Virus record (IMG/VR): IMGVR_UViG_3300032304_002285
Span: 62,001-126,000 of that record
Length of the DNA stretch: 64,000 nt
Direction: 5' to 3' (one strand)
From: a virus
Both the position numbers and the translations under genes were made by a program. Below, piece by piece: positions 1 to 64,000 of this stretch. The notes under the pieces were generated by a model. That model made no database searches, had not been told where the DNA came from, and saw only the letters and a list, made by a program, of their open reading frames with translations. Position 1 is the first letter of the stretch. Each line of letters opens with the position of its first letter.

Positions 1-1
1 T

Positions 2-181
2 CATGCGATTTATTTAGAGGGTAGGGGGTATGTGTATCGGGAGCAGTATTTAGGGTATTCGTGGGAACGGGTGTTAGTAAAGAGTTGGGTTGAGTATCGG
101 AAGATTATAGCTGATGATGCGAGGTATTTTTTAAAGAGATCTCATGAGTCATTGGTTTTGTCACGTAAGGGGAAAGAATGA
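2..181 (+). CDS. Hypothetical protein, 3' fragment
   Basis: An open frame enters from the left edge and ends at a TGA that overlaps the next ATG (ATGA arrangement). The visible 59 codons encode a charged, tyrosine- and arginine-rich tail ending LSRKGKE. The coupled stop/start and the shared base composition with the next gene support it as coding. No family is recognised, and the start lies outside the window. Confidence 0.6.
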   Translation, partial: HAIYLEGRGYVYREQYLGYSWERVLVKSWVEYRKIIADDARYFLKRSHESLVLSRKGKE

Positions 182-399
182 AGGGCAAGGTAATTAAGAT
201 AAAGGTAGTTGGGGAGAGTTATAGAAATGGTTTCAGGGAGAATGGTTATTGTGTAGCGTGGTTATCTGATGGTGGGAGTTGTTTTGTTCCTGGGAGTGAG
301 TTTGCTGGATTGGGTGAGGCATTGGATTATATAGTGAAAGAGGGTTATGATGTAGAAGAGGTTCGAGCGGGGTTAGACAGATGGGTAAAGGAGGGTTAG
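178..399 (+). CDS. Small hypothetical protein (73 aa)
   Basis: The gene starts at an ATG that overlaps the previous stop, and its TAG is followed at once by the ATG of the next gene, so it sits inside a tightly coupled operon. The product is small and acidic, with a beta-rich N-terminal half (KVIKIKVVGE) and a helical C-terminal half ending GLDRWVKEG. No known motif is visible. The function is unknown. It is probably an accessory early protein, judged only from size and context. Confidence 0.7.
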   Translation: MKGKVIKIKVVGESYRNGFRENGYCVAWLSDGGSCFVPGSEFAGLGEALDYIVKEGYDVEEVRAGLDRWVKEG

Positions 400-849
400 A
401 TGAGGAAGTTCAGGGGATGGCACAAAGATCATGGTGAGGCGAAGAAGGTGATTGCTTTTGGGGATGGGAGTGTTGAGGTAATTTGGATTGACAGGGGATA
501 TTGCAGTGAGGTATGGCCAGAGGGTGAGCCTCATGAGATAGTTGATGCTGAGAGTAAGGGCTGGGTGATTGAGGAGAGTAGTGAGTTGTTTGACAGGGAT
601 GGGGTTGAGATTTTTGAAGGTGATTTGGTTAGATTAGATGACATTAATGAATTGCCTTATACGATGATTATTAAATTAAAGGATAATGGTGTTATTAAGG
701 GTGAGAAGGATTCTGTGATTGGGCAGGTTCTTTTTCACAGTGGGAATTTTTGTTTTGGGGTTTTGTTGAATGGTGTGATTGAGTCAAGGGCATTGGGATT
801 TATTGACAAGAAGAATTTGGTTGTTGTTGGCAGGGCAAAGGGGGAATGA
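400..849 (+). CDS. YopX-like phage protein
   Basis: The C-terminal half (from about residue 60) contains LFDRDGVEIFEGDLVRL, which matches the hallmark [K/R]D.NG.EIFEGD.V of the YopX family, a small beta-barrel-like family of unknown function that is common in phages and prophages. It is followed by the expected GQVLFHSGNFCFG strand and a terminal VVVGRAKG (family form: EVIGNIYEN). The N-terminal 55 residues do not match the family and may be a separate small domain. The start abuts the previous stop. The family has no established biochemical role. Confidence 0.75.
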   Translation: MRKFRGWHKDHGEAKKVIAFGDGSVEVIWIDRGYCSEVWPEGEPHEIVDAESKGWVIEESSELFDRDGVEIFEGDLVRLDDINELPYTMIIKLKDNGVIKGEKDSVIGQVLFHSGNFCFGVLLNGVIESRALGFIDKKNLVVVGRAKGE

Positions 850-850
850 A

Positions 851-1063
851 TTGAAAGAGTTTATTACAGGGTATCGAGTGATTGACGGGAAGCGGACGAG
901 AATGGTAGGGAGTGTTGTATACACATTGGGGGACAAGACGAGGATGCCAGTGAGTGAGATATGTTTGATGGTAGAGGGTAGTGTGAGGAAGAAATGGAAA
1001 TTGAATAAAAAGGATAAGGTTATAGTGGTTGGTGTTTTGGAACGGGAATTAAAAGTCAGTTAA
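851..1063 (+). CDS. Small hypothetical protein, TTG start (70 aa)
   Basis: A TTG at 851 is preceded by a GGGG run at 841-844 and lies two bases after the stop of the YopX-like gene. This fits better than the upstream ATG at 779, which would overlap the neighbour by 70 bases. The product is basic and beta-rich (MVGSVVYTLGDKTRM and KVIVVGVLEREL). No family is recognised. The start assignment is less certain than the reading frame. Confidence 0.55.
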   Translation: MKEFITGYRVIDGKRTRMVGSVVYTLGDKTRMPVSEICLMVEGSVRKKWKLNKKDKVIVVGVLERELKVS

Positions 1064-1079
1064 ATAGAGAGGTGATAAG

Positions 1080-1574
1080 ATGCAAGAGGGATGGTGGGTT
1101 AATTACCGGACTGGTAAAGATTTTTACGTTAAGGAACATGAGACATGGATTCGTCAGCCGGGGAATGCTGATAAGGCTGGTGTTCCCGCTGAGATTCAGA
1201 AGAAGTTTAGCAAGTTCAAGGCTGTTCAGGACAGGGATAAGTTTTTGATGTTTTTGATGGAGAGTTGTCCCTTGATGAGGATGCGTGGTCATGGGAGTGA
1301 TATTACATTTGAGTACTACAACAGTAATAGTCGGGATGCTATTGAGGCTGTTCATAAGGCTGCACATGATTACGGTGGTAGGTTGTCTACGTTGAACATT
1401 TACAATTTGATGTCTCACGAGATGACTTCGATTCAGCGTGACGAGTTGGACAGGGTGATGGATGAGAGTGGGGTTGAGGGTGTGATGAGGGCTGCGAGTG
1501 AGAAGTTTAGTTTAGATGGGAGTAAGATGATTAAGGAGTTATTGGCAGTGGCGAAGGAATTGGCTATGGATTGA
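1080..1574 (+). CDS. Hypothetical protein with C-terminal amphipathic helix
   Basis: This 164-residue product of unknown function follows an AGAGAGGTG ribosome site. The body is mixed helical and charged (DAIEAVHKAAHDYGGRLS). The last 16 residues, KMIKELLAVAKELAMD, match the short amphipathic helix found at the N-terminus of several other proteins here (starts at 4444, 5012, 8050, 14017 and 17337). Here alone the helix sits at the C-terminus. The shared helix suggests a common targeting or assembly role, which is inference. Confidence 0.75.
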   Translation: MQEGWWVNYRTGKDFYVKEHETWIRQPGNADKAGVPAEIQKKFSKFKAVQDRDKFLMFLMESCPLMRMRGHGSDITFEYYNSNSRDAIEAVHKAAHDYGGRLSTLNIYNLMSHEMTSIQRDELDRVMDESGVEGVMRAASEKFSLDGSKMIKELLAVAKELAMD

Positions 1575-1623
1575 AGTTGGGGATATACTATCAGGGATTT
1601 CTTTTTTAGAGGAGAGATTTCTG

Positions 1624-2469
1624 ATGGGTTCGGTTGTTGGGATATCTATATTAACGAATGGGAACCGATGTAGTTTTTTACGGAACTGCATCGGTTCTTT
1701 TATTTACAATTGTTATTATCGTCCATTGCGGATAGGGATATTTGACAATGGATCTGTAGATAACACGAAAGATTTTGTTAGGTCTTTGGATAAGGTATAT
1801 GGGATAGAGATTGAGTATGAGCGGAGTGAGATTGATTTAGGTTGTGCTGTTGGGACGAATAGGGCATTAGGGATGGTAAGGGATTGTGAGTATGGTTTGC
1901 ATTTAGAGAGTGATTTCATTCACATGAATGAGATTGAGACTGGGATTGATAGGATGTGGTTGCATAGGGCGATTGAGTTTATGGATGATGGGGATTGTGA
2001 TTATTTATATTTGCGCCGGATGCGTAATGAGCGAGAGATGATGGTGCATTGGTGGAGTCAGTGGATGGATAAGGTAGTTGAGGAGAGGGGTGAGTATTTA
2101 AGTTGTCCTGGTTTTTGGTGGAGTAACAATCCTGCATTAAGGCGAGTGAAGGCATTATATGATTGTGGGACATTGCCATTGAATGAGGGGTTAGATGGGA
2201 AGAAGGGTGAGGCTGGTTGGAGTATGCCTGAGTTGAAGGCTGGGAGACCAAGTAAGGCATGGATACATAGATGGGGGATGTTTAGTCATGAGCGGTTATT
2301 GGGATTAGAGTTTCCTGAGATGAGGGGTTGCGGGAAATTTGGTCCATATGGGACATCGAGTTGTAAATATGGTTTTTATATGAATACTGGGAATAGTTTT
2401 TGTTTATGTTGTGATGAGAGACTTGGCTATGAGGAGATGGGCGAGCACGAGAGGCGTTATAGGTTATAA
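1624..2469 (+). CDS. Glycosyltransferase, GT2-like (GT-A fold)
   Basis: The 281-residue product opens with VVGISILTNGNR followed by LRNCIGSFIYNCYYRP and IGIFDNGSVDNT, the nucleotide-sugar binding opening of family 2 glycosyltransferases. YGLHLESDFIH near residue 95 occupies the DXD metal-site position, as ESD. The C-terminal part is rich in Trp and Cys (CLCC). GT2 enzymes move a sugar from a nucleotide donor to an acceptor in the cytoplasm. The acceptor here is unknown: phage fibre, DNA base or host surface sugar are possible. The next gene is also a glycosyltransferase. Confidence 0.75.
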   Translation: MGSVVGISILTNGNRCSFLRNCIGSFIYNCYYRPLRIGIFDNGSVDNTKDFVRSLDKVYGIEIEYERSEIDLGCAVGTNRALGMVRDCEYGLHLESDFIHMNEIETGIDRMWLHRAIEFMDDGDCDYLYLRRMRNEREMMVHWWSQWMDKVVEERGEYLSCPGFWWSNNPALRRVKALYDCGTLPLNEGLDGKKGEAGWSMPELKAGRPSKAWIHRWGMFSHERLLGLEFPEMRGCGKFGPYGTSSCKYGFYMNTGNSFCLCCDERLGYEEMGEHERRYRL

Positions 2470-2498
2470 ATGAGATTTCTTTAAGGAGACGAATTGTT

Positions 2499-4343
2499 AT
2501 GGATACTGGTTTACGGATCAAGGTAATAATATTTCATCACAATGAGCCTGAGAATGCTGACAGGTTATATGATCAATTGAGTGAGGTATTTAAAGGTGTA
2601 GAGTTATGGGATAGTGGATCTGATTGTGAGAAGATTCCGAAGAATATGACTCATTCGTATGGGAACATATATGGGACTGGGGCATGGAATGAGATTTTGA
2701 AGCGGTATGGGGATTGGGATGTTGTGTGGTTGGTATGTGCTGATATCAAGTTATTGAGTGATGTAAAGAGTTATAAAGAGAGTATTGAGTCTGCATATCC
2801 ATTTGGTTGTTGGAGTCCATGTGTAGAGGGCAGGGCTCATCCGTTCATGTTAGCTGAGAATTATACGGGTGAGAATGCGAAGATGGTATATGTAAAGAAT
2901 GTTGAGAGTCAGGCGATGGCGATGAGTGGTTCATTGCTGAGAGAGGTTAAGGAGTTATTGCCTGGGAGTAAATATGGATTTGGTCATGATTATTGGTTAT
3001 GTCATAGAAGCAGGAAGATGGGATTAAAGAATGTGATAGATGGGCGGGTAAAGATTTTTCATCCATTTGGGACTGGATATAACGAGGAAGAGGCTGAGAA
3101 GCAGATGGAGGAGGCTTTTGGTAAGGTATATGGGAAGGATTTTCGGAGGAGTGTTTTTGAATATTCTTCTACATTTTCTGGGAATTTATTTTATGGGAAT
3201 GTCATAAAAGAGATAAAGAAGGAGGAGGAGGATCATATGTTGACGATTTTCACGGTTGATAATGGTTGGGGATTAGTTGAGTTTTCTAAGATTGTTAAGG
3301 GTTATGACAATGTAAATAAGCTATTGATTAAGAAGGGGTTATCTACTTTTAGTTCTATTCCTGATATAAAGGTAGTGGAATATAGTTCTGATTTCAGTCG
3401 ATATGCTGATGGGAATTTCATTGCATTATTTCCGAAGGTTGGTCCATCTAATTTTGAGGATTTCAAAGAGATAGTTAGATTGGGGATTCCGACGATTGTT
3501 CATGTTGCATATAATAAGGAAGTTGTTGATCACGAGAAGACTGGTTATTTATATCAAGATGAGTCTTGGGTTCATAATTGGTTAAAGGAGTTGATAGGGA
3601 ATAGGGAAATGCGATGTAAGAATTTTAAGAATGATTTGTCTAATTTTCTTGAGGTACAAAAGAAGGCAGGGGATGCACTTAAAGAGGTAGCTAAAGGATT
3701 TAGTTTAGTTGAAGAGAAGAAGACAGAGAAGGTAGAGGAAGGGATATTGGTAAGTGTGATTACTCCTACTTTCAGGCGTGAGCCGAAGGTGGTAAGGCGT
3801 TGTTGTAATTGTGTGCAATTGCAGACTGTATCGAATTGGGAGCAATTGGTATGTTCGGATGGTGTAGAGGAGCCTGTGATTAAGGAGATGATAGAGGGAT
3901 TAGGAGATAAGAGAATTCAGTATTGTCATACGAATACAAAGAAGCCAGGGGATTTTGGGAATACTGTACGTTCTGAGATGTTAAAGAAGGCTCGGGGTAA
4001 GTATGTAATTTTCATGGATGATGACAATGTAATTTTGCCTGAGTATTTAGAGAAGATGATTAATGCGATTGAGAAGGGCAAGGTTGATTTTGGGATTTGT
4101 CAGGTTGTTCATTTTGGTCCATTGAACGAGAGTGAGGTAGGGAAGGCTCCTCAGGTATTGACAGGGAATCCTGTGAAATTATATCACATTGATTCGTTGC
4201 AGGTAATGGTAAGGCGGGAAGCCATGTTAGATGTTGGATGGGATACTGATTCTGGGTATATAGCTGATGGTGTTTCATTGGAAGCTTTGGGCAAGAAGTA
4301 TAAGCCTGTTCATTTGAATGAGATTTTAGGGTTTCATTTGTAA
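2499..4343 (+). CDS. Multidomain glycosyltransferase (three modules)
   Basis: A good AAGGAGAC site precedes the ATG. Residues 1-235 form a GT-A-like module (IKVIIFHHNEPENADRL, then WLVCADIKLL). Residues 245-400 resemble the C-terminal half of a GT-B enzyme (LGIPTIVHVAYNKEVV, then TGYLY). Residues 415-614 are a clear GT2 domain with VSVITPTFRREP, RSEMLKKARGKYV and the metal-binding FMDDDN. The product is long for a single GT2 enzyme (usually about 300 residues) and may build a short glycan alone. A hairpin terminator follows. The acceptor is unknown. Confidence 0.75.
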   Translation: MDTGLRIKVIIFHHNEPENADRLYDQLSEVFKGVELWDSGSDCEKIPKNMTHSYGNIYGTGAWNEILKRYGDWDVVWLVCADIKLLSDVKSYKESIESAYPFGCWSPCVEGRAHPFMLAENYTGENAKMVYVKNVESQAMAMSGSLLREVKELLPGSKYGFGHDYWLCHRSRKMGLKNVIDGRVKIFHPFGTGYNEEEAEKQMEEAFGKVYGKDFRRSVFEYSSTFSGNLFYGNVIKEIKKEEEDHMLTIFTVDNGWGLVEFSKIVKGYDNVNKLLIKKGLSTFSSIPDIKVVEYSSDFSRYADGNFIALFPKVGPSNFEDFKEIVRLGIPTIVHVAYNKEVVDHEKTGYLYQDESWVHNWLKELIGNREMRCKNFKNDLSNFLEVQKKAGDALKEVAKGFSLVEEKKTEKVEEGILVSVITPTFRREPKVVRRCCNCVQLQTVSNWEQLVCSDGVEEPVIKEMIEGLGDKRIQYCHTNTKKPGDFGNTVRSEMLKKARGKYVIFMDDDNVILPEYLEKMINAIEKGKVDFGICQVVHFGPLNESEVGKAPQVLTGNPVKLYHIDSLQVMVRREAMLDVGWDTDSGYIADGVSLEALGKKYKPVHLNEILGFHL

Positions 4344-4365
4344 AGAGAGCTAGGCTTTAACAATT

Positions 4366-4409
4366 AAACCACAGGATTTAAAAGGTTCTGTGGTTTTTGT
4401 TTTTTTTTG
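4366..4409 (+). terminator. Rho-independent terminator
   Basis: A nine-base stem AAACCACAG / CTGTGGTTT encloses a 13-base loop and runs into a T-rich tract. It closes the glycosyltransferase operon. Confidence 0.85.
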
Positions 4410-4443
4410 ATATTTGAGCTAAGATATAAATCAAGGAGTTTTT

Positions 4444-4950
4444 ATGAACAAGGTAAAAATAGCTCAAGAGTTGATTAAGTTGGCCAAGGAATTGGTTGGT
4501 AATTCTTCTAGGACCAAGAAAGCTTACGGTAAAAAGCCGAAGAGTTGGCGTGGAGTTCAAGGCGAATTGAGTTTTGAAGTTGGAGATATGGAGCATCATA
4601 GGGATTCGGGGGTTAGGTCTGCTTATAAGGAAATTGTAAAGTTATTGCCTGAGGGTTCTGAGCCAGGAGATTGGGATATTTTTATTGAATTTGAGAGTAG
4701 TGGTTCTTATTGTCCTGGGCGGTTATCTGGTCCTCCTGAGGATTGTTATCCTGAGGAATCAGAGGATGCGAGAGAGGCAACAAGCATGGAGCTTAGATGG
4801 GCTGGTGATGGGGAAAAGATAAAGAATATTGAGATAAGGCATGGTGCTTCATTTGAAAAAATAGAAGAAGGGTTGTCTGTTCTTATAGAAGGCGTCGAGT
4901 TGAATCATGAGCAAGGATATGATGGTCCTGAGCCAGATGATTGGGATTAA
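4444..4950 (+). CDS. Hypothetical acidic protein with N-terminal tag helix
   Basis: The gene has its own AAGGAG site 5 bases before the ATG and lies between terminators, so it is probably a short transcription unit. The 168-residue product starts MNKVKIAQELIKLAKELVG, an amphipathic helix that recurs on other proteins in this window. The rest is acidic, with Gly/Pro/Glu-rich stretches (PEDCYPEESEDARE) and an acidic tail (YDGPEPDDWD). No catalytic motif is recognised. The repeated N-terminal helix followed by an unrelated body suggests a modular tag, which is inference. Confidence 0.75.
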   Translation: MNKVKIAQELIKLAKELVGNSSRTKKAYGKKPKSWRGVQGELSFEVGDMEHHRDSGVRSAYKEIVKLLPEGSEPGDWDIFIEFESSGSYCPGRLSGPPEDCYPEESEDAREATSMELRWAGDGEKIKNIEIRHGASFEKIEEGLSVLIEGVELNHEQGYDGPEPDDWD

Positions 4951-5011
4951 GTTGTTTAATATTTTTTTGATATTATTCTTTTTGGTATAAAACTTAAAAG
5001 GAGTTTTCGTC

Positions 5012-5263
5012 ATGGATGAGAAAACTATGGTAGCTAAAGAGTTGGTCAAGGTTGCGAGTCTTTTGGTTGCTGAGGAGGGTGAAGCCCCGGAAGCTGAAGA
5101 TGAAGCCTTTGTTCAGAAGTTACGTGACATTCGTACTGGTCTTTTGAGCATTAACAAGAAAAAGAATACACGGTTGAGTGACTACGGGATTGGAGTCATT
5201 CGACCAACGACAAAAGTTCATGAGTTGGTTGATGTCCTTCTCAAGGTTGTAGCTACAAAATAA
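5012..5263 (+). CDS. Small protein with N-terminal tag helix (83 aa)
   Basis: A strong AAAAGGAG site precedes the ATG. The product begins MDEKTMVAKELVKVASLLV, a variant of the recurrent amphipathic helix, followed by an acidic linker (EEGEAPEAEDEA). The helical C-terminal part ends IRPTTKVHELVDVLLKVV. A perfect-stem terminator follows within 30 bases, so this looks like a one-gene unit. The function is unknown. Confidence 0.75.
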   Translation: MDEKTMVAKELVKVASLLVAEEGEAPEAEDEAFVQKLRDIRTGLLSINKKKNTRLSDYGIGVIRPTTKVHELVDVLLKVVATK

Positions 5264-5290
5264 GGTAGAGTACAACAAAGAGGTTTGAGA

Positions 5291-5331
5291 GGGACTTAGA
5301 AGGAAAAATCCTCTAAGTCCCTTTTCTTTTT
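5291..5331 (+). terminator. Rho-independent terminator
   Basis: A perfect ten-base stem GGGACTTAGA / TCTAAGTCCC, extended by an inner GGA/TCC pairing, is followed by a T-rich tract. Confidence 0.9.
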
Positions 5332-5362
5332 GGTTTGATGGTGGAAATTACAGGGAGGCGAG

Positions 5363-5368
5363 TATAAT
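5363..5368 (+). promoter_or_regulatory. Putative -10 box (TATAAT)
   Basis: A perfect TATAAT lies just after a terminator and about 24 bases before the ATG of the next gene. No convincing -35 box is seen. It is likely the promoter for the gene at 5392. Confidence 0.45.
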
Positions 5369-5391
5369 AGAATCACAAGGAGAGGTAGTAA

Positions 5392-5715
5392 ATGGTAAAG
5401 AGCAAATCTCAGAAGCAAGTAGAGAGACGTAAGAAGATTGAGCATAACCGAAATGTTATGCAGAATCAGGGAAAGCCTCGTTATCTTCTGTATATCAAGG
5501 TTGACGGTGGTTGGAAAGCTGTGATGAGGTTTAAGACTATTACGGATGTAGATAAGCATTGTGAAAGTATGGAAGATATTCGGAAGAGAAATGCTTCTGA
5601 GTTGGTTGAGGCGAATATTGTTGAGGTGAAGACGGGTAAGGTAATTAGGCATGTTGCGCCTCATAAGGTTAGTGATCCGGCTATGTTGAGTGGATCGTTG
5701 GTGGCGAAGGTTTGA
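5392..5715 (+). CDS. Small basic hypothetical protein (107 aa)
   Basis: The gene has a CAAGGAGAGG ribosome site. The product begins with a very basic segment (MVKSKSQKQVERRKKIEH), then a compact beta-rich part (RYLLYIKVDGGWKAVMRF) and a helical, charged region. The basic N-terminus suggests nucleic-acid contact, but no family is recognised. It is the last protein gene before the tRNA island. Confidence 0.7.
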   Translation: MVKSKSQKQVERRKKIEHNRNVMQNQGKPRYLLYIKVDGGWKAVMRFKTITDVDKHCESMEDIRKRNASELVEANIVEVKTGKVIRHVAPHKVSDPAMLSGSLVAKV

Positions 5716-5733
5716 AAATAAATTTCAGGAAGT

Positions 5734-5763
5734 TTTGGATTTTCGGGTTCTCGCGGGTAAGAT
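5734..5763 (+). promoter_or_regulatory. Promoter of the TTTGGA-type family, upstream of the tRNA island
   Basis: TTTGGA at 5734-5739, an 18-base spacer ending GGG, and TAAGAT at 5758-5763. It shares TTTGGATTTT and the GGGTAA extended -10 with copies at 11344, 11804 and 13116. The first tRNA starts about 30 bases downstream. Confidence 0.65.
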
Positions 5764-5794
5764 AGGGTGTGACAAGAAGGTTGGTTGTAAGTGT

Positions 5795-5869
5795 TGCGGG
5801 ATATATCAGTGGTAGATTGCTAGCCTCATAAGCTAGATGTCGTGGGTTCGAGTCCCACTCCCGCTACCA
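5795..5869 (+). tRNA. tRNA with CAT anticodon (Met, or Ile if modified)
   Basis: A full cloverleaf is visible: anticodon stem CTAGC/GCTAG around the loop CTCATAA, T arm GTGGG-TTCGAGT-CCCAC and encoded CCA. Positions 1 and 72 are both T and cannot pair, a feature usually linked to initiator tRNA, but the anticodon stem lacks the three G-C pairs of initiators. The sequence does not settle whether C34 is modified to read AUA. Confidence 0.85.
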
Positions 5870-5879
5870 GTTTGAGATT

Positions 5880-5954
5880 CGGGTTGTCGTTTTAACATTT
5901 AAGACACAAGCCATGGGGCTTGAGATGCTGGTGTAAATCCAGCCGACTCGACCA
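5880..5954 (+). pseudogene. Degenerate tRNA-like sequence
   Basis: The seven-base acceptor CGGGTTG pairs with CGACTCG before A-CCA, and a T stem GCTGG/CCAGC is intact. However, the T loop is TGTAAAT rather than TTCRANY, the D loop has no GG, and the anticodon stem CAAGC/GCTTG encloses only six bases (CATGGG). It may be a decayed tRNA or a tRNA-shaped processing element. Confidence 0.45.
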
Positions 5955-5960
5955 AGTGTT

Positions 5961-5980
5961 GTTCTTTCAAAACTGAATAG
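5961..5980 (+). promoter_or_regulatory. boxA-like antitermination element, copy 1
   Basis: GTTCTTTCAAAACTGAATAG resembles the boxA leader of bacterial rRNA operons (GYTCTTTRAAAA). It lies 8 bases before the Ile tRNA. Two more copies precede tRNA genes at 6864 and 10441. Confidence 0.6.
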
Positions 5981-5988
5981 TTCTTTTT

Positions 5989-6062
5989 CGGCATGTAGCT
6001 CACTTGGTTAGAGCACCACCCTGATATGGTGGGGGTAGAAGGTTCGAGTCCTTCCATGCCGA
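5989..6062 (+). tRNA. tRNA-Ile (GAT)
   Basis: Acceptor CGGCATG/CATGCCG, D stem GCTC/GAGC, anticodon stem CCACC/GGTGG with loop CTGATAT, and T arm GAAGG-TTCGAGT-CCTTC. CCA is not encoded (CTT follows A73), so CCA must be added by an enzyme. Confidence 0.93.
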
Positions 6063-6078
6063 CTTATTTTCCCTGAAT

Positions 6079-6153
6079 GCCAGCATAGCTCAATGGTAGA
6101 GCACCTTACTTGTAATAAGGATGTCGGGGGTTCAAATCCCTCTGCTGGCTCCA
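6079..6153 (+). tRNA. tRNA-Thr (TGT)
   Basis: Acceptor GCCAGCA/TGCTGGC, anticodon stem CCTTA/TAAGG with loop CTTGTAA, T arm GGGGG-TTCAAAT-CCCTC, and encoded CCA. Confidence 0.93.
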
Positions 6154-6207
6154 TTTGCTTTTCTTGGTTTTAGTTCTATTTTGGGCTAAAGCAAATAGGG
6201 GGCGATT

Positions 6208-6846
6208 ATGAGAAGTGGGATGAGTTGTTCTGATGCTGGTAGGCTTGGTAAAGAAAAATCGCTTGCCTTGCAGCAAGCAATGAAACAAGAAAGAATAAAT
6301 AAATACTTAGAAAATCCGAAATTGTGTGGTACGTGTGGAGCAATCATACCATATAATAAAAGAGTAAATAATTTTTGTTCTTCTTCTTGTTTCGCATGCC
6401 ATAACAACAAACAAAGAAGTCTATTAAATCCTTGTGTTAATTTTTGTATGAATTGTGGTAAGGATCTGAAATCAAAAACTCTTTTGTTTTGTAGTGGAAG
6501 TTGTCATAAAAAACATTCACATAATAAATATATAGAGCGGTGGCTTGCTGGAGAAGAGTCTGGCGGTATTGGCAAGGATAAAGATATTACTAGCCATACA
6601 GTTCGTGACTGGGTTTTTAAAAAAAGTGGTGGTAAGTGTTCAGTTTGTGGCGGAAGTGATTGGATGGGCAAGAAGATGCCTTTGATTCTGGATCATATTG
6701 ATGGTCATTCAAAAAACAATCGTCCTGAAAATCTAAGGGCTGTTTGTGGTAATTGTGATATGCAGTTGCCGACATACAAAAGCAAAAACAAAGGAAATGG
6801 AAGGCATTATAGAAGGGAAAGGTATAAGAATGGATTGAGTTATTAG
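6208..6846 (+). CDS. HNH endonuclease (free-standing, in tRNA cluster)
   Basis: The 212-residue protein has several CxxC pairs that look like zinc fingers (LCGTCGAIIPYN, NFCMNCGKDL, KCSVCGGSDW) and a C-terminal HNH core. That core reads ILDHIDGHSKNNRPENLR then AVCGNCDMQ, giving DH as the first motif, the central N and the closing NCD. HNH enzymes of this type nick or cut DNA and often spread themselves as homing endonucleases between phage genes. It sits between Thr and Ala tRNA genes, a usual site for such elements. A GGGGG tract precedes the ATG. Confidence 0.85.
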   Translation: MRSGMSCSDAGRLGKEKSLALQQAMKQERINKYLENPKLCGTCGAIIPYNKRVNNFCSSSCFACHNNKQRSLLNPCVNFCMNCGKDLKSKTLLFCSGSCHKKHSHNKYIERWLAGEESGGIGKDKDITSHTVRDWVFKKSGGKCSVCGGSDWMGKKMPLILDHIDGHSKNNRPENLRAVCGNCDMQLPTYKSKNKGNGRHYRRERYKNGLSY

Positions 6847-6863
6847 ATTTGTGATTCAATTTA

Positions 6864-6883
6864 GTTCTTTAGTAATTGAATAG
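6864..6883 (+). promoter_or_regulatory. boxA-like antitermination element, copy 2
   Basis: GTTCTTTAGTAATTGAATAG lies 7 bases before tRNA-Ala. It matches the copies at 5961 and 10441 in GTTCTTT and TGAATAG with the same spacing. Confidence 0.55.
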
Positions 6884-6890
6884 TTTCTAT

Positions 6891-6967
6891 GGGGCATTAG
6901 CTCAGTTGGCTAGAGCGTTTGGTTTGCATCCAAAAGGCCATCGGTTCGAGCCCGATATGCTCCACCA
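6891..6967 (+). tRNA. tRNA-Ala (TGC)
   Basis: Acceptor GGGGCAT/ATGCTCC contains the G3-U70 wobble required by alanyl-tRNA synthetase. Anticodon stem TTTGG/CCAAA has loop TTTGCAT, the T arm is ATCGG-TTCGAGC-CCGAT, and CCA is encoded. Confidence 0.95.
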
Positions 6968-7007
6968 GTTTTTGTATCTTAGTTTATTGCCAAAGATGTT
7001 TGCAAGT

Positions 7008-7023
7008 TAAGCTATATAGCTTA
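7008..7023 (+). repeat. Perfect 16-base palindrome before HNH gene 2
   Basis: TAAGCTATATAGCTTA is a perfect palindrome 23 bases before the second HNH start, between tRNA-Ala and the ribosome site. It could be an operator or a cleavage site. Nothing else supports either role. Confidence 0.35.
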
Positions 7024-7046
7024 TATTCCTAAAAAAGGAGTAAGCC

Positions 7047-7538
7047 ATGCCAACTTGCAAAAGCTGTGGAGATAGATTTCCTACTTGGATCAAGATAGAT
7101 GGAAAGCAGAGATGTTTAAACAATAGAAAGTTTTGTTTAAAATGTTCTCCATTTGGAAGGCACAATACTAGTCCAACTCTTCATGTAGGATGCGAAAAAC
7201 TTTGCAATAAATGTGGTGAAAAAGATCCCAGTAAGTTTTATGGCAATAAGAGGCATATTTGTGGGAAATGCCATGCCAAGTATACTACTGAAAGAGGAAA
7301 ACGTAAAAAACAATTTGTTTGTGAAAAGCTGGGTGGTAAGTGTGTCTCATGTGGATATGATAAATATGTAGGTTCTCTTGATATTCATCATAAAGATCCA
7401 GCAAAGAAGGATTCTAATTTTAGGTCTAAAAGAGGATGGTCTGAAGAAAGAATATTAAAGGAAATAGAAAATTGTATCTTGCTTTGTCGGAATTGTCATG
7501 CAGCTTTTCATGCTGGAGAGTTAGCAATCGGTGTGTAG
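7047..7538 (+). CDS. HNH endonuclease, second copy type
   Basis: The 163-residue protein has Cys pairs that look like zinc ribbons (CKSCGDRF, CLKCSPF, CNKCGEKD, CGKCHAKY). Its C-terminal HNH core is LDIHHKDPAKKDSNFRS, then a spacer, then ILLCRNCHAAFHAG, with the HH, central N and NCH residues present. It has its own AAAGGAG site. It is unlike the HNH protein at 6208 outside the catalytic core, so the two look like separate arrivals. Its stop codon lies inside the acceptor stem of tRNA-Pro, so gene and tRNA overlap by 10 bases. Confidence 0.85.
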   Translation: MPTCKSCGDRFPTWIKIDGKQRCLNNRKFCLKCSPFGRHNTSPTLHVGCEKLCNKCGEKDPSKFYGNKRHICGKCHAKYTTERGKRKKQFVCEKLGGKCVSCGYDKYVGSLDIHHKDPAKKDSNFRSKRGWSEERILKEIENCILLCRNCHAAFHAGELAIGV

Positions 7539-7607
7539 CGCAGTTTGGTTTAGCGCGTCTGCCTTGGGCGCAGAAGGTCGGGGGTTCAAATCCCTCCACA
7601 CCGACCA
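7529..7607 (+). tRNA. tRNA-Pro (TGG)
   Basis: Acceptor CGGTGTG/CACACCG, D stem GCGC/GCGC, anticodon stem TCTGC/GCAGA with loop CTTGGGC, T arm GGGGG-TTCAAAT-CCCTC, and encoded CCA. The first 10 bases overlap the end of the upstream HNH gene. Confidence 0.94.
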
Positions 7608-7614
7608 TTTTCAT

Positions 7615-7915
7615 GAGGTTTCCAACTTGTGGCTGATTTCATCTTTTGTTCGGGATGAAGGCACTTACAAGAGGAGAACTGTAAGGTCCCAAGTAGGGCA
7701 GGAAGGGTAAGGCTGGGTCAATGCGGGTAAGAGTTTTCCTAACCGCAGTAGCCCGATATCTGGTAAATTAAAACACTGAACAACCAGATATAAGAGTAAA
7801 ATCTCTTCAATGCGGTGATGAACTTGTTGATCAGAGTTCTGAGCATTGTGGCTGAACAACTCGACTTGTTTGAGATGGGTAGGAAAGGTGGTTCCTTTCT
7901 TCTAGTTGGAAACCT
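7615..7915 (+). ncRNA. Unclassified structured RNA, about 300 nt, closed by a 13-bp helix
   Basis: GAGGTTTCCAACT at 7615-7627 pairs perfectly with AGTTGGAAACCTC at 7903-7915. In between lie ATATCTGGT/ACCAGATAT, CAATGC/GCATTG with inner GAACT/AGTTC, CTTACA/TGTAAG, TTCATC/GATGAA, TGCGG/CCGCA, AAGAG/CTCTT and GAAAGG/CCTTTC. There is no coding frame with a ribosome site. It fills the gap between tRNA-Pro and tRNA-Arg and does not show the conserved core of RNase P RNA. The folded domain is seen directly; the class is unknown. Confidence 0.6.
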
Positions 7916-7924
7916 CTCTATTCT

Positions 7925-7996
7925 GCTCCCGTAGTCTAATGGATAGGCACTTGCCTCCTAAGCAAGTCTATGAGAGTTCGATTCTCTCCGGGAGTA
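7925..7996 (+). tRNA. tRNA-Arg (CCT)
   Basis: Acceptor GCTCCCG/CGGGAGT with a G-U closing pair, anticodon stem CTTGC/GCAAG with loop CTCCTAA, and T arm GAGAG-TTCGATT-CTCTC. No encoded CCA. It reads AGG, a codon used heavily by genes in this window. Confidence 0.93.
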
Positions 7997-8049
7997 CTTT
8001 TTGTCTTTTATATTTATGGTCTAATAGGGATAATATTTTAGGAGAGACC

Positions 8050-8526
8050 ATGAAAAAGAATTTGAAGATTGCTGGTGAGATATTAAAGCTTGCTAAGGGT
8101 TTGGTGGGAATGACCAAACAAGAGGCAGATAAAGTCGCTTTTGTCATGAGGGAGTTTCCTAATCATAATAAAGTGAATGATAAGGTTAGGAAGGAAGTAA
8201 AGAAGTATAAGTTTTTAACCTTGGATAACATTAAGAAGTTTGGTCAATCTGCTTCTTTTATGAGAGGCATTGATGATTGGATAGATTATGTGATTTCGCA
8301 AGGTATGGAAAACGTTTATTCAACTAGCGGTTTTGATTATGAAGATGACAAGGATGTTCTCAATGCAATGAAGCATTATGAAGACATGGATTCTGAATTG
8401 TACAAAAAATCCAGAGATGTTTTAGAGGAAAGAGCGACAGATTTGGCTATAAATTCTGTAATGGAAGCACTCTATCAAGAGATTTCTTCTATTGAAAAGG
8501 CCATAGATAGGTCCAAAAAGTTATAA
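8050..8526 (+). CDS. Hypothetical helical protein with N-terminal tag helix
   Basis: The ATG at 8050 has an AGGAGAG site. An open frame reaching back to 7906 only reads through the Arg tRNA and is not used. The 158-residue product starts MKKNLKIAGEILKLAKGLVG, one of the clearest copies of the recurrent amphipathic helix. The rest is predicted mostly helical and charged, with no Cys and no known motif. It sits alone between two tRNA genes, with a possible -10 box (GATAAT) in GGGATAATATT about 15 bases before its ribosome site. Confidence 0.75.
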   Translation: MKKNLKIAGEILKLAKGLVGMTKQEADKVAFVMREFPNHNKVNDKVRKEVKKYKFLTLDNIKKFGQSASFMRGIDDWIDYVISQGMENVYSTSGFDYEDDKDVLNAMKHYEDMDSELYKKSRDVLEERATDLAINSVMEALYQEISSIEKAIDRSKKL

Positions 8527-8532
8527 TTAGTT

Positions 8533-8606
8533 GCGGGTTTAGCATAGTGGTAATGTGCCACCTTGCCAAGATGGTTACGCGGGTTCGACTCCCGCCATCT
8601 GCTCCA
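8533..8606 (+). tRNA. tRNA-Gly (GCC)
   Basis: Acceptor GCGGGTT/CATCTGC holds two G-U pairs and a mismatch at 7-66. Anticodon stem CCACC/GATGG has one C-A mismatch, with loop TTGCCAA. T arm GCGGG-TTCGACT-CCCGC is perfect and CCA is encoded. It starts 6 bases after the preceding stop codon. Confidence 0.85.
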
Positions 8607-8616
8607 AGGTTTTTAT

Positions 8617-8694
8617 TCTCCGGTAGCTCAATTGGCCAGAAGCACTTCACTCTTAATGAAGGGGTTGGGGGTTCAAGTCCCTCCCGGAGAACCA
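8617..8694 (+). tRNA. tRNA-Lys (CTT)
   Basis: Acceptor TCTCCGG/CCGGAGA, anticodon stem CTTCA/TGAAG with loop CTCTTAA, T arm GGGGG-TTCAAGT-CCCTC, and encoded CCA. The D arm has an extra A compared with usual spacing. Confidence 0.9.
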
Positions 8695-8708
8695 ATTTTT
8701 GTTTGTAT

Positions 8709-8785
8709 GCTCTGGTAGCTCAATTGGTTAGAGCACCAGCCTTTTAAGTTGGTTATTGGGAGTTCGAGTCTCCCCCAGAGCACCA
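8709..8785 (+). tRNA. tRNA-Lys (TTT)
   Basis: Acceptor GCTCTGG/CCAGAGC, D stem GCTC/GAGC, anticodon stem CCAGC/GTTGG with loop CTTTTAA, T arm GGGAG-TTCGAGT-CTCCC, and encoded CCA. Confidence 0.94.
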
Positions 8786-8792
8786 ATTTTAT

Positions 8793-8866
8793 TCCCTCGT
8801 GGTGTAATGGTAGCACGAAACACTGTTAATGTTTCTGTCTTGGTTCAAATCCAGGCGAGGGAGCCA
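8793..8866 (+). tRNA. tRNA-Asn (GTT)
   Basis: Acceptor TCCCTCG/CGAGGGA, D stem GGTG/GCAC, anticodon stem AAACA/TGTTT with loop CTGTTAA, T arm CTTGG-TTCAAAT-CCAGG, and encoded CCA. Confidence 0.94.
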
Positions 8867-8874
8867 AATACCTA

Positions 8875-9007
8875 CATGCTCAATTGCCAGTCTGACGCAT
8901 GAGGTTTTAATGACTGGCTAAAGTCTGGGTGTATTAGGAAACTTACGGTGATGGAACCCAGAACAGAGGGTAAAGCCTCTGCCAAAACTTCAAATAAAAG
9001 GTTTTGG
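8875..9007 (+). ncRNA. Unclassified structured RNA with pseudoknot potential
   Basis: CATGC (8875-8879) pairs with GCATG (8897-8901), and GCCAGTC (8886-8892) with GACTGGC (8912-8918). The two helices interleave, as in an H-type pseudoknot. Three further hairpins follow: TCTGGGT/ACCCAGA, CAGAGG/CCTCTG and CCAAAAC/GTTTTGG. It lies between tRNA-Asn and tRNA-His with no coding frame. Confidence 0.5.
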
Positions 9008-9034
9008 TAAACCGTTTTAGAGATTTCTATGGAT

Positions 9035-9110
9035 GGTGGTTTTGTTGTAAAGGAAGCATGGATGGTTGTGAACCATCAGGTGTAGGGTTCAAGTCCCACA
9101 TTCCACCCCA
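9035..9110 (+). tRNA. tRNA-His (GTG)
   Basis: Anticodon stem GATGG/CCATC surrounds the loop TTGTGAA. The acceptor has the extra 5' G (position -1, base 9035) opposite C73, as expected for histidine tRNA, and CCA is encoded. Acceptor pairs 5-68 and 6-67 are T-T mismatches, and the T stem has a bulged A. It is more diverged than its neighbours. Confidence 0.8.
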
Positions 9111-9130
9111 AGTTTTTAGCGTAGGTGTTT

Positions 9131-9207
9131 GGGGGTATAGCTCAATTGGCCAGAGCATCGGTTTGTCACGCCGAAGGTTGCGGGTTCGATTCCCGCTACT
9201 CCCGCCA
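9131..9207 (+). tRNA. tRNA-Asp (GTC)
   Basis: Acceptor GGGGGTA/TACTCCC, D stem GCTC/GAGC, anticodon stem TCGGT/GCCGA with loop TTGTCAC, T arm GCGGG-TTCGATT-CCCGC, and G73-CCA. Confidence 0.94.
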
Positions 9208-9216
9208 GTTTTATAA

Positions 9217-9293
9217 GGGATTGTAGCTCAATTGGATAGAGCATCTGATTACGAATCAGAAGGTTGGGAGTTCAACTCTCCCCATTCCCACCA
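9217..9293 (+). tRNA. tRNA-Arg (ACG)
   Basis: Acceptor GGGATTG/CATTCCC has one T-T mismatch. Anticodon stem TCTGA/TCAGA has loop TTACGAA, the T arm is GGGAG-TTCAACT-CTCCC, and CCA is encoded. A34 would need conversion to inosine by host TadA to read CGC. Confidence 0.93.
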
Positions 9294-9298
9294 GATTT

Positions 9299-9370
9299 GT
9301 CCCGTTCGATCAATGGTAAGGTCATTAGGTTCTCAGCCTAGGGATAGCGGTTCGACTCCGCTACGGGATA
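9299..9370 (+). tRNA. tRNA-Glu (CTC)
   Basis: Acceptor GTCCCGT/ACGGGAT, D stem GATC/GGTC, anticodon stem TTAGG/CCTAG with loop TTCTCAG, and T arm AGCGG-TTCGACT-CCGCT. No encoded CCA. Confidence 0.9.
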
Positions 9371-9386
9371 CTTTAAGAAGGGATTT

Positions 9387-9460
9387 GACCCGTTGGAGGA
9401 AATGGATAACTCACTTGGTTTTCATCCAAGAGATTAGCGGTTCAACCCCGCTACGGGTCA
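9387..9460 (+). tRNA. tRNA-Glu (TTC)
   Basis: Acceptor GACCCGT/ACGGGTC, anticodon stem CTTGG/CCAAG with loop TTTTCAT, and T arm AGCGG-TTCAACC-CCGCT. No encoded CCA. Its 3' half is almost the same as the adjacent Glu(CTC) tRNA, which suggests tandem duplication. Confidence 0.9.
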
Positions 9461-9468
9461 CTTTAACG

Positions 9469-9720
9469 CCACTAAGGGACTAGGTTGCAAGTAGTCCAGA
9501 GTGGAAATCATCCAGGATCTTGGATAATCTCTTTACATAGGGATTATAGAAGAGAATGGGTGTAGTCGGAACTTGTGGGCAGGAAAGTTGGGCATACTCT
9601 TCGCCATCCGACTCTAAATAATTCACGTAATGTCACGAAAGCAGGGTACGGCTGTATAGCCCGATGGAGATTGTCCTGCTTGCTGGAGGGTGATGGTCCT
9701 AGCCCCTCCAATTTTTTTCA
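9469..9720 (+). ncRNA. Unclassified structured RNA ending in a terminator
   Basis: An extended hairpin CCACT-GGACTA / TAGTCC-AGTGG opens the element. ATAATC/GATTAT follows. GAAGAG (9549) pairs with CTCTTC (9597) while AGTCGG (9564) pairs with CCGACT (9608), an interleaved, pseudoknot-like pattern. AGCAGG/CCTGCT encloses GGCT-GTAT-AGCC, and a terminator ends the run. There is no plausible coding frame. It lies after tRNA-Glu and before a promoter. No known class is recognised. Confidence 0.5.
9685..9718 (+). terminator. Rho-independent terminator inside the tRNA island
   Basis: GGAGGG pairs with CCCCTCC (one base extra on the 3' side) over a 12-base loop and is followed by AATTTTTTT. A new promoter starts 20 bases later. 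Confidence 0.75.
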
Positions 9721-9736
9721 AAACTTTTTTAGGATC

Positions 9737-9769
9737 TTTGGATTTAGAAGTAGTTCTGGGTGATATAAT
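9737..9769 (+). promoter_or_regulatory. Promoter, TTTGGA-type, variant
   Basis: TTTGGA at 9737 and GGGTGATATAAT ending at 9769. The spacer is 18 bases to TGATAT or 21 to the better TATAAT. It follows a terminator and precedes the gene at 9806. Confidence 0.55.
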
Positions 9770-9805
9770 GATGTAAAGAGAACGTAGTGAGAAGGGGATT
9801 CGAGA

Positions 9806-10084
9806 ATGAGTGAAAGTGTTGAAGATCTGAAGCGTCAGGTTGCCCAGTGGAAATCGGTTGCGGCTTATCTGGCTGAGTGTCATGCTGCTTCTGCTGAGAC
9901 TGTTGCTGAGCAGAAGAAGTCTTCCAAGTATGAGAAGAAGCGCCATGCTGAGATTTGCAAGAAGGCGGCTATGATGTTGAAGCATGGGGATCTTGTTGGG
10001 GTAGTTGATCGGAGGTATGCCAAAGAAGGTTTCATTGAAGTGATTGAGCGTTGTGAGTTGGCGAAGGTTGAGTGTGAGAAGTAA
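9806..10084 (+). CDS. Small coiled-coil-like protein (92 aa)
   Basis: The gene has its own promoter-like sequence and a GAAGGGG ribosome site, and ends 11 bases before tRNA-Gly. The product is almost entirely helical and charged (DLKRQVAQWKSVAAYLAE, then EQKKSSKYEKKRHAEICK) and has four Cys residues spread along the chain. No family is recognised. Its placement inside the tRNA island could mean a role in RNA handling, but nothing in the sequence shows this. Confidence 0.7.
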   Translation: MSESVEDLKRQVAQWKSVAAYLAECHAASAETVAEQKKSSKYEKKRHAEICKKAAMMLKHGDLVGVVDRRYAKEGFIEVIERCELAKVECEK

Positions 10085-10095
10085 GTTTTGATAGT

Positions 10096-10169
10096 GCAGG
10101 TATCGTATAGTGGCAATACCCTAGTTTTCCAAACTAGCGCGGTGGGTTCGATTCCCACTACCTGCTCCA
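10096..10169 (+). tRNA. tRNA-Gly (TCC)
   Basis: Acceptor GCAGGTA/TACCTGC, D stem GTAT/ATAC, anticodon stem CTAGT/ACTAG with loop TTTCCAA, T arm GTGGG-TTCGATT-CCCAC, and encoded CCA. Confidence 0.94.
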
Positions 10170-10181
10170 AAGGTTTAAGAT

Positions 10182-10328
10182 TGGTCGGCAAGGTTTGGAT
10201 GTTCTGTGAAAGCTGACACTTGACTGTTATCAGATAGGATCGCAACCTGTTTGAGTCAAGATGCCTGGGGAACAGGCTTCAGGCGGAACGCAAGAATATC
10301 ACGGGTTCAAATCCCGTCCGATCAACCA
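10182..10328 (+). ncRNA. tRNA-like RNA of 147 nt with a large internal domain
   Basis: The 3' end is a normal tRNA end: T arm ACGGG-TTCAAAT-CCCGT, then CCGATCA-A-CCA. The acceptor pairs with TGGTCGG at 10182-10188, 130 bases upstream. The interior has no ordinary anticodon arm; instead CTTGACT/AGTCAAG and GCCTG/CAGGC helices are seen. After the 5' acceptor comes CAAGGTTTGGAT, similar to CATGGTTTCGAT of the nearby tmRNA. It could be a tRNA with an insertion or a tmRNA-like molecule without an evident tag frame. Confidence 0.5.
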
Positions 10329-10350
10329 ATTTTGAGGTCTTAATCGTACG

Positions 10351-10419
10351 GTGTTGAGCAGAACACAGAGGCGATGAATCCCATAGAACTGCTAATTCTA
10401 TGATGGGAAAGACTTCATC
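10351..10419 (+). ncRNA. Hairpin pair between tRNA-like element and tRNA-Val
   Basis: GTGTT/AACAC forms a small hairpin. GATGAA/TTCATC then encloses CCCATAGAA / TTCTATG-A-TGGG around the seven-base loop CTGCTAA. The loop looks like an anticodon loop reading GCT (Ser), but no D or T arm is present. Confidence 0.35.
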
Positions 10420-10440
10420 TAAGTTTTGAGTAAGAGGTTA

Positions 10441-10460
10441 GTTCTTTAAAAATTGAATAG
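10441..10460 (+). promoter_or_regulatory. boxA-like antitermination element, copy 3
   Basis: GTTCTTTAAAAATTGAATAG, 6 bases before tRNA-Val, is the copy closest to a bacterial rRNA boxA (GCTCTTTAAAAA). Confidence 0.65.
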
Positions 10461-10466
10461 TTCTGT

Positions 10467-10543
10467 GGGCAGTTAGCTCAGTTGGTTAGAGCATTTGGTC
10501 TACACCCAAAATGTCGGGGGTTCGAATCCCTCACTGCCTACCA
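10467..10543 (+). tRNA. tRNA-Val (TAC) with C33
   Basis: Acceptor GGGCAGT/ACTGCCT, D stem GCTC/GAGC, anticodon stem TTTGG/CCAAA with loop TCTACAC, T arm GGGGG-TTCGAAT-CCCTC, and encoded CCA. Position 33 is C instead of the almost universal T. Confidence 0.88.
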
Positions 10544-10554
10544 TTTTAAGTATT

Positions 10555-10639
10555 GGCCGGGTGGCGAAAAGGCAGACGCAACAGACTTAAAATCTGTCGG
10601 ATTTTATCCGTACGGGTTCAAATCCCGTCCCGGCTACCA
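10555..10639 (+). tRNA. tRNA-Leu (TAA)
   Basis: A class II tRNA with a long variable arm (CGGAT/ATCCG). Acceptor GGCCGGG/CCCGGCT, anticodon stem ACAGA/TCTGT with loop CTTAAAA, T arm ACGGG-TTCAAAT-CCCGT, and encoded CCA. It reads TTA, the commonest Leu codon in the first 4 kb. Confidence 0.95.
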
Positions 10640-10643
10640 ATTT

Positions 10644-10860
10644 CAAATAAGTGGTCCCTGCTTGATCGTCCCAGTGATAAAAGCAAAGATCATTAAAAAT
10701 TGCTGCCACTTATTTGAGAACTTTTCGGCTTTCTTGTAAAGCCGATGGTGGAGGCGGTTAGGGAAACCTAATTGCCCTAGCGACACATGCTGGACTAGTG
10801 AGGCTGTAGTCTCATGAAACAAGTTGTGTGGCTTTCCGGTAAGAAGTAACCGGGCTTTCG
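10644..10860 (+). ncRNA. Unclassified structured RNA upstream of tmRNA
   Basis: A perfect 11-bp helix CAAATAAGTGG (10644-10654) / CCACTTATTTG (10706-10716) closes a domain with an inner TGATC/GATCA helix. It is followed by hairpins CGGCTTT/AAAGCCG, TTAGG-GAAA-CCTAA and CCGG-TAAGAAGTAA-CCGG. There is no coding frame. It fills the space between tRNA-Leu and the tmRNA and could be a separate RNA or a 5' leader removed during maturation. Confidence 0.5.
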
Positions 10861-10867
10861 TTCAATT

Positions 10868-11271
10868 GGGCCTGACATGGTTTCGATCAAGTGAATGAGG
10901 GTTAGGATTGCATGCAGAGGATGATCGTTGGCCTCTTAAAACTTCGATCAAGTAAGTAACTGCGGAAACTCTTGAGTTCCCCGCTATGCCCATTGCTGCC
11001 TGATCTAGGGTAGTAAAGGGTATGGTCTAAGCCATCAGCAAAGTCTATAAGGCTGATGGGGTTGTCTTAATGATTCGCTCTTGAGACACACAGAATGATA
11101 GGCTGGCTTCAAGGTGATGCCGGATAGCTAAGAAGCGAGAGTTCTGACGGCTGGATGCGCTTAACCTGCTGTGAGGGGAAAAGGCATTGAGAAAAACAAA
11201 TCACAGACAAGCATGTAGAGTCTTGCCGGAAAGCATTTGAGACCGGGGTTCGACTCCCCGCAGGTCCACCA
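10868..11271 (+). ncRNA. ssrA: Transfer-messenger RNA (tmRNA)
   Basis: The 404-nt gene has a tRNA-like end: 5' GGGCCTG pairs with 3' CAGGTCC before A-CCA, including the G3-U70 pair that makes it an alanine acceptor. T arm CGGGG-TTCGACT-CCCCG is perfect. Conserved tmRNA segments are visible: GGTTTCGAT near the 5' end, GTTGGCCTCTTAAAA before the tag, and AGACAAGCATGTAG before the 3' domain. The tag frame at 10962-11003 encodes AETLEFPAMPIAA then TGA, ending in the hydrophobic-Ala-Ala signal for ClpXP-type proteolysis. A later helix CCATCAGC/GCTGATGG fits the pseudoknot region. tmRNA with SmpB rescues stalled ribosomes. A terminator follows. Confidence 0.95.
10962..11003 (+). other. tmRNA tag-peptide reading frame
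   Basis: The resume codon is GCG after AGTAAGTAACT. The 13 codons give AETLEFPAMPIAA and end at TGA. With the alanine carried by tmRNA, the expected tag is A-AETLEFPAMPIAA. Confidence 0.85.
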
Positions 11272-11279
11272 CAAACATA

Positions 11280-11319
11280 GGGATATCAAGGAGTTACGGC
11301 TTCTTGGTATCCCTTTTTT
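11280..11319 (+). terminator. Rho-independent terminator after tmRNA
   Basis: An 11-bp stem GGGATATCAAG / CTTGGTATCCC with one G-U pair, followed by TTTTTT, closes the RNA island. Confidence 0.9.
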
Positions 11320-11343
11320 ATTTCCCAGGAATTCTTTAAATGT

Positions 11344-11372
11344 TTTGGATTTTCGAGATTGTTGGGTAATAC
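11344..11372 (+). promoter_or_regulatory. Promoter, TTTGGA-17-TAATAC type
   Basis: TTTGGA, a 17-base spacer ending GGG, then TAATAC followed by AT. Same design as the copies at 11804 and 13116. It lies 50 bases before the gene at 11422. Confidence 0.75.
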
Positions 11373-11421
11373 ATGGATGAAAAAATAATTTACTGTAAGA
11401 ATTTGTGGAGGGTTATTAGGG

Positions 11422-11778
11422 ATGATTACTGCCAAAATTAAATCTGAAGATCAAGAAGTTTATATTGGTTGTTACTATGAAATGCCTGATGGAAAGATTG
11501 CTTGTCTTACTTGTTGGAACGGGATAAAGAAGACTTTTAGTTTTTATTGTGATGATGGGCTTGGCCTTCAGGAATCGCCATGTGAAGAATTGAAGAAGTG
11601 GGTTTTGTGTCGAGACTTGAATGATTTTCCTAATAGCAGTGATCCAAGGTTGCCTTATGTCTTTGATCTTTTTTGGGATCTAAAGAGGGTTTCTGAGCTT
11701 CGGTATGGGTTGGAACATGGTCATGAGGATTCTGATTTAATAAGGGATGAAATGGTTCGGTGGGGGATTTCTCTTTAG
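11422..11778 (+). CDS. Hypothetical protein (118 aa)
   Basis: The gene is monocistronic between two promoters of the TTTGGA type. A GGAGG lies 10 bases before the ATG. The product has a beta-rich N-terminal half (EVYIGCYYEMPDGKIACL) and an acidic helical C-terminal half, with five Cys residues. No family is recognised. The shared promoter type ties its expression to the L12-like genes that follow. Confidence 0.7.
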   Translation: MITAKIKSEDQEVYIGCYYEMPDGKIACLTCWNGIKKTFSFYCDDGLGLQESPCEELKKWVLCRDLNDFPNSSDPRLPYVFDLFWDLKRVSELRYGLEHGHEDSDLIRDEMVRWGISL

Positions 11779-11803
11779 TTTTTTCAAAGAATTAGAAAAA
11801 CGC

Positions 11804-11832
11804 TTTGGATTTTGATTGCTTGATGGTAATAC
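11804..11832 (+). promoter_or_regulatory. Promoter, TTTGGA-17-TAATAC type
   Basis: TTTGGA at 11804, a 17-base spacer ending ATGG, then TAATAC-AT. It drives the first L12-like gene at 11881. Confidence 0.75.
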
Positions 11833-11880
11833 ATTGTTGTCGATAAGAGATTGAGTTAATCACGATAGGAGATTGGCAAA

Positions 11881-12498
11881 ATGTTGAACATTTGCTTGTT
11901 GAAAATCTTGGATAAAAACAATCCGACTCCCGCTATTGATGCATTGATGAAGGTTGGATTGAGCAATGTTGAGGCTCAAGATGCTGTTGTTGAGCTTTCG
12001 GGGTCATTTCTTTCTTTGGTTGCTGTTAGGACTGAAGATATCTGGCCTGTTGATTTGAGTGAGTTTTTCGTTTTTGAGTTTATTCAAAGGGTTGAAATTA
12101 CTCTTGAGACAGCTTTGTTTCCCAAGGAAAAGATTCATGGGATTCAGGCTATCCGTGCTGCCACGGGAATGGGCTTGGTGGATTCCAAGGATACGATTGA
12201 GAATCTTTTTATGGGAGTGCATACCAAGATTCAGTCTAAGCCTGAAGAGGTTGAGAATTTGAGGAAATGGTTTACTCTTACTGCTGAGGAGTTGGGTCCG
12301 GTTCCTCAGCCTTATGTTCCTGGTCGGGTTGTTCAAAAAAACACGATTAGCCATTGTGTTGGTAGTAGTCATAAAGAAGAGGCAATGGAGCACATGTCTG
12401 CCTTTGCCAAGGAGCTTTTGGATGAAAAGAAATGGGAAGCTGCTCAGAACATTTGCAACTTGTTGAGCATTTTGAAGACTGTTGAAGAATATCAATAA
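11881..12498 (+). CDS. L7/L12 C-terminal-domain-like protein, paralogue 1
   Basis: Residues about 85-130 contain HGIQAIRAATGMGLVDSK, which matches the alpha-loop-alpha signature (K..VIK.vR..TGLGLKEAK) of the bacterial ribosomal protein bL12 C-terminal domain, the part that contacts translation factors. The N-terminal 65 residues and the C-terminal segment (MEHMSAFAKELLDEKKWE then NICNLLSILKTVEEYQ) are shared only with the two paralogues downstream. At 205 residues it is longer than bL12 (about 120), and the bL12 N-terminal dimer and hinge regions are not evident. It may bind translation GTPases or mimic the stalk, which is inference. Confidence 0.75.
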   Translation: MLNICLLKILDKNNPTPAIDALMKVGLSNVEAQDAVVELSGSFLSLVAVRTEDIWPVDLSEFFVFEFIQRVEITLETALFPKEKIHGIQAIRAATGMGLVDSKDTIENLFMGVHTKIQSKPEEVENLRKWFTLTAEELGPVPQPYVPGRVVQKNTISHCVGSSHKEEAMEHMSAFAKELLDEKKWEAAQNICNLLSILKTVEEYQ

Positions 12499-12512
12499 GG
12501 AGCATTGAGGAA

Positions 12513-13100
12513 ATGAAGAGGATTCGGCTAGGTTTTATTAAGCATACTTATAGTTCTCAGGCTGCTATTGGCGCTCTTGAGGTGAACGGTGTGGTTCGAG
12601 AGCAAGCCAAAGAGGCTGTTGCTTGTATGATTAAAGGGATTAGGTCTTTTATTGTTACGACTAATGACAAGTGGGTAGCTGATTTGAATGAGTTTTTTGA
12701 TTTTGAGTTTGTTGATAAATATTATGTTTCTCTTATCAAGGTTTTCTATCCCAGCCAGAAATTTGAAACCATCAGGAGTCTTCGGGCTGCTACTGGTTTG
12801 GAGTTGAAAGAAGCCAAGGAAGTTTATGAGGCGGTTCTGGGTGGGGGAACGAAAAGGATTGAAGTTAACCCTGATGTTGTGGATGATTTGAAGAAGTGGT
12901 TTGATATTATTTATGAGCAATATGTTATTAAATCGGAAGAATTGCCTGCTGTTGTGAGTCCGGTTGGTAGTAATAAGGATTTGGCGATAGAGCATCTTTC
13001 TTCTTATGTCAAAGAGCTTCTTGATGACAGGAAGATGATGGCTGCAAAGAGTGTGTGTAATCTTTTGGGTATTTTGAAGAATGTTGAGGATTACCAATAA
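12513..13100 (+). CDS. L7/L12 C-terminal-domain-like protein, paralogue 2
   Basis: Fourteen bases after paralogue 1 and probably co-transcribed with it. The core is FETIRSLRAATGLELKEAKE, the closest of the three to true bL12 (TGLGLKEAK), followed by VNPDVVDDLKKWFDI. The N-terminal half shares the pattern A..AL...G....QA..AV with paralogues 1 and 3, and the C-terminus ends CNLLGILKNVEDYQ. The product has 195 residues. The spread of substitutions among the three copies suggests an old triplication with divergence rather than a recent duplication. Confidence 0.75.
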   Translation: MKRIRLGFIKHTYSSQAAIGALEVNGVVREQAKEAVACMIKGIRSFIVTTNDKWVADLNEFFDFEFVDKYYVSLIKVFYPSQKFETIRSLRAATGLELKEAKEVYEAVLGGGTKRIEVNPDVVDDLKKWFDIIYEQYVIKSEELPAVVSPVGSNKDLAIEHLSSYVKELLDDRKMMAAKSVCNLLGILKNVEDYQ

Positions 13101-13115
13101 AAAGCTTGTGAATGG

Positions 13116-13144
13116 TTTGGATTTCTGTCTTTTTTGGGTAATAC
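13116..13144 (+). promoter_or_regulatory. Promoter, TTTGGA-17-TAATAC type
   Basis: TTTGGA, 17 bases ending TTTGGG, TAATAC-AT. It drives paralogue 3 at 13186. The leader AAGGAGATCGGCAAA also matches the leader of paralogue 1 (TAGGAGATTGGCAAA). Confidence 0.75.
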
Positions 13145-13185
13145 ATAGATGTCAATAAGGATTGAGAACAAAGGAGATCGGCAAA

Positions 13186-13758
13186 ATGGCTAGTGTGACT
13201 TTGAAGAACATCAAGGGTGGGATTTCCATGAAGGATGCGGAGTTGGCTCTTTGTGGGGCTGGTGTTAGTAATTATCAGGCGGAACAGGCTGTTGCTAATT
13301 TGTCCAGGAATGTTCCCAATCATTTTGTGGTTGAGACCAATGATCCTTGGGGTGTTAATCTTTATAATTACTTTGATCTTGAGCTTAGTCAGGCTGTGAG
13401 TGTTCGTTTGCATCGGATGTTGTTTCCTGGGGAGAAGATTGCCACCATCAAGGAGCTTCGGGCTGCTACGAATATGGGCTTGAAGGATTCCAAGGACATT
13501 GTTGATGCGGTTCATGTTGGGGATTCTCGGATTGTCAATGTGATGAGTGTTGATCGTATTAATAAATTGAAGGACTGGTTTGATCTTAAGGAAGTTTCTC
13601 CGAATGGCTCTTCGGTTCAGGTTGGAAACAACAAAGAGGAAGCCATGAAGTATATGGCTGCTTTTGCCAAGGATCTTTTGGATGAGAAGAAGTGGGAGTC
13701 TGCTCAGAACATTTGCAATTTGCTGAGCATTTTGAAGACGGTTGAAGAATATCAATAA
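13186..13758 (+). CDS. L7/L12 C-terminal-domain-like protein, paralogue 3
   Basis: The ATG at 13186 lies 9 bases after AAGGAG; an upstream in-frame ATG at 13162 has no such site. Of 190 residues, the central block IKELRAATNMGLKDSKDI matches the bL12 C-terminal-domain signature. The C-terminal block (MKYMAAFAKDLLDEKKWE, NICNLLSILKTVEEYQ) is nearly identical to paralogue 1, so copies 1 and 3 are the closest pair. The promoter and 5' leader are duplicated as well, which shows that a whole transcription unit was copied. Confidence 0.75.
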   Translation: MASVTLKNIKGGISMKDAELALCGAGVSNYQAEQAVANLSRNVPNHFVVETNDPWGVNLYNYFDLELSQAVSVRLHRMLFPGEKIATIKELRAATNMGLKDSKDIVDAVHVGDSRIVNVMSVDRINKLKDWFDLKEVSPNGSSVQVGNNKEEAMKYMAAFAKDLLDEKKWESAQNICNLLSILKTVEEYQ

Positions 13759-13772
13759 GGAGGATTGGGAGA

Positions 13773-13907
13773 ATGAAGAAGGGTGGGACTCCGAAATACA
13801 CAAAGCCTGATAAGAGTGGGCATAGCCGGATGAAAAAGAGTTCTGGGATTTTAGGAATGATTCGAGGGAAGTTACGGGAAGCCAAGAAGAGGGCAAAGAG
13901 ATTGTAA
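13773..13907 (+). CDS. Small very basic protein (44 aa)
   Basis: A strong AAGGAGG at 13757 overlaps the stop of paralogue 3, 9 bases before the ATG. The 44-residue product is rich in Lys and Arg (SGHSRMKKSSGILGMIRG then a tail KKRAKRL), with a net charge well above +10. Such peptides often bind RNA or DNA. Its coupling to an L12-like gene and its nearness to the tRNA/tmRNA island make ribosome or RNA contact plausible, but no family is recognised. A terminator follows 26 bases on. Confidence 0.65.
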   Translation: MKKGGTPKYTKPDKSGHSRMKKSSGILGMIRGKLREAKKRAKRL

Positions 13908-13933
13908 GAGAGGTTTGTTGATTTAGTTGATTC

Positions 13934-13978
13934 AAGCCGGGAATCCTTAATTGGATATCCCGGCTTTCTTTTTTTTAA
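13934..13978 (+). terminator. Rho-independent terminator
   Basis: A long stem AAGCCGGGA-ATCC / GGATA-TCCCGGCTT with a short loop is followed by TCTTTTTTTT. It closes the L12-like operon. Confidence 0.9.
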
Positions 13979-14016
13979 TATTTGAGGTTTTTATAAGAAA
14001 TGGTTTTGGAGATTTT

Positions 14017-15567
14017 ATGTTTAATAAGTCTATGGTTGCCAAAGAGCTATTGAAAATATCCAGCTTGATTTTAGGTGGTAGGGGCTGGAGTTGGAGCAAT
14101 TACGGGGCATGGGTTTTACCAGATGGTAAGGTATTGCCTGTTGCTGTTGAGTTTACTCATTATGATGTTGCGGCTGAATATTTTCAGAAAAAAGATCCTA
14201 AGCATTTCAATAACATTTATTCCTTGGATCAGTTTTTCAATGAGGGTTGGGTTAGGGTGGTTTTTAGGCAGTCGTTGAGTGTAGAGATTAAGAGCCGGGT
14301 TTATCCTGCTCAGAGAGAAGTTTTATTGAAAATGGTTGAGGATTATCCAAGGCGGAATTTTTACATAGATGACTATCCCTCTTCGATTGTGACTGAGGAT
14401 GCTGAGGAGGCTAGGGATAGGATAAGGGCTGCAAGTCTTAAGAAGGCTACCGAGATTAAGTGGAGTGATTATGGGGCATGGATTTTACCTGATGGTAAGG
14501 TTTTAAGAGTTGGGTATCAAGAGCACATGGAGACTGCTGAGGAGTATTTTAATAAACACAAGATTGAGATTGAGACCAATCCTTATGTTGAGGCTTTCAA
14601 GAGGGATTGGGTAAGGGTTGTCTTTAAGGAGATGGGGATAGAGATGGGGAGTAATCTTACTTCCAAGCAGAGATATGTATTGGAAGATATGGTTGATGAT
14701 AATCCTTATACGTCAAAAGTGTTTTTTGATAGGAATGGTACTACTAATATTAATTTCAGCACGGATGATAAAGAGTCGGCAATCAATAAGATTAGGGCTG
14801 CTGGTTTGGTTAATGCTGCTTCATTTCATTTTACAGATTATGGGGCATGGATATTGCCGACTGGGGGAGTGTTGAGGGTAGAGGATCATCAACAACATGG
14901 CGCTGTTGCCTCTAAATATTTAGCAGGTAAGGGCATTGAGGTTGATAGTTATAATAGTTACAGTGAGGCTTTCAAAGAGGGGTTGATTCGGATTCAATAT
15001 GGATCTGATTTGAATATTGAGATCAATAGTCGTATTACGCCAAGGCAAAGGAATACTCTTCTTGCCATGGTAGATTCTTTCCCGAAGAAAACGGTTATGA
15101 TAGACAAGGATATTTATACGACTCATTCTCAGACTTTTGCTTTAGAGAATAAGGAAGATGCGAAAGAGAGAATAAGGTCTGCTAGTATGAGGGTTGCTAA
15201 GGATTGGAGTTTTCGGGATTACGGGGCATGGGTATTGCCTAATGGAGATGTTTTACGGGTCAAGGGTTTTTTTGAGCATTCGGAGGTTGCTGGTAGTTAT
15301 ATGAAATTCAATGATATTGTTTTTAAGGGAAGTCCTTATGATAAGGCGTATAAGATGGGATGGGTTCGTGCTGTATTTCTTCCTGATTTAAATTTTGACA
15401 TTCAAAAGGGTTTAACTTCTCAACAGCGTTCGGTTCTCACTGACATGTTAGATGATTATCCTAAAGAGACTGTTATTATTTCTAGACCATCTAGAGAGAT
15501 ACAATTTGATGAGAAAGAAAAGGCTTTGAATTTACTTAGGGTTGCTTCTTTAAAAAAAGTTGGATAA
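14017..15567 (+). CDS. Four-repeat protein with N-terminal tag helix
   Basis: A GGAG lies 6 bases before ATG 14017; the frame extends upstream to 13951 but that start lies in the terminator. The 516-residue product begins MFNKSMVAKELLKISSLIL, the recurrent helix. It then has four tandem repeats of about 125 residues, each with W(S)xYGAWxLPxGxVL, a WVRVVF-like strand, an (S/T)xxQRxxL segment, and an ending such as ARDRIRAASLKKA or AKERIRSASMRVA. The repeat endings resemble the tag helix itself. The function is unknown. It could be a structural or virion-carried protein; no catalytic motif is visible. Confidence 0.8.
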   Translation: MFNKSMVAKELLKISSLILGGRGWSWSNYGAWVLPDGKVLPVAVEFTHYDVAAEYFQKKDPKHFNNIYSLDQFFNEGWVRVVFRQSLSVEIKSRVYPAQREVLLKMVEDYPRRNFYIDDYPSSIVTEDAEEARDRIRAASLKKATEIKWSDYGAWILPDGKVLRVGYQEHMETAEEYFNKHKIEIETNPYVEAFKRDWVRVVFKEMGIEMGSNLTSKQRYVLEDMVDDNPYTSKVFFDRNGTTNINFSTDDKESAINKIRAAGLVNAASFHFTDYGAWILPTGGVLRVEDHQQHGAVASKYLAGKGIEVDSYNSYSEAFKEGLIRIQYGSDLNIEINSRITPRQRNTLLAMVDSFPKKTVMIDKDIYTTHSQTFALENKEDAKERIRSASMRVAKDWSFRDYGAWVLPNGDVLRVKGFFEHSEVAGSYMKFNDIVFKGSPYDKAYKMGWVRAVFLPDLNFDIQKGLTSQQRSVLTDMLDDYPKETVIISRPSREIQFDEKEKALNLLRVASLKKVG

Positions 15568-15611
15568 TTTTTTTAGTTATGTAAGTGAAAACCATTTAAG
15601 GAGTAAAAGAC

Positions 15612-15815
15612 ATGAGCTATCGTCCCAATGTAACGGATAAGAGTCAGAACGAGTTAGAGAGTGCTGCTTTTGAGGGTGGTATTCCTGTTCATGTTGATCA
15701 GAAGGTAGTTGTTGATGTTAAGGGCAAGGGTGGTGCTGAGAGGAAGATTGGTGGGGTTATTGTTTCTTGGAAGGACAATCCTGGTAAATTTATGGACAAC
15801 GTTGGGAAACCATAA
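15612..15815 (+). CDS. Small hypothetical protein (67 aa)
   Basis: A good AAGGAG site precedes the ATG, and the TAA is followed at once by the next ATG. The product has a charged N-terminus and a beta-rich segment (QKVVVDVKGKGGAERKIG then GVIVSWKDNPG). No family is known to me. It lies directly before the spanin-like pair and might belong to a lysis cassette, but the sequence gives no direct sign of that. Confidence 0.65.
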   Translation: MSYRPNVTDKSQNELESAAFEGGIPVHVDQKVVVDVKGKGGAERKIGGVIVSWKDNPGKFMDNVGKP

Positions 15816-16064
15816 ATGAAAACATTTCTTGTTGAATTGGTTCTTGGCTTATTGGGGAAGTTTATCGGTTGGCTTTCCAATAAGAAGAAGGAGGCGGATA
15901 AGAAGACGGTTGATTCTCAGGATCAATCTATTAAATCCGTTGGGGAATCAATTAAGAAGGAAGATGAAATTAGGAAGGAGCAGGAAAATGTTGACAAGAA
16001 TCCTTCCGATGTTCGGAAAGAGGATGGTTCTATTGATGTTAGCGGTTGGAATGCTGGGAAGTAG
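15816..16064 (+). CDS. Possible inner-membrane spanin (Rz-like)
   Basis: The 82-residue product starts with a single hydrophobic segment (FLVELVLGLLGKFIGWL), followed by a long, charged, probably coiled-coil region (KKKEADKKTVDSQDQSIK, KKEDEIRKEQEN). This is the layout of an i-spanin: N-terminal anchor and periplasmic helix. A lipoprotein gene overlaps its 3' third in another frame, as in Rz/Rz1 pairs. It is short for Rz-type proteins (often 100-150 residues), and the anchor contains Glu and Lys, so a different small membrane protein is possible. Confidence 0.5.
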   Translation: MKTFLVELVLGLLGKFIGWLSNKKKEADKKTVDSQDQSIKSVGESIKKEDEIRKEQENVDKNPSDVRKEDGSIDVSGWNAGK

Positions 16065-16305
16065 TGGTTGTGGCATATTTAGAGGTGCTGACTACTACAG
16101 TCCTCGTTATCCTGTAATTCCTCTTCCTGATCGTCCTCAGTTACAGAACGTTTCTGGTTCTGAAATGGGCAAGATGTCTGAGGATGCACAGAAGGCTGTG
16201 GCAGGGAACATGAATTCTTTGATGGATTATTCTCGTAAGCTGGAGATAGGGGCTCGTGAGTATAACGAATATGCGGAAGAACACAACAAGGTTTTTGAAA
16301 AGTAA
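15988..16305 (+). CDS. Possible outer-membrane lipoprotein spanin (Rz1-like)
   Basis: It is read in a different frame and starts inside the upstream gene, from an ATG 8 bases after AAGGAG. The 105-residue product has a basic N-terminus, a hydrophobic core (MVLLMLAVGMLG) and SSGC, a plausible though not ideal lipobox with Cys as lipidation site. The mature part is Pro/Tyr-rich at first (YYSPRYPVIPLPDRPQ), then helical. Spanins fuse inner and outer membranes in the last step of lysis of Gram-negative hosts. The overlap with the preceding membrane protein is the main support. Confidence 0.55.
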   Translation: MLTRILPMFGKRMVLLMLAVGMLGSSGCGIFRGADYYSPRYPVIPLPDRPQLQNVSGSEMGKMSEDAQKAVAGNMNSLMDYSRKLEIGAREYNEYAEEHNKVFEK

Positions 16306-16315
16306 GGATGGTTTT

Positions 16316-16615
16316 ATGAATCAGGAAGCAATTGCTAATCGTATTGCAAGTAAGATGGTGAAGGCGGCTGATCCATCTGTTGCTGTTTATAATTACTTGA
16401 TGAAGAATTCGGATGAAGACGTAAAGGACATGAAGAAGTTAATTGAGGGTATTGAATCCGAGTTGAAAGAGATTAGGAAACAGCTTAAGGGATTGGATGC
16501 TCTTGGTTCGGGGGTGATGGAGTCACAGAGTTTTCTTCCTCGTTTGGTTGCGGTGATTAAGCCATTAAATACTTTGTCGGGAAATATTTTAAAGAATGCT
16601 GAGAAGTTTCAATAA
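16316..16615 (+). CDS. Hypothetical helical protein (99 aa)
   Basis: The ATG at 16316 follows TAAGGA at the end of the lipoprotein gene. The N-terminus, MNQEAIANRIASKMVKAAD, is a divergent relative of the recurrent tag helix. The middle is a clear coiled-coil candidate (DVKDMKKLIEGIESELKE). The C-terminal part is more hydrophobic. No family is recognised. Confidence 0.7.
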   Translation: MNQEAIANRIASKMVKAADPSVAVYNYLMKNSDEDVKDMKKLIEGIESELKEIRKQLKGLDALGSGVMESQSFLPRLVAVIKPLNTLSGNILKNAEKFQ

Positions 16616-16650
16616 GGTTTGTTTTTAGCCTAACTGCCCATACGGCTGGT

Positions 16651-16709
16651 AAGGACAGGACAAAGGTTGTCTTGGACCTTACTGAAGGTTATCGCTTGTT
16701 GAGACCTTC
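16651..16709 (+). promoter_or_regulatory. Structured leader with two hairpins
   Basis: AAGG-A-CA-GGACAA / TTGTCT-TG-GA-CCTT forms one imperfect hairpin and GAAGGT/ACCTTC a second, in the 120-base gap before the ATG at 16738. It could be a regulatory leader. If the TTG at 16672 is the true start, part of it is coding. Confidence 0.3.
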
Positions 16710-16737
16710 TAAGGGCGAAAGAAAGCGAAGGTGTGTT

Positions 16738-17175
16738 ATGACAATGCAGGGAAGTACGGGGAAAAGCTGGTGGCAATACAGCGTATGGACAAAGAACATT
16801 GCTCGGAATTCTAGAATCACTGAGCCAAGTGCTTCTGTTAGTCCGGACATGTTGGCGTTCATCAAGTCTTTTGTCAAAGCCATGTACAATCCGGTTACTT
16901 CGACAGGGACTCGTCCATGGTTGAAGGAAAAGTTTCAACGTTTGTCTGTTAATAGTAATTATCAGGGAGACATTGATACAGAACCGACTCATGTGCTTAT
17001 CAAGATGCTTGAGGTTGTTGGTCGGGATTTCAAGAAGATTCCGATTACTGAGTTTGAGGCTGCTGGCGTTGATATCTTGATTGGGTTGGCAAGCCATCGT
17101 GAGGCTGGAACTGGTCCGTATTATGGTGGTGTAATTAGTTCGGCTGTTGTAGTTCCTCCTTCTGAGCCAACCTGA
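16738..17175 (+). CDS. Hypothetical protein (145 aa)
   Basis: The chosen ATG at 16738 has GAAGGT 5 bases upstream. A TTG at 16672 would add 22 residues and cannot be excluded. The product contains Trp-rich (GKSWWQYSVWTK) and helical segments (MLAFIKSFVKAMYNP), then a C-terminal Gly/Pro-rich tail (TGPYYGGVISSAVVVPP). No known domain is recognised. A terminator follows, so it ends a transcription unit. Confidence 0.6.
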   Translation: MTMQGSTGKSWWQYSVWTKNIARNSRITEPSASVSPDMLAFIKSFVKAMYNPVTSTGTRPWLKEKFQRLSVNSNYQGDIDTEPTHVLIKMLEVVGRDFKKIPITEFEAAGVDILIGLASHREAGTGPYYGGVISSAVVVPPSEPT

Positions 17176-17190
17176 GAGGGTTAAAACAAA

Positions 17191-17230
17191 AAGCCAAGTT
17201 AGATGTAAAAATTTAACTTGGCTTTTTTTT
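17191..17230 (+). terminator. Rho-independent terminator
   Basis: AAGCCAAGTTA pairs with TAACTTGGCTT around a short A-rich loop and runs into eight T residues. Confidence 0.9.
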
Positions 17231-17336
17231 ACGATTTTTGGAAAGATTTTGTAAGTAAGTTAATGAAGATTGTTAAAAAGTTGCTTTTTTATAAAGATTA
17301 GGGATATTAGAACAGATTACGGAAAAGGGGTTGTTT

Positions 17337-18572
17337 ATGAACAGTACTAGGAAAAGAGTTGCGGCTGAACTTCTTAAGATGGCTCGTGAGTTAACTTCTT
17401 TTGAGTTTGATACAGAAGATGCTCTTAAGAAATATTTGCATGATCATCCTGGTGCAGACAGAAGCCACCATTCTGTAAAGACCAAAGAGAATAAGCCGAC
17501 TACTACTGAAAACCCTTCTACTCAAAAACAGGAAAAGCCAGAACAGGTTCCTTCTCCCAAGAAGGAGGCTCCGGTTGAGGAGAAAAAGGATACTGTGGTT
17601 GAGACAGAGGATATTCTTCCGAAGGGTGGTTTTTTGAAGGAAGAGGAATCTTCTTTGCCGAAGAAGACAAAGCAGGAAGTGAGTGATCCTGATCAACTCT
17701 TCAAGCAGGCTGAAGAGACTAGAGAGCTTATGTTTGATTGGCTTGATAGGGGTAAGGGAATTGACAAGGCGATTGGAGCCAGGACTTATGATTCTAGTCC
17801 TGATAATGAAGAATTGGACAAGCCGGGTCCAGTTGTTTTGATTGTTCACAATAAGGAGAGAGAGAAGTCAGAGAAGAAGGTAAAGAAGAATTATAAGGGA
17901 GATTGGTCTGAGTTGTTGGATGTTGTTAGAGCATCTGTTGCTGTTGATGGTATTGATGATGTTCCTGGGGTAATGGATGCCTTGAGGAAGTCGGGGATGA
18001 AATTAGCCAAGAAGCCTAAGGATAGGTTTTCTGAGCCAACTGATGTTGGGTATAGGGATATTCTTTTAAGTGTGAAATATCCCAATGGGCATGTTGGTGA
18101 ATTGCAGGTTCATGTAAAGCCTGTTCTTAAGGCTAAGAGTATTGGTCATAAATATTATGAAAACATTAGACCATTTGAGGAGAAGGCAGAAGCAGAGGGT
18201 AGAACCGTGATGACTCCTGAGGAGCAAAAGGAGATAGATCATTGGAATGGGTTAATGAAAGATGTCTATGGAAAGGCTTGGGATGAGGTTATAAAGAAGA
18301 AGAAGGCGGGTGGGGCTAAGGTTGAAAACAAAGAGCCGGGGAAAGTAGAGGCATCAATGGTTGCTTCTCAGGTCTCATATTATGAATATGAGGATAAACC
18401 GGCAATGTGGGTTCAGGGTCATTTCCCTCAGTATTTGATGAAGGGAGAGATGGCTTATACTTATGATTTGTTTAAATTTTTCACTCTTGTAAAAACGATT
18501 AACAAGTCAAAGTTTGATGAGTTGATGGAAGAGCACAGACAAGAGCACATGTCTGATAAATCTAACAAGTAA
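17337..18572 (+). CDS. RelA/SpoT-like nucleotidyltransferase-fold protein with tag helix
   Basis: ATG 17337 follows AAAAGGGG. The 411-residue product begins MNSTRKRVAAELLKMAREL, the recurrent helix, then a Pro/Glu/Lys-rich disordered linker (to about residue 110). Residues about 175-290 look like the alarmone-synthetase fold: LLDVVRASVAVDGIDDV (Asp of the metal site), KDRFSEPTDVGYRDILL, HVGELQVHVKP (catalytic Glu position) and GHKYYENIR. RelA/SpoT enzymes transfer pyrophosphate from ATP to GTP/GDP, and some toxin relatives modify tRNA or nucleotides. No hydrolase, TGS or ACT domain is seen. A toxic or host-modifying role is inference. Confidence 0.7.
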   Translation: MNSTRKRVAAELLKMARELTSFEFDTEDALKKYLHDHPGADRSHHSVKTKENKPTTTENPSTQKQEKPEQVPSPKKEAPVEEKKDTVVETEDILPKGGFLKEEESSLPKKTKQEVSDPDQLFKQAEETRELMFDWLDRGKGIDKAIGARTYDSSPDNEELDKPGPVVLIVHNKEREKSEKKVKKNYKGDWSELLDVVRASVAVDGIDDVPGVMDALRKSGMKLAKKPKDRFSEPTDVGYRDILLSVKYPNGHVGELQVHVKPVLKAKSIGHKYYENIRPFEEKAEAEGRTVMTPEEQKEIDHWNGLMKDVYGKAWDEVIKKKKAGGAKVENKEPGKVEASMVASQVSYYEYEDKPAMWVQGHFPQYLMKGEMAYTYDLFKFFTLVKTINKSKFDELMEEHRQEHMSDKSNK

Positions 18573-18593
18573 GGTGTTATTTGTTAGTTGTCT

Positions 18594-18614
18594 CAAATGT
18601 CATGATGGCATTTG
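18594..18614 (+). repeat. Short inverted repeat before the gene at 18646
   Basis: CAAATG-N9-CATTTG lies in the 73-base gap. It is either an operator-like site or a weak hairpin; no T tract follows, so it is not a terminator. Confidence 0.3.
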
Positions 18615-18645
18615 AAAATATGAAACAAAATATGGAGAGGTGACT

Positions 18646-19635
18646 ATGGAAAAGTATGTTGTTGCTGCTAAACAGTGGGCTCTTGGCTTTTTGAAGGAGA
18701 CACTGTACCAAGGGAATGTGATTACTGTAGACAGGGAAGCCAATCAGATTGTAGTAGACGGGAGGGCATTAAAGGATATTCGGGATATTGATATTGCCAA
18801 GAGACAGGCTGAAAAATTCCCTCACAATCCTTTAATCGTTCCATTTACTGAAGAGAACCTTAGGAAATACAAAGAGGCTGGGGCTGTTGCTCCTATGTCT
18901 CTGAAGAAGAATAAGGTAGGTAAAGAGTTGGAAGTTGTAAGGGCTGATGAAGATCTTCACGATACCATTGATATTTCCAGCACTCAGATTTCCAAGAGGA
19001 AGCGGGAAGCGGAAGATGCTTCTAAGGTTCGAGGAAAGAATGAGAAGTTGCCTGTAATTACTGGTGATGAAAGTTCTCAGGAACGTCTTGAGAGATTGAG
19101 AGAGATTAAGGCTTCCGAGAAAATTCCTATTATCAGGGATGATAGTCTTGGCGTTGAGGGTGGGAGCAAGTCTGTTGCTTTAAATGCTGGACAGAAGCTT
19201 CCTTCTCGTCAAGAGGTTGAGTCTCGTGAAAGTATTGCTCGTCAGCAGGCAGACATCAGGAAGAAGGCGGCTGAGGCTAAGCGTGGGGATGTTATTGCTG
19301 ATGCAGAAAGCCCTTCTGAGATTCAGACTCTTTTGAATGATGCGGATAAGAAGCCTGTTATTCCTGTTGTTAATCCTCGGGTTAAAGTGGCTGATGTAAA
19401 GCCACCTCTTGAATTAAGGATTGATGGTTTAGAGAAACGGATTGATGGGTTGAATGATACTTTGTCTAAGTTAAATGGTTTTGTTACCAAGCTGATGGAT
19501 GAGTTTAACAAAGCCAAAGACTTAGGAGCAAAGATTGACAGTCTTTTTGAGAAGCCTTCTGTAAAGAAAATGGCTAAGAAAAAGAATAAAGAGGAAGTTG
19601 TAGTCAAGAAGGCGAGGAAGGTTCGCAAGGTTTAA
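18646..19635 (+). CDS. Hypothetical charged, helical protein (330 aa)
   Basis: ATG 18646 follows GGAGAGG; an in-frame GTG lies two codons upstream. After an amphipathic N-terminus (MEKYVVAAKQWALGFLKE) and a compact part to about residue 95, the protein becomes highly charged and probably disordered (KRKREAEDASKVRGKNEK). It then forms a coiled-coil candidate (LRIDGLEKRIDGLNDTL) and ends in a Lys/Arg tail (KKARKVRKV). It could be a scaffold-like or DNA-contacting virion protein, judged only from composition and its position just before the structural genes. Confidence 0.65.
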   Translation: MEKYVVAAKQWALGFLKETLYQGNVITVDREANQIVVDGRALKDIRDIDIAKRQAEKFPHNPLIVPFTEENLRKYKEAGAVAPMSLKKNKVGKELEVVRADEDLHDTIDISSTQISKRKREAEDASKVRGKNEKLPVITGDESSQERLERLREIKASEKIPIIRDDSLGVEGGSKSVALNAGQKLPSRQEVESRESIARQQADIRKKAAEAKRGDVIADAESPSEIQTLLNDADKKPVIPVVNPRVKVADVKPPLELRIDGLEKRIDGLNDTLSKLNGFVTKLMDEFNKAKDLGAKIDSLFEKPSVKKMAKKKNKEEVVVKKARKVRKV

Positions 19636-19673
19636 TGGTTATAGAAGATTAAACAATTGGGGGAAATTTAATT

Positions 19674-19970
19674 ATGCTTTATGGGTATAGGTGTCCAAAA
19701 TGTTCATTTTCTTTTGATTTAGTTTTCTCTATTGGGAAAGCTACTTCTACAGGGAAGTGTCCGGAATGTGGTTCTGATGCGAAGAGGGAGTTTTCTCCGT
19801 TGAGTTTTAAGATTACTGGTGGTTCTATTTCAGCAGCTTCTTCTGGCAAGTCTTTTGGGCAAGAAATGCTCAAGAAGAATCAGGATGCAGCGGAGAGGAT
19901 GAAGGGGAATAAGCCTCCGGTAAGACGGGTTGGAACTCAGTATCAAGATGGTAGAGTTGAAGCAGTCTGA
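19674..19970 (+). CDS. FmdB-type zinc ribbon protein
   Basis: The N-terminus YGYRCPKCSFSFDLVFS followed by KCPECGSDAKREFSPLSF matches the FmdB/CxxC zinc-ribbon family, with two CxxC knuckles about 20 residues apart. The C-terminal half is Gly/Ser/Lys-rich and probably flexible. Family members are small proteins found widely in bacteria and phages, often next to structural or regulatory genes, and their role is mostly unknown. Length 98 residues, usual for the family. Confidence 0.8.
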   Translation: MLYGYRCPKCSFSFDLVFSIGKATSTGKCPECGSDAKREFSPLSFKITGGSISAASSGKSFGQEMLKKNQDAAERMKGNKPPVRRVGTQYQDGRVEAV

Positions 19971-19990
19971 ATCTGTTTCTGGAGTCTAAG

Positions 19991-20242
19991 ATGGATAAAA
20001 AAGAAATTTTGTATAGGACCAGCGATTTATATTTCGGTGCGTATCTATGCAGCTTAGATATTCCATTGATGACTTCGGAAAAAGAGCATGAGGGAGATTT
20101 CAGCAAGGTTGTCTTTGTTTTTAAAATCCCTCAGGAAGACTTAGCGAGGCTCAAGGCTTCTTATTTTGGCGGGAGTGGGACCATTCGAGCCAGGAAGTTT
20201 GTTGACAGTCTGAGAAGCCTTAAAAGCCTTTGTCATACTTAA
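19991..20242 (+). CDS. Small phage protein, DUF5659-like
   Basis: The pattern RTSDLYFGAYLCSLDIPL, then VVFVFKIP, then YFGGSGTIRARKFVDSLR and a terminal LKSL matches my recollection of the small phage family DUF5659 (T.DLYLAAYL...F.F...L...Y..G.....+.F...+R.LK). The function is unknown. It has 83 residues and is followed by a strong terminator, which ends this operon just before the virion genes. Confidence 0.65.
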   Translation: MDKKEILYRTSDLYFGAYLCSLDIPLMTSEKEHEGDFSKVVFVFKIPQEDLARLKASYFGGSGTIRARKFVDSLRSLKSLCHT

Positions 20243-20265
20243 CTTTTGTTTAAATAAACTTCTTC

Positions 20266-20297
20266 AAGCCCCGGATAAAACCGGGGCTTTTTATTTA
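20266..20297 (+). terminator. Rho-independent terminator
   Basis: A perfect nine-base stem AAGCCCCGG / CCGGGGCTT with loop ATAAAA, followed by TTTTATTT. Confidence 0.93.
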
Positions 20298-20340
20298 TTG
20301 ATAAAGTTTTGTTTTGTAAAAGAGGGTAAGGTTTAGAATT

Positions 20341-21135
20341 ATGGCATACTATCCTGGGACATATATCACTACGGGTGTAGCAGGTAGTTCAAACTACAAT
20401 GATCTTGTGGATAATTATTTAACCCCAAGATTGTTGACGTTTAGGCAAATTATTATTAATGATGAGCCTGCTGTTTTAAAGCCAGACAAGGTTACTTGGA
20501 AAACTACTTATGGGAATTGGAATCAGGGTTCTGACCTTTTTGTTAGGAAAAATGGAACTGTTATTAGTTCAGCAGGGGTTACAAATATTGATTATAGTCA
20601 TGGGTGTTTTCGGGCTAATCCGGTAGATGTTGGATTAGATGGAAAGTCTAGTGACACGGTTGAGGTTACATACGAGTGGGATTATTTCCCTGTTATTGTT
20701 TTAAAAAATTTTTTAATGCAATCGGTTCAGATTGTGAATACTAGTGCTTGGGGTTCTGCGACTTCTTATGAGATAGATACGATGCCTGGATACTGGAAGG
20801 GTGTTGTTACTGATTTGGCATTTGCATTAGCGATAGAAAGAATTTTACTTGATTATGATTTGTGGAAGTGGAGATTAGTTTACGCCATTGGTCCTGGGGA
20901 CGTAGAATCAAGCGGTGGTGATATTGTGGGTCAATTACAGACTCTTAAGCAGAATGCTGAAGAGAGGGCTTATCGTACTCTTGAGAATGAGAAGTTTAAG
21001 ATGGGGAATAGAGTATCTGTTCCTACTGTTCATTATTACGATTCTGTTCGTGGTATGGGTACAAGTGCTGGAAGGCATGGTATTCCTTTTGTAGGTGGAA
21101 GATTACGGGGATGGACTCCCAATCGCATAATGTAG
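20341..21135 (+). CDS. Virion structural protein, probable head-tail junction
   Basis: This is the first gene of the structural operon. The 264-residue product is beta-rich (VTWKTTYGNWNQGSDLFV, TVEVTYEWDYFPVIVL) with Tyr/Gly-rich N- and C-termini and a helical segment (TDLAFALAIERILLDYDLW). There is no signal peptide and no catalytic motif. The position just upstream of an adaptor-like gene and a tail-terminator-like gene suggests a neck or connector component. I do not recognise a named family. Confidence 0.6.
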   Translation: MAYYPGTYITTGVAGSSNYNDLVDNYLTPRLLTFRQIIINDEPAVLKPDKVTWKTTYGNWNQGSDLFVRKNGTVISSAGVTNIDYSHGCFRANPVDVGLDGKSSDTVEVTYEWDYFPVIVLKNFLMQSVQIVNTSAWGSATSYEIDTMPGYWKGVVTDLAFALAIERILLDYDLWKWRLVYAIGPGDVESSGGDIVGQLQTLKQNAEERAYRTLENEKFKMGNRVSVPTVHYYDSVRGMGTSAGRHGIPFVGGRLRGWTPNRIM

Positions 21136-21148
21136 GGAATTTTATTTT

Positions 21149-21451
21149 ATGTCAAAAGATTCGGATATTTTTGGTGAGATAAAAGAAATTAGGAAGATGA
21201 TTTCTGGTGCTAGTTCTTTGTTGGCTATTAGGCAGGAAGTCTCAAAGGTTATGAAGTCGGGATTTTTGGTGATGGATGGAAGGCATCATGTTGCGGGGAA
21301 TGGGTATGACGTTGTTGTTAAGTGTGGGAGTGAGGAGGAGTCAGTAGCTAGACGATTGAGGGCATCAATTCCTGATGCTAAAATTGAGAGAATTACATCT
21401 GGGGTTTTGGGGATTAAGACTGCAAGAAGAATGAAAAACTTCAAGATATAG
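21149..21451 (+). CDS. Hypothetical protein in structural operon (100 aa)
   Basis: The small protein has a helical N-terminus (FGEIKEIRKMISGASSLL) and a compact alpha/beta C-terminal part (VAGNGYDVVVKCGSEEES, then PDAKIERITSGVLG). The start lies 13 bases after the upstream stop. No family is recognised. Its place among connector genes suggests an assembly or structural role. Confidence 0.65.
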   Translation: MSKDSDIFGEIKEIRKMISGASSLLAIRQEVSKVMKSGFLVMDGRHHVAGNGYDVVVKCGSEEESVARRLRASIPDAKIERITSGVLGIKTARRMKNFKI

Positions 21452-21463
21452 GTTGGAGGCTTT

Positions 21464-21952
21464 ATGGCTGTGGATATATCTCCGGTTACGGGACAATTGT
21501 TTTACTCGGGCTCTTGGGCTGAGATAAAAGAGATCCTTCGTACTCTGAATATTGGGGATGGGAAATTGGCTCAAGTTACACAAGAAATGACGAATAATTA
21601 TCAGGAGATGGTAGACAGAGAGATAGATGCTCTTCTTGAACCATTGTACCATGTTCCTTTAAGGGCAATGAATCAGGTACAGCCTGACGGTGTAACTAGG
21701 AAAGTTTTCCCTGGTGATATTCGGCGTTTAGCTAAATATTGGGTTTCGGGTTACATGCTTTTGAGTCAGTTTCAGAATCTTTCTCAGAATGTAACGGATC
21801 AGGCTCAAAATTATATTGAGGATGCAAAGAAGGCGATGTATTCGATTAGTAGATGGAATCATAGGATTCCGGGTCAAGAGAGGAAGAGTAGTTTGTCTAG
21901 GACTATGCCACCTAATATGCAACCTTCATCAATTCCTGAGCCTAATTTTTAA
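21464..21952 (+). CDS. Head-tail adaptor-like protein
   Basis: Residues 30-75 show the adaptor pattern: a helix with MVDREIDALLEPLYHVPL, then a loop, then IRRLAKYWVSGYMLLSQF. It resembles the IDSYL..RY.LPL motif of Mu gp36/HK97 gp6-type head-tail connector proteins, which form rings under the portal. The C-terminus is Pro/Ser-rich. Length 162 residues, slightly above the usual 110-150. The order connector, small protein, terminator-like, tube-like is the normal one for siphoviruses. Confidence 0.65.
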   Translation: MAVDISPVTGQLFYSGSWAEIKEILRTLNIGDGKLAQVTQEMTNNYQEMVDREIDALLEPLYHVPLRAMNQVQPDGVTRKVFPGDIRRLAKYWVSGYMLLSQFQNLSQNVTDQAQNYIEDAKKAMYSISRWNHRIPGQERKSSLSRTMPPNMQPSSIPEPNF

Positions 21953-21955
21953 TCT

Positions 21956-22270
21956 ATGAAAAGAATAGCCAAAGAACTGGGTGAGGTAAGCAACTCTCTG
22001 ATGGGATTGCTCGATTTTACTTTTGATGGGATTGAGCAAGGGGATTATGATTTTATAAATAGGATTTGTGGGGAGATAGATGATTTTGCGGATAGGATTA
22101 GAAGGAATGAGGGATTGGATATGTCAGTTGAGAAAGTGTGTGGCGGGGATTCTACTTCTGTAAAGATTCGCATGACAGATCATGAGGCATTGAAAGCGAT
22201 AAAAGAAGAGTTGGCGAGGAAGCTGACAAAGATGAGTAAGAAAAAGAATCTTAATTTACGGGTTGGTTGA
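21956..22270 (+). CDS. Hypothetical helical protein (104 aa)
   Basis: It begins MKRIAKELGEVSNSLMG, loosely like the recurrent tag helix (IAKEL core). The rest is acidic and helical (EQGDYDFINRICGEIDDF) with a basic Lys-rich end (KLTKMSKKKNLNLRVG). The stop overlaps the ATG of the next gene (TGATG). No family is recognised. Confidence 0.65.
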   Translation: MKRIAKELGEVSNSLMGLLDFTFDGIEQGDYDFINRICGEIDDFADRIRRNEGLDMSVEKVCGGDSTSVKIRMTDHEALKAIKEELARKLTKMSKKKNLNLRVG

Positions 22271-22833
22271 TGTATACAAACCCCCACAATTTAGTTTTAA
22301 CTCTGGTTGCATTGCTTGAAAGGAGTTCAGAGCAAATAAATCAAACTATTGGTATTTATTTGCCAAGCAAAACTCTTTCTGTTTTTGAGGGACAGAGGGC
22401 TCTTTTACCTGCTGATGCTTATCCGTCTTTAGAGATTGAGCCGACGAATGGGGCGAATAATTGGGCAACTACAAGATCACAAAGACCCAGATACAGTTTC
22501 AATTGTACTCTTACTACTTTATGTGACAATGAGAAATATGCTGTTGAATATATAACAACCGTTGCCACAACGATTGTTTCTATTATGACTGATCCTCAGA
22601 ATTTACAGCTTCCTGTTATTGGTGAAACGGTTTGGTCTCCTACTGGTGGTTTATATCCGACAAAGATTTTGGATAGTTTGGTTGAGGATGTCACTTACAA
22701 TGCTGAGAAAGAGGGTTCGATTAGGCGTTGTGAGTTTACTTGGTATGCTTTGATTCACGAGCCATTTCCCGATGTAAAGTTTCGCCAAGGGGAGTCTTCT
22801 TCCCCTACGGTTTTGAGACCTCCTGTGATTTGA
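22270..22833 (+). CDS. Tail terminator/completion-like protein
   Basis: The ATG at 22270 overlaps the preceding TGA. The 187-residue product has an N-terminal helix (NLVLTLVALLERSSEQ), a beta-rich middle with ARPRYSF-like strands (RPRYSFNCTLTTLCDNEK) and a helix (YAVEYITTVATTIVSIMT). It ends with a strand pattern (IRRCEFTWYALIHEP). This helix-strand order and the genome position fit phage tail-completion proteins that cap the tail tube, but sequence similarity is not decisive. Confidence 0.5.
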   Translation: MYTNPHNLVLTLVALLERSSEQINQTIGIYLPSKTLSVFEGQRALLPADAYPSLEIEPTNGANNWATTRSQRPRYSFNCTLTTLCDNEKYAVEYITTVATTIVSIMTDPQNLQLPVIGETVWSPTGGLYPTKILDSLVEDVTYNAEKEGSIRRCEFTWYALIHEPFPDVKFRQGESSSPTVLRPPVI

Positions 22834-22879
22834 TAACTTTTTTTTTATAAGTTTAACCTTTTAATAAAAGGGTATCTCG

Positions 22880-23167
22880 GTGAATAAGGATAAAATCAAG
22901 GATTTAGATAAGGTTCTGGATGAAGAGATTCTACCAGATGCTTTTAATTTTTTAGTTAAGGTTGGTGAGATTCCTTATAAGGCTAATCGTCGCGCCATGG
23001 TGGAGTTAGACTTAAAGAGGAATGTGAGTAAGGGGCTAAAGAAGGCTGAGGATACGGTTAAGGGAATAGATGGTTGGGTTGGCGAACTGGAGCTTTTTAG
23101 AGATGCCACAGAACGAGTTGCCAAAGAAGCGGTTGCCGTTTTTCGTTCACCTGAAAACGGTGGCTGA
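22880..23167 (+). CDS. Small hypothetical protein, GTG start (95 aa)
   Basis: The gene starts at GTG 22880, some 11 bases after an AAAAGGG site. The product is charged and helical (MNKDKIKDLDKVLDEEI, then NVSKGLKKAEDTVKG) with no Cys. It lies between the terminator-like gene and the tail tube block. The function is unknown; a small chaperone or structural role is possible from context only. Confidence 0.6.
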   Translation: MNKDKIKDLDKVLDEEILPDAFNFLVKVGEIPYKANRRAMVELDLKRNVSKGLKKAEDTVKGIDGWVGELELFRDATERVAKEAVAVFRSPENGG

Positions 23168-23168
23168 T

Positions 23169-23408
23169 ATGTCTGCTGTGGCGAAAGCCTTAGCAGAAAT
23201 CAAAGTGGAGATTAAGGCAATCGAACAAGCCAGGGCTTCTTTGCATAGTGAGGACCCTCAGATTCAAAGGGTTGCTGTGAGGGATTTGGCATTAAGTGGT
23301 ATGGCTGCTTCTAAGAAAGCAGAGGAAATTATAGATCAGATTTTGGGGATCAAGAAGAAGGTTCAGAAGTACTTGAAGCAGGTCAGGGAAGTAGATGTCA
23401 TTAGTTGA
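23169..23408 (+). CDS. Small helical protein (79 aa)
   Basis: The ATG at 23169 follows the previous TGA by one base. An in-frame ATG at 23103 with GGAG 10 bases upstream would extend it by 22 residues into the previous gene. The product is almost fully helical (VAKALAEIKVEIKAIEQA, EIIDQILGIKKKVQKYLK), a coiled-coil candidate. It overlaps the next gene by 14 bases. No family is recognised. Confidence 0.6.
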   Translation: MSAVAKALAEIKVEIKAIEQARASLHSEDPQIQRVAVRDLALSGMAASKKAEEIIDQILGIKKKVQKYLKQVREVDVIS

Positions 23409-24192
23409 TACAACAACTTTATTGAAGGTGGCTGATAGAGCCGCAATGCAGTACAAGCATTTGTACGATGCATTTGCTCAATTAGTTGTTCAAGGGAATG
23501 GCTATTACTCAGAGATAGTAACTGAGACAGATAATCAGGAATTGGAGATCACAACTCAGGGTCCGTATTATTTTGTTGATAATAATTTGAACATTGATTT
23601 TAATATAAAGAATGGAACGTGTTTGGCATCTGTTGTGGGAGCAATGGAAGTGCATTTCAATGTAAGAGATATAGGTGGGAATCCTTTGCAGATTGGTGGT
23701 TGGGATGGATATCTCAACAGTCATAATAGCAGAGTTAGTTGGTATTTTAATAGATTATTTCATGCAGTTAAGGGTTTGTGGATGTTGGCGGTAAATGTTT
23801 TTTCGGAGACGGATGATGTTTTTGGAACTGTTGCTATTGGTGCTGGTCCTGTTGTGAATTTTGTTGATGGAGTCAATTACGGGAATGGTGCTGTGACGAA
23901 TCCGGCTAATGGTAATTATTTTGCAGCTACACAGTTGAAGGTTGTTGTTGGGTCTATGGGAAGTACGGGTGTTGATTTAAGATTAAGCGTTAAAGATTTA
24001 AATGATAATCCTGCTTTAATTGACGTTGTGATTCCCGGAGGTTCGGCTCCTGGGACAGAGATTCTTGTTGGAACAAGTTCTAATCGTTATTTGGATGTTA
24101 TGACAGTTGGGTTTGTTCCATCGGGATCAACAGGGACGGTTGGTGATCAATTTACCATCCACAACAAAAAAGAGCGTCAAATTTCCCTGTAA
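23395..24192 (+). CDS. Virion structural protein (265 aa)
   Basis: The protein is beta-rich with many Gly, Asn and Val residues and no catalytic motif (YSEIVTETDNQELEIT, VSWYFNRLFHAVKG, NPALIDVVIPGGSAPGTE). The N-terminal segment is helical. The composition and position immediately before the main tail tube candidate indicate a virion protein, perhaps another tail or decoration component. The start overlaps the previous gene, with AGGGAA as ribosome site. Confidence 0.6.
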   Translation: MSLVDTTTLLKVADRAAMQYKHLYDAFAQLVVQGNGYYSEIVTETDNQELEITTQGPYYFVDNNLNIDFNIKNGTCLASVVGAMEVHFNVRDIGGNPLQIGGWDGYLNSHNSRVSWYFNRLFHAVKGLWMLAVNVFSETDDVFGTVAIGAGPVVNFVDGVNYGNGAVTNPANGNYFAATQLKVVVGSMGSTGVDLRLSVKDLNDNPALIDVVIPGGSAPGTEILVGTSSNRYLDVMTVGFVPSGSTGTVGDQFTIHNKKERQISL

Positions 24193-24250
24193 CGTCAAGT
24201 GTGTTTGTTAATAGGAGCATATTGCTTCACAAGAGAAGGAGTAAGTTATC

Positions 24251-25345
24251 ATGGGAATGGGTTATCAAGGGTTTGTAAAGTTCTACAAGACAGGTCCAGC
24301 CACCAGCCCGGTTATTTTGCTGGCTACTGGTGCAAGCGTAAATCTTGCATTGGAGCCAATCACAAGCTCGGCTGTTTGGGGTGCTGGTTGGTACAATGCT
24401 GGCGTTGCTCACTATGCGGATTCTGCAATTCGCTATGAGGGTAATGTTGACTTCGAGATGCAAGGGAACAATGACGTTTGGGATTTCTTGGAAGGCTGGA
24501 TTTCTAGCCAACGTGCGTATGCTCGTTCATTAGACATTTCGCCTGATGGTGCTCGTGTTTATCAGTACCGTACTTCTGGTGCTTATAATGCTGCTCTTGA
24601 TACCTATGGTGCTTGGAATACTTCGGCTGGATTCAATACTTCTGAAGGTAGTTTCCTTTCTTGTTCGGCTGGTGTTGTTGCCTTTAGACGTGCAGAGGTA
24701 GATCCTGCTGGCGGGTCTGGTTTCTCGAATTACAGCTACATCAAGCAGAAGCAGGGTGTTATCGGACAGTCTTGCTCTTTGATGGCTACAACTAATCCGT
24801 TGAATCCGGATGTTGACAACGTGAATCCGATTCCGTTTTGGAGGACAAAGGCTGTTCTTAGTAAGGGAACCTATGCTAATCCTTTTGACTTGACTCAACC
24901 TGCTGATACAGGTCTTGAGACAGTTGAATGGAGTGTGGATGTTTCGCAGAACAATGTGATTCTCTATACTTGCAATGGCCAACGTCTTCCTACAGCCTTC
25001 TTGCAAGGTCCTCAGGATGCCAGTGGTTCTGTTATTCTTTATAACCCGAATGGTGTTTTTGACCCCATTATCGGGCCTGCTGGAACTGGTACTCTGACAA
25101 CTCCTTATCTCTATGCAGAAGTTACTTGGTTCACCGTTGAGATTACCAAGAATGCTGCTGGTGATAAACTCTTCCTTGAGCTTCCTGCTGTTTTGGTTGA
25201 GTCTGACGATTACAGCATTCCGGGTCCTGACAGTGTTGTGAATCGTACCTTCTCGTTGAAGGGTTTGGCTGGACGTTGCAATAGCACTGTTACAATGCCT
25301 CCTTTCATTATGTCGAGTTCTGCTGGAGCTTTCGTTGCTCCGTAA
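24251..25345 (+). CDS. Probable major tail tube protein
   Basis: The 364-residue beta-rich protein begins GYQGFVKFYKTG and contains YEGNVDFEMQGNNDVWDF and VEWSVDVSQNNVILY, a pattern shared with the two proteins at 25358 and 27586. Its codons differ from all neighbours: more C-ending codons (TTC, AAC, ACC) and CGT for Arg, as expected for a very highly expressed virion protein. A strong AAGGAG site precedes the ATG. Tail tube subunits stack as hexameric rings along the tape measure. The assignment rests on order, expression bias and paralogy. Confidence 0.65.
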   Translation: MGMGYQGFVKFYKTGPATSPVILLATGASVNLALEPITSSAVWGAGWYNAGVAHYADSAIRYEGNVDFEMQGNNDVWDFLEGWISSQRAYARSLDISPDGARVYQYRTSGAYNAALDTYGAWNTSAGFNTSEGSFLSCSAGVVAFRRAEVDPAGGSGFSNYSYIKQKQGVIGQSCSLMATTNPLNPDVDNVNPIPFWRTKAVLSKGTYANPFDLTQPADTGLETVEWSVDVSQNNVILYTCNGQRLPTAFLQGPQDASGSVILYNPNGVFDPIIGPAGTGTLTTPYLYAEVTWFTVEITKNAAGDKLFLELPAVLVESDDYSIPGPDSVVNRTFSLKGLAGRCNSTVTMPPFIMSSSAGAFVAP

Positions 25346-25357
25346 GGGGTTGATCTA

Positions 25358-26254
25358 GTGGCACTTGGTTACGAGGGATGGGCTAAGTTAGATATAAATG
25401 GGACTGAAGACTTGGTACTTTGTACTGGGGCTTCAGTCCCAATTTCTCGTTTACGCCTTGAATCAAATTCCGGGTATGGCGGAAGGTTAAAGACTCCTGT
25501 TAATGAAATAGCGATTGGGATGCCTCATACTTATGATTGGGATGAGTATGATGGTTCTTTGAGTTTTGAGGTTCATCCAGCCATTATAACTAATCAATTG
25601 AAGCCTTGGGTCTTTGATAGGCAGAAAGCTGGGACTATTAAGATTAGTTCTAGGAAGGGAAATGAAAATTTTCATACATCTTGTTTTTGGAGCAGTATTT
25701 CTTTAAATACTTCTTCGGGATCTAATGTTGAAGGTTCAATTGGTTTTGTTGCAATTGATAGTGGGACTTACGCCGTAGGAGGAGATTATATTGGGAATAA
25801 ACAGGGTAGTAATTTTTTAAGTGATCCTGGTTCTTTGGGGATTCCTAATCCATTGCAAGTTGACAACCAATTTCCTTTTACAAACACCGGATTGATTCCT
25901 TATTGGCAAACAAGAGTCAAGATGGATTCTGTTTATGTTGATTTCATTTCTTGGAATTTGGATTTCACACAAGATGTTGTGAAGTTCTTTGCATGTGAGA
26001 AGAATGCAAGTCCCGTAGAGCCGAAGTTTTTGGCAGTTGGTCCGATGAGTCTCGTTTTTTCTGGGGAATATATGTTTGTTGGTACTTCTCCTTGGGCTGT
26101 TCCAGATTTTTTGAATAATTTATCTGTAGATATAGGTCCTGAGGTAATTAAGATGAAAAGGGGAGAGAAAAACTCCTATAGAGATGACGTGGTTTCGGGT
26201 GAGTCTCTTGTTCCTATTTCGGTTGAGTATTCGGTTTATGAGTTAGAGTCTTAA
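25358..26254 (+). CDS. Tail tube-like paralogue 2
   Basis: It starts at GTG 25358 with AAGGGG upstream. The opening LGYEGWAKLDINGTEDL, then LCTGASVPISRL, parallels GYQGFVKFY and LATGASVNLALE of the protein at 24251. YDGSLSFEVHPAI and IPYWQTRVKMDSV also align with that protein (IPFWRTKAVLS). It has 298 residues and lacks the codon bias of the upstream copy, so it is probably a minor tail component (for example tail tip or terminal tube ring). A terminator follows. Confidence 0.6.
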   Translation: MALGYEGWAKLDINGTEDLVLCTGASVPISRLRLESNSGYGGRLKTPVNEIAIGMPHTYDWDEYDGSLSFEVHPAIITNQLKPWVFDRQKAGTIKISSRKGNENFHTSCFWSSISLNTSSGSNVEGSIGFVAIDSGTYAVGGDYIGNKQGSNFLSDPGSLGIPNPLQVDNQFPFTNTGLIPYWQTRVKMDSVYVDFISWNLDFTQDVVKFFACEKNASPVEPKFLAVGPMSLVFSGEYMFVGTSPWAVPDFLNNLSVDIGPEVIKMKRGEKNSYRDDVVSGESLVPISVEYSVYELES

Positions 26255-26310
26255 GGTTGGTCCAGGTTGAAAGACCTGAAATTATGATAAAACATATGAT
26301 ATTTAGTATT

Positions 26311-26357
26311 ACACAGAAATGGCGGTATTTTATCGCTGCATTTCTGTGTTTTTTTTT
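26311..26357 (+). terminator. Rho-independent terminator inside the tail operon
   Basis: ACACAGAAATG-GCG / CGC-TGCATTTCTGTGT forms a long stem followed by TTTTTTTT. It separates two tail-tube-like genes from the genes downstream and could lower expression of the latter. Confidence 0.9.
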
Positions 26358-26368
26358 GGAGTAAACCA

Positions 26369-26854
26369 ATGCCAGTAATCGAACCAAAGCAAGAGAAGAG
26401 CAAAGAGTTGGCTTCACAGGATCGTCTTGATGAGAAGCTGATGAAGGCTGGTAAGTATGAAATTACTCAGGAGGATGTTTTTACCATTGAGATATGGTTA
26501 AAGAGAGTTGAAAAGAGATGGATTCTTTGTAATGCAAACGAAAAGAATTCAACAAAAGAGGAAGTTGCTTTTAGAATGTGGACTTATGATGAGATGATTA
26601 ATCTTCGGAAGATGGCAACTTCTTATGATCCGATCAAGAGGCTTCATATGGTTGATCATGACGCATTGAATCGTTTGAAGATTCAGAAGTTTTTATTGAC
26701 TTGGACTTTTGATAGAGACAATCCGAGACTTAGAATTCATCATTCTGGTGGAGTGATGACGGATGAGAGTTGGGGTGCTTTTACAAAGCTTCATCCAAAT
26801 ATTTGTACTTTTATAATTGAACGGATGAATATGGTTTTTGAATATAACGGGTAA
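26369..26854 (+). CDS. Tail assembly chaperone-like protein 1
   Basis: The 161-residue, charged, helical protein shares a line of motifs with 26858 and 28421: FRMWTYDEMINLRKMA, LNRLKIQKFLLTWTFD, then MTDESWGAFTKLHP. Proteins of this size and layout between the tail tube and tape measure genes are usually tail assembly chaperones that coat the tape measure. Its TAA is followed by one codon and then the ATG of the next gene in the same frame, so a read-through product is formally possible. Confidence 0.55.
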   Translation: MPVIEPKQEKSKELASQDRLDEKLMKAGKYEITQEDVFTIEIWLKRVEKRWILCNANEKNSTKEEVAFRMWTYDEMINLRKMATSYDPIKRLHMVDHDALNRLKIQKFLLTWTFDRDNPRLRIHHSGGVMTDESWGAFTKLHPNICTFIIERMNMVFEYNG

Positions 26855-26857
26855 ACA

Positions 26858-27580
26858 ATGTCTCTTAGTCCAGAAGAAATTGCCAAGAGGGAGTTCGAGC
26901 TTTTAACCTCGCCAGATACGGTGAGGGTAAAGGTTTTTGTTCGGCGTTTTGGTTCTTTTGTTTTGCCTGATGAGAATGGCAAGGAAGAGGTTGAGGCAAT
27001 TTTCCGGATGATGACGTTTGGGGATAACTTGATAATAGAAAAGGCTTGTACTTACAGAATAGACAATAAGGAAACGAGAGAGAAGAGAGATGAAGTTGAT
27101 ATTAATGAAATACGTAGGCTTATTGTGAAGAGGAATCTTCTTTCTTGGTCTTTGCCTATTCCTGTTGTTAGGGAAAATGATTGGATCACAAAGGAGAGTT
27201 ATGCAAGAGTGAGTAGTGTTCCTGCTCCTTTACTTGATGCTTTGTTGGATAGGTATGAAGAGAGAATTAAGATTACTCATGATGATGAGGAAATAATCAA
27301 TCGTCAATGTTCTGTTTTGTTTTCTAAGAATAGCAGAGGTGTTGCTGATTCATGTGAGGCTGTGAGTTTGTATTGTACCTTGGGGAATTATTGGGACAAG
27401 TTTGGGCTTGATAGGTTTAGTATTTTGAGCTTGCCTTATAGAGAGTATTTGATGTTAAAGATCATGCTTGGGAAAGAAGGGGAGTCTCATAAGGCTGCTG
27501 CTGCTCAGCGGAATCACTCTCCATCAAAGGTTGCGATGGGTGGTGGGAAAGTAAGAGCAAGTCGGGCAACTGCTGGATAA
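26858..27580 (+). CDS. Tail assembly chaperone-like protein 2
   Basis: It is in frame with the previous gene and separated from it by a stop codon and one further codon. Shared motifs: FRMMTFGDNLIIEKAC, IRRLIVKRNLLSWSLP and ITKESYARVSSVPAPLLD. It has an extra C-terminal part, beginning EEIINRQCSVLF, with YCTLGNYWDKFGLDRF and a basic Ala/Arg-rich end. The longer second protein next to a short first one recalls the gpG/gpGT arrangement, but here there is a stop codon rather than a frameshift site. Confidence 0.55.
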   Translation: MSLSPEEIAKREFELLTSPDTVRVKVFVRRFGSFVLPDENGKEEVEAIFRMMTFGDNLIIEKACTYRIDNKETREKRDEVDINEIRRLIVKRNLLSWSLPIPVVRENDWITKESYARVSSVPAPLLDALLDRYEERIKITHDDEEIINRQCSVLFSKNSRGVADSCEAVSLYCTLGNYWDKFGLDRFSILSLPYREYLMLKIMLGKEGESHKAAAAQRNHSPSKVAMGGGKVRASRATAG

Positions 27581-27585
27581 ATTTT

Positions 27586-28404
27586 ATGACAAACGTAGCT
27601 AAAAATTTAGGGTATGCTGGATCTGGAGTTGTTGACGGGGTTCAGGTATTGATTACTGGTGGCGGCTTCGATAAGGCTGTTACTCCTTCTTATTTGAATC
27701 CTCTTGATATTTCTCCAACTGCGGTTTCTCGTTCTCGGGTTTTACATGCAGATGGTGTAGAGGCTTATTCTGGTTCTTTGTCTTTTGATGTTACTCAGAA
27801 TTTTCTAAATATTTTGACAACAAGCAAGCTTTTCAAAAGAAGATACAGTTTTGCGGTTGGATTTGATGATGGGGAGGCAAGTAAGGGATTAACAAATTGC
27901 TATGTGACTTCTCTTTCTATTAATGGTGCTGCTGGTGGTTTAATGTCAGCTTCTATTTCAGTCGTTTCTGCTTCAGCTTTGGCGACTATGGTAGTCGCAA
28001 ATAATTATATTGGTTTTCAGGGTTCTCAAGGGGTTAATGATAATATGCCAATGGGCTATTGGTATTCTGGTAATACAAATGTTAAAGAATGGTCTTTGTC
28101 AATGAATCAGGATGCTAGTCCTGTTTATGGGAATAAAAACGTCAAGACTCCTCAATATATAAAAATAGGGTTGGTTTCTTACACATTGACGGTGACAACA
28201 TATGAGCAGCTTTATCCTTATACCCCTGCTCCATCCGGGGGAACGGATGCTATTTATATTTCTACTTCTTCGTTTACATTAAAGGGTGCAATTACGTCTG
28301 AGAATAGTTCTTACAATGGGACGGGTGATTTAGGAGGGTACGTTCACACATTTGAATCAGCAGCAGACGCATCGACGGGTTCGGGCGATAGTATCATCAC
28401 ATGA
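27586..28404 (+). CDS. Tail tube-like paralogue 3
   Basis: The 272-residue protein repeats the tube-like pattern: NLGYAGSGVVDGVQVLIT, VEAYSGSLSFDVTQ, MGYWYSGNTNVKEWSLS and NQDASPVYG. It matches the order Y-G-(S/N)-(L/V)-F and WS-(L/V)-x2-(Q/N) of the proteins at 24251 and 25358. It is flanked on both sides by chaperone-like genes, giving an alternating order. It is rich in Ser and Thr at the C-terminus. It is probably a minor tail protein. Confidence 0.55.
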   Translation: MTNVAKNLGYAGSGVVDGVQVLITGGGFDKAVTPSYLNPLDISPTAVSRSRVLHADGVEAYSGSLSFDVTQNFLNILTTSKLFKRRYSFAVGFDDGEASKGLTNCYVTSLSINGAAGGLMSASISVVSASALATMVVANNYIGFQGSQGVNDNMPMGYWYSGNTNVKEWSLSMNQDASPVYGNKNVKTPQYIKIGLVSYTLTVTTYEQLYPYTPAPSGGTDAIYISTSSFTLKGAITSENSSYNGTGDLGGYVHTFESAADASTGSGDSIIT

Positions 28405-28420
28405 AAAGGAGTAGGGGATT

Positions 28421-29035
28421 ATGTCGGAAGTAGATCAGGTTGTGAAGGTAGAGGGTGAGACTTCTGTTTCTCAGGTTCCGGTTGTTGAAACGGGGATTGA
28501 TGAGAAGAGAATTGGGAACAAAGAATCCGGGGTAAACTTGGATGCTCTTGCTTCTGATTCTGTCAAAGAGGTTCCTGAGGTATGTGCATTTCCATCCTTT
28601 TTTATTGACGAAAAAGATAGGCAACGCATTGAGTTGGATATTCTTTGTGACAAAAAAACAGGGAAGATCGAGAGTATTTCCCGTGCTAATATTGGGATTG
28701 ATTTCACACAATTCAAATATTTTAGTCATACAGTAGAGTGGTTTGAATTTTCGGTTCCTACTTATGAGGATATGGCTTCTTATCGGCAAAGGAGTTCGAT
28801 CTATAGGAGAGAAGCCGGGAAGATGTTGGTTGATGCAAATCAGCTTCGGAACTTCTTTATTGTTTGGCATTTGAAGGATTGGAGTCTTAGAGATTCCAGG
28901 GGGAATAAGGTTGAGTTGTCGTTTACGGATGAGGGTGCTTTGGACAACGCAACGATCAAGGTTGTTTATAAGACTCCTCCAACTTTGTTGGATGTTCTCA
29001 TGACAACCTTTGAGAAAGAGGTTGTTCTTACTTGA
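28421..29035 (+). CDS. Tail assembly chaperone-like protein 3
   Basis: An AAAAGGAG site precedes the ATG. After an acidic, flexible N-terminus (to about residue 50), the protein carries the shared motifs FSVPTYEDMASYRQRSS, LRNFFIVWHLKDWSLR and TPPTLLDVLMTTFEKEV. It is third in the family after 26369 and 26858 and immediately precedes the tape measure gene, the classic place for a tail assembly chaperone. Confidence 0.6.
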   Translation: MSEVDQVVKVEGETSVSQVPVVETGIDEKRIGNKESGVNLDALASDSVKEVPEVCAFPSFFIDEKDRQRIELDILCDKKTGKIESISRANIGIDFTQFKYFSHTVEWFEFSVPTYEDMASYRQRSSIYRREAGKMLVDANQLRNFFIVWHLKDWSLRDSRGNKVELSFTDEGALDNATIKVVYKTPPTLLDVLMTTFEKEVVLT

Positions 29036-29052
29036 TATAATGGAGACGTGTC

Positions 29053-32000
29053 ATGGCTGGAGTTGAAGACTTCAAAGATCTTTCGGATGCTGTTGTAGAT
29101 AGTGGCAACAGAATGCGTTCATCTTTGTCTGAAGCAGTTGGTGCTGCTCGGGAGATGGATCGTGTTCTTGAGGCTGTTTCTAAACAGCAAACAAGATCCT
29201 TGAGGGTTTCTTCCAGCTATGATTCGTCAATTAAAAGTACTGCTGTTCAGCTTAAGCAGATAAAGAAGGGTGCTGCTGGGGTTAGAGATACGATTCGTGC
29301 AGCAACAGCAGCGTTTACTTCTGCAAATAAGGCTTTGAAGGATTTTAATAAGTTAACGGAAGATTCTGTTGATGAATTAAAAGAGATTTCCAAGGTTGAT
29401 CTTTCGCTATCTGGTCTTGATTCTGCCTCAAAAAATATGTCTGCAATGGCAAAGGCGGCTTTGGAATTAAACAAGGCACAGAAGGGATCTGTAGCCATTT
29501 CAAGACAGTATGAATCGACAACCAGAGATCTTTCTGAAAATCTTTTGAAGATTGTTGGTTCTTTAAAGAGTGCTGCTACAAATATTCGTTCCTTCAATCG
29601 GGAATTAAAGTCGGGGAAAAAGCTTGGTGAGTCTTTTAGGGATTCATTGGGTAATATGAATTTTGAAGGAAAGATCAGTTTTTCAGTTGATGATTCTAGT
29701 TTGGCAAGTGTTCAGGACGTGATTAACAATTTACAAAAAGAACTTTCTGCTGATTTGAGTGTTGATCTTGGGGGTGGAAAGAAGAGTAAGGAAGAAGTTC
29801 TTACTGAAAAACATTATAAGCTTGATGAAGCGTATGCTAAGAGAAAACTATCCAAAGGAGAGAGTGAATCTATTGAGGTAAGCCAGAAGATATTGAGAGA
29901 GCAAATTCGTTCAAGGAAATCAGAAGGGATTTCTGCTACTGCTGCTGGCAAGTCTTTAGATGCAGCAAAAGTACCAAAATTAGAAGGTTCTGATTTTTCC
30001 AAGCCTAAAGGTTTGTCTCTTGATTATTCGATGTTTGATAAGGTTATTGCTCAATTAACCAAGAATAATCGTTTTACAAAAACAATGGGTAGGGACTCAT
30101 CTACAACCTCTAAAGACATTGGAGCAATGGCAGATGAGGCTTTAACCAAGGGTTCTCTTTATACACATGATGCTGTTTTGGAAAACCTGCTCAAGAAGCA
30201 AATTGACATTTTAAATAAGCAGGTTGATATAGAGAAATCTGGCCCTCAGAATTCCGCTTCGATTACTCGCCAGATAGACTTGTCGGCAGAGCTTGCCAAA
30301 TTCAAGAAGATGTTGTCTTCCTTGGATGATTTGGGGGCTGGGGTTCAGACAAAGGTTCGTCAAAGGATTCGTCGTAAGAAGAATTCAATGTCAGCCGAAG
30401 ATGCTTTTTCGGATGTGGTTCCTTCTTTAAAGGGTGAGTTGGATGAGGCTGGGAAAAAATCAAAGGGTGCGGCTACTGCTGATTTAGTTCCCAAGGAATG
30501 GGATAAAGAAATAAAGAAGATCAATAAGGGGATGCTTGTCTTAAAAAATACCATGAAGAATTCATCTTCGTGGTTTGAGATGGAGCATGCTAAGGAGAAG
30601 TTAGAAGAGCTTGCTGTAGAAGCTCAGAATCTTAGGTCTTTCAAGGAGATAGTAAAGGACTTTGATGAGGCTGAGCTTGCTGAATTAAGATTGGCGATTG
30701 CTACTGGGAAACTCAATGAGAAGATGGTAGAGATCATTGGCAATAAAGATGAATTTTCGGATGTGTTCAACAGTCAGGCGGAAGCGGCAAAGGCTGCTGC
30801 TGAATCGGATTCATCTTTAGAGAAAGAGATGAATAAGAAGTTTAGTGTTATGGGGAAATTGAATAAGAAGTTTGAGGAGGGAAAAGAGGAGGCAATTAAA
30901 TTTACTGGTGGATCTACGATGGCTGGTGGCGCAATGGCTGCTGGTGGTCTTGCTGCTTTATTTTTGGCAAAGGAATTGGGGGAGCTTGCTGAAAAATACA
31001 AAGAGGCGGCGATTGGTCTTTCTGAGTTTAACGTTGAAATGGATGCTCAATCTACAAAAGCTTTTGGTTCTGGTGCAACGGATACAGCATTTAAGAAAAT
31101 AAGGAGTGAGTTGCATTTAACCAAAAAAGAAGCTGGTGGGTTTTTCGATGTTTTGACTGAAGGATATCTTGGAGGAGTTGTTAGTGTTCAGAAGTTGGTT
31201 GCTGCTGGTAATCAGTTAAAGCATACATTTGGAGGAGATCAGACAAAAAGGCTGAAGGAGTATGTAGAATTACTTAAAGAAATTCCGACGATTGAAACAG
31301 ACTTGTCTATTTCTGCAAATTCGGATGACAAGACTGCTGCTTTGTTTGCTTTAGCACAAAAGGGAAAAATCAGCACTGTTATGGAATTACAAGCTGCTGG
31401 TTTGGCTGGTGGCGTAAAGACAATGGATCGAGCTTCAAAAGAAGATGTTAAGCTTTTAAATGCTGCTCATTCTACAGAGAAGGCGGTACAAGATATAAAA
31501 GACGCCATGTTGAATAAGTTTTTTCCGACATGGGGACCTCAATTTGCTGCCATTACAGAAAACACTGCTGAGATTTCAAAGTTGTTATTGAAGGTTGTCG
31601 TTCTTGCAGGAGCAATGAAGGCTTTTGGGGCTATGTCAAAGCTTGGAGGTATTTCTGGTATTGCAGGGAAGATGGGAATGGGTGCTGCTGCTGGTGGTGC
31701 TCCTGGGGCTGCTGGTCTTGCTGCTGGGGTTTCTGCTAAGGCGTTTGGAGCATTAAATGTAGCACTTGGTTCTTTTGCAACAACAGTGGCTTTGGCTGGT
31801 GTTGCTTTTGGGGTGGCTGGACATCTTGTTCAAAAATCTGCTGACAAATCGGAAGAAGCGGGGGATACAGTTGCAGCAGAACAGAAAAGATTTAGTGCTG
31901 GAATATTAAAAACAACTGCTACTATTGCAACTTTTGCTGTGATTGGGTCTTTAGTTCCTGTTATTGGAACGGTTGCAGGAGCCCTTGCTGGTTTGGCGGT

Positions 32001-35000
32001 TGGTATTTATCAGAATGAGAAAAACCTATCTGGATTAGAAAGCGATAAGGTTATTACCGGGACGCTTGGTAAGGTTAATGAAATTTTGGAAAGAGGCATG
32101 ATGGATCGTCAATCCAAGCAGCAAACGGCTGCTTTGGAATTCCAAAAAACATTTAACAGGCTTAATTCTGAAACCAACAATGCCAAGAAAGAGTTGTTCG
32201 AGTTTAGGAAAGGCTTGGCAGAAGTAAATCTTAAAAGTTTGGCAGAACTTGGTGGAACTGCTGCTGAGTTTGATCAGGCGTTTAAGACGTTGACAGGTTC
32301 TATTACTGGTCGATTTGATTTGATGAAAAAGGCTTTTGATAAGTCTCGTTTTGACATATTAAACAATGGAAAACTTGATGCTCAGACAAGAAGGATGGCA
32401 CTGGATAAACTGCATAAGTCAGAGCTAGATTCGGCTAGAGAATTTGTTGAAGGGATGAAAGCAGCAGCCGAATCTTTATATAAAAGTCCTGAGTTGATCA
32501 AGAAGCAATTACAAGCAAAAATTGCTAAGGCTACTTTTGATTTAAATTTGGAAGGTAGGGTTTTTGAGGCTAGTGAGTCTGGCGAAATGCTCATGAAAGA
32601 GATTCATACTGCTGTTTCAGAGCAGAAGAAGACAGTAGAACAAGCAAATAAAGCGGTAGGTATTGCGGCTAAAACCCAGATTGGCATGTCTCAGGATAAA
32701 ATTAATACCCAAGGGAAAATGGTAAAAAAGTTTTCTTCTGGGAATGATGATGTTTCTAGGGGTATTAGGGAGAGTGTAAACATTAATCCGGAGATGGTTG
32801 CTGCTGTTGAATTTGACCAAAGCAAGATGGGGGATATCTCATCTGAAGCAGCAGAAGTAATCACAAAGAATCTTGTACAATCTGCTGACGGAAAGATTGC
32901 TATTCCGAAAGACATTTACAATTCTCTTACCGATAGTGCTAAAGAGGCTCTTGGTGAAACAGCAGATATTATTACATCACGTTATAATATTGATTTTAAC
33001 CAGCTACAAGCATCCCTCAAAAAGGTTAGTGATGAATTGGATTCTGTTCAGAAGGAGTCGGATGACTTTGCTGCTAAGGTTTCGTCAACAGCATCAACTA
33101 GCCTTCCTGGTTTGATTATGGCCATGAAGAAAAACAATTCTGAGCTTAGGGCTTATGATGAGGCAATTGCAAAAAGCGAAAAGACCTTGAGTACAGAGAC
33201 AGACACAGGGAAAATCAATGCTGCAAGAAGAGATATTAAGGAGGCTCGTGAGAATAAGCAGCAATTACAAGAAGAGCAGGGTAAGAATCAGGATATTTTG
33301 AATAAAAAGGCGGGACAACTAGTTGAGACCATGAAGACAAAAGGTGGTCCTAATAAAGATAAGGTAATCGAAGGGTTTCATGCTTACATCAAGTCTGTTC
33401 AGGATGGGGACTCAGAAAAAGAAGTTCTTAATGAAAAGGAATTGAGTCGGCTTTTCCAAGTAAAAGATGGCTTGACGGGAATGGCTGGTCAGGATTTCCA
33501 AAATCTTCAAAAGATGATGGAGAATGATTCAAAACAAGACGCCCTCTTGAAGCAAAAAGAGGCTCTTTCTTCTTTGAATGTAGACACTTCTGAGAGCATT
33601 AATATGATTCAAGAAGAAGAATTGAGGCGTATTGATGAAACAGCAAAGACAGAGATGGCTGTTCGTGAGTCTATAAGGAAAATGGCTCAAATGTTGTCTG
33701 TTGAATTGGATGATAGGAGTCGAGAGTTAGAGCTTTTAAATATTCGATCTTCCGTGGATGCTGCAATTGGAGATTCGGTTGAGAATCAAGTTGCCAAGAT
33801 GTCTAAGCAGGTAGAGGTTTATGAAGAGCGTTTAAGTCTTAATAAGGAATTAAACGGAAAAATTCAAGAAGAGCTTGTTAATTGGAATCAACAAAAGGGT
33901 GATTTGGAGAAGGCTATAGAGAAAGCGGAAGAAAGTGGAGATACTGATGCTCTGAAAAAATTCAAAGGAGATCTTTCTTATGTAAAAGGAAGAATCAAGG
34001 TTGCCAACGAGGAGTTGAAAAGCGTAGAAGGGTTGGCAAATGAGATGGGGCAAAAGATTTTAGAGGCTGCTTCTTCATTCCAGGATGTTTTTAGCTCATT
34101 ATCTGAGGATGTTAAGTTCAAGGCTGTTTCTAAAAAGATGGACTTAAGCTCAGCCATGAATGAGCTTGCTAATTATTCGGATAGCTGGAAATCCATGACA
34201 AAGGAATCTTTTGAAATTTCATTAAAGGCTTCCCAAGAACGTCTTAAAATGGAGAAAGAGGCAATTAAATCCACACTGCCTGAGAAGATGAAAAGCATTA
34301 ATGATTATTATGATTCTTTGTTAAAGAAGGGTGAGGACCCTAATAAGGTTGAGGCTGGAAGACAAAGTTCCATTAATAGTCTTCAGGTGGGTGTATTGGA
34401 AGAGTTGGCGAAGAAAGAGGTTGAGCAAAAGAGATCGGTTGTTGAGGCTGCTAAAAAAGAGATGGATCTTGCTGATGCTCATATAGAAGCAAGACAGCAG
34501 GTTGTAGAGGCAGAGGCTTCATTCTTGGCTGATATTGGTGGAAGCTGGAAGCAGGTTCTTGATCTTCAATATCAGAGTGTTGCCTATGAGAAAGAGAAAG
34601 CTGATATAGCTGCCGAATATACTAGGAAGCTGGAGGCAAGCGGGGAAAGGGGCTTGGTGTTAGATCAGGCAAGAAGCGCTGCACGTTTGGCTGAATTAAA
34701 GTATCAACAGAAGGCTCTTGGTGCTCAAAGAAATGCCTATGAAAAACTGGCTGGTATGGCTTTCGGTTCCATAAGGGATTCTTATGGTATTCGTAGCAAT
34801 ACCAATTCGCCTACGTTTATGATGGGAAGAGAAAATACCCAAGTAAAGACAAGATCGGGTATGTATAGAAGCGCAGGCAAGGAAGGTGTTTTGTCTATTG
34901 AGCAGCGTTCAGCAAATGCTCAGCTTGCGGGTTTTGGTACACCAGCAGGGGCTAAAAAGCCAACAGATGAGGTATTGGACAAATCCATGTCCGAATTAAC

Positions 35001-35703
35001 TCAGTCTATGGCTCAAAAGAGTGACATTGAAAAGCAAGTGGCTTTTGCCATGAACTCTGCTAAATCCAATGAGGAGACATCGAAAGCAACCCAAGAGTTG
35101 GTAGGGTATGCTTCTGATACTGTTGATGCTATAACAGAGTTGGCTGGTTATTTGACAAAATCCGGGTCTGGTCAGGGCATCAGGAAGCAAGAAAAAGAGC
35201 AAACACTTTCTTTGAAGAAGGTGGCTATCAATGAGAAGAAGGTTCTTTCAAAAGAAGAGCTTCAAAAGAAAGAGGATGATAAAATAGCTAAGGAGTTTTC
35301 AAATCCGTTTGTTGGTAATTATGCTGTTAGTGGACAAAAAACAGATGATTACCAAGCTCAATTGGATGAATCTCCGGGAGAAAAATGGAATAGAGAGCAT
35401 GGAATGAATACAGGAGTTTCTACTGAGACTGCTGGTGTTGGTGCTCAAAAAGAAACCGTATTCCAACGTTCTGCTGGCGGATTGGAGACTGCTCCGGGTC
35501 AGTCTGTTGGGTTTGCTGGTATGGGCGGGGAGTCTAGCTCTGCTGGTGGTGTTGCTAAGGTTACTGGTGAAATCACTGTAAAGTTTGATAATAAGTTGTT
35601 TAAGGCTCAGGTTGCCCAAATTGTTGGAGAGGTTATTAGAACTGCTGATATTCGTAAGGCACTTACTCAGCAAGGTTTTACAAATAGGATGAACGGTGCA
35701 TGA
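29053..35703 (+). CDS. Tape measure protein
   Basis: At 2216 residues it is the largest gene of the window. Long helical, Lys/Glu/Ala/Ser-rich stretches surround three hydrophobic Gly/Ala segments: about residues 621-640 (MAGGAMAAGGLAALFLA), 845-925 and 955-985 (IGSLVPVIGTVAGALAGL). This is the usual layout of siphovirus tape measures, which fix tail length and are ejected with the DNA. At roughly 0.15 nm per residue the tail would be about 330 nm long. No peptidase domain is recognised. The stop overlaps the next start. Confidence 0.92.
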   Translation: MAGVEDFKDLSDAVVDSGNRMRSSLSEAVGAAREMDRVLEAVSKQQTRSLRVSSSYDSSIKSTAVQLKQIKKGAAGVRDTIRAATAAFTSANKALKDFNKLTEDSVDELKEISKVDLSLSGLDSASKNMSAMAKAALELNKAQKGSVAISRQYESTTRDLSENLLKIVGSLKSAATNIRSFNRELKSGKKLGESFRDSLGNMNFEGKISFSVDDSSLASVQDVINNLQKELSADLSVDLGGGKKSKEEVLTEKHYKLDEAYAKRKLSKGESESIEVSQKILREQIRSRKSEGISATAAGKSLDAAKVPKLEGSDFSKPKGLSLDYSMFDKVIAQLTKNNRFTKTMGRDSSTTSKDIGAMADEALTKGSLYTHDAVLENLLKKQIDILNKQVDIEKSGPQNSASITRQIDLSAELAKFKKMLSSLDDLGAGVQTKVRQRIRRKKNSMSAEDAFSDVVPSLKGELDEAGKKSKGAATADLVPKEWDKEIKKINKGMLVLKNTMKNSSSWFEMEHAKEKLEELAVEAQNLRSFKEIVKDFDEAELAELRLAIATGKLNEKMVEIIGNKDEFSDVFNSQAEAAKAAAESDSSLEKEMNKKFSVMGKLNKKFEEGKEEAIKFTGGSTMAGGAMAAGGLAALFLAKELGELAEKYKEAAIGLSEFNVEMDAQSTKAFGSGATDTAFKKIRSELHLTKKEAGGFFDVLTEGYLGGVVSVQKLVAAGNQLKHTFGGDQTKRLKEYVELLKEIPTIETDLSISANSDDKTAALFALAQKGKISTVMELQAAGLAGGVKTMDRASKEDVKLLNAAHSTEKAVQDIKDAMLNKFFPTWGPQFAAITENTAEISKLLLKVVVLAGAMKAFGAMSKLGGISGIAGKMGMGAAAGGAPGAAGLAAGVSAKAFGALNVALGSFATTVALAGVAFGVAGHLVQKSADKSEEAGDTVAAEQKRFSAGILKTTATIATFAVIGSLVPVIGTVAGALAGLAVGIYQNEKNLSGLESDKVITGTLGKVNEILERGMMDRQSKQQTAALEFQKTFNRLNSETNNAKKELFEFRKGLAEVNLKSLAELGGTAAEFDQAFKTLTGSITGRFDLMKKAFDKSRFDILNNGKLDAQTRRMALDKLHKSELDSAREFVEGMKAAAESLYKSPELIKKQLQAKIAKATFDLNLEGRVFEASESGEMLMKEIHTAVSEQKKTVEQANKAVGIAAKTQIGMSQDKINTQGKMVKKFSSGNDDVSRGIRESVNINPEMVAAVEFDQSKMGDISSEAAEVITKNLVQSADGKIAIPKDIYNSLTDSAKEALGETADIITSRYNIDFNQLQASLKKVSDELDSVQKESDDFAAKVSSTASTSLPGLIMAMKKNNSELRAYDEAIAKSEKTLSTETDTGKINAARRDIKEARENKQQLQEEQGKNQDILNKKAGQLVETMKTKGGPNKDKVIEGFHAYIKSVQDGDSEKEVLNEKELSRLFQVKDGLTGMAGQDFQNLQKMMENDSKQDALLKQKEALSSLNVDTSESINMIQEEELRRIDETAKTEMAVRESIRKMAQMLSVELDDRSRELELLNIRSSVDAAIGDSVENQVAKMSKQVEVYEERLSLNKELNGKIQEELVNWNQQKGDLEKAIEKAEESGDTDALKKFKGDLSYVKGRIKVANEELKSVEGLANEMGQKILEAASSFQDVFSSLSEDVKFKAVSKKMDLSSAMNELANYSDSWKSMTKESFEISLKASQERLKMEKEAIKSTLPEKMKSINDYYDSLLKKGEDPNKVEAGRQSSINSLQVGVLEELAKKEVEQKRSVVEAAKKEMDLADAHIEARQQVVEAEASFLADIGGSWKQVLDLQYQSVAYEKEKADIAAEYTRKLEASGERGLVLDQARSAARLAELKYQQKALGAQRNAYEKLAGMAFGSIRDSYGIRSNTNSPTFMMGRENTQVKTRSGMYRSAGKEGVLSIEQRSANAQLAGFGTPAGAKKPTDEVLDKSMSELTQSMAQKSDIEKQVAFAMNSAKSNEETSKATQELVGYASDTVDAITELAGYLTKSGSGQGIRKQEKEQTLSLKKVAINEKKVLSKEELQKKEDDKIAKEFSNPFVGNYAVSGQKTDDYQAQLDESPGEKWNREHGMNTGVSTETAGVGAQKETVFQRSAGGLETAPGQSVGFAGMGGESSSAGGVAKVTGEITVKFDNKLFKAQVAQIVGEVIRTADIRKALTQQGFTNRMNGA

Positions 35704-38192
35704 GCAATCCAACAGTAACAGTAGGTAGTACTATTCCGGTTCCTGCTGATCCATCTTTGGTTCGGAATGTATTTTCGTTATTGCAATTTACTTCTCAAAC
35801 ATTTAAGAATTATAAATTAGCTGAGAGGGCAACTTTTTCTCCCTCTGGTGCTGGTGATTTATTTTTCATGTCTGTTCCTCTTGGTGATTTATTGGCTGCT
35901 AAGCCTGGGTTTACAACACAAGAGGCATGGGATAAGAATGATAAGAATTTCATGTCTGTTTTTGTGACTCCTGCTGAGACAATGAATGCAGTAATGCCAA
36001 AGATAATAATTCCGTCAGATGCTCTTGTTTCTAATGGGGTGGATTCTTCTGGCGGTTCTAGTGCATGGTGGGCTTTTGACGCTAGCTATAAAGACTTGTT
36101 TAATTGGAAGATTTTAACTGTAAATGGTAGTGCTATATCTGCCAGTGATTATTATCAATATGCTCAGGTTGGTGGCAATTTTGCGTCTCAATATGTTGTT
36201 TCTAAAAAGCCAGATGATACAACCGCGAATAATGTAGTGGTTTGGGAATTGAATAACCCAGCTAATCCCCCTTTAGGAAGCTGGGATGAGACAAAGCTAG
36301 TTGGGGGTGGGGCTTTCATTATGATGTTGAATGTTACCCCGCTAAATCCTTCAAATGTTGATCCTGATCAGGTTCAACAAAAATCATGGAGTGTAAAAAT
36401 AGAGTTTGGTGATGTTACCATGACGTTGAACCAAACTGGAGCATTGGATGTTGTATTGACGGGGACAGGATCTTCTCAAGATAATCAAAAGGCGAATTTG
36501 ATTTCTGGTCAGGCTTCTCAGGCTTCTCCACAGAAGGAGCAAATGAACGAAAAGAATCCTTATTGGATAACTGTTTATCCGGTATGGAATGGCATTGTTG
36601 TAACAAGTGGTATTTCGGATTCACCGGCTGCTTTGGCTTCTACTGCTCAATATATTGTAAAAAACAGAAAAGCATCCATTAGGAATTCTCCATATTCTAC
36701 TTGGTTTAATCCAGTATCCCCAGCAGACGTTGCTGTTACTTCTCCTGCTGATGTAAGTGTAAATTTTGGGACCAAAGTAACTCTTACAGCAACAGCTTGT
36801 GGTTTGGATTTTTCTTATGTTCCTTGTTTTTATACAACGGATGCTTCTTTTGATCAATTCTTTATAGCCAATGATGATATTCCGAATCAAATATCTTATG
36901 ATTTTGATATGTATGCTATTTATACATTAAATGGCACAGCTTATACTTTAACAAAAACAATTTCTAGTACTGGCGTTGCTGGCTCTGCTGCTCAAACTCA
37001 TTTTGAAAAATGTGCATGGGATATGGCATTGGCTGGTGGAAAGTTTTTAAGATATGCTCCTCAAGTTTTTGGTTCTGTTTTGGCAGTAGAAGAGACAAAT
37101 CAATATCCGATAAAAAATGGCAATGGGGCATTTAGTCTAACTTGGTCGGGTGGTACTCCGGGTGATCCTAGTCCATCAGCAAGCTGGCAGGATTATATCC
37201 AATCTATAAGTGTTACCTTGAGTGAAGACGGTTCAATGGGATCTATTGTTGTTGATAAATATGGGATTGCAGGACAAGATGCTGTGGCTGTTCAGAGCAT
37301 TGGTGCTATTACGATTGATGCAACAGGGGGATTTGGGACTGTAGCAGGAACCATTTTTAAAGGCTTGGGAATGGGGATTGCTGAAAACATAAATTCAGAC
37401 GGGTCTTCCTGGACAATTCCTCTTGTTGGGTTGGAAAAGAAGCTTGATGATATTGCCTTGATAAATATTCCATACTTTGATGGGAAGACAATTTCTGACG
37501 CTGTGATCTTCTTATGTAAGTATGCTGGAATTACTTATGATTTTACTTCTGCTGCTGGTACTACAGATAAGCTTGGAATTTCTGAAGATTTAAATGTTCC
37601 TCGTTTTGATTGGAAAACAGGTACAACTGTAAAAACAGCTTTGGATCAAATAATGGTTGAGATGGGTTTTCGTTATTTGGTTATTGATGGGGTTGTTCAT
37701 TTGTATGATATTAATACTTCGGGTATGCCATCAACTCCGGGTCCTGATAGAAATGCAGGAGGAACGGTTTACCCAAATACCAAAGTGATCACAATAGATC
37801 GGACTCCTGATTTTGAAGATTTAAGAAATGAGGTTGTTTCTACTGCGATGAGGGCAGTTACGGATGGGGAGAATGCTCAATTTGATGATATTCCTGTTGA
37901 TCCTCTTTTGGTTGCAAAATCTCAAACAACTACTCCGGATATTCCATGGTCTCGTGCTGCATTTTTTGCTGAATCTGGCTTGATGACGTTGAGCGAATTA
38001 ACTACCATTGTAAATAAAAGATTGAAGTTGTCTAAGAAATATAACATTTCCGGGAAGACAACAATTCCAGGAAATGCTAATATTAAACCCTTTGATGTGT
38101 GGAATGGATCTTATATTGGAAGTGTGACGCATAATTTGGATTTTATAGGGAAGTCTTGGACAACGGATATAGAGTTGTTTACATATGGATAA
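35700..38192 (+). CDS. Tail hub / tip protein
   Basis: The ATG overlaps the tape measure stop. The 830-residue protein is beta-rich. Its C-terminal third resembles tail hub proteins (gp27/gpD-like): SDAVIFLCKYAGITYDF, TTVKTALDQIMVEMGFRY, LVIDGVVHLYDIN and NEVVSTAMRAVTDGE with a final KPFDVWNGSYIGSVTH. Such proteins form the ring that joins the tube to the fibres. Position directly after the tape measure supports this. The N-terminal 400 residues are unassigned and may carry Ig-like domains. Confidence 0.7.
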   Translation: MSNPTVTVGSTIPVPADPSLVRNVFSLLQFTSQTFKNYKLAERATFSPSGAGDLFFMSVPLGDLLAAKPGFTTQEAWDKNDKNFMSVFVTPAETMNAVMPKIIIPSDALVSNGVDSSGGSSAWWAFDASYKDLFNWKILTVNGSAISASDYYQYAQVGGNFASQYVVSKKPDDTTANNVVVWELNNPANPPLGSWDETKLVGGGAFIMMLNVTPLNPSNVDPDQVQQKSWSVKIEFGDVTMTLNQTGALDVVLTGTGSSQDNQKANLISGQASQASPQKEQMNEKNPYWITVYPVWNGIVVTSGISDSPAALASTAQYIVKNRKASIRNSPYSTWFNPVSPADVAVTSPADVSVNFGTKVTLTATACGLDFSYVPCFYTTDASFDQFFIANDDIPNQISYDFDMYAIYTLNGTAYTLTKTISSTGVAGSAAQTHFEKCAWDMALAGGKFLRYAPQVFGSVLAVEETNQYPIKNGNGAFSLTWSGGTPGDPSPSASWQDYIQSISVTLSEDGSMGSIVVDKYGIAGQDAVAVQSIGAITIDATGGFGTVAGTIFKGLGMGIAENINSDGSSWTIPLVGLEKKLDDIALINIPYFDGKTISDAVIFLCKYAGITYDFTSAAGTTDKLGISEDLNVPRFDWKTGTTVKTALDQIMVEMGFRYLVIDGVVHLYDINTSGMPSTPGPDRNAGGTVYPNTKVITIDRTPDFEDLRNEVVSTAMRAVTDGENAQFDDIPVDPLLVAKSQTTTPDIPWSRAAFFAESGLMTLSELTTIVNKRLKLSKKYNISGKTTIPGNANIKPFDVWNGSYIGSVTHNLDFIGKSWTTDIELFTYG

Positions 38193-38204
38193 GGAGAATT
38201 TTTA

Positions 38205-38408
38205 ATGTCTAGCGTAGGTAAGTGGTTTAGAGGAGCGATGACAAGTGATTCTGCTGCTAGGCTTTCTCAATATAGGACAATGGCAAAGACGGGTCCTAAT
38301 TATGTTATGACAGGGGAACCAACAAAAGATCCAGATAAAGCTCCTCCTGATGTTAATTATATTATAGCGGGTCAGTCTGAAGTTGGCGGGGATGAGGTGG
38401 CAGGATGA
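38205..38408 (+). CDS. Small tail-region protein (67 aa)
   Basis: An AAGGAG site precedes the ATG. The short product has a basic N-terminus (VGKWFRGAMTSDSAARLS) and a Pro/Asp-rich flexible second half (EPTKDPDKAPPDVNYI). The stop overlaps the next ATG. No family is recognised; the tail cluster context suggests a small virion or assembly factor. Confidence 0.65.
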   Translation: MSSVGKWFRGAMTSDSAARLSQYRTMAKTGPNYVMTGEPTKDPDKAPPDVNYIIAGQSEVGGDEVAG

Positions 38409-39325
38409 TTTACAAAAATAAAACTAAAATTCTTGGCATTCCTGTTCATGGTCTTGGAGATCGTATTATTCCAGAAGTGGAATTGCAACGATTTCAGATT
38501 ATTGAGAACATGCTTATTGCAGGAACACAGGGAGTAAAAAATTGTGTTTTTGATGATGGGTTGTTTTCTATTGATCCAGAAACAGAAAACACTTTCATTG
38601 TTACACTGAAGGCGACTGGTTGTTCTCCATCGGCTTCAGGGTTGGTTGGTGGGGCTTATTTTTTTGGTTCTCCAGTCCTTTCATGGAAAAACTTAAACAG
38701 GGGTTATGTTTATCATCTTTATCTTCGTGGGTTAAACAAAACCTTTGAAGATCCGTCTTCTATTGCAGAGGTTTCTTCTTTATATCCAATAGAGGGGGAT
38801 AATGTCTTAATCGCCATTGCAGATTGTAGGGCAGATGTTCCAAAAATTAACACCAATCCCGATGGCAAGGTTTATTCTTGTGATCTTGCTGCTCATATTA
38901 ATGACGTTGAAAATCCTCATGGTAGGTCTGTGATTCAAGATAAGCTTTATGTTCGGGAAAAAATTTGTTTATATAGTCCTGAAGGTAAAGGAGCAGAAGT
39001 TGAGATTTTGGTTGATGGTGTTGCAAAACAAATTCCTGTAAATTTGCTCCCCGGAGCGGCATTAGAGCTTGCAGGAAGAAAGGTTGTGACTATAGATTTT
39101 CTTTCTTTAGGTTCCGCTGGAAAAATAATTGAAATTCCAGATATTAATAAGGTGTTGTTTGTTCAGGTGTCTCGGAGGTTTTCCGATAATATGGATAAGG
39201 TTTTGGGAGAAACTATGATCGGTTATTATTCAGAAGATCCAAGCCTCCACCTTCCTTCCGAATTCTCTGTTTATAATTCCGGGGATTCTGATATCCCTTT
39301 GAGAGCATTAGCTTATTGCTGGTGA
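38405..39325 (+). CDS. Tail tip / fibre-associated protein
   Basis: The 306-residue beta-rich protein contains DLAAHINDVENPHG, a His-Asp-Asn-Pro-His motif very common in tail fibre and tip proteins of dsDNA phages. The C-terminal half (IVEIPDINKVLFVQVSRR-like stretch from about residue 245) looks like a small receptor or attachment domain. It starts inside the previous stop and is followed by the collagen-like fibre, so it may anchor that fibre. Confidence 0.7.
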   Translation: MIYKNKTKILGIPVHGLGDRIIPEVELQRFQIIENMLIAGTQGVKNCVFDDGLFSIDPETENTFIVTLKATGCSPSASGLVGGAYFFGSPVLSWKNLNRGYVYHLYLRGLNKTFEDPSSIAEVSSLYPIEGDNVLIAIADCRADVPKINTNPDGKVYSCDLAAHINDVENPHGRSVIQDKLYVREKICLYSPEGKGAEVEILVDGVAKQIPVNLLPGAALELAGRKVVTIDFLSLGSAGKIIEIPDINKVLFVQVSRRFSDNMDKVLGETMIGYYSEDPSLHLPSEFSVYNSGDSDIPLRALAYCW

Positions 39326-39331
39326 GATTAA

Positions 39332-43528
<4,197 letters not shown>

Positions 43529-43530
43529 GT

Positions 43531-45747
43531 ATGGCTCAAATAATCACAGGAAGTCGTTGGTCTAGTCCAAGACCTTTGACATATCGGTTATTAAACGGGA
43601 ATGATATTCTTTTAGATCCTTATACAAGCGTTGCTGAGGCTGATCTTGGTGTTATTGAAAGTCCAGTAGAAGGGCAGATGGCTATAGATTCATTAGGGAT
43701 AAGTTGGCAGTATTTGTCTGGGAGGTGGGGTGCATTTATTTTTGACCCATATACAAAATTACTATTGCACGGATTTAGTTATAATGGTTCAACAACTATT
43801 ATAGATAGTTCGCCATATCCTAAATCTTTATCCATTGTTGGAAATACTAATATATCAACAACTACATCAAAATTTGCTGATAAAAGTAGTATATATTTTG
43901 ATGGAAGTGGAGATTATTTAAATGCTGAAAACTTTGCTAGCTGGAATTTTTCAACTAATAATTTTTGTTTAGAATTTTGGCTTAGAAGTTCAGCTTCTAT
44001 TACAAACTCAAAATATATTTGTTATTTAGAAAATACTGCTGGTACAGAATATATTAGCATTTCACTAAATAATCGTTATGATGTTGGTGGGCCAGATTAT
44101 GGAATTATTGTGGGTGTAAATGCGTCATGGATGGGTTATGGAGCAAATGGCAGTTTGACAGATACTAATTGGCATCATTTTGCATTAGTAAGAAATGGAA
44201 ATACTATACTAATGTATATTGATGGAAATTTAGGTAATAGTTTAGCATTTTCAAATCCTATAAATCTCCTTGGCACAAAGAAATATTTTGGTGGTTATGG
44301 ACCAGACTTACCGCAATATAGTATTGATGGATATATGTCTGATATTAAATTATCTGTTGGTACTGCACGATATACTGATGAGTTTACACTTCCTATTATT
44401 CCACATTCAGATTTATCAACGGGTAATGACGGATATACATCATTATTAATTCATGGTACAGGAAGTGATGGAAGTATATTAATCCAAGATTATAGCCCAC
44501 AAACAAAGAGCGTATCCATTGTTGGGAATACGAATATTTCAACGGCTCAAAGTAAATTAGGGAATGGTTCAATTTGTTTTGATGGGAGTGGTGATTCTAT
44601 AACAGTTGCAGATAATGTAGATTTTAGTTTGGGTAGTTTAGATTTTACTATTGATTGTTGGGTTTATTTGACAACATTGGATCAAAATCAAGTTTTTTGG
44701 TCTTCTGTTTATACTGATGGTGCGTTTTCTTTCAGTTTTAATCATGCAACTTCGGGGAAACAGGGTTTGAATATTGGTTGCTGGTCTACCGGATGGGTGT
44801 TGGTATTTTATATTTATCAAGGAAATAAAACTGGTTGGACTGTTAATAGTTGGAATCATGTAGCAGTAGTTAGAAGTGGGAATATAATTACATTATATCT
44901 TAATGGGGTTGCGGTTGCGAATGGGTCATGTTCTTCCGCTATTCCTGCTTATAATCAACATTCAATAGGCAGTGTGATTTCAGAACAATATTTAAACGGT
45001 TATATGCAAGAATTTAGATTTTCTAAAGGAATAGCCAGATGGGTAGATAATTTTACTCCTAACAGCCTGCCATACAAAGGTGGAGAATGGGACGGGGTTG
45101 ATGAATACACAAAGTTATTATTACGTTTTGATGGAGTTAATGGTCAAAATACAACAGTAGATAGTAGTCAGTATAATCACACAATTTCTATGTATAATGG
45201 GGCTAATTTAACAACAACCGTAAAATATTTTGGTACTACTGCATTGTTGTTAGATGGTTCAGATGATTATTTATCCACGCCTCAAAGTAGTGATTTTAAT
45301 TTTGCTGGTGATTTTACGATAGAGTTCTTTGTAAGCTTTAATAATCCTGCAAGTCTTGGATATTTAATAGGTAATGGTAATTTGCAACTTGGAACAGATG
45401 GGTGGTCAATTGGAAGGAATTCTGGTGGTTTTATTTGGATATCTTATACGGGGGTTTCTATAAGTTGTAATGCCGATGGTTGGACAGCAGGAATATGGCA
45501 TCATGTTGCTCTTGTTAGAAGTGGAAGTTCAATAAAAGTATATAGAGATGGAGTTCAAGATACTAGTCAATACGCAACAGCAACAGATTCGTCTAATTGG
45601 GTTTCTTCTAATCCACTACAGATAGGAAAGGCTCCTGCTGGCAATAGTTATATGTTTTCGGGGTATTTGGATGAGGTTAGAATATTGAATGGATATGCTA
45701 AGTATACCCAAAACTTCTCGGTTCCTTACAAGCAAGTTGGAGTATAA
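43531..45747 (+). CDS. Tail protein with three LamG/lectin-like domains
   Basis: ATG 43531 lies two bases after the fibre stop. After an N-terminal segment of about 60 residues (RPLTYRLLNGNDILLDP) the 738-residue protein has three concanavalin-A-like (LamG) domains. Each has a (Y/L)FDGSGDYL-type strand, an (E/D)(F/C)W(L/V) strand and WHHFALVRNGNTILMYIDG or its equivalent (WNHVAVVRSGN, WHHVALVRSGS). Each ends in a GY(M/L)(S/Q/D)(D/E)(I/F/V) strand followed by ARYTDEFT or its equivalent. Such domains bind carbohydrate, so this is a strong candidate for recognising host surface sugars. Confidence 0.85.
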   Translation: MAQIITGSRWSSPRPLTYRLLNGNDILLDPYTSVAEADLGVIESPVEGQMAIDSLGISWQYLSGRWGAFIFDPYTKLLLHGFSYNGSTTIIDSSPYPKSLSIVGNTNISTTTSKFADKSSIYFDGSGDYLNAENFASWNFSTNNFCLEFWLRSSASITNSKYICYLENTAGTEYISISLNNRYDVGGPDYGIIVGVNASWMGYGANGSLTDTNWHHFALVRNGNTILMYIDGNLGNSLAFSNPINLLGTKKYFGGYGPDLPQYSIDGYMSDIKLSVGTARYTDEFTLPIIPHSDLSTGNDGYTSLLIHGTGSDGSILIQDYSPQTKSVSIVGNTNISTAQSKLGNGSICFDGSGDSITVADNVDFSLGSLDFTIDCWVYLTTLDQNQVFWSSVYTDGAFSFSFNHATSGKQGLNIGCWSTGWVLVFYIYQGNKTGWTVNSWNHVAVVRSGNIITLYLNGVAVANGSCSSAIPAYNQHSIGSVISEQYLNGYMQEFRFSKGIARWVDNFTPNSLPYKGGEWDGVDEYTKLLLRFDGVNGQNTTVDSSQYNHTISMYNGANLTTTVKYFGTTALLLDGSDDYLSTPQSSDFNFAGDFTIEFFVSFNNPASLGYLIGNGNLQLGTDGWSIGRNSGGFIWISYTGVSISCNADGWTAGIWHHVALVRSGSSIKVYRDGVQDTSQYATATDSSNWVSSNPLQIGKAPAGNSYMFSGYLDEVRILNGYAKYTQNFSVPYKQVGV

Positions 45748-45760
45748 GGACGTACTATAA

Positions 45761-46060
45761 GTGAATCCACAGATACAAGAAGGAACAACTAGCATTCTCA
45801 TCCTTGCTTCTGGGGATATTATGGGTTTTTGTTGTTGTTCTGATGGATTTATTTACAGATATGATCCTTGTACTGTAAAAATTCAACCGTATGCTTTTAA
45901 GTATGATCCTTGTATTGTGTGGTTTTATAATTTTACTTATGAATATGCGGCTTGTACTTATTATGAAACTCAGCTTTCTTATGAATATGCGGCTTGTACT
46001 TATTATGAAACTCAGCTTTCTTATGAATATGCAGAATGTACTTATCCAAGTTATTATTAA
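45761..46060 (+). CDS. Cys/Tyr-rich 14-residue repeat protein
   Basis: It starts at GTG 45761 with AAGGA upstream. From about residue 34 the 99-residue product consists of five tandem 14-residue units: YDPCTVKIQPYAFK, YDPCIVWFYNFTYE, YAACTYYETQLSYE (twice) and a partial YAECTYPSYY. Each has Tyr at position 1 and Cys at position 4. The N-terminus has a CCC cluster (GFCCCSDGFIY). A regular Y-x-x-C ladder suggests a stacked beta structure with metal or disulfide links. It lies among tip proteins. No family is recognised. Confidence 0.65.
   Translation: MNPQIQEGTTSILILASGDIMGFCCCSDGFIYRYDPCTVKIQPYAFKYDPCIVWFYNFTYEYAACTYYETQLSYEYAACTYYETQLSYEYAECTYPSYY
45938..46021 (+). repeat. Tandem 42-base repeat
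   Basis: Two exact or nearly exact 42-base units (TTATGAATATGCGGCTTGTA and following) encode the two identical 14-residue repeats. Confidence 0.8.
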
Positions 46061-46084
46061 GATAAAGTTAAAGGATTTAGTTTT

Positions 46085-46870
46085 ATGGCTAATATTAGAG
46101 TTCCAATGAATTTTGGGGAAGCTTGTCGAGTTAATGGCATTGCTTATGGCAAGGTTTATGATGCGGGAGTTAGCGTAACGGGGGTTGTTTATGTTGCTAA
46201 TAATTTGTGGAGAGTCCCTTACGTTGCTCATGGTTTGGTTGCAGGATGCGGTGTTTATTTAAGTATATCTGGTACTGGTGGTTCGTATTCAGGGACCTTG
46301 CCTGTTTATTCAGTAATAGATGCTGATAATTTTTATGTTATGAATATTACTGGAATATATATAGGTCATTCTTCCAGTGGTATATGTAAGAAGACACAAC
46401 CTTCAGTTGGCCAAGCAACAGATTCGATAGAGGATGGGGACGCAACCGGATATGCTGATTATACTTGGTATTATGATGATAATGGAAGAGGGGGTGGGGG
46501 TGCTCATAGAATTTGGACGGCTTGCCAAATGGCTGTTTGTAATTTGCCAGTAAATTGTCACGATGTTTATGCTGGAGAACCTGTAAATGAAGTTTACAGG
46601 ACTCTTAGCTTAATTACAGTAACCAGAAGTGGAGTTCTGAGGGTGTGGCATGATTATCGGGAAAGAGGCGCGATAGCTGGTTATATTTATATAAATGATG
46701 TTTATGTAGGAACGACCGAAGGTGGTCAAAGTAATGCTGTTCCATATAGATTAATAGCAGGTGACGTAGTAACAGCAGCTACTAAATGGGCGAAGTCCCA
46801 TTATAGTGTGCCAGGGTATGACTTACAGGGTCATGTTGGATCTGTCTTTCTTCCTTATACTTGGCCATGA
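46085..46870 (+). CDS. Tail tip protein, paralogue A
   Basis: The 261-residue beta-rich protein contains YTWYYDDNGRGGGGAHRI, then WTACQMAVCNLP, a motif shared with the next gene (TWYYDDSSLGLGPVHR, WDPCDVCVSQLP), and ends GSVFLPYTWP. The central part has VPYVAHGLVAGCGVYLS, an alternating strand pattern. It follows the lectin-like and Cys-repeat genes and probably belongs to the receptor-binding tip. No catalytic residues are evident. Confidence 0.65.
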   Translation: MANIRVPMNFGEACRVNGIAYGKVYDAGVSVTGVVYVANNLWRVPYVAHGLVAGCGVYLSISGTGGSYSGTLPVYSVIDADNFYVMNITGIYIGHSSSGICKKTQPSVGQATDSIEDGDATGYADYTWYYDDNGRGGGGAHRIWTACQMAVCNLPVNCHDVYAGEPVNEVYRTLSLITVTRSGVLRVWHDYRERGAIAGYIYINDVYVGTTEGGQSNAVPYRLIAGDVVTAATKWAKSHYSVPGYDLQGHVGSVFLPYTWP

Positions 46871-46878
46871 GGTGATTC

Positions 46879-47661
46879 ATGTCAGATGCTACTACTGTTT
46901 ATGCTCCTAATAATTATGGTTATGCTTGGAAGCATTTTTCTACCCATACAACAGTAACAGGGGGTGAAACTTCCCTTGCGACTTGTTATGGGTTGGTGAG
47001 GTTTCCTGAGACAAATGTAACGGGTGAGATCAATAGTAATTATGTAATGGAAATTGTATGGCCTAGTCATGGCATGGTATTAACAAATTTTGTAAAAGTA
47101 AATATGGTTAACAGTTCAGCGAATGTGGTTGATGGAACCTATCCTGTGGTGATGATTCCGGACGCTGATCATTTTGTTATTTCATTTCCAGGATGGATGT
47201 ATAATGGGAATTACACAGGGACGGCTCAGCTTCAACAGCCACTTCCTGGAGTTCCAACTATTTCTGTTGGCGCAACCGATGTTTTGAATTATCAGTCATA
47301 TACTTGGTATTATGATGATAGTTCTTTGGGTTTAGGACCTGTACACAGAACTTGGGACCCATGCGATGTATGTGTAAGTCAATTGCCTCAGCACTCTAGA
47401 TTAAACATCCTTCACACAGAGATGCCAGTTGAATTTACCGTTCCACTTGATGGAGTAATGAGATTTTGGAGTAGCACTGCTTTTTTTTTCCGTGTATCTA
47501 TCAATGGATATGTTTGGTATACTCCGACAAATCCCGCGTTTTATTATGCTTATCCATTGAGGGTAAAGGCTGGTGACGTAATAAAAATGGAGCTTGGAAG
47601 TGGAAGTGGTGACTTTTCTTATGTTTTTCTTCCCTATGAATGGCCCCCAACAACCCCTTAA
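46879..47661 (+). CDS. Tail tip protein, paralogue B
   Basis: It is a tandem paralogue of 46085, of equal length (260 residues), with the shared TWYYDDSSLG block, the W..C...VxxLP block and the ending YVFLPYEWP. The N-terminal halves differ more than the C-terminal halves, as is common when the outer part of a tip protein diversifies. Its start lies 8 bases after the previous stop. Confidence 0.65.
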   Translation: MSDATTVYAPNNYGYAWKHFSTHTTVTGGETSLATCYGLVRFPETNVTGEINSNYVMEIVWPSHGMVLTNFVKVNMVNSSANVVDGTYPVVMIPDADHFVISFPGWMYNGNYTGTAQLQQPLPGVPTISVGATDVLNYQSYTWYYDDSSLGLGPVHRTWDPCDVCVSQLPQHSRLNILHTEMPVEFTVPLDGVMRFWSSTAFFFRVSINGYVWYTPTNPAFYYAYPLRVKAGDVIKMELGSGSGDFSYVFLPYEWPPTTP

Positions 47662-47672
47662 TCTGTGTTTTT

Positions 47673-47903
47673 ATGATTGATGTAGAAAAACTTAAAGAAG
47701 CCTTGGTTCATTCTATTTTTGGGCGGTATAATGAGGCTGCACAGCTAATTGTAGCCAGTAGGGCTCCTGCTGTTGGGTTGAGAGTAGAAGACATTAGAGA
47801 GGCTATTTTAAGGGTAGAGAGTCAAGAATTACAAGAGGGTCATGATTTCCTTCCTCATCCTGATTGGAGACCCAACACGGGTTCTGGTTGTTGTTGTAAA
47901 TAG
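47673..47903 (+). CDS. Small hypothetical protein with CCC tail (76 aa)
   Basis: Neither ATG 47673 nor the in-frame ATG 47640, which overlaps the previous gene, has a clear ribosome site, so the start is uncertain. The product is helical (VEKLKEALVHSIFGRYNE, VEDIREAILRVESQELQE) and ends GSGCCCK. The three-Cys end is unusual. No family is recognised. Confidence 0.5.
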   Translation: MIDVEKLKEALVHSIFGRYNEAAQLIVASRAPAVGLRVEDIREAILRVESQELQEGHDFLPHPDWRPNTGSGCCCK

Positions 47904-47919
47904 AGAAAGGTGGCTATAG

Positions 47920-49599
47920 ATGAGTTCTTTGTCTGTATCTATTATCATGAAAAACGAAGAGGGTTGTATTGCAAGGTGTTTATCTACAGTTTCTAAATTT
48001 GCCGATGAGATTATTGTTGTTGATACTGGATCAACTGACAAATCTAAAGAAATTGCAGCAACCTTCTCAAGAGTTAAGCTTTTTGATTCAGAATATTTTA
48101 ACAAAGATACTCATTTTTCTGATTTTGAGTTTGGTAAAGCAAAAAATGAGGCAATCAAGAAGTGTACGAAAGATTGGCTGCTTTGGTGGGATGCAGATGA
48201 TTACATAGATGAAGAGAATATAAATAAGATTTTGGGGATTATTAATACAGAAAAGAACCCTTGTCTTTTTTCTTTTGATATTTCTTATGGATTTTTGCGC
48301 TTTGAGCATTGCCGTCTTTTCAAAAATAATGCAGACATCTTTTTCGATGAGACGCATGCTTGTCATGAATATTTAAACACAAATGGCTTCCCTCTTTATA
48401 TTCGGAAGGACGTTGTTATTCAGCATCTTCCGGAGCACAAGACTGTTTCTTCCTCAAAGCGTAATATTGCTATTATGGAAAAGGATTATTACCGCAGGAA
48501 GCGTCAAGATCCTAGGACCATGTTTTACTTGGCTAATGGGTATAGGGAAGATGGTCAGTATGATAAAGCCATAGATTTTTATGATAAATATCTTCAAGTT
48601 TCCAATTGGAATGAGGAGAGATATTTTGCAAGGTATTATAAAGCTCAGTGTTTATTTCGTTCTGGAAAATTAGAAGAGAGCCGGAATGAGGTTCTTAGGT
48701 CTTTGACAGAAGATTTTCGTTTTGCAGAATCTTTTTGTTTTTTAGGTGATGTTGCTTTTTATTTTAAGGACTATGAAAAGGCGATTCTTTGGTATAAGAT
48801 GGCTTTGTCTACTCCATATCCGAAAGATGCCAGACTTTTTGTTTCTCGCTATTCTTATTCTGATTATCCAACCGCAAAAATTGGTGAGTGTTTATCTTTG
48901 GTTGGAGAAACCGGGCAATTAGCACAAGTAGTACAGCCAGTACAACCAGAAGCTAATCCTGAAGCAAAAGAAGTTACAAAGCGTATTTGTAATTTCACAT
49001 TGCCAGAAGATAAAGGTTTGGCAATGATTGCAGCAATGGTGTTTTCTAATTGTGTTAATAAAGGCTTGGCTGATATAAGCGTATTTGTTAAGGACGATTG
49101 GCAGAGGGCTTTGATGTCCAAATTTGCCAAAATAAGTCTTTCTAATGAATTAGGAGCAAAGATATCACTTCCTTCCAAGCTAAAAGAAAAGCATTTGTTG
49201 GAATGGGTTTCTAGATCTTCTGGTTTTTATGATTTAAATATTGATCCTGTTATTATCAACGGGGATTTTGAAAACCCTAGAGATACGATTTTACTTCAAA
49301 ACGTTATGGATTCTCCTGTTCTTGAGCGGGTAAAAATGTTGAATGGGGGTAAGAGGGCAATTGCAATGGTTAGTGAGGATGGTGGTTTTGACGAGACGGT
49401 TTCTTTTTTTATGAAGGGTTCAATATTTATTGGGAATGCGGGGTGGCTTCAGCATTTAGCACAATGGTTTAATATTCCTGCTTTTATTGTTATGGGAGAT
49501 AAAAATTTCAAAGAATATTCTTGGGGTAATCAAGAGAATGTTCCGACTATGGTTATACCAAAGCTGGAAAGTTTTTATTCTAGGAGTCAACAATGGTAG
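47920..49599 (+). CDS. Glycosyltransferase GT2 with TPR and GT9-like C-terminal part
   Basis: Residues 1-190 are a GT2 domain: LSVSIIMKNEEGCIARCL, IIVVDTGSTDKSKEIA and the metal site WWDADD. Residues 200-310 look like tetratricopeptide repeats (YREDGQYDKAIDFYDKYL, YKAQCLFRSGKLEESR). The C-terminal 200 residues resemble a GT-B Rossmann half of heptosyltransferases (SIFIGNAGWLQHLAQWF then IPAFIVMGD). GT2-TPR enzymes often glycosylate proteins or peptides. The location directly after fibre and tip genes makes the fibre a candidate acceptor, which is inference. Confidence 0.8.
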   Translation: MSSLSVSIIMKNEEGCIARCLSTVSKFADEIIVVDTGSTDKSKEIAATFSRVKLFDSEYFNKDTHFSDFEFGKAKNEAIKKCTKDWLLWWDADDYIDEENINKILGIINTEKNPCLFSFDISYGFLRFEHCRLFKNNADIFFDETHACHEYLNTNGFPLYIRKDVVIQHLPEHKTVSSSKRNIAIMEKDYYRRKRQDPRTMFYLANGYREDGQYDKAIDFYDKYLQVSNWNEERYFARYYKAQCLFRSGKLEESRNEVLRSLTEDFRFAESFCFLGDVAFYFKDYEKAILWYKMALSTPYPKDARLFVSRYSYSDYPTAKIGECLSLVGETGQLAQVVQPVQPEANPEAKEVTKRICNFTLPEDKGLAMIAAMVFSNCVNKGLADISVFVKDDWQRALMSKFAKISLSNELGAKISLPSKLKEKHLLEWVSRSSGFYDLNIDPVIINGDFENPRDTILLQNVMDSPVLERVKMLNGGKRAIAMVSEDGGFDETVSFFMKGSIFIGNAGWLQHLAQWFNIPAFIVMGDKNFKEYSWGNQENVPTMVIPKLESFYSRSQQW

Positions 49600-50066
49600 A
49601 CGGGTTTGAGGCATATTATAATCCCCAGTCACTTCATCCTTGTGACTTGCTTGGTATTTTAATTAAAGAATCGAAGCTGATTGGTCTTGTTAATAATTAT
49701 CCGTTGAGGAGAACTGCTGTGCCATATGATGCTATAGAACTTTATGCTGGGAATAAACGTAGACTTAGGCTTTATGTTAAGGATGCAAGTCTTAATCCAA
49801 TTAATTTAACTGGTGCTGTTTGTACTTTTACTTTAAAGAAAATTAAAAGTGGTCCTGTTGTTTTTTCCAAGAGGACTAATTATCCAGCAGAAGGTATGAT
49901 TGGTTCAGCGGATCAGGGCGAGGCTTTCTTTTATGTTAATCCGGCTGATACTCAGAGTTTAGATATTGCTCAATATGTGTATGACGTAAAGGTTGTGCTT
50001 GTGGGGGATGATGGACCCTATACTACTAACGAGGGTGTAATAAATCTTAAGAAGCCTGTAGGGTAA
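49593..50066 (+). CDS. Ig-like structural protein (baseplate-type domain)
   Basis: The 157-residue protein has a short N-terminal segment and then a beta-sandwich domain with the pattern KRRLRLYVKDASLNPINL, TGAVCTFTLKKIKS, GSADQGEAFFYVNPADTQ and IAQYVYDVKVVLVG. This resembles the N-terminal domain of phage baseplate upper proteins and related small virion Ig-like proteins. It overlaps the glycosyltransferase by 7 bases and is the last gene of the structural block. Confidence 0.65.
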   Translation: MVDGFEAYYNPQSLHPCDLLGILIKESKLIGLVNNYPLRRTAVPYDAIELYAGNKRRLRLYVKDASLNPINLTGAVCTFTLKKIKSGPVVFSKRTNYPAEGMIGSADQGEAFFYVNPADTQSLDIAQYVYDVKVVLVGDDGPYTTNEGVINLKKPVG

Positions 50067-50083
50067 ACTCCTATTCCTGTTGG

Positions 50084-50089
50084 TATAAT
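50084..50089 (+). promoter_or_regulatory. Extended -10 promoter before the replication genes
   Basis: TTGGTATAAT holds a perfect TATAAT with TGG in the extended position, 28 bases before the ATG at 50118. No clear -35 box is seen. Confidence 0.5.
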
Positions 50090-50117
50090 ATCTTAACTGG
50101 GGATCAGGAGTATTATT

Positions 50118-53100
50118 ATGTCTAGAATGTGGGTTCGCAATGATGGCTTTTTAATTATTGAATGTGATTATGAGCAACGGAATTTGGTAAAAGAGATAGG
50201 TGGGAGATGGGATGTAGTAGAAAGGGCTTGGGTTGTTGCATTTAGTATTTCCAATGTGGAATATTTAGTTGACGAGATTGATTCTTTAACGGTTGATCAG
50301 TCTGTTGAAGATAAGCTGCATCAACAGATAGAAAAAGAAGACAAGCTAAATAAAATCCGGGAAATGTCCAAACAGGATGTTCCGGTTCGTCTTCTTGTCC
50401 CTGGTCTTAAGGAGAATTGTAGACTCTATAATTACCAAAAACTGGGTGTTGTCTATTCTTTAACAAATGCAGAAGGGGTATTAATTGCCGACGAAATGGG
50501 TTTGGGAAAATTTTGTGCTATAAACACCCCCGTATTAACAGCTTATGGCTGGCAACCAATTGGTTCTTTGAAGGTCGGGGACATGGTTTATTCGAGGGCT
50601 GGAACCCTTAGCCGGGTAAATGGAGTTTATCCTCAGGGTGTGAAAGAATTACTGAAAGTAACTTTTAGTGATGGGTTTTCATGTGAGTGTGGGTGGGAGC
50701 ATCTTTGGATAGCCCAGACGGACAACAATGCGAAGAGGAAGCAGGGGTGGAGAGTTCTCGACACTCGACAATTATTTGGTGACTTACACTACAAGGATAA
50801 AAGGGCCAAGTGGCGGATACCCTTGGTCGAACCAATCGCCTATAACACTAAGACGTATATCATACCACCATATCTAATGGGAGTGTTGCTTGGGGATGGT
50901 TCCTTGACAGATGGAGTAACCTTTGTTCCTGGGGATGATGAAACTCCATTTCTTGTACAGAAGGCTGTACCTCCGGGTTATAGCTTGCATAAGAATGCTG
51001 ATTATGGAACGTCAACTCGGTATTCTATTGTTTATAAAGGCAGTGGATACGAGAACCCACTAAAAACTCAAATTGTTAAATATGGACTAAATGTTACTGG
51101 GGAAAGGAAGTTTATTCCTCATGAATATCTTGAAGGAAGCATAGAACAACGGAAGCAGTTGTTGGCTGGCTTATTGGATACAGATGGTTCTGCAATGAAA
51201 GCTAGGACTAGGTTTTCAACAGTATCGGAACGTCTTGCTGATGACGTTATCGAGCTTGTTCATAGTCTGGGTGGAATGGCTACTAAGTCTCTTGTTCCTG
51301 GCAGATTAAGGGTAAGGGATGGGAAGCAGGTTCAGGAGCAGGATTGTTGGCAATTGGTTGTTAGAACTAGTTTTAATCCATTTTCCCGTCCATCTTCTAT
51401 TGCGAAGTGGAAGAGATCATCAAAACTTGTCAGGAATATTGTAAGTATTGAGCCTGTACGGTATGATGATGCGGTATGTATTGCTGTTGATTCCAAAGAT
51501 CATTCGTATGTTATTCAGCATCATATTGTAACACACAATACCCTGCAAGGTCTTGCTATTTCGTTGGTTAGGAAGAATAAGAACGGGGCAAAAAAGTGTC
51601 TTATTGTCACTCCTGCTTCTTTAAAGTACAATTGGCCAATTGAAATCGAAAAATTTACAGATGAGAAGTTTGTGGTAATTGATGGGAGTCCAGAAGAGAG
51701 GATTGCTCAATGGATGCGGGATGACGTTTATTATTACGTTGTTAATTTTGAGCTTATTCTTGAGGATTTGTTTGGAGGTAGGGAATATAAAGAAGATCCA
51801 GATGATGATGAAGAGAAGACTGCCAGAAAAAAAGAATTAAAAGCTAAGGCTCAATTTAGGAAGAAAATTTTAAGTTCTGTAAAAGAACGAGATTGGGATA
51901 TGATCCTTGTGGATGAATCCCATGCCCTTAAATCTCATGCTAGCAAGAGAAGTAAGTGTATAAAGCAATTGAAGAGTAAATTCCGAGTGGCTTTAACAGG
52001 TACTCCGATGGATGGGAGATTAGAAGAGTTACATTCAGTTATGGAATTTGTTTATCCTGGGTTGTTGGAATCAAGAACCAGATTTCTTCAGAAGCATGCC
52101 ATTACTGATTTCTGGGGAAAGGTGACTGGGTATAAAGATATTGATGATGTAAAGAAGCGGATAGCTCATTGTTTTATTCGCAGATTAAAGGCTGATGTTT
52201 TAAAGGACTTGCCTAATAAAATCTATCAGAATAGGATTGTGGTTCTATCAAAGGAAGAAGAAAAAATCTACAAGGCGTTAGCTTCTTCGGGTCATGTAGC
52301 AACCCAAGATACTGAAGCCATGGTTACTGTGATCAGATGTAAGCAGTTTTGTGATTATCCTGGATTAATTGGTGAGAATTGCAAGGTGAATTCTAAGCTT
52401 GAGGCTTTTAAGGAGATTTTGGATGAGGTAATTATTCAAAATGGGCATAAGGTTCTGGTTTTTAGTCAGTATAAGCAGATGATAGATGTTTTGGTGAAAG
52501 TAATGGAAGAGATGAATCTGAAATATCTTCGGATTGACGGAGATACACCAAAGCAGCTTCGAGCGGGGATGCAAAAGCAATTCAACGAGGATAAATCAAT
52601 AGATTCGATGATTGGCACAGAGGCTATGTCTACTGGTTTGAATTTCACCTCTGCTGATTATGTAATTAATTATGATGACAATTGGGCTCCTGCTATTATG
52701 GCTCAGAGGGAGGATCGGTGTGTTATAGAGGGTCAGTATGTCAATACGGATCGCGGGATGGTTAAGATTGAGGATGTTAAGACTGGGGATATGGTTTTAA
52801 CTCATCGGGGTAGATATCGGAAGGTATTAGACGTATGGAATAAACTTCATAGATCTAATACAACTGGTGGATTAACAACGGAAATCAAATACAGAAGATA
52901 TGGCTATCCATTAAAAGTAACCCATGATCATTTAGTTTTGATCCTTAGGGGTGAAAAAATAGATTGGATGGAGGCAGTTGATGTCCGTCCTCGTGATTTT
53001 TTATTATCTCCTATTTTGTCTGAAGAAAGAAATGACCCTGGTGAATTGGAATTTCCAGAGGAGTTTTCTTTTAATAAGATGCAGAGATTAAATGGTTCTG

Positions 53101-54005
53101 CTGAATTTGTTAATGGTAGATATCATCCATTGCCAAGAGCCATCAAGATAGATGACGACTTCCTTTTTGTTGTTGGTTGGTATTTGGCGGAAGGGTTTTG
53201 TTCTATTTCAAATGACAAAGGCAAGTTTGTTTCTTTTTCTGGGCATGTTAAGGAGATGAGTATTCTGGAAAGGATAAAAAAGTATTCTAAGGAAATACTT
53301 GGAATAAATGGAACAATAAATAAGCCAGCAACTAACGGGATAGAATTAAGAGTATATAGCTCTGAGTTGGCTTTTTGGTTTGAAAGTTTATTTGGGGGCG
53401 AATGTTTTAAAAAACAAATACCCCACGATTGGCTTGTAAAGTGGGATATAAAATATTTAGAAAAAATATATGGAGCATATGTCCAGGGGGATGGGTATTT
53501 TAGAAGGAACACTAAAGAATGGGTTACTGTTTCTCCAATTCTTTCTTTACAAATGACGAAAATAACCGAAATGATGGGTTATCCTTCAACGTTGAGGCAG
53601 GTTGATAATTGCCATAATAAGGGCCATTGGATTGGCGCTTTAACGGCAAATGGAGATTACAGAAGTTCGCCTCTTTTAAATAAGAAAGTGGATGGTTATG
53701 TATGTCTTCCTGTTTCTGAGGTTATGACAAGAATAGAGACCAGTAAGAAAGTTCGGGTTTATGATTTAACTGTTGAGGAAGATTCTTCCTTTGTTGTTGG
53801 AAGGGCGGCTGTTCACAATTGTCATCGCCTTGGCCAGAAAAATGTAGTTAATGTAATTAATTTTGTTTGTAAAAATACGATCGAGGAAAGGATTCGTGGT
53901 GTTTTATATGGAAAGTCTGTTGTTTCAGCGGAGACACTTGGGGATGATGTAGACGATATGGTTTTACATCGGTTGGGACCTAAAGATATTGCTAAATTGC
54001 TTTAA
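50118..54005 (+). CDS. SNF2-family helicase with two inteins
   Basis: The 1295-residue precursor holds two inteins (residues 132-474 and 868-1234), so the spliced helicase has about 585 residues. Extein motifs: Walker A DEMGLGK|TLQ (broken by intein 1), motif Ia VTPASLKYNWP, motif II LVDESHALKS, motif III ALTGTPMDG, motif V IGTEAMSTGLNFTSADYV, and motif VI REDR|CHRLGQ (broken by intein 2). SNF2 ATPases move on dsDNA; phage members are linked to replication, recombination or remodelling of bound proteins. The N-terminal 60 residues (EIGGRWDVVERAW) resemble a small accessory domain. Both inteins sit in motifs needed for ATPase activity, so splicing is required for function. Confidence 0.92.
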   Translation: MSRMWVRNDGFLIIECDYEQRNLVKEIGGRWDVVERAWVVAFSISNVEYLVDEIDSLTVDQSVEDKLHQQIEKEDKLNKIREMSKQDVPVRLLVPGLKENCRLYNYQKLGVVYSLTNAEGVLIADEMGLGKFCAINTPVLTAYGWQPIGSLKVGDMVYSRAGTLSRVNGVYPQGVKELLKVTFSDGFSCECGWEHLWIAQTDNNAKRKQGWRVLDTRQLFGDLHYKDKRAKWRIPLVEPIAYNTKTYIIPPYLMGVLLGDGSLTDGVTFVPGDDETPFLVQKAVPPGYSLHKNADYGTSTRYSIVYKGSGYENPLKTQIVKYGLNVTGERKFIPHEYLEGSIEQRKQLLAGLLDTDGSAMKARTRFSTVSERLADDVIELVHSLGGMATKSLVPGRLRVRDGKQVQEQDCWQLVVRTSFNPFSRPSSIAKWKRSSKLVRNIVSIEPVRYDDAVCIAVDSKDHSYVIQHHIVTHNTLQGLAISLVRKNKNGAKKCLIVTPASLKYNWPIEIEKFTDEKFVVIDGSPEERIAQWMRDDVYYYVVNFELILEDLFGGREYKEDPDDDEEKTARKKELKAKAQFRKKILSSVKERDWDMILVDESHALKSHASKRSKCIKQLKSKFRVALTGTPMDGRLEELHSVMEFVYPGLLESRTRFLQKHAITDFWGKVTGYKDIDDVKKRIAHCFIRRLKADVLKDLPNKIYQNRIVVLSKEEEKIYKALASSGHVATQDTEAMVTVIRCKQFCDYPGLIGENCKVNSKLEAFKEILDEVIIQNGHKVLVFSQYKQMIDVLVKVMEEMNLKYLRIDGDTPKQLRAGMQKQFNEDKSIDSMIGTEAMSTGLNFTSADYVINYDDNWAPAIMAQREDRCVIEGQYVNTDRGMVKIEDVKTGDMVLTHRGRYRKVLDVWNKLHRSNTTGGLTTEIKYRRYGYPLKVTHDHLVLILRGEKIDWMEAVDVRPRDFLLSPILSEERNDPGELEFPEEFSFNKMQRLNGSAEFVNGRYHPLPRAIKIDDDFLFVVGWYLAEGFCSISNDKGKFVSFSGHVKEMSILERIKKYSKEILGINGTINKPATNGIELRVYSSELAFWFESLFGGECFKKQIPHDWLVKWDIKYLEKIYGAYVQGDGYFRRNTKEWVTVSPILSLQMTKITEMMGYPSTLRQVDNCHNKGHWIGALTANGDYRSSPLLNKKVDGYVCLPVSEVMTRIETSKKVRVYDLTVEEDSSFVVGRAAVHNCHRLGQKNVVNVINFVCKNTIEERIRGVLYGKSVVSAETLGDDVDDMVLHRLGPKDIAKLL
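50511..51539 (+). other. Intein 1 (class 3-like) with LAGLIDADG endonuclease
   Basis: The 343-residue intein interrupts GLGK|T of Walker A. It starts FCAINTPVLTAYGW, with Phe at position 1, aligning with class 3 inteins (xLALDTPxPTxxGW) that lack Cys1. The WCT signature is present: Trp in block B (CGWEHLW), Cys in block F (AVCIAVD) and Thr in block G (IVTHN). Splicing at Phe1 and Asn343 restores GLGKTLQ exactly. The endonuclease motifs are YLMGVLLGDGSL and LLAGLLDTDGSA. Confidence 0.85.
52719..53819 (+). other. Intein 2 (class 1) with LAGLIDADG endonuclease
   Basis: The 367-residue intein starts CVIEGQYVNTDRGMVKIE and ends VHN before Cys+1. Block B is LKVTHDHLV, with Thr and His in the TxxH position. 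Splicing gives EDRCHRLGQ, a perfect SNF2 motif VI. Endonuclease motifs are VVGWYLAEG and IYGAYVQGDG. It is unrelated in detail to intein 1, so the two entered separately. Confidence 0.93.
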
Positions 54006-54017
54006 TGGGAGAGGTTT

Positions 54018-55841
54018 ATGTCTGGTTTTAATGACACTATGGAGCTAGAGCGTTCGCTTTTGCATCTTCTTGTTACTCAGAAGATGACTCTTCAGAAAAT
54101 CCACAATAAAATCAAAGAAGATTATTTTACATCTAAAGAAAGAAAGTTTATCCGGGATAATATTGTCCGTACCTTTAAGACTTCTAAGGGGTTGTTGACT
54201 CAAAACATTTTTGATTATGAGGTAAGAAGCCGGATTGATGTTAAGGATGCTCATTTTTATGAAATGGAATGGAGCCTTATTAATGGCTTGCAAGGTAAGG
54301 ATGAGCCTGAGGTTTTGTTAGAAAGATTAGGGAAGGCTCATGTTGGAAGGCAATTATTAGACGTTGCTGAATCTGTGGCTGAGTTTATTGAAAAAGGAAA
54401 GATTGATGAAGCTCAGCGTTTCATCAAAACTTCTCTTTCTAAGATATCGGATCAAAAGCAAACTCCTGATATTGTAGAGCTTACGGATTATAAGCATCGG
54501 CTTGAGGTTATTCAGGATAAGAAGGATCATCCAGAAAAATATCTTGGGATAAAGACAGGCTTTGCTACTTTTGATAATGCTACTGGTGGTTTATTCCCTG
54601 GTGAATTGACTTTGTTTTCTGCTATTACTGGTGTGGGTAAGTCTACTATTCTTAAGCAGATAGAGACGGGAATTATTAAGTGCAATAAGAATAAGAATGT
54701 ACTTCATATTTGTAATGAGGAGCATCTATTACAGGTTGAGACAAAATTTGATGCTCAAATGAGTGGAATCCCATATAGGGATTTTAAGTTGGCTACGATT
54801 ACTGATGAAAATTTGGAAAAATGGAAAACAATAATGGAGGTAGATTTAAGGCAACCCGGAATTGGGAGAATTTTTGTAAAAGAAGTTCCAGCTTTTACTG
54901 ATATCACTTTGATTGAGGAGGCGATTAGGGAATTAGAGGCAAAGGGAATTAAGATTGATGTTGTGATCATTGACCATTTGCCCCACGTAAAACCGGTTGA
55001 GCAGGCTTGGGGGGAATTTGATGAACAAGGGAAAGCTGCTACTGATTGTAAGGAGTTGGGTAGGGCTTTCCATTTGGCTGTGGTTACTGCAACTCAGGCT
55101 TCAACAGAAGTAGAAAAGAAACAGACTAAGGGAAAGGCTGCTGGGAAGATGGATGTATATGGATCTAAGGAGCAGGTTCATGTAGCAAATACCTCTATTG
55201 CTGTGACTGTAACCGGGAAAGACGATTCAGATCTCAGCATTCCAGAATGGGAAAGAGATGTTTATTGGAGTGTTGATATCAAAAAGAATCGTGATGGTGC
55301 TTGTTTCGCATTTAAGGCTGTTCATCATGTAAAATATGGATTTGTTGAGGAAAGGAAGGAGGAGCCTAAGCAGAATAAGGCGGTAGATAATTCATTAAAT
55401 AATGCTGTTGGCGAAGTAGGGAAAGGAACAGAGAAAGGGAAACAGAGCAAGAAGCAAGAAGAGAAGACAACGGAAGAAAAGCCAAAGGAAGAGAGTACAA
55501 AGGAAGTGGATCAAGAGGAAAAACCGAAAGAGGATTCACAGCAGGAAGAAAAACAAGTAGAGGATGATCCAAAGCCTCAAGAGGAAGTTAAAAAAGAGGA
55601 AGAGGTGGAGGTTGGTGTTGATGCGGGAGTTCCAATTTCTTTTCTTGATAAACAAAAGGCTTTGGAAAAAACAGGAATGAAACCAATAGCTAATAGTGAA
55701 ATAGAGACTTCGGATGAGGCTATGGAAGAAGTGAAAAAATTAGTTATTACTAATCAGCCGGTTGCCATTTCTCAGCCGAAGGTGGAAAAAACTTTGGTAA
55801 GTACAATTAAGAAGCCAAAAATTTTAGGTTTTAATTCTTAG
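54018..55841 (+). CDS. DnaB-type replicative helicase
   Basis: The 607-residue protein has an N-terminal helical domain (MELERSLLHLLVTQKMTL) and a RecA-type core: GFATFDNATGGLFPGELT, Walker A SAITGVGKSTILKQ, Walker B IDVVIIDHLPHV and a VTATQAS sensor. This matches replicative helicases of the DnaB/gp41 group, which unwind DNA ahead of the fork on the lagging strand. After about residue 455 comes a long Lys/Glu-rich, probably disordered tail that is absent from usual members. It is a neighbour of a primase, as expected. The intein-prone Walker motif is uninterrupted here. Confidence 0.85.
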   Translation: MSGFNDTMELERSLLHLLVTQKMTLQKIHNKIKEDYFTSKERKFIRDNIVRTFKTSKGLLTQNIFDYEVRSRIDVKDAHFYEMEWSLINGLQGKDEPEVLLERLGKAHVGRQLLDVAESVAEFIEKGKIDEAQRFIKTSLSKISDQKQTPDIVELTDYKHRLEVIQDKKDHPEKYLGIKTGFATFDNATGGLFPGELTLFSAITGVGKSTILKQIETGIIKCNKNKNVLHICNEEHLLQVETKFDAQMSGIPYRDFKLATITDENLEKWKTIMEVDLRQPGIGRIFVKEVPAFTDITLIEEAIRELEAKGIKIDVVIIDHLPHVKPVEQAWGEFDEQGKAATDCKELGRAFHLAVVTATQASTEVEKKQTKGKAAGKMDVYGSKEQVHVANTSIAVTVTGKDDSDLSIPEWERDVYWSVDIKKNRDGACFAFKAVHHVKYGFVEERKEEPKQNKAVDNSLNNAVGEVGKGTEKGKQSKKQEEKTTEEKPKEESTKEVDQEEKPKEDSQQEEKQVEDDPKPQEEVKKEEEVEVGVDAGVPISFLDKQKALEKTGMKPIANSEIETSDEAMEEVKKLVITNQPVAISQPKVEKTLVSTIKKPKILGFNS

Positions 55842-55870
55842 GATCAGGGTGAGGATTGGGTTCTCAACGG

Positions 55871-55876
55871 TATAAT
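55871..55876 (+). promoter_or_regulatory. Putative -10 box (TATAAT)
   Basis: CGGTATAATGG lies in the 79-base gap before the gene at 55921. It has the same GGTATAAT form as at 50084, again without a clear -35 box. Confidence 0.45.
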
Positions 55877-55920
55877 GGTTTGTCGTTCAATTTGGGAACA
55901 AAAGACAGAAGGGCAATCAG

Positions 55921-56928
55921 ATGAAGAAGGATCAGGAAGAAATGGTTAATCAAGCTGAAGAGCATGCCTTGCTGATGTCTCAGGGAATTGGGAGTTCTTT
56001 TGCTGGGATTTATTATGTTGAATCGGCTTATGTTAAGCTGACAGCCCAGAATAAGAAATATACCGATTTGATTCTGCGGGATAAGTCTGGTGGGAGAAAC
56101 GTAAAGTACTGGGGAACGGTTCAGGATGTGAATGCTGGGACCTTTGTTTTAGTTTCTGCAATGGTTGAGGATTATCAAGGTAGCCCTTCTATCATTGCCA
56201 AGAATCTGGAAAAGGTTGATGATCCAGATGATTTGTCAGATTTCATTGCTGTTTTTGAGAATATTAAAGAGGTTGAAGATCGGTTTGTTCAACTTGTGGA
56301 TCAGGTTGTAAAGATGGAGTCTCAAGAAGGGCAAGAAACCTGTACTCTTCTTCTTGGTGAGGTTTTTGATGCTAATGAGGCTTTGTATCAAAAGTTTGTG
56401 GAATCTCCGGGGAGTGAGAATCCCTATTATGGAAGGATGGGAGGATTGCTTGTCTCTACTGTAAACGTTGCTGAGAATGTTATGGCATTGGCTGGACGTT
56501 ATGAGATGTCTAATATGGAAAAGGCTATTGCTCTAACTTCTGCTCTGTTGCATAAGATTGGTGCAGTTGATGGTTTTGAGTTCAAGAATTGTTTGCCTAA
56601 AACAACCAAGAAGGGTTTGTTGTTGGGCTTGAACAATTTGACATTCAATCGGATGTCCATTGCTATTAGGAAGGCTGTTGCAGAGGCGAAGGCTCAGGGG
56701 AAGGCTGTATCTCAGGAATTGATTCTGCTTATTCTGCATGCGGTTTCTTCTTATGATGAGACTTCTGTAAAGCCGATGTCTAAGGAGGCATTGCTTCTTT
56801 CTGCTGCTGTTAAGTGTGATAAGGAAATGGTTGAATCTTTCGATTTCATTTCCAATGATCTTAATACTTCGGAAGAGTTTACGGCTTATGACGTTCGTAA
56901 GGGACGTAAATATCTTCGGGGTGCATAA
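55921..56928 (+). CDS. OB-fold plus degenerate HD-domain protein (YhaM-like)
   Basis: An OB-fold (about residues 28-100: YVKLTAQNKKYTDLILRD, KYWGTVQDVNAGTFVLV) is followed by an HD-type helical domain: GGLLVSTVNVAENVMAL and ALTSALLHKIGAVDGFEF. The order OB then HD matches YhaM-type 3'-5' exonucleases, but the catalytic residues are changed: the usual GLLEHT is GLLVST (His lost) and LLHDIGK is LLHKIGA (Asp lost). It probably binds nucleic acid without nuclease activity. It lies between DnaB and primase genes and overlaps no neighbour. Confidence 0.65.
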   Translation: MKKDQEEMVNQAEEHALLMSQGIGSSFAGIYYVESAYVKLTAQNKKYTDLILRDKSGGRNVKYWGTVQDVNAGTFVLVSAMVEDYQGSPSIIAKNLEKVDDPDDLSDFIAVFENIKEVEDRFVQLVDQVVKMESQEGQETCTLLLGEVFDANEALYQKFVESPGSENPYYGRMGGLLVSTVNVAENVMALAGRYEMSNMEKAIALTSALLHKIGAVDGFEFKNCLPKTTKKGLLLGLNNLTFNRMSIAIRKAVAEAKAQGKAVSQELILLILHAVSSYDETSVKPMSKEALLLSAAVKCDKEMVESFDFISNDLNTSEEFTAYDVRKGRKYLRGA

Positions 56929-56931
56929 CCA

Positions 56932-58026
56932 GTGGAACTTGGAATTAAAGAACAGCTTCGGTATCGAGATATTTCCTGGTTAATGTCAGGGGTAGATATC
57001 GAAGCTGTTATGGGAAAGCTAGGGACTAAGATTCATGGATGGTCAGGGGATCGTGTCATAGGATTTTGCCCTGACCATCATCTTTTCATTAATAGGAGAC
57101 CGTCCCACCCTAGATGGATGTTAAGCATTAAGACTGGAGAGACTTTTTGTTTAACGGAAGGCAGGGGAAGCAATCTTCTTTGGACAATTTGCCGTCTCTT
57201 TGATTGTTCTCCTAAAGATGCGATTAGCATTATAACGGGGGAAGAGTCTGGGTCTTTGACTGAACAGAGGATTCAGTTGAATTCCATTCGGGGTAGATTG
57301 CGGAGGATGCGTGAGGTTGAAGAAGTGGTTGCTCCTAAGATCGTTCAGGGGTTGGACGATATTGGTAAGGATTTGGTAGAAAAGCCAATTTCCCAGAGGT
57401 GCTACGATTTTTTCATTAAGCCTCCCAATAAGCCTCATCCAACTAACATAAAAAAAGAGACGGTTGATCGGTATAGTATCTTTGAAAGAACGTGGGGGTA
57501 CTATTCGGATAGGGCTATTATTCCTTTTTACATGAGGAAGGAGCTTAAGGGTTTTGCTGCTATAGATCTTCTTGGGGAAGACGAGTGGAAGAAGAAGCAT
57601 CCTTTGTCCGATAATTACAGGAAGACTCTTACAGCTATAAACTTTCAGGTGGCAGAATATCTATTTGGCTTTGATGATTGTCAGAAGGGTGCAGACTGGC
57701 TAATCGTCACAGAAGGTCCCAGAGAAGTCATGAAGCTTTGGCAGGAGGGGTTTCCTAATGCTGTTGCTACTTTGGGGATAAACATTGCCCCAGGCCAGCA
57801 TAGGCTTTTTGCCGAGTTGATGCCCAAAAACATTGTTCTGATGTATGATGGGGATGCACGAGGTCTGGCTGCAATGGATAAGATCGGAGAGAGTTTTGTA
57901 AGAATTTTTGGAAAAAAACACGTTCATAAGTGCCTCTGCCCCAATGGTTATGATCCTAAGAACTTATCAGCCAATGAGTTAATTTCCCTATTTAATGGGT
58001 TGAAAGATAAGGGTTTTGGAGTATAA
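56932..58026 (+). CDS. DNA primase (TOPRIM, DnaG-like)
   Basis: It starts at GTG 56932, 3 bases after the previous stop. The N-terminus has a reduced zinc ribbon (GFCPDHHLF, then a C in ETFCLTEG). The C-terminal half is a TOPRIM domain: WLIVTEGPREVMKLWQ (catalytic Glu) and IVLMYDGDARGLAAMDKI (DGD metal site). Primases make RNA primers for lagging-strand synthesis and act with the DnaB-type helicase encoded upstream. Length 364 residues, similar to phage DnaG-like primases. No helicase domain is fused. Confidence 0.85.
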   Translation: MELGIKEQLRYRDISWLMSGVDIEAVMGKLGTKIHGWSGDRVIGFCPDHHLFINRRPSHPRWMLSIKTGETFCLTEGRGSNLLWTICRLFDCSPKDAISIITGEESGSLTEQRIQLNSIRGRLRRMREVEEVVAPKIVQGLDDIGKDLVEKPISQRCYDFFIKPPNKPHPTNIKKETVDRYSIFERTWGYYSDRAIIPFYMRKELKGFAAIDLLGEDEWKKKHPLSDNYRKTLTAINFQVAEYLFGFDDCQKGADWLIVTEGPREVMKLWQEGFPNAVATLGINIAPGQHRLFAELMPKNIVLMYDGDARGLAAMDKIGESFVRIFGKKHVHKCLCPNGYDPKNLSANELISLFNGLKDKGFGV

Positions 58027-58027
58027 T
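58000..58027 (+). promoter_or_regulatory. Sigma-70-like promoter (TTGAAA-16-TATAAT)
   Basis: TTGAAA at 58000-58005, a 16-base spacer ending TTTTGGAG, and TATAAT at 58022-58027, overlapping the primase 3' end. It lies 70 bases before the sigma-like gene. Confidence 0.6.
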
Positions 58028-58096
58028 TGAGTGGTTGGCTTTATTAGGCTTTGAATAGGCTGCCGAATTATCGGCTTGTAGAAAAAAGGCGTGGGT

Positions 58097-58858
58097 ATGT
58101 CAGACAATATTGCTCGTTTCCCTGTTTCTCTCCTTGATTTGGTTAGTTATTTTAATGGGACCAATCGGTGTAAAGACCCGAATTGTCGTTGCCATTTAGC
58201 TATGGCTAATCACTCTCACCTTGTCGAATCTTCCCCCATTGTCCGGGTCCCTGTCACTCAGAAGCATGCTGTTGCCATTCTTTCTGGCAAGTTTGTTTGT
58301 GAGGACAAAAACTGCAAGTGTCACAAAAGTAGTGCTTATATTGGCGATGCTTTCTATGAATCAATAAATAAATTGGTTTGGAAGTTGGCTAATAAATATG
58401 CAATCACTTGCAAATTAGATGACGTGAAGGACTTGGGAGGTATTTGTTTTAATCGAATCGTCAAGATGCTTCACAAGTATGATCCAAAGTACGAGTTCTC
58501 TACTTGGGTTTGGACGGTTTGTGAAAACATCCTTCGCCATCAGTGCGAGAAGACTAAGAGGTATATTGACGTTTTTCAGCCGGTTGACGATGATACTAAT
58601 TTAATTGGCAAGAAAGAAGGTGATTCTTTTCTTTTTGCTGAAATGGTATCAGCCATTGATGACTTGAAAGAAGAGTTCCCGGCTTGGGAGGGCTTCTTGA
58701 CTGCTTTATTTGGTAATACAAAGGAGGCTGGGTATTGCATGCCCGATGCTGTTTGTATTGCCAAGTCTGCTCGTGTTGCTGGAAGATCTTACAATGAGGT
58801 TCACCTCTTTATGAAAGAGGTTGTGAGACCTTTTTTTTCTGAGAGATTCGGGTTGTGA
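58097..58858 (+). CDS. Sigma factor-like protein with N-terminal Cys clusters
   Basis: Residues about 95-160 contain FNRIVKMLHKYDPKYEF, then STWVWTVCENILRHQCEK, matching sigma-70 region 2 (l...YDp...fstW...i..N..rd..Rk), which binds RNA polymerase and the -10 box. The C-terminal part (ARVAGRSYNEVHLFMKEV) may be region 4. The N-terminal 85 residues hold two CxxxxCxCH clusters (CKDPNCRCH, CEDKNCKCH), which look metal-binding and are unusual for sigma factors. It probably redirects host polymerase to phage promoters. The ATG at 58097 follows AAGG. Confidence 0.7.
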   Translation: MSDNIARFPVSLLDLVSYFNGTNRCKDPNCRCHLAMANHSHLVESSPIVRVPVTQKHAVAILSGKFVCEDKNCKCHKSSAYIGDAFYESINKLVWKLANKYAITCKLDDVKDLGGICFNRIVKMLHKYDPKYEFSTWVWTVCENILRHQCEKTKRYIDVFQPVDDDTNLIGKKEGDSFLFAEMVSAIDDLKEEFPAWEGFLTALFGNTKEAGYCMPDAVCIAKSARVAGRSYNEVHLFMKEVVRPFFSERFGL

Positions 58859-58889
58859 TTTAACTGAAGAGAAGAGGAGATGTAAAAAA

Positions 58890-59648
58890 ATGGGAACGGA
58901 AGAGGCTGAGAAGAGTGTTGTTGCTGGAGCAAAGGTTCATCATTCGGCTACTTGCTGGGGACATTTTGATAAGAAAGCCAAGGAATGCTCACAGTGCTTG
59001 GTTTTCCAAGCGTGTCTGGAGGCTACTGTCAATATTAACACGCTACAGGCTTCTCCTGCTAAGGCAAAGCCGGTAGCTACAGTTACTCCTGCTCCTGTGG
59101 TTATTGCTACTCCTGTGGCTCCTGTTGTTGCTTCTGGGTGTGTTGCGTCCTCTTCTCCTGTCCATAAGAAAGTGGTTAAGCCAGAAATTTTGGCGACTCC
59201 TGTTAGGACGGCTGATGTTGAGGTTGTGAAAAAACAGGAAGAGGATGTTCCTGTTGAAGAAATTAAGATTGAGGTAAAAAAGGAAGAGCCAAAGGTTCTT
59301 GCGATTGTCCCGGAAGTTGCTCCTGTGTTGGTTGTGGAGCCTCAGAAGGATGATTTGGATCAGCTTCCTATCATTAACATGTTGAAGGAAAAGCTTGGAG
59401 TAGAGCCGAATGTTAAGGGTGGGTTTGGTTCTGATGTCTATCTCTTCATTTATGGAGAGGATAAGGGTTTGCAGGTTGTCCTTCAAAAGGCATCTGGTGA
59501 TGCTGTTTTCATGAATAAGGACGGGGTTAAGAAGGAGTTTTCTTATTTTAAGACAGTGAAGGTAAAGGGAGGGAAGCCAACGAAAGAAAGGCTTTCGTAT
59601 CAAGAGAAGACCAAGAAGATTCAAGAAATCTTTGACGCTGTTCTCTAA
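58890..59648 (+). CDS. Hypothetical protein with Cys motif and Pro/Val linker
   Basis: The N-terminus has CWGHFDKKAKECSQCLVFQA followed by C, a CxGxxD(x5)CxxC(x5)C motif common in small phage zinc- or Fe-S-like proteins. A long Pro/Val/Ala/Glu-rich linker (about residues 50-160) leads to a C-terminal domain of about 90 residues (INMLKEKLGVEPNVKGGF, DVYLFIYGEDKGLQVV) with many Lys. The function is unknown. It lies between the sigma-like gene and the helicase. Confidence 0.65.
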   Translation: MGTEEAEKSVVAGAKVHHSATCWGHFDKKAKECSQCLVFQACLEATVNINTLQASPAKAKPVATVTPAPVVIATPVAPVVASGCVASSSPVHKKVVKPEILATPVRTADVEVVKKQEEDVPVEEIKIEVKKEEPKVLAIVPEVAPVLVVEPQKDDLDQLPIINMLKEKLGVEPNVKGGFGSDVYLFIYGEDKGLQVVLQKASGDAVFMNKDGVKKEFSYFKTVKVKGGKPTKERLSYQEKTKKIQEIFDAVL

Positions 59649-59649
59649 T

Positions 59650-60549
59650 ATGTATACGATTGACTTTCCTTATTATCAGCCTCCTTTTCCGGAATATAAT
59701 CCGGTCCAAAGTGCTGTAATTCCGTTCATTGATAAAGATATGAACGTGGTTGCAGCATTTGGAACAGCAACAGGGAAGACAGTCTTAGCCGAATGTGCTT
59801 TTGCTTATCACTTAAGTCAAAATGATTCGGCTAGGGTTGTCTTTGTCTGTCCTTTCCGTAGCCTTAGTGAGGAAAAGTTTAAGGCTTGGAAAGCGAACGA
59901 TCAATTGTCTAAGTACTCTGTGGTTATTAGCACTAGTGACCATGGAACTACTCCTGAGGAATTCATACAGGGGAGATTGTCGATTGTAACCTCAGAGTCT
60001 TTTGATTCAAAGGTTCGGGGAAGTCGGTACCGGGATTGGGTCAATTCAATTACTTGTGTTGTAGTTGATGAGGCTCATATCATGGGGGAAAGAAATGGTT
60101 CGATAGAGACATCATTGATGAGAATAACCAAGATAAATCCTCAAGCGAGGATTATTCTTCTTTCTGCTACGCTGGGTAATGCTATAGATTTGGCGAAGTG
60201 GTTGAAGAAGCTGAATGGTAAAACAACGAAATGTTTTACTAGTAGTTGGAGACCAACAGCTATTACTACTGAAATTCATGTGGTAGAGGATGGATATCAG
60301 GATAAGATAGATAAGGCTGTTGAGCTTGCTTCTAATAATGAAGGGAAGATCATTATTTTTGTTCATTCAAAGGTTCTTGGTGCTGATATATGCAAGAGGT
60401 TGAAATCTTCCGGTTTTAGATCTGCTTTCCATAATGCTTCTTTGTCATTTGCTTTAAGAAACAAAATAGAAAAAGCTTTTTCTGATCCAAGATCTGGATT
60501 GGATATTTTGGTCTCAACAAGCACTTTGGGTGCGGGTGTAAATTTATAA
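59650..60549 (+). CDS. Ski2-type helicase, N-terminal half (split gene)
   Basis: Motifs in order: Q-like YNPVQSAVI, Walker A FGTATGKTVLAE, Ia FVCPFRSLSEEKFKA, II VVDEAHIMGERNG, III LLSATLGNA, IV KIIIFVHSKV and V VSTSTLGAGVNL, where the frame ends with TAA. Motif VI is missing. The gene at 61108 starts MADRVIIVGASRRG and carries motif VI, so the two make one Ski2-like (Hel308/Brr2 type) helicase. Both halves are otherwise intact. It may work as two chains. The ATG at 59650 is one base after the previous stop. Confidence 0.85.
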   Translation: MYTIDFPYYQPPFPEYNPVQSAVIPFIDKDMNVVAAFGTATGKTVLAECAFAYHLSQNDSARVVFVCPFRSLSEEKFKAWKANDQLSKYSVVISTSDHGTTPEEFIQGRLSIVTSESFDSKVRGSRYRDWVNSITCVVVDEAHIMGERNGSIETSLMRITKINPQARIILLSATLGNAIDLAKWLKKLNGKTTKCFTSSWRPTAITTEIHVVEDGYQDKIDKAVELASNNEGKIIIFVHSKVLGADICKRLKSSGFRSAFHNASLSFALRNKIEKAFSDPRSGLDILVSTSTLGAGVNL

Positions 60550-60560
60550 TATGGTGTTTT

Positions 60561-61115
60561 ATGTCTTTGCAGGAAATTAAAGAAAATTGTTTGTCTTGTA
60601 AAGCTTGCCCTTTAGGTGGCAGGGGAGTTGTTTTTTCTAATATGAATGAACAAGCTTCTATCATGGTTATTGGTCAGAGTCCGGGAAAGGACGAGGTAAG
60701 GGAGGGAGAGCCTTTCGTTGGGGTTTCTGGTAAGAATTTTGATGAAGCAATAAAAGAACATGTTGGGCTAAACCGTTCATTCTTTTATTTTTCAAATGTA
60801 ATTCGGTGTTTGGTTCCGGAAAAGTATTTACTTACAGAGCAGAATTTTTCAGCTTGTCGAGTTCATCTTGATAGAGAGATAAAGGAAGTCAATCCAGTTT
60901 TGATTGTTACTTTGGGATCATCAGCTTTCGAGTCATTAACAGGGATGCATGGCTTGATGAAGCATCATGGGAAGTTTATTATTTCTTCCCGATATATGAT
61001 TCCGGTTCTTCCTTTGTTGCATCCTTCTCCTTTGGTGATGAACAATGTGGAGACTAGAGATCTTTTTATTAAAGACTTAAAGAAGATTCGGGAGTTTATT
61101 TCACAAAATGGCTGA
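60561..61115 (+). CDS. Uracil-DNA glycosylase, family 4-like (Fe-S)
   Basis: The 184-residue protein has an N-terminal CLSCKACPL, the active motif MVIGQSPGKDEVREGEPF followed by VGVSGK (family GEAPG...G.PFVG..G), FYFSNVIRC and FSACRVHL (the second Cys pair), VTLGSSAFESLTG, and the HPSP motif in LLHPSPL. Four Cys at these positions would hold a 4Fe-4S cluster. The enzyme removes uracil from DNA, or belongs to the related UdgX/SPO1 polymerase-linked group. It lies between the two halves of the helicase and overlaps the second half by 8 bases. Confidence 0.85.
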   Translation: MSLQEIKENCLSCKACPLGGRGVVFSNMNEQASIMVIGQSPGKDEVREGEPFVGVSGKNFDEAIKEHVGLNRSFFYFSNVIRCLVPEKYLLTEQNFSACRVHLDREIKEVNPVLIVTLGSSAFESLTGMHGLMKHHGKFIISSRYMIPVLPLLHPSPLVMNNVETRDLFIKDLKKIREFISQNG

Positions 61116-62094
61116 TAGAGTAATTATTGTTGGCGCAAGTCGGCGTGGTGAGAGAATTCCCATTGGAAGTTTACGCCAAATGTGCGGACGAGCGGGAAGA
61201 GGGCATGAGTTAGGGGAGTGCCATGCTGATTTAATTGTGGCTGAAAGCGATGCTGATTATGTAGAGAATGGATTAAATCTTGCAAGTGAGTTGAGCATAT
61301 CTTCTGTCTTGAGTAAAAAGAATCTTTTGGCTTTTCATATTCTTCCTGAGATTGCATCAGAAGAAGTTTTGGATGTAGTTAGTGCTGAGTTATGGCATGA
61401 AAGAAGTTTTCATTCTTATCTTGGATTTGAGGTTAAGTGGGAAAAGATTTTTGAGTTTTTGTCTGAGCATGGTTGTGTAATTTGGGATGGTAATTTCGTA
61501 AAGATTACTCCTCTGGGGAGTATTACTGCTTCTTATTATTTCCATTCTTCAGATGTTTGTGATTGGAAGAATAATTTCTCTTTCATTTTTGAGCTTGGCT
61601 TAGAGAATGATGATCTTGCCTTGGCTTGGGCTTTGGGTAATGTAAGGAACAATCGTCGTTCTGGTGATTGTAGCAAGTTGGGTGAGATAATAGAGGATTG
61701 TCGCAACCGTCTTCCTGTTCCCTTGGAGATAGATGATGGTTGTGTATTGACTGTTCTTTTATGGTGGCATGTTTTTGGTGGTCCTCCGGTTGGCAAGTTA
61801 AAGAATCAATCAATCGAGTTAAAGAGTGACTTTGGAAGAATTTACAAGGTTCTTTCTGCTATTGATTCTGATGTATCTAATTGGGGAATGCAGAGTTTTT
61901 TTGATGATCTTTTGCTTAGGTCTAAAAAAGCAATTTCTTCGGAGCTTGTCAAACTTATCAAAATCGGCGGTATAACAAAGGGACAGGCAATAGCCCTAAA
62001 GGATAGGGGTATTAGCAATCGTAAGGAATTATTGGAGTCTAAAGAGCATATGGACCTTACAGATGTTCTAGGAGAGGGATATGACTTTTCCTGA
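61108..62094 (+). CDS. Ski2-type helicase, C-terminal half (split gene)
   Basis: It starts MADRVIIVGASRRG, which continues GAGVNL from the gene at 59650 in the way an uncut helicase would (GAGVNLPADRVII). Then come motif VI LRQMCGRAGRGHELGECH, a winged-helix/ratchet region (EKIFEFLSEHGCVIWDGN) and a C-terminal helix-hairpin-helix-like part (LIKIGGITKGQAIALKDR). The ATG overlaps the end of the glycosylase gene. An AAAGAAG upstream is only a weak ribosome site, so translation may be coupled. It cannot work as a helicase alone. Confidence 0.82.
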   Translation: MADRVIIVGASRRGERIPIGSLRQMCGRAGRGHELGECHADLIVAESDADYVENGLNLASELSISSVLSKKNLLAFHILPEIASEEVLDVVSAELWHERSFHSYLGFEVKWEKIFEFLSEHGCVIWDGNFVKITPLGSITASYYFHSSDVCDWKNNFSFIFELGLENDDLALAWALGNVRNNRRSGDCSKLGEIIEDCRNRLPVPLEIDDGCVLTVLLWWHVFGGPPVGKLKNQSIELKSDFGRIYKVLSAIDSDVSNWGMQSFFDDLLLRSKKAISSELVKLIKIGGITKGQAIALKDRGISNRKELLESKEHMDLTDVLGEGYDFS

Positions 62095-62539
62095 AAGGGC
62101 TGTTTTGACTTGTGCATCCCGGCTTAAATCCGGAAAGGTTTACGAAAGTGATATTCGTAATATCTTGAAGTGCATAAAAGTTGATGTTTCCCCGATAGAG
62201 CCTTTTTTAAATCATGTAGATTCCCTTGTACGGATGGCTGCAATTAGGATTATAGGGGCAAAGGGGAATGTTAGTTTGTTGTTTAATGTGTTGAGAGACG
62301 AGCAAGATAAATCAATTGTATTTGAGGCTATGAGGCATCTAGGGAAGCGAGGGGGAAATCTTGAAGATCTAGTTGGGATTTTAGAATCAAATGATTCTAT
62401 GATGAAGCAAGAAGCTATCGCCATGTTTAGACGTTCGGGAAATGTTGATTGTTTGTTCCCGTTATTATTTGATCAGGATCAAAATATAGTTAGTCAAGTC
62501 AAGGAGTATTTTGATGAGCGAGAAAGAAAATGTGTTTAG
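62081..62539 (+). CDS. HEAT-repeat-like protein (152 aa)
   Basis: It overlaps the previous gene by 14 bases. The product shows repeated helical pairs typical of HEAT repeats: VRMAAIRIIGAKGNVSLL, IVFEAMRHLGKRGGNLED and MKQEAIAMFRRSGNVDCL. Such repeats form protein-binding solenoids. The partner is unknown. Tight coupling to the helicase C-half raises the possibility that it helps the two helicase chains assemble, which is speculation. Confidence 0.65.
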   Translation: MTFPERAVLTCASRLKSGKVYESDIRNILKCIKVDVSPIEPFLNHVDSLVRMAAIRIIGAKGNVSLLFNVLRDEQDKSIVFEAMRHLGKRGGNLEDLVGILESNDSMMKQEAIAMFRRSGNVDCLFPLLFDQDQNIVSQVKEYFDERERKCV

Positions 62540-63197
62540 GGTTCCGGTTCCTAAGAACAACGTAGAATATTTCATTGGGATGGTTTATTCGTTTTCTGAG
62601 CTTTGTGGGATAAATAAGATTCCTGAGCTTCATCATCAAATTGAATTGTTAGCAAGAGCGGCTGACGTTCATTTGTATGAGAAGGATAAGGGACCCGTTA
62701 AGAATCCGGTTAACGATGAGAAAAAGAGGTTTATTTCAAGCTTCAAGAATCGGTTTTTGGTTAATTTGGGATATGAATATCCTAACACCATAAAACCTCT
62801 TGATTCTAAAATGATTGACCAGTTTATTTCCGGGAAAATTAGTCAAAATCACATTGATGCAGATTTTTACTTGGCTTGGTTTTTCGATGACTATCTTGAA
62901 GAGCGTCAATACTTGAATCCTCCGGAATTTACGACTGCTGTTTCTTCAAAAGCTTGGAACACCTTTATCTATGACAATAAGGATGCAATTAAGACGAAAA
63001 AAGAAGAGTTTATGCAGCAATCTGAAAGCATTAATTTGATTAATCGGGCTAGGGTTGTTGCTCGTTCTACAGAAGATATGGAAATTAGAACAAAAGTTTT
63101 GGAAATCCTAAAAAAGTTTCGGGACAAGGGTATAATGATTGCAGAGTTCAGGAAGGAAGTTCAGATTTTGGAAAATCAGATTAAGTCGAATCAGTAA
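62514..63197 (+). CDS. Hypothetical protein in replication operon (227 aa)
   Basis: ATG 62514 has AAGGAG 8 bases upstream and overlaps the previous gene by 26 bases. The protein is mostly helical and charged (VEYFIGMVYSFSELCGI, FISSFKNRFLVNLGYEY, FYLAWFFDDYLEERQY) with Trp and Tyr clusters, and its C-terminus is a coiled-coil candidate (IAEFRKEVQILENQIKSN). No family is recognised. Its operon suggests a replication or recombination accessory role. Confidence 0.65.
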   Translation: MSEKENVFRVPVPKNNVEYFIGMVYSFSELCGINKIPELHHQIELLARAADVHLYEKDKGPVKNPVNDEKKRFISSFKNRFLVNLGYEYPNTIKPLDSKMIDQFISGKISQNHIDADFYLAWFFDDYLEERQYLNPPEFTTAVSSKAWNTFIYDNKDAIKTKKEEFMQQSESINLINRARVVARSTEDMEIRTKVLEILKKFRDKGIMIAEFRKEVQILENQIKSNQ

Positions 63198-63207
63198 AGG
63201 AGTTTTT

Positions 63208-63789
63208 ATGACAATGGCTGTGATTCAAAATATTGCTGAAATGTCTATGAAATTAGGCCAGCAAGACATTTGTGGGATTCGTCTTGAGGATGCAGGTCCA
63301 GATCTTCTTGACGTTAGTAAGCTTGATTTGGATATGCATGTTATTATGCAACCAAACGCAATTGCTTATTATGGTGCAGTGAAGAAGGAAGCTAGTAGGC
63401 AGTTGAGTAATTTAAAGAAGGCTTATGATCGTTGGTCTAAGAAGAAATATGCAGAAGCTAAGGCTAGTCTTGGTGCTGGAACCGGGAAAACCACCGTAGC
63501 AGATATTGAGGCAAGATTCATCGTTGATAATGAGATTCAGATTGAGGATTGGGAAAGGCGGATTGAGGAAGCTCAATTTGATTATGATACGATGGATTCA
63601 TATCTTGAGGCTTGGAGGCAAAAATCCTTTACGATCCGTGAATATGCCAATTTAAACAACATGGAAAACTATAACTCTAATTCCTCTTTGTCTGAGGAAA
63701 AGGCAAGGAATACGGGTTCGATGACAAGCAGTGTTAGTAGGGTTAAATCTGTGATTAGGCAAAGGCATGAGGAAAAACTTCAAGGCTAA
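63208..63789 (+). CDS. Hypothetical coiled-coil protein, possible recombination mediator
   Basis: A strong AAAGGAG precedes ATG 63208. After an N-terminal part the protein has a long helical region (YYGAVKKEASRQLSNLKK, AYDRWSKKKYAEAKAS), then TVADIEARFIVDNEIQIE and a second helix (IEEAQFDYDTMDSYLEAW) ending with RQKSFTIREYANL. Small helical proteins with this layout next to an ssDNA-binding protein gene recall UvsY-like recombination mediators, but the similarity is only of general form. The Ser/Asn-rich end is flexible. Confidence 0.55.
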   Translation: MTMAVIQNIAEMSMKLGQQDICGIRLEDAGPDLLDVSKLDLDMHVIMQPNAIAYYGAVKKEASRQLSNLKKAYDRWSKKKYAEAKASLGAGTGKTTVADIEARFIVDNEIQIEDWERRIEEAQFDYDTMDSYLEAWRQKSFTIREYANLNNMENYNSNSSLSEEKARNTGSMTSSVSRVKSVIRQRHEEKLQG

Positions 63790-63826
63790 TGCCAAGGTAA
63801 AAAAAGGCAAACAAGGGAGTAGCGTC

Positions 63827-64000
63827 ATGAGTAGCGTACTGGACAAGATTCGTCGGATGAAGGAACGGGAACCGGTTCGGACTAACTTCAGTTCTTTCCG
63901 GGGTATCTTCCATTCTTGGAAAGATGCTGATAACATTGTCCGTCTGGTTGGGGAAATGACTGAGGTTCATACTCACTATGTTTGTCCCAATCCGAAACGT
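63827..64000 (+). CDS. Probable ssDNA-binding protein, 5' part
   Basis: The gene starts at ATG 63827 with GGGAG upstream and runs off the window after 58 codons. The visible part, ending FHSWKDADNIVRLVGEMTEV then HTHYVCPNPKR, fits the opening of gp32-like ssDNA-binding proteins in large phages (F..WKDGDN.VRLVG...V..H). Its codons include more C-ending forms (ATC, TTC, AAC), as expected for an abundant protein. Position after a helical possible mediator supports the call. Confidence 0.55.
   Translation, partial: MSSVLDKIRRMKEREPVRTNFSSFRGIFHSWKDADNIVRLVGEMTEVHTHYVCPNPKR

What the first reader, a model, noticed from the sequence alone, without database searches (positions are those of the whole stretch)
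10868..11271. Phage-encoded tmRNA with the tag AETLEFPAMPIAA
A complete tmRNA is present: alanine-type acceptor with G3-U70, perfect T arm, conserved tmRNA segments and a 13-codon tag frame ending hydrophobic-Ala-Ala and TGA. Phage tmRNAs are known but rare. A phage tmRNA next to tRNAs and L12-like genes suggests control of ribosome rescue during infection, possibly with a different tag from the host's.
Basis: partly seen in the sequence, partly recalled or inferred. Interest (0 to 1): 0.85.

Follow-up and report, generated by a model that had tools for sequence, protein, structure and literature searches.

The report
Phage-encoded tmRNA with divergent tags
A large bacterial virus carries its own complete copy of the RNA that frees stuck ribosomes and marks unfinished proteins for destruction; its relatives all keep this gene but each writes a different mark that always ends in two alanines, so it is a real, maintained viral gene of a kind already known from other phages.

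Summary
ARAGORN and Rfam RF00023 (112.1 bits, E 5e-43) both place a complete one-piece tmRNA exactly at 10868-11271 with tag AETLEFPAMPIAA. The record is a 180.8-kb uncultured phage with 32 tRNA genes covering all 20 amino acids and a CCA-adding enzyme, but no SmpB. I found relatives by a structural protein (50-57% identity). All 14 relative contigs that reach the site (10 distinct lineages) carry a tmRNA upstream of, and co-oriented with, the same structural gene. Their RNAs are only 45-57% identical, yet the acceptor stem (always G3-U70), T stem and pseudoknot 1 are kept through compensatory changes. Tags differ greatly (8-27 residues), but all 11 end in Ala-Ala, the last Ala using all four synonymous codons: selection on the degron itself. 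One relative has a group-I-like intron in the T loop; another has an HNH element beside a duplicated 3' end. Most likely it is a working phage tmRNA that uses host SmpB, AlaRS and a Clp protease. Phage tmRNAs, including with L7/L12 genes in huge phages, are already published. The L12 link is not conserved in relatives, and the host and its tag remain unknown. New member of a known kind, with unusually variable tags.

The parts
10868..11271 (+). tmRNA gene (ssrA), one-piece form, 404 nt, CCA encoded
   Evidence: ARAGORN; Rfam RF00023 112.1 bits, E 5.3e-43, full model
10868..10874 (+). acceptor stem 5' strand GGGCCTG (G3 of G3-U70)
   Evidence: 7/7 pairs with 11261-11267; G-U at pair 3 in 11/11 family members
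10917..10950 (+). pseudoknot 1: GAGG/CCTC and TGATCG/CGATCA
   Evidence: all pairs formed here; family own-paired 44/44 and 60/62 against 84% and 59% when partners are swapped between phages (registered by hand)
10962..11003 (+). tag reading frame GCG...GCC TGA, AETLEFPAMPIAA
   Evidence: ARAGORN; same resume position (92-100 of gene) and upstream AA at -4/-3 in all 11 members
11244..11271 (+). T arm CGGGG TTCGACT CCCCG, acceptor 3' strand CAGGTCC, discriminator A and CCA
11279..11314 (+). intrinsic-terminator-like hairpin, 16 pairs, followed by TTTTTT, 8 nt after the tmRNA
   Evidence: the strongest terminator-like site of the region
5795..10639 (+). tRNA array upstream, same strand: 17 ARAGORN tRNAs plus tRNA-His-like 9036-9107 found by Rfam only

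Best explanation
The locus is a functional phage-encoded one-piece tmRNA. It is transcribed with or behind the tRNA array and ends at the hairpin at 11279-11314. It is matured by RNase P and other host enzymes, charged with alanine by host AlaRS through G3-U70, and carried by host EF-Tu and host SmpB (the phage record encodes none) into ribosomes stalled on truncated mRNA. Translation then switches to the tag frame, adds (Ala)-AETLEFPAMPIAA and stops at TGA, freeing the ribosome and giving the stalled product a hydrophobic-Ala-Ala degron for a host Clp-type protease. With the phage's full 20-amino-acid tRNA set and CCA-adding enzyme it most likely keeps ribosomes usable while host RNAs are being destroyed. 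Shown: the RNA, its frame, its conservation and synteny, the CCA enzyme gene, absence of SmpB from the record held. Inferred: expression, charging, tagging, proteolysis and benefit to the phage.
For: Full-length covariance match and ARAGORN call. tmRNA in all 14 relative contigs that reach the site, always upstream of the same structural gene on the same strand, 3-22 kb away. Sequence only 45-57% identical to the window's while acceptor 77/77, T stem 54/55, PK1 104/106 pairs are formed with several compensatory pair types, G3-U70 in 11/11. All 11 tags end Ala-Ala; the last Ala uses all four codons (GCT 4, GCC 3, GCG 3, GCA 1). Resume position constant at nt 92-100. Strong terminator. CCA-adding enzyme in this record (E 8.8e-59) and in the relative G002, 54% identical over 511 alignment columns, where the tmRNA lacks an encoded CCA.
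Against: No expression or biochemical data. No SmpB in any of 13 family records, all of them possibly incomplete. More distant relatives (42-48% identity) lack the tmRNA where 20-40 kb upstream is held (G021, G023), so it is not essential to the wider group. PK2-PK4 are aligned with low confidence. GC-rich end codons may partly reflect RNA pairing in helix 5.
Confidence: 0.8

Rival explanations
1. The phage tmRNA is mainly a decoy: it titrates SmpB or competes with host tmRNA, diverting or inhibiting host trans-translation, as proposed for the TLD-only tmRNA of mycobacteriophage DS6A.
For: TLD-only phage RNA is known to inhibit tmRNA in E. coli (PMC4131195, PMC11915505). No phage SmpB, so competition for host SmpB is unavoidable.
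Against: A decoy needs no tag, yet the frame is open in 11/11 members and always ends Ala-Ala with synonymous variation; PK1 is kept.
Confidence: 0.1
2. A passenger or remnant of the host ssrA, picked up with tRNA genes or through use of ssrA as an integration site, no longer selected.
For: It lies in a tRNA array; host ssrA is a common integration site and prophage-like contigs in IMG/VR give many tmRNA hits.
Against: Complete gene, conserved position in 11 lineages, compensatory changes at about 50% sequence identity. Relatives keep it although ARAGORN finds only 2 tRNAs in most of G002.
Confidence: 0.05
3. A working tmRNA whose tag has been changed to alter the fate of tagged proteins (escape from host adaptors, another protease, or another outcome) rather than simple rescue and degradation. 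This is a refinement of the best explanation, not exclusive of it.
For: Tags range from 8 to 27 residues in one phage family, with no motif common to all at the N-terminal side; long FG-bearing tags also occur in other viral contigs with tRNA arrays.
Against: Every tag keeps the terminal Ala-Ala expected of ordinary ClpXP degrons; tags vary between bacterial phyla too, and the hosts' own tags are unknown.
Confidence: 0.15

Closest known systems
Bacterial one-piece tmRNA (ssrA; Rfam RF00023)
   Same: TLD with G3-U70, T arm, PK1, resume codon context, tag frame ending in hydrophobic-Ala-Ala, stop, CCA
   Different: Encoded by a phage; no SmpB in the record; 404 nt; tag not matched in 84,980 species with a strict pattern for its type
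Phage tmRNAs: Bxz1-group mycobacteriophages, Wildcat, Bacillus phage G (PMC4131195); Streptomyces phages with tag ANSNFALAA
   Same: Complete ssrA in a large phage rich in tRNAs
   Different: Unrelated phage lineage, different tags; only short blast matches (32-56 nt) to the window's tmRNA
Huge phages with tmRNA, SmpB and L7/L12 (Al-Shayeb et al. 2020, PMC7162821)
   Same: Same kind of translation genes in uncultured large phages
   Different: No SmpB here; L12 similarity limited to about 30 residues
Methylophilales phage Melnitz ssrA (PMC9004378)
   Same: Complete phage ssrA kept in a phage group
   Different: Melnitz has the permuted two-piece form under a glutamine riboswitch; this one is one-piece
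Mycobacteriophage DS6A TLD-only tmRNA (PMC4131195, PMC11915505)
   Same: Phage RNA with the tmRNA tRNA-like domain
   Different: DS6A lacks the tag frame and inhibits tmRNA; this one is complete

Membership tests
tmRNA (RF00023) | Covariance match above the curated threshold over the whole model | tested here: met
   112.1 bits against 47, model 1-374
tmRNA (RF00023) | tRNA-like domain with alanine identity G3-U70 and CCA end | tested here: met
   GGGCCTG/CAGGTCC, A73, CCA encoded
tmRNA (RF00023) | Pseudoknot 1 next to the resume codon | tested here: met
   Both stems pair here and covary in the family
tmRNA (RF00023) | Pseudoknots 2-4 | tested here: inconclusive
   CM aligns them with low posterior probability
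tmRNA (RF00023) | Open tag frame with resume codon, degron-like end and stop | tested here: met
   AETLEFPAMPIAA TGA; 11/11 members end Ala-Ala
tmRNA (RF00023) | Charging by AlaRS, SmpB binding, tagging activity | not testable with these tools
   needs biochemistry
Phage-owned (not host contamination) gene | Conserved at a syntenic place in related phage genomes | tested here: met
   14 relative contigs of 10 lineages plus the window, upstream of the same structural gene, same strand
Phage with complete trans-translation system | Own SmpB | tested here: not met
   PF01668 absent from G000 and 12 related records; records may be incomplete
Ribosomal protein bL12 (neighbouring genes) | Whole L7/L12: N-terminal dimerisation domain and full C-terminal domain | tested here: not met
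   Pfam and PDB matches cover only about 30-50 residues inside 195-205-aa proteins; model resembles L7/L12-CTD and ClpS weakly, best E 0.05

The most novel reading that the evidence does not exclude
In this phage family tmRNA tags evolve under different rules from bacterial ones: the terminal Ala-Ala is fixed while length (8-27 residues) and the rest diverge freely or adaptively, so that the phage takes over ribosome rescue with tags that host adaptors do not recognise, and possibly with a different proteolytic outcome.
Probability: 0.2. Interest if true: 0.65.

Novelty: new member of a known kind. Interest (0 to 1): 0.42.

Why it matters
It turns a single-sequence curiosity into a family of eleven phage tmRNAs with conserved structure and position but very different tags. 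That is a natural experiment on what a tmRNA tag must contain (here, only the terminal Ala-Ala is constant) and a good test set for whether phages use ribosome rescue to sustain translation during infection or to redirect host proteolysis.

Tried and rejected
Host identification failed: no close phage in the GenBank collection and no relative of the structural protein in 84,980 prokaryote genomes. Searching relatives with the L12-like protein found none. A DnaB search found one relative and an identical contig. ARAGORN tags for L170 (AHLQNARVSTTSG) and L201 (AGYKSIDNS...) were rejected: the covariance alignment (L170) and the resume context put the frames at GKTVGSVTRWFFGPASAAPMLAAA and DNSIAFPGARAFALAA. 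Weak second tmRNA-model hits elsewhere in the record mostly fall on tRNA genes; one falls on the odd tRNA-like RNA ending at 10328. PHROG 'terminase' matches of 50118-54005 were rejected as probably insert-borne.

Full report
The observation. ARAGORN and the Rfam tmRNA covariance model (112.1 bits, E 5.3e-43, model 1-374) both place a complete tmRNA at exactly 10868-11271(+), with tag AETLEFPAMPIAA. The acceptor stem pairs 7/7 with G3-U70 and an encoded CCA, the T arm is perfect, both stems of pseudoknot 1 pair, and the resume codon GCG lies in the usual ...AACT context. A 16-pair terminator-like hairpin follows 8 nt after the gene. The gene folds 2.6 sd better than shuffles. PK2-PK4 are only weakly resolved by the model.

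Setting. The window is 62001-126000 of a 180,758-bp IMG/VR virus record. The neighbours include virion proteins, DnaB-like helicase, primase, DNA polymerase, NAD-dependent ligase, ribonucleotide reductase and a CCA-adding enzyme. Together with a second array at record 2.9-12.7 kb, there are 32 tRNA genes covering all 20 amino acids, one of them with a CUA anticodon. No SmpB was found.

Relatives. A structural protein (20341-21135) recruited relatives in viral contigs at 50-57% identity. A whole-record search with RF00023 found a tmRNA in every such contig that reaches the site: G002, G005/6, G008/9, G010/11, G012, G014, G015, G016/17, G018, G019. These are 14 contigs of 10 lineages, 11 lineages with the window. 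In all, the tmRNA is upstream of the structural gene on the same strand, 3.0-22.1 kb away. The contigs without a match at this identity (G004, G007, G013) are only 5-10 kb long; G001 holds the identical DnaB gene but should end before the site, judging by the window's gene order. In the more distant group (42-48% identity) G021 and G023 hold about 20 kb or more upstream and have none, so the gene was gained or lost within the wider group.

Conservation. The RNAs are 45-57% identical to the window's. Registered by hand on sequence, acceptor pairs are formed in 77/77 cells, T stem 54/55, PK1 44/44 and 60/62; swapping 3' strands between phages gives 82%, 83%, 84% and 59%. G3-U70 is present in 11/11. 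Hand registration favours pairing, but the acceptor ends are fixed by position. Three members lack an encoded CCA; one of these phages (G002) has a CCA-adding enzyme 54% identical to the window phage's.

Tags. AETLEFPAMPIAA (window), GNVLQFPGVQGARALAA, AKNILAFPGLAQEKLAA, DNSIAFPGARAFALAA, GNVINLFGAERAPALAAA, ANTFGKVIRGFFGVAAEATPMLAAA, GKTVGSVTRWFFGPASAAPMLAAA, AKRTLGKVIRGVFGAADEAVPMLAAA, AKTVTGTMVRMLSFSSETSEVQELAAA, ADVPVLLAA, ANTYQMAA. Lengths are 8-27, median 17, against a commonest length of 10 in the tmRNA database (PMC11915505). All 11 end Ala-Ala; the final Ala uses all four codons, which argues for selection on the peptide end. Helix 5 pairing may add some constraint on these codons. 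Many share an F-P-G or F-G centre, consistent with common descent of the tag.

Mobile elements in the gene. In G008/G009 the T loop is interrupted by 422 nt (L175:1886-2307) with a U before and a G at the end, as group I introns require; rejoining gives a perfect T arm and acceptor. Rfam did not recognise the insert, so 'group I' rests on boundaries, site and visible P7-like segments. T-loop group I introns in tmRNA are known (PMC11915505). In G014 a 25-bp copy of the tmRNA 3' end, this one with CCA, lies 559 bp downstream, and the interval holds an ORF that reads like an HNH endonuclease (by eye).

L12-like genes. Three tandem paralogues (11881-13758) match only about 30-50 residues of the L7/L12 C-terminal domain. 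A moderate-confidence model (pLDDT 71.6) resembles both L7/L12-CTD and the ClpA adaptor ClpS, all with E of 0.05 or more. No relative has them. They should not be used as evidence for a ribosome-rescue module.

How it works. The best reading is a functional tmRNA relying on host SmpB, AlaRS, EF-Tu and Clp protease; decoy and passenger readings are disfavoured by the conserved tag end and by covariation. What it does for the phage (sustaining ribosomes while host RNA is degraded) is inference.

Novelty. Phage tmRNAs are known: 2.3% of 18,146 genomes (PMC9004378), earlier examples in PMC4131195, and huge phages with tmRNA, SmpB and L7/L12 (PMC7162821). This is a new member of a known kind; the added value is the family-wide pattern of fixed Ala-Ala with otherwise free tags. 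Whether the tag differs from the host's is untested; the strict genome scan found none of this tag type, but it tested one spacing only.

Noticed in passing
window 5795-10639 and L009:2907-12689 (record 2.9-12.7 kb): 32 tRNA genes covering all 20 amino acids, with HNH endonuclease-like ORFs (6208-6846, 7047-7538) inside the array.
   Followed up: partly
L009:5701-5775 (record 5701-5775): tRNA with CUA anticodon (called tRNA-Pyl by ARAGORN), a possible amber suppressor; TAG ends only 5 of 44 long ORFs of the window.
   Followed up: partly
window 10182-10328 and 5880-5954; L022 downstream of its tmRNA: tRNA-like RNAs with 7-bp acceptor stem (all G3-U70), T arm and CCA, but no recognisable anticodon arm; the relative's has a GAAA tetraloop hairpin where the anticodon arm should be. 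Could be Ala-chargeable tRNA mimics or degenerate tRNAs.
   Followed up: partly
window 7608-7924, 8867-9035, 10640-10867: Spacers in the tRNA array fold far better than shuffles (z -3.3 to -4.8; the 8867 segment was folded together with the tRNA-His-like gene); 7608-7924 is closed by a 13-bp stem. No Rfam match at the gathering threshold; possible unknown structured RNAs.
   Followed up: partly
window 11881-13758: Three tandem paralogues with an L7/L12-CTD-like helical hairpin; the predicted fold also resembles ClpS.
   Followed up: partly
L175:1886-2307: 422-nt group-I-like intron in the T loop of a relative's tmRNA.
   Followed up: partly
L188:5419-6002: tmRNA 3' end duplicated (25 bp) around an interval holding an HNH-like ORF.
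   Followed up: partly
window 50118-54005: Helicase-like ORF with insert-like segments: residues about 132-474 are missing from the otherwise collinear relative, and the C-terminal part also matches regions of unrelated families, as inteins would.
   Followed up: partly
L078, L085, L074 (other viral contigs): tmRNAs beside tRNAs with long tags, e.g. GKAKNVVNAIFGRGSRNESFVGGELALAA and GKHQFAPTVAEADAILARFGYAEAGELAAA.
   Followed up: no
L175:912-988: Marginal type-P5 twister ribozyme match (38.0 bits against 37.6) upstream of the tmRNA.
   Followed up: no

What the first reader, a model, noticed from the sequence alone, without database searches (positions are those of the whole stretch)
50511..51539. 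Class 3-like intein with Phe at position 1 in the Walker A motif of an SNF2 helicase
Splicing only restores GLGKT if the intein starts at Phe, not at the Cys that follows. The intein shows the Trp-Cys-Thr triplet of class 3 inteins (blocks B, F, G), which do not need Cys1. Class 3 inteins are a minor group mostly tied to phages, and a Phe1 member is unusual to my knowledge.
Basis: partly seen in the sequence, partly recalled or inferred. Interest (0 to 1): 0.75.

Follow-up and report, generated by a model that had tools for sequence, protein, structure and literature searches.

The report
Phage helicase intein starting with phenylalanine
A phage DNA helicase gene carries a self-splicing protein insert (a class 3 intein) whose first residue is phenylalanine; class 3 inteins do not use that residue, and relatives begin with many different amino acids, phenylalanine included, so this is a sound but fairly ordinary member of a known group.

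Summary
ORF 50118-54005 (+) encodes an SNF2-type helicase interrupted at GLGK|T of its Walker A motif by a 343-residue intein, 50511-51539, starting with Phe. Removing Phe1-Asn343 restores GLGKT, which intein-free homologues carry unbroken. The class 3 signature is intact: Trp66 (B:12), Cys323 (F:4), Thr341 (G:5), plus Thr+1. In 164 distinct relatives Cys F:4 is invariant, Trp is in 161 and Thr in 163. A confident model (pLDDT 93.7) matches class 3 DnaB inteins (Z 19) with Phe1 on their residue 1. A signature-masked tree puts it with class 3 (100/99.9).

The claim of rarity is weak. Residue 1 drifts freely: Ala 172, Gly 16, Ser 15, Glu 12, Leu 9, Phe 7, others 24, of 255. Phe1 occurs in at least four unconnected places, none of the others with Cys2; the nearest relative (51%) starts with Glu. 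Cys2 is therefore very unlikely to be the nucleophile. The class and the Walker A K|T site are established in the literature. New member of a known kind; splicing was not tested. The gene also carries a second, class 1 intein in motif VI.

The parts
50118..54005 (+). SNF2-type helicase precursor, 1295 aa with two inteins; 585 aa after removal of both
   Evidence: ORF; Pfam SNF2-rel_dom 1e-35 and Helicase_C 1.6e-20; PHROG 62 DNA helicase 1.4e-93
50511..51539 (+). Intein 1 (343 aa), class 3 type, Phe1, inserted between Lys and Thr of Walker A (GLGK|T)
   Evidence: Junctions; relatives; model and fold match
50511..50513 (+). Phe1, codon TTT, first residue of the intein (not catalytic)
   Evidence: Junction arithmetic; register with Ala1/Glu1/Leu1/Met1 relatives; structural superposition on residue 1 of 6bs8
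50700..50702 (+). His64 = block B:10
   Evidence: Invariant in 164/164 relatives; codon CAT
50706..50708 (+). Trp66 = block B:12, W of WCT
   Evidence: 161/164 relatives; codon TGG
50868..51188 (+). LAGLIDADG homing endonuclease region from PYLMGVLLGDGSL to LLAGLLDTDG, both motifs intact
   Evidence: Pfam Hom_end 6.1e-6 and LAGLIDADG_3 4e-5; D129 in 157/164 and D223 in 164/164 relatives; PI-SceI fold match Z 28
51477..51479 (+). Cys323 = block F:4, presumed initiating nucleophile, C of WCT
   Evidence: Invariant in 164/164 relatives; role by homology to proven class 3 inteins (PMC5222942)
51531..51539 (+). Thr341-His342-Asn343 = block G:5-7
   Evidence: T 163/164, H 162/164, N 164/164
51540..51542 (+). 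Thr+1, the Walker A Thr, second branch point
   Evidence: Codon ACC; Thr+1 in 160 of 173 loci, Ser in 11
52719..53819 (+). Intein 2 (367 aa), class 1 type: Cys1, THDH block B, Asp at F:4 (VYDL), VHN|Cys+1, inserted in SNF2 motif VI (EDR|CHRLGQ)
   Evidence: TIGR01443 intein_Cterm 2.6e-4; homologues read (E/T)DRxHRIG unbroken

Best explanation
The element is a full-length class 3 intein with a LAGLIDADG homing endonuclease, lodged at the common Lys|Thr position of a P-loop. Inferred splicing path: Cys323 (block F:4), helped by His64 and Thr341 and held by the Trp66 pocket, attacks the Lys-Phe1 peptide bond. The N-extein passes to Cys323 as a thioester, then to Thr+1; Asn343 cyclises and releases the intein, and an O-N acyl shift joins GLGK to T. 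Phe1 is only the leaving-side residue of the first scissile bond, and Cys2 plays no chemical part. The intein leaves the ATPase dead until it is removed; the endonuclease spreads the element into intein-free GLGKT alleles. Shown here: anatomy, register, conservation, predicted fold and phylogenetic placement. Inferred: every chemical step, and endonuclease activity.
For: Exact Walker A restoration only with Phe1 as first residue. WCT, His B:10 and Asn G:7 intact and nearly invariant in 164 relatives. +1 is Thr, matching the class 3 habit of Ser/Thr+1 (PMC5222942). Relatives at GK|T start in the same register with Ala, Glu, Leu, Met, Val, Gly, Ser, Gln, Asp or Cys. Phe1 relatives L046, L186/L242, L205, L238, L246 and L283 have Gly or Leu at position 2, not Cys. 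Model pLDDT 93.7, with Phe1 on residue 1 of Msm DnaB class 3 intein 6bs8, Z 19.0, rmsd 1.6 over 123 residues. Family profile finds WCT-grafted gp41-1 (1.2e-20) above native gp41-1 (6.8e-17), then class 3 Mch/Msm DnaB inteins (1.5e-16 to 1.2e-15). Tree with residue 1 and WCT masked separates class 1 from class 3 at 100/99.9, this intein on the class 3 side.
Against: No splicing experiment was possible. The closest relative is only 51% identical, so residue-level conservation comes from fairly distant sequences. Rooted on a few phage class 1 inteins, this intein and its Glu1 sister branch at the base of class 3 (97/94), so it is not deeply nested; seven outgroup rows give a weak root. Pfam Intein_splicing does not score this intein. 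One documented class 3-like intein (Arsp-FB24) proved inactive (PMC3196547), although that one lacks Cys F:4.
Confidence: 0.93

Rival explanations
1. It is a class 1 intein whose first residue is the Cys at position 2, so splicing leaves Phe in the product (GLGKFTLQ).
For: A Cys lies right after Phe, and CAINTPVLT superficially resembles a class 1 start.
Against: Register: TPVLT..G of block A lines up with Ala1/Glu1/Met1 relatives only if Phe is residue 1. Only 4 of 259 family members have Cys at 2. Structural alignment puts Phe on residue 1. The product would break Walker A, unlike the intein-free homologues examined. F:4 is Cys with W B:12 and T G:5, as in class 3.
Confidence: 0.02
2. It is a decayed class 3 intein that no longer splices, leaving the helicase inactive.
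For: An inactive class 3-type intein is known (PMC3196547). A bulky Phe next to the scissile bond could be imagined to slow the first step.
Against: All catalytic residues, both LAGLIDADG motifs and the 1295-aa frame are intact. Phe1 recurs in other intact inteins with intact exteins. The fold is predicted with high confidence.
Confidence: 0.04
3. It splices by a class 2 route: Thr+1 attacks the N-terminal junction directly, without Cys323.
For: It lacks a residue-1 nucleophile, which is also true of class 2.
Against: Known class 2 inteins are KlbA orthologues with Ala1, Ser G:6, Asp F:4 and Cys+1 (PMC4031507); here G:6 is His, F:4 is Cys and +1 is Thr, with the WCT triplet.
Confidence: 0.01

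Closest known systems
Class 3 inteins, e.g. Mycobacterium smegmatis DnaBi1 (PDB 6bs8) and M. chimaera DnaB1 (6rix/6riy)
   Same: WCT triplet, His B:10, Asn G:7, no residue-1 nucleophile, P-loop Lys|Ser/Thr insertion, Hint fold (Z 18-19)
   Different: Those are mini-inteins with Ala1, and DnaBi1 has Asp at B:7; this one carries a LAGLIDADG endonuclease, has Phe1, Gly at B:7 and sits in an SNF2 helicase
Deinococcus radiodurans Snf2 intein (proven class 3; cited in PMC3196547 and PMC5222942)
   Same: Class 3 intein in an SNF2-family protein
   Different: Sequence not retrieved here; insertion site and first residue not compared
L015/L016 intein (IMGVR_UViG_3300046010_010789 and IMGVR_UViG_3300045131_001403)
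   Same: 51% identical, same GLGK|T site of an SNF2 helicase, WCT intact
   Different: Starts with Glu; no second intein in motif VI
Phe1 class 3-type inteins L046, L186/L242, L205, L238, L246, L283
   Same: Phe1, WCT, K|T Walker A site
   Different: Gly or Leu at position 2; L283 lies in a DnaB-like primase-helicase rather than SNF2
PI-SceI (VMA1 intein)
   Same: Whole-length fold of splicing domain plus LAGLIDADG endonuclease (Z 25-28)
   Different: Class 1 (Cys1), different extein

Membership tests
Class 3 inteins | Trp at block B:12 | tested here: met
   Trp66; 161/164 relatives
Class 3 inteins | Cys at block F:4 | tested here: met
   Cys323; 164/164 relatives
Class 3 inteins | Thr at block G:5 | tested here: met
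   Thr341; 163/164 relatives
Class 3 inteins | No Ser/Thr/Cys nucleophile at intein position 1 | tested here: met
   Phe1 by junction arithmetic, register and structural superposition
Class 3 inteins | Ser or Thr at +1 (usual in the class) | tested here: met
   Thr+1; definition from PMC5222942
Class 3 inteins | Groups with class 3 and apart from class 1 in a tree of splicing blocks | tested here: met
   Split 100/99.9 with residue 1 and WCT masked; unmasked run 97/49, not starred; basal position within class 3; few class 1 rows, and which relatives count as class 3 was judged by signature
Class 3 inteins | Block F branched intermediate; Cys F:4 required for splicing | not testable with these tools
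   Needs expression and mutagenesis
Class 1 inteins | Cys/Ser/Thr at position 1 | tested here: not met
   Phe1
Class 2 inteins (KlbA type) | KlbA orthologue with Ala1, Ser at G:6, Asp F:4, Cys+1 | tested here: not met
   His342, Phe1, Thr+1, Cys323, SNF2 extein; definition from PMC4031507
LAGLIDADG homing endonucleases | Two LAGLIDADG motifs with acidic residues in a PI-SceI-like fold | tested here: met
   LMGVLLGDGS and LLAGLLDTDG; Pfam hits; fold match to PI-SceI
LAGLIDADG homing endonucleases | Cleaves the intein-free allele | not testable with these tools
   Needs purified protein and DNA

The most novel reading that the evidence does not exclude
The Phe1-Cys2 intein and its Glu1 sister represent a deep class 3 lineage near the split from class 1, in which Cys2 next to the scissile bond has a regulatory role (for example as a redox partner of Cys323) and bulky hydrophobic residues at position 1 are adaptive in SNF2 P-loops. 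Bulky residue 1 is indeed commoner at DxxGxGK|T sites (17/45 against 8/210, Fisher p 3e-9), but independent-pair tests on the tree do not support it.
Probability: 0.06. Interest if true: 0.5.

Novelty: new member of a known kind. Interest (0 to 1): 0.25.

Why it matters
It is clean comparative evidence that residue 1 of class 3 inteins is not under catalytic constraint. About 60 changes of that residue are needed on one family tree, and it takes aliphatic, aromatic, acidic, small and polar states, while Cys F:4 never changes. That makes these inteins natural material for splicing or N-cleavage tools that tolerate any first residue, and adds Phe1 examples in metagenomic phages. It does not change the picture of intein mechanism.

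Tried and rejected
Cys2 as nucleophile: rejected by register, the product sequence and lack of conservation. Adaptive bulky residue 1 in SNF2 sites: raw count strong, but not supported once tree relatedness is taken into account. Single-sequence search of viral contigs found only the same phage; an alignment was needed. Phage-record loci could not be used for structure prediction, so the model alignment was rebuilt from IMG/VR and genome loci. Catera and Bethlehem records were not held, so homology to those experimentally proven class 3 inteins was tested only through other mycobacteriophage records (ValleyTerrace, Ejimix, Traaww1), whose identity with the studied proteins is not verified. The Tori 2010/2011 and Brace 2010 papers are not held, so published lists of class 3 first residues could not be checked for Phe. 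The one match to a word beginning 'Phe1' among held papers was not among the passages displayed and was not read further. The first tree of splicing domains lacked the Glu1 sister and included a very long branch; it was rebuilt. Nucleotide-level selection tests were not attempted: the nearest relative is 51% at protein level, so synonymous sites would be saturated.

Full report
What is there. ORF 50118-54005 on the + strand encodes 1295 residues. Pfam and PHROGs call it an SNF2/DNA helicase. It is interrupted twice. Intein 1, 50511-51539, 343 residues, lies between Lys and Thr of the Walker A motif: ADEMGLGK|FCAINTPVLTAYGW...HHIVTHN|TLQGLAIS. Intein 2, 52719-53819, 367 residues, lies in motif VI: AQREDR|CVIEGQ...AAVHN|CHRLGQKN. 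Removing both gives a 585-residue helicase. Intein-free phage homologues (Bacillus phage G gp594, a gut phage contig, Thermus phage phiLo) run unbroken through both sites, reading GLGKT and (E/T)DRxHRIG. The window lies at 62001-126000 of a 180,758-base virus record; the same DNA is in a second IMG/VR contig with one mismatch in 11,594 bases and none in the intein.

Residue 1. Only removal of Phe1-Asn343 restores GLGKT; removal from Cys2 would leave GLGKFT. The register of block A agrees: relatives at the same GK|T site begin AQPLDxxVLTPxG, MASVNTPVLTPSG, ELFIDTKVLTRDG or LLNVNTTIFTPSG, so that T10 and G13 line up with TPVLTAYG only if Phe is residue 1. The predicted structure (31 aligned sequences, pLDDT 93.7, pTM 0.92) superposes on the class 3 Msm DnaB intein 6bs8 with Z 19.0 and rmsd 1.6 over 123 residues, model residue 7 (Phe1) on chain residue 1 and the terminal Asn on chain residue 139. 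Whole-length matches are to PI-SceI-type inteins (Z 25-28), because of the endonuclease domain.

Class signature. The literature defines class 3 by Trp B:12, Cys F:4, Thr G:5, no residue-1 nucleophile and usually Ser/Thr+1, with Cys F:4 starting the reaction (PMC5222942, PMC4031507, PMC3196547). All are met: Trp66 two residues after His64, Cys323 in AVCIAV, Thr341 in VTHN, Thr+1. Across 164 distinct relatives Cys F:4 and His B:10 never vary, Trp B:12 holds in 161, Thr G:5 in 163, Asn G:7 in 164. A profile of the family finds gp41-1 with an engineered WCT motif (E 1e-20) ahead of native gp41-1 (7e-17), and then the class 3 DnaB inteins. A tree of the splicing blocks with residue 1 and the three signature columns masked separates seven class 1 inteins from 47 class 3-type ones at 100/99.9, this intein on the class 3 side. 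Within class 3, this intein and its Glu1 sister branch first (97/94), which I treat as weak because the root rests on few rows; the first, unmasked version gave 97/49 for the class split.

Is Phe1 special? tblastn found related sequence in 819 of 50,697 phage records, 541 of them covering at least 80% of the query (some of the others match the endonuclease half only). In 255 distinct inteins residue 1 is Ala 172, Gly 16, Ser 15, Glu 12, Leu 9, Phe 7, Cys 6, Met 5, Val 4, Pro 4, Gln 3, Asp 2. On a tree of these, residue 1 needs about 60 changes. Phe1 occurs in at least four unconnected places: this intein (sister L279, the same contig as L015, Glu1, 51%), L046 (sister Ala1), a group L242/L205/L246/L238 mixed with Gly1 and Ala1 members, and L283 in a DnaB-like helicase. 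None of the other Phe1 inteins has Cys at position 2. Residue 1 therefore looks like a freely drifting position. Bulky hydrophobic residue 1 is enriched at DxxGxGK|T sites (17/45 against 8/210), but not in a test of independent pairs, so no adaptive claim is made.

How it most likely works. By homology to tested class 3 inteins: Cys323 attacks the Lys-Phe1 bond, the N-extein moves to Cys323, then to Thr+1, Asn343 cyclises, and GLGK is joined to T. The P-loop is broken until then, and motif VI is broken by intein 2, so the helicase needs two independent splicing reactions, one of class 3 and one of class 1 type, before it can hydrolyse ATP. M. smegmatis DnaB is a known case of one class 3 P-loop intein and one class 1 intein in the same protein (PMC6195587). 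The LAGLIDADG motifs are intact, so homing into intein-free alleles is plausible.

Known or new. P-loop insertion between Lys and Ser/Thr is called classic (PMC5050341), class 3 inteins are tied to phages, and a class 3 Snf2 intein is known from D. radiodurans (named and cited in PMC3196547 and PMC5222942; the primary paper was not held). This is a new member of a known kind. Published tables of class 3 first residues could not be read, so I cannot say whether Phe1 has been listed before; in public data it is not unique.

Limits. Nothing here tests splicing or cleavage. The assignment of relatives to class 3 is by signature, not by experiment. Counts come from capped scans ranked by similarity and are not a random sample.

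Noticed in passing
window 52719-53819: Second intein in the same helicase, class 1 type (Cys1, Asp F:4, Cys+1), in SNF2 motif VI next to the arginine finger; only distant relatives in phage records (best about 26%) and none found in IMG/VR beyond the same phage.
   Followed up: partly
L324:4038-6542 (G000 about 170037-172541): A glycosyltransferase-like ORF carries a 385-residue intein-like insert (CVDSSMRV...FISHN|S) with a LAGLIDADG hit; an unusual extein to my knowledge.
   Followed up: partly
L324:9613-13419 (G000 about 175612-179418): A ribonucleotide-reductase-like ORF carries a 430-residue class 1-like intein ending CKN|C, with Lys instead of His at the penultimate position. The phage thus has at least four inteins.
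   Followed up: partly
L006, L161, L173, L211, L224, L254: Class 3-type inteins by similarity that start with Cys1 yet end in THN; they could splice by either route and would be good tests of the class 1/class 3 boundary.
   Followed up: no
L056, L061, L066, L143: Relatives with Cys F:4 but Phe or His instead of Trp B:12, or SSN instead of THN at the end.
   Followed up: no
L068 and L012 (Pseudomonas phage PA1C): Relatives in which the intein frame is broken by stops or a frameshift; in PA1C the helicase is annotated as two overlapping pieces.
   Followed up: no
window 5795-11271: Array of 17 tRNA genes followed by a tmRNA gene with tag peptide AETLEFPAMPIAA in a phage genome.
   Followed up: no
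window 45932-46045: Short near-perfect repeats within a small ORF (repeated YEYAACTYYETQLS units), seen as self-matches and in the translation.
   Followed up: no
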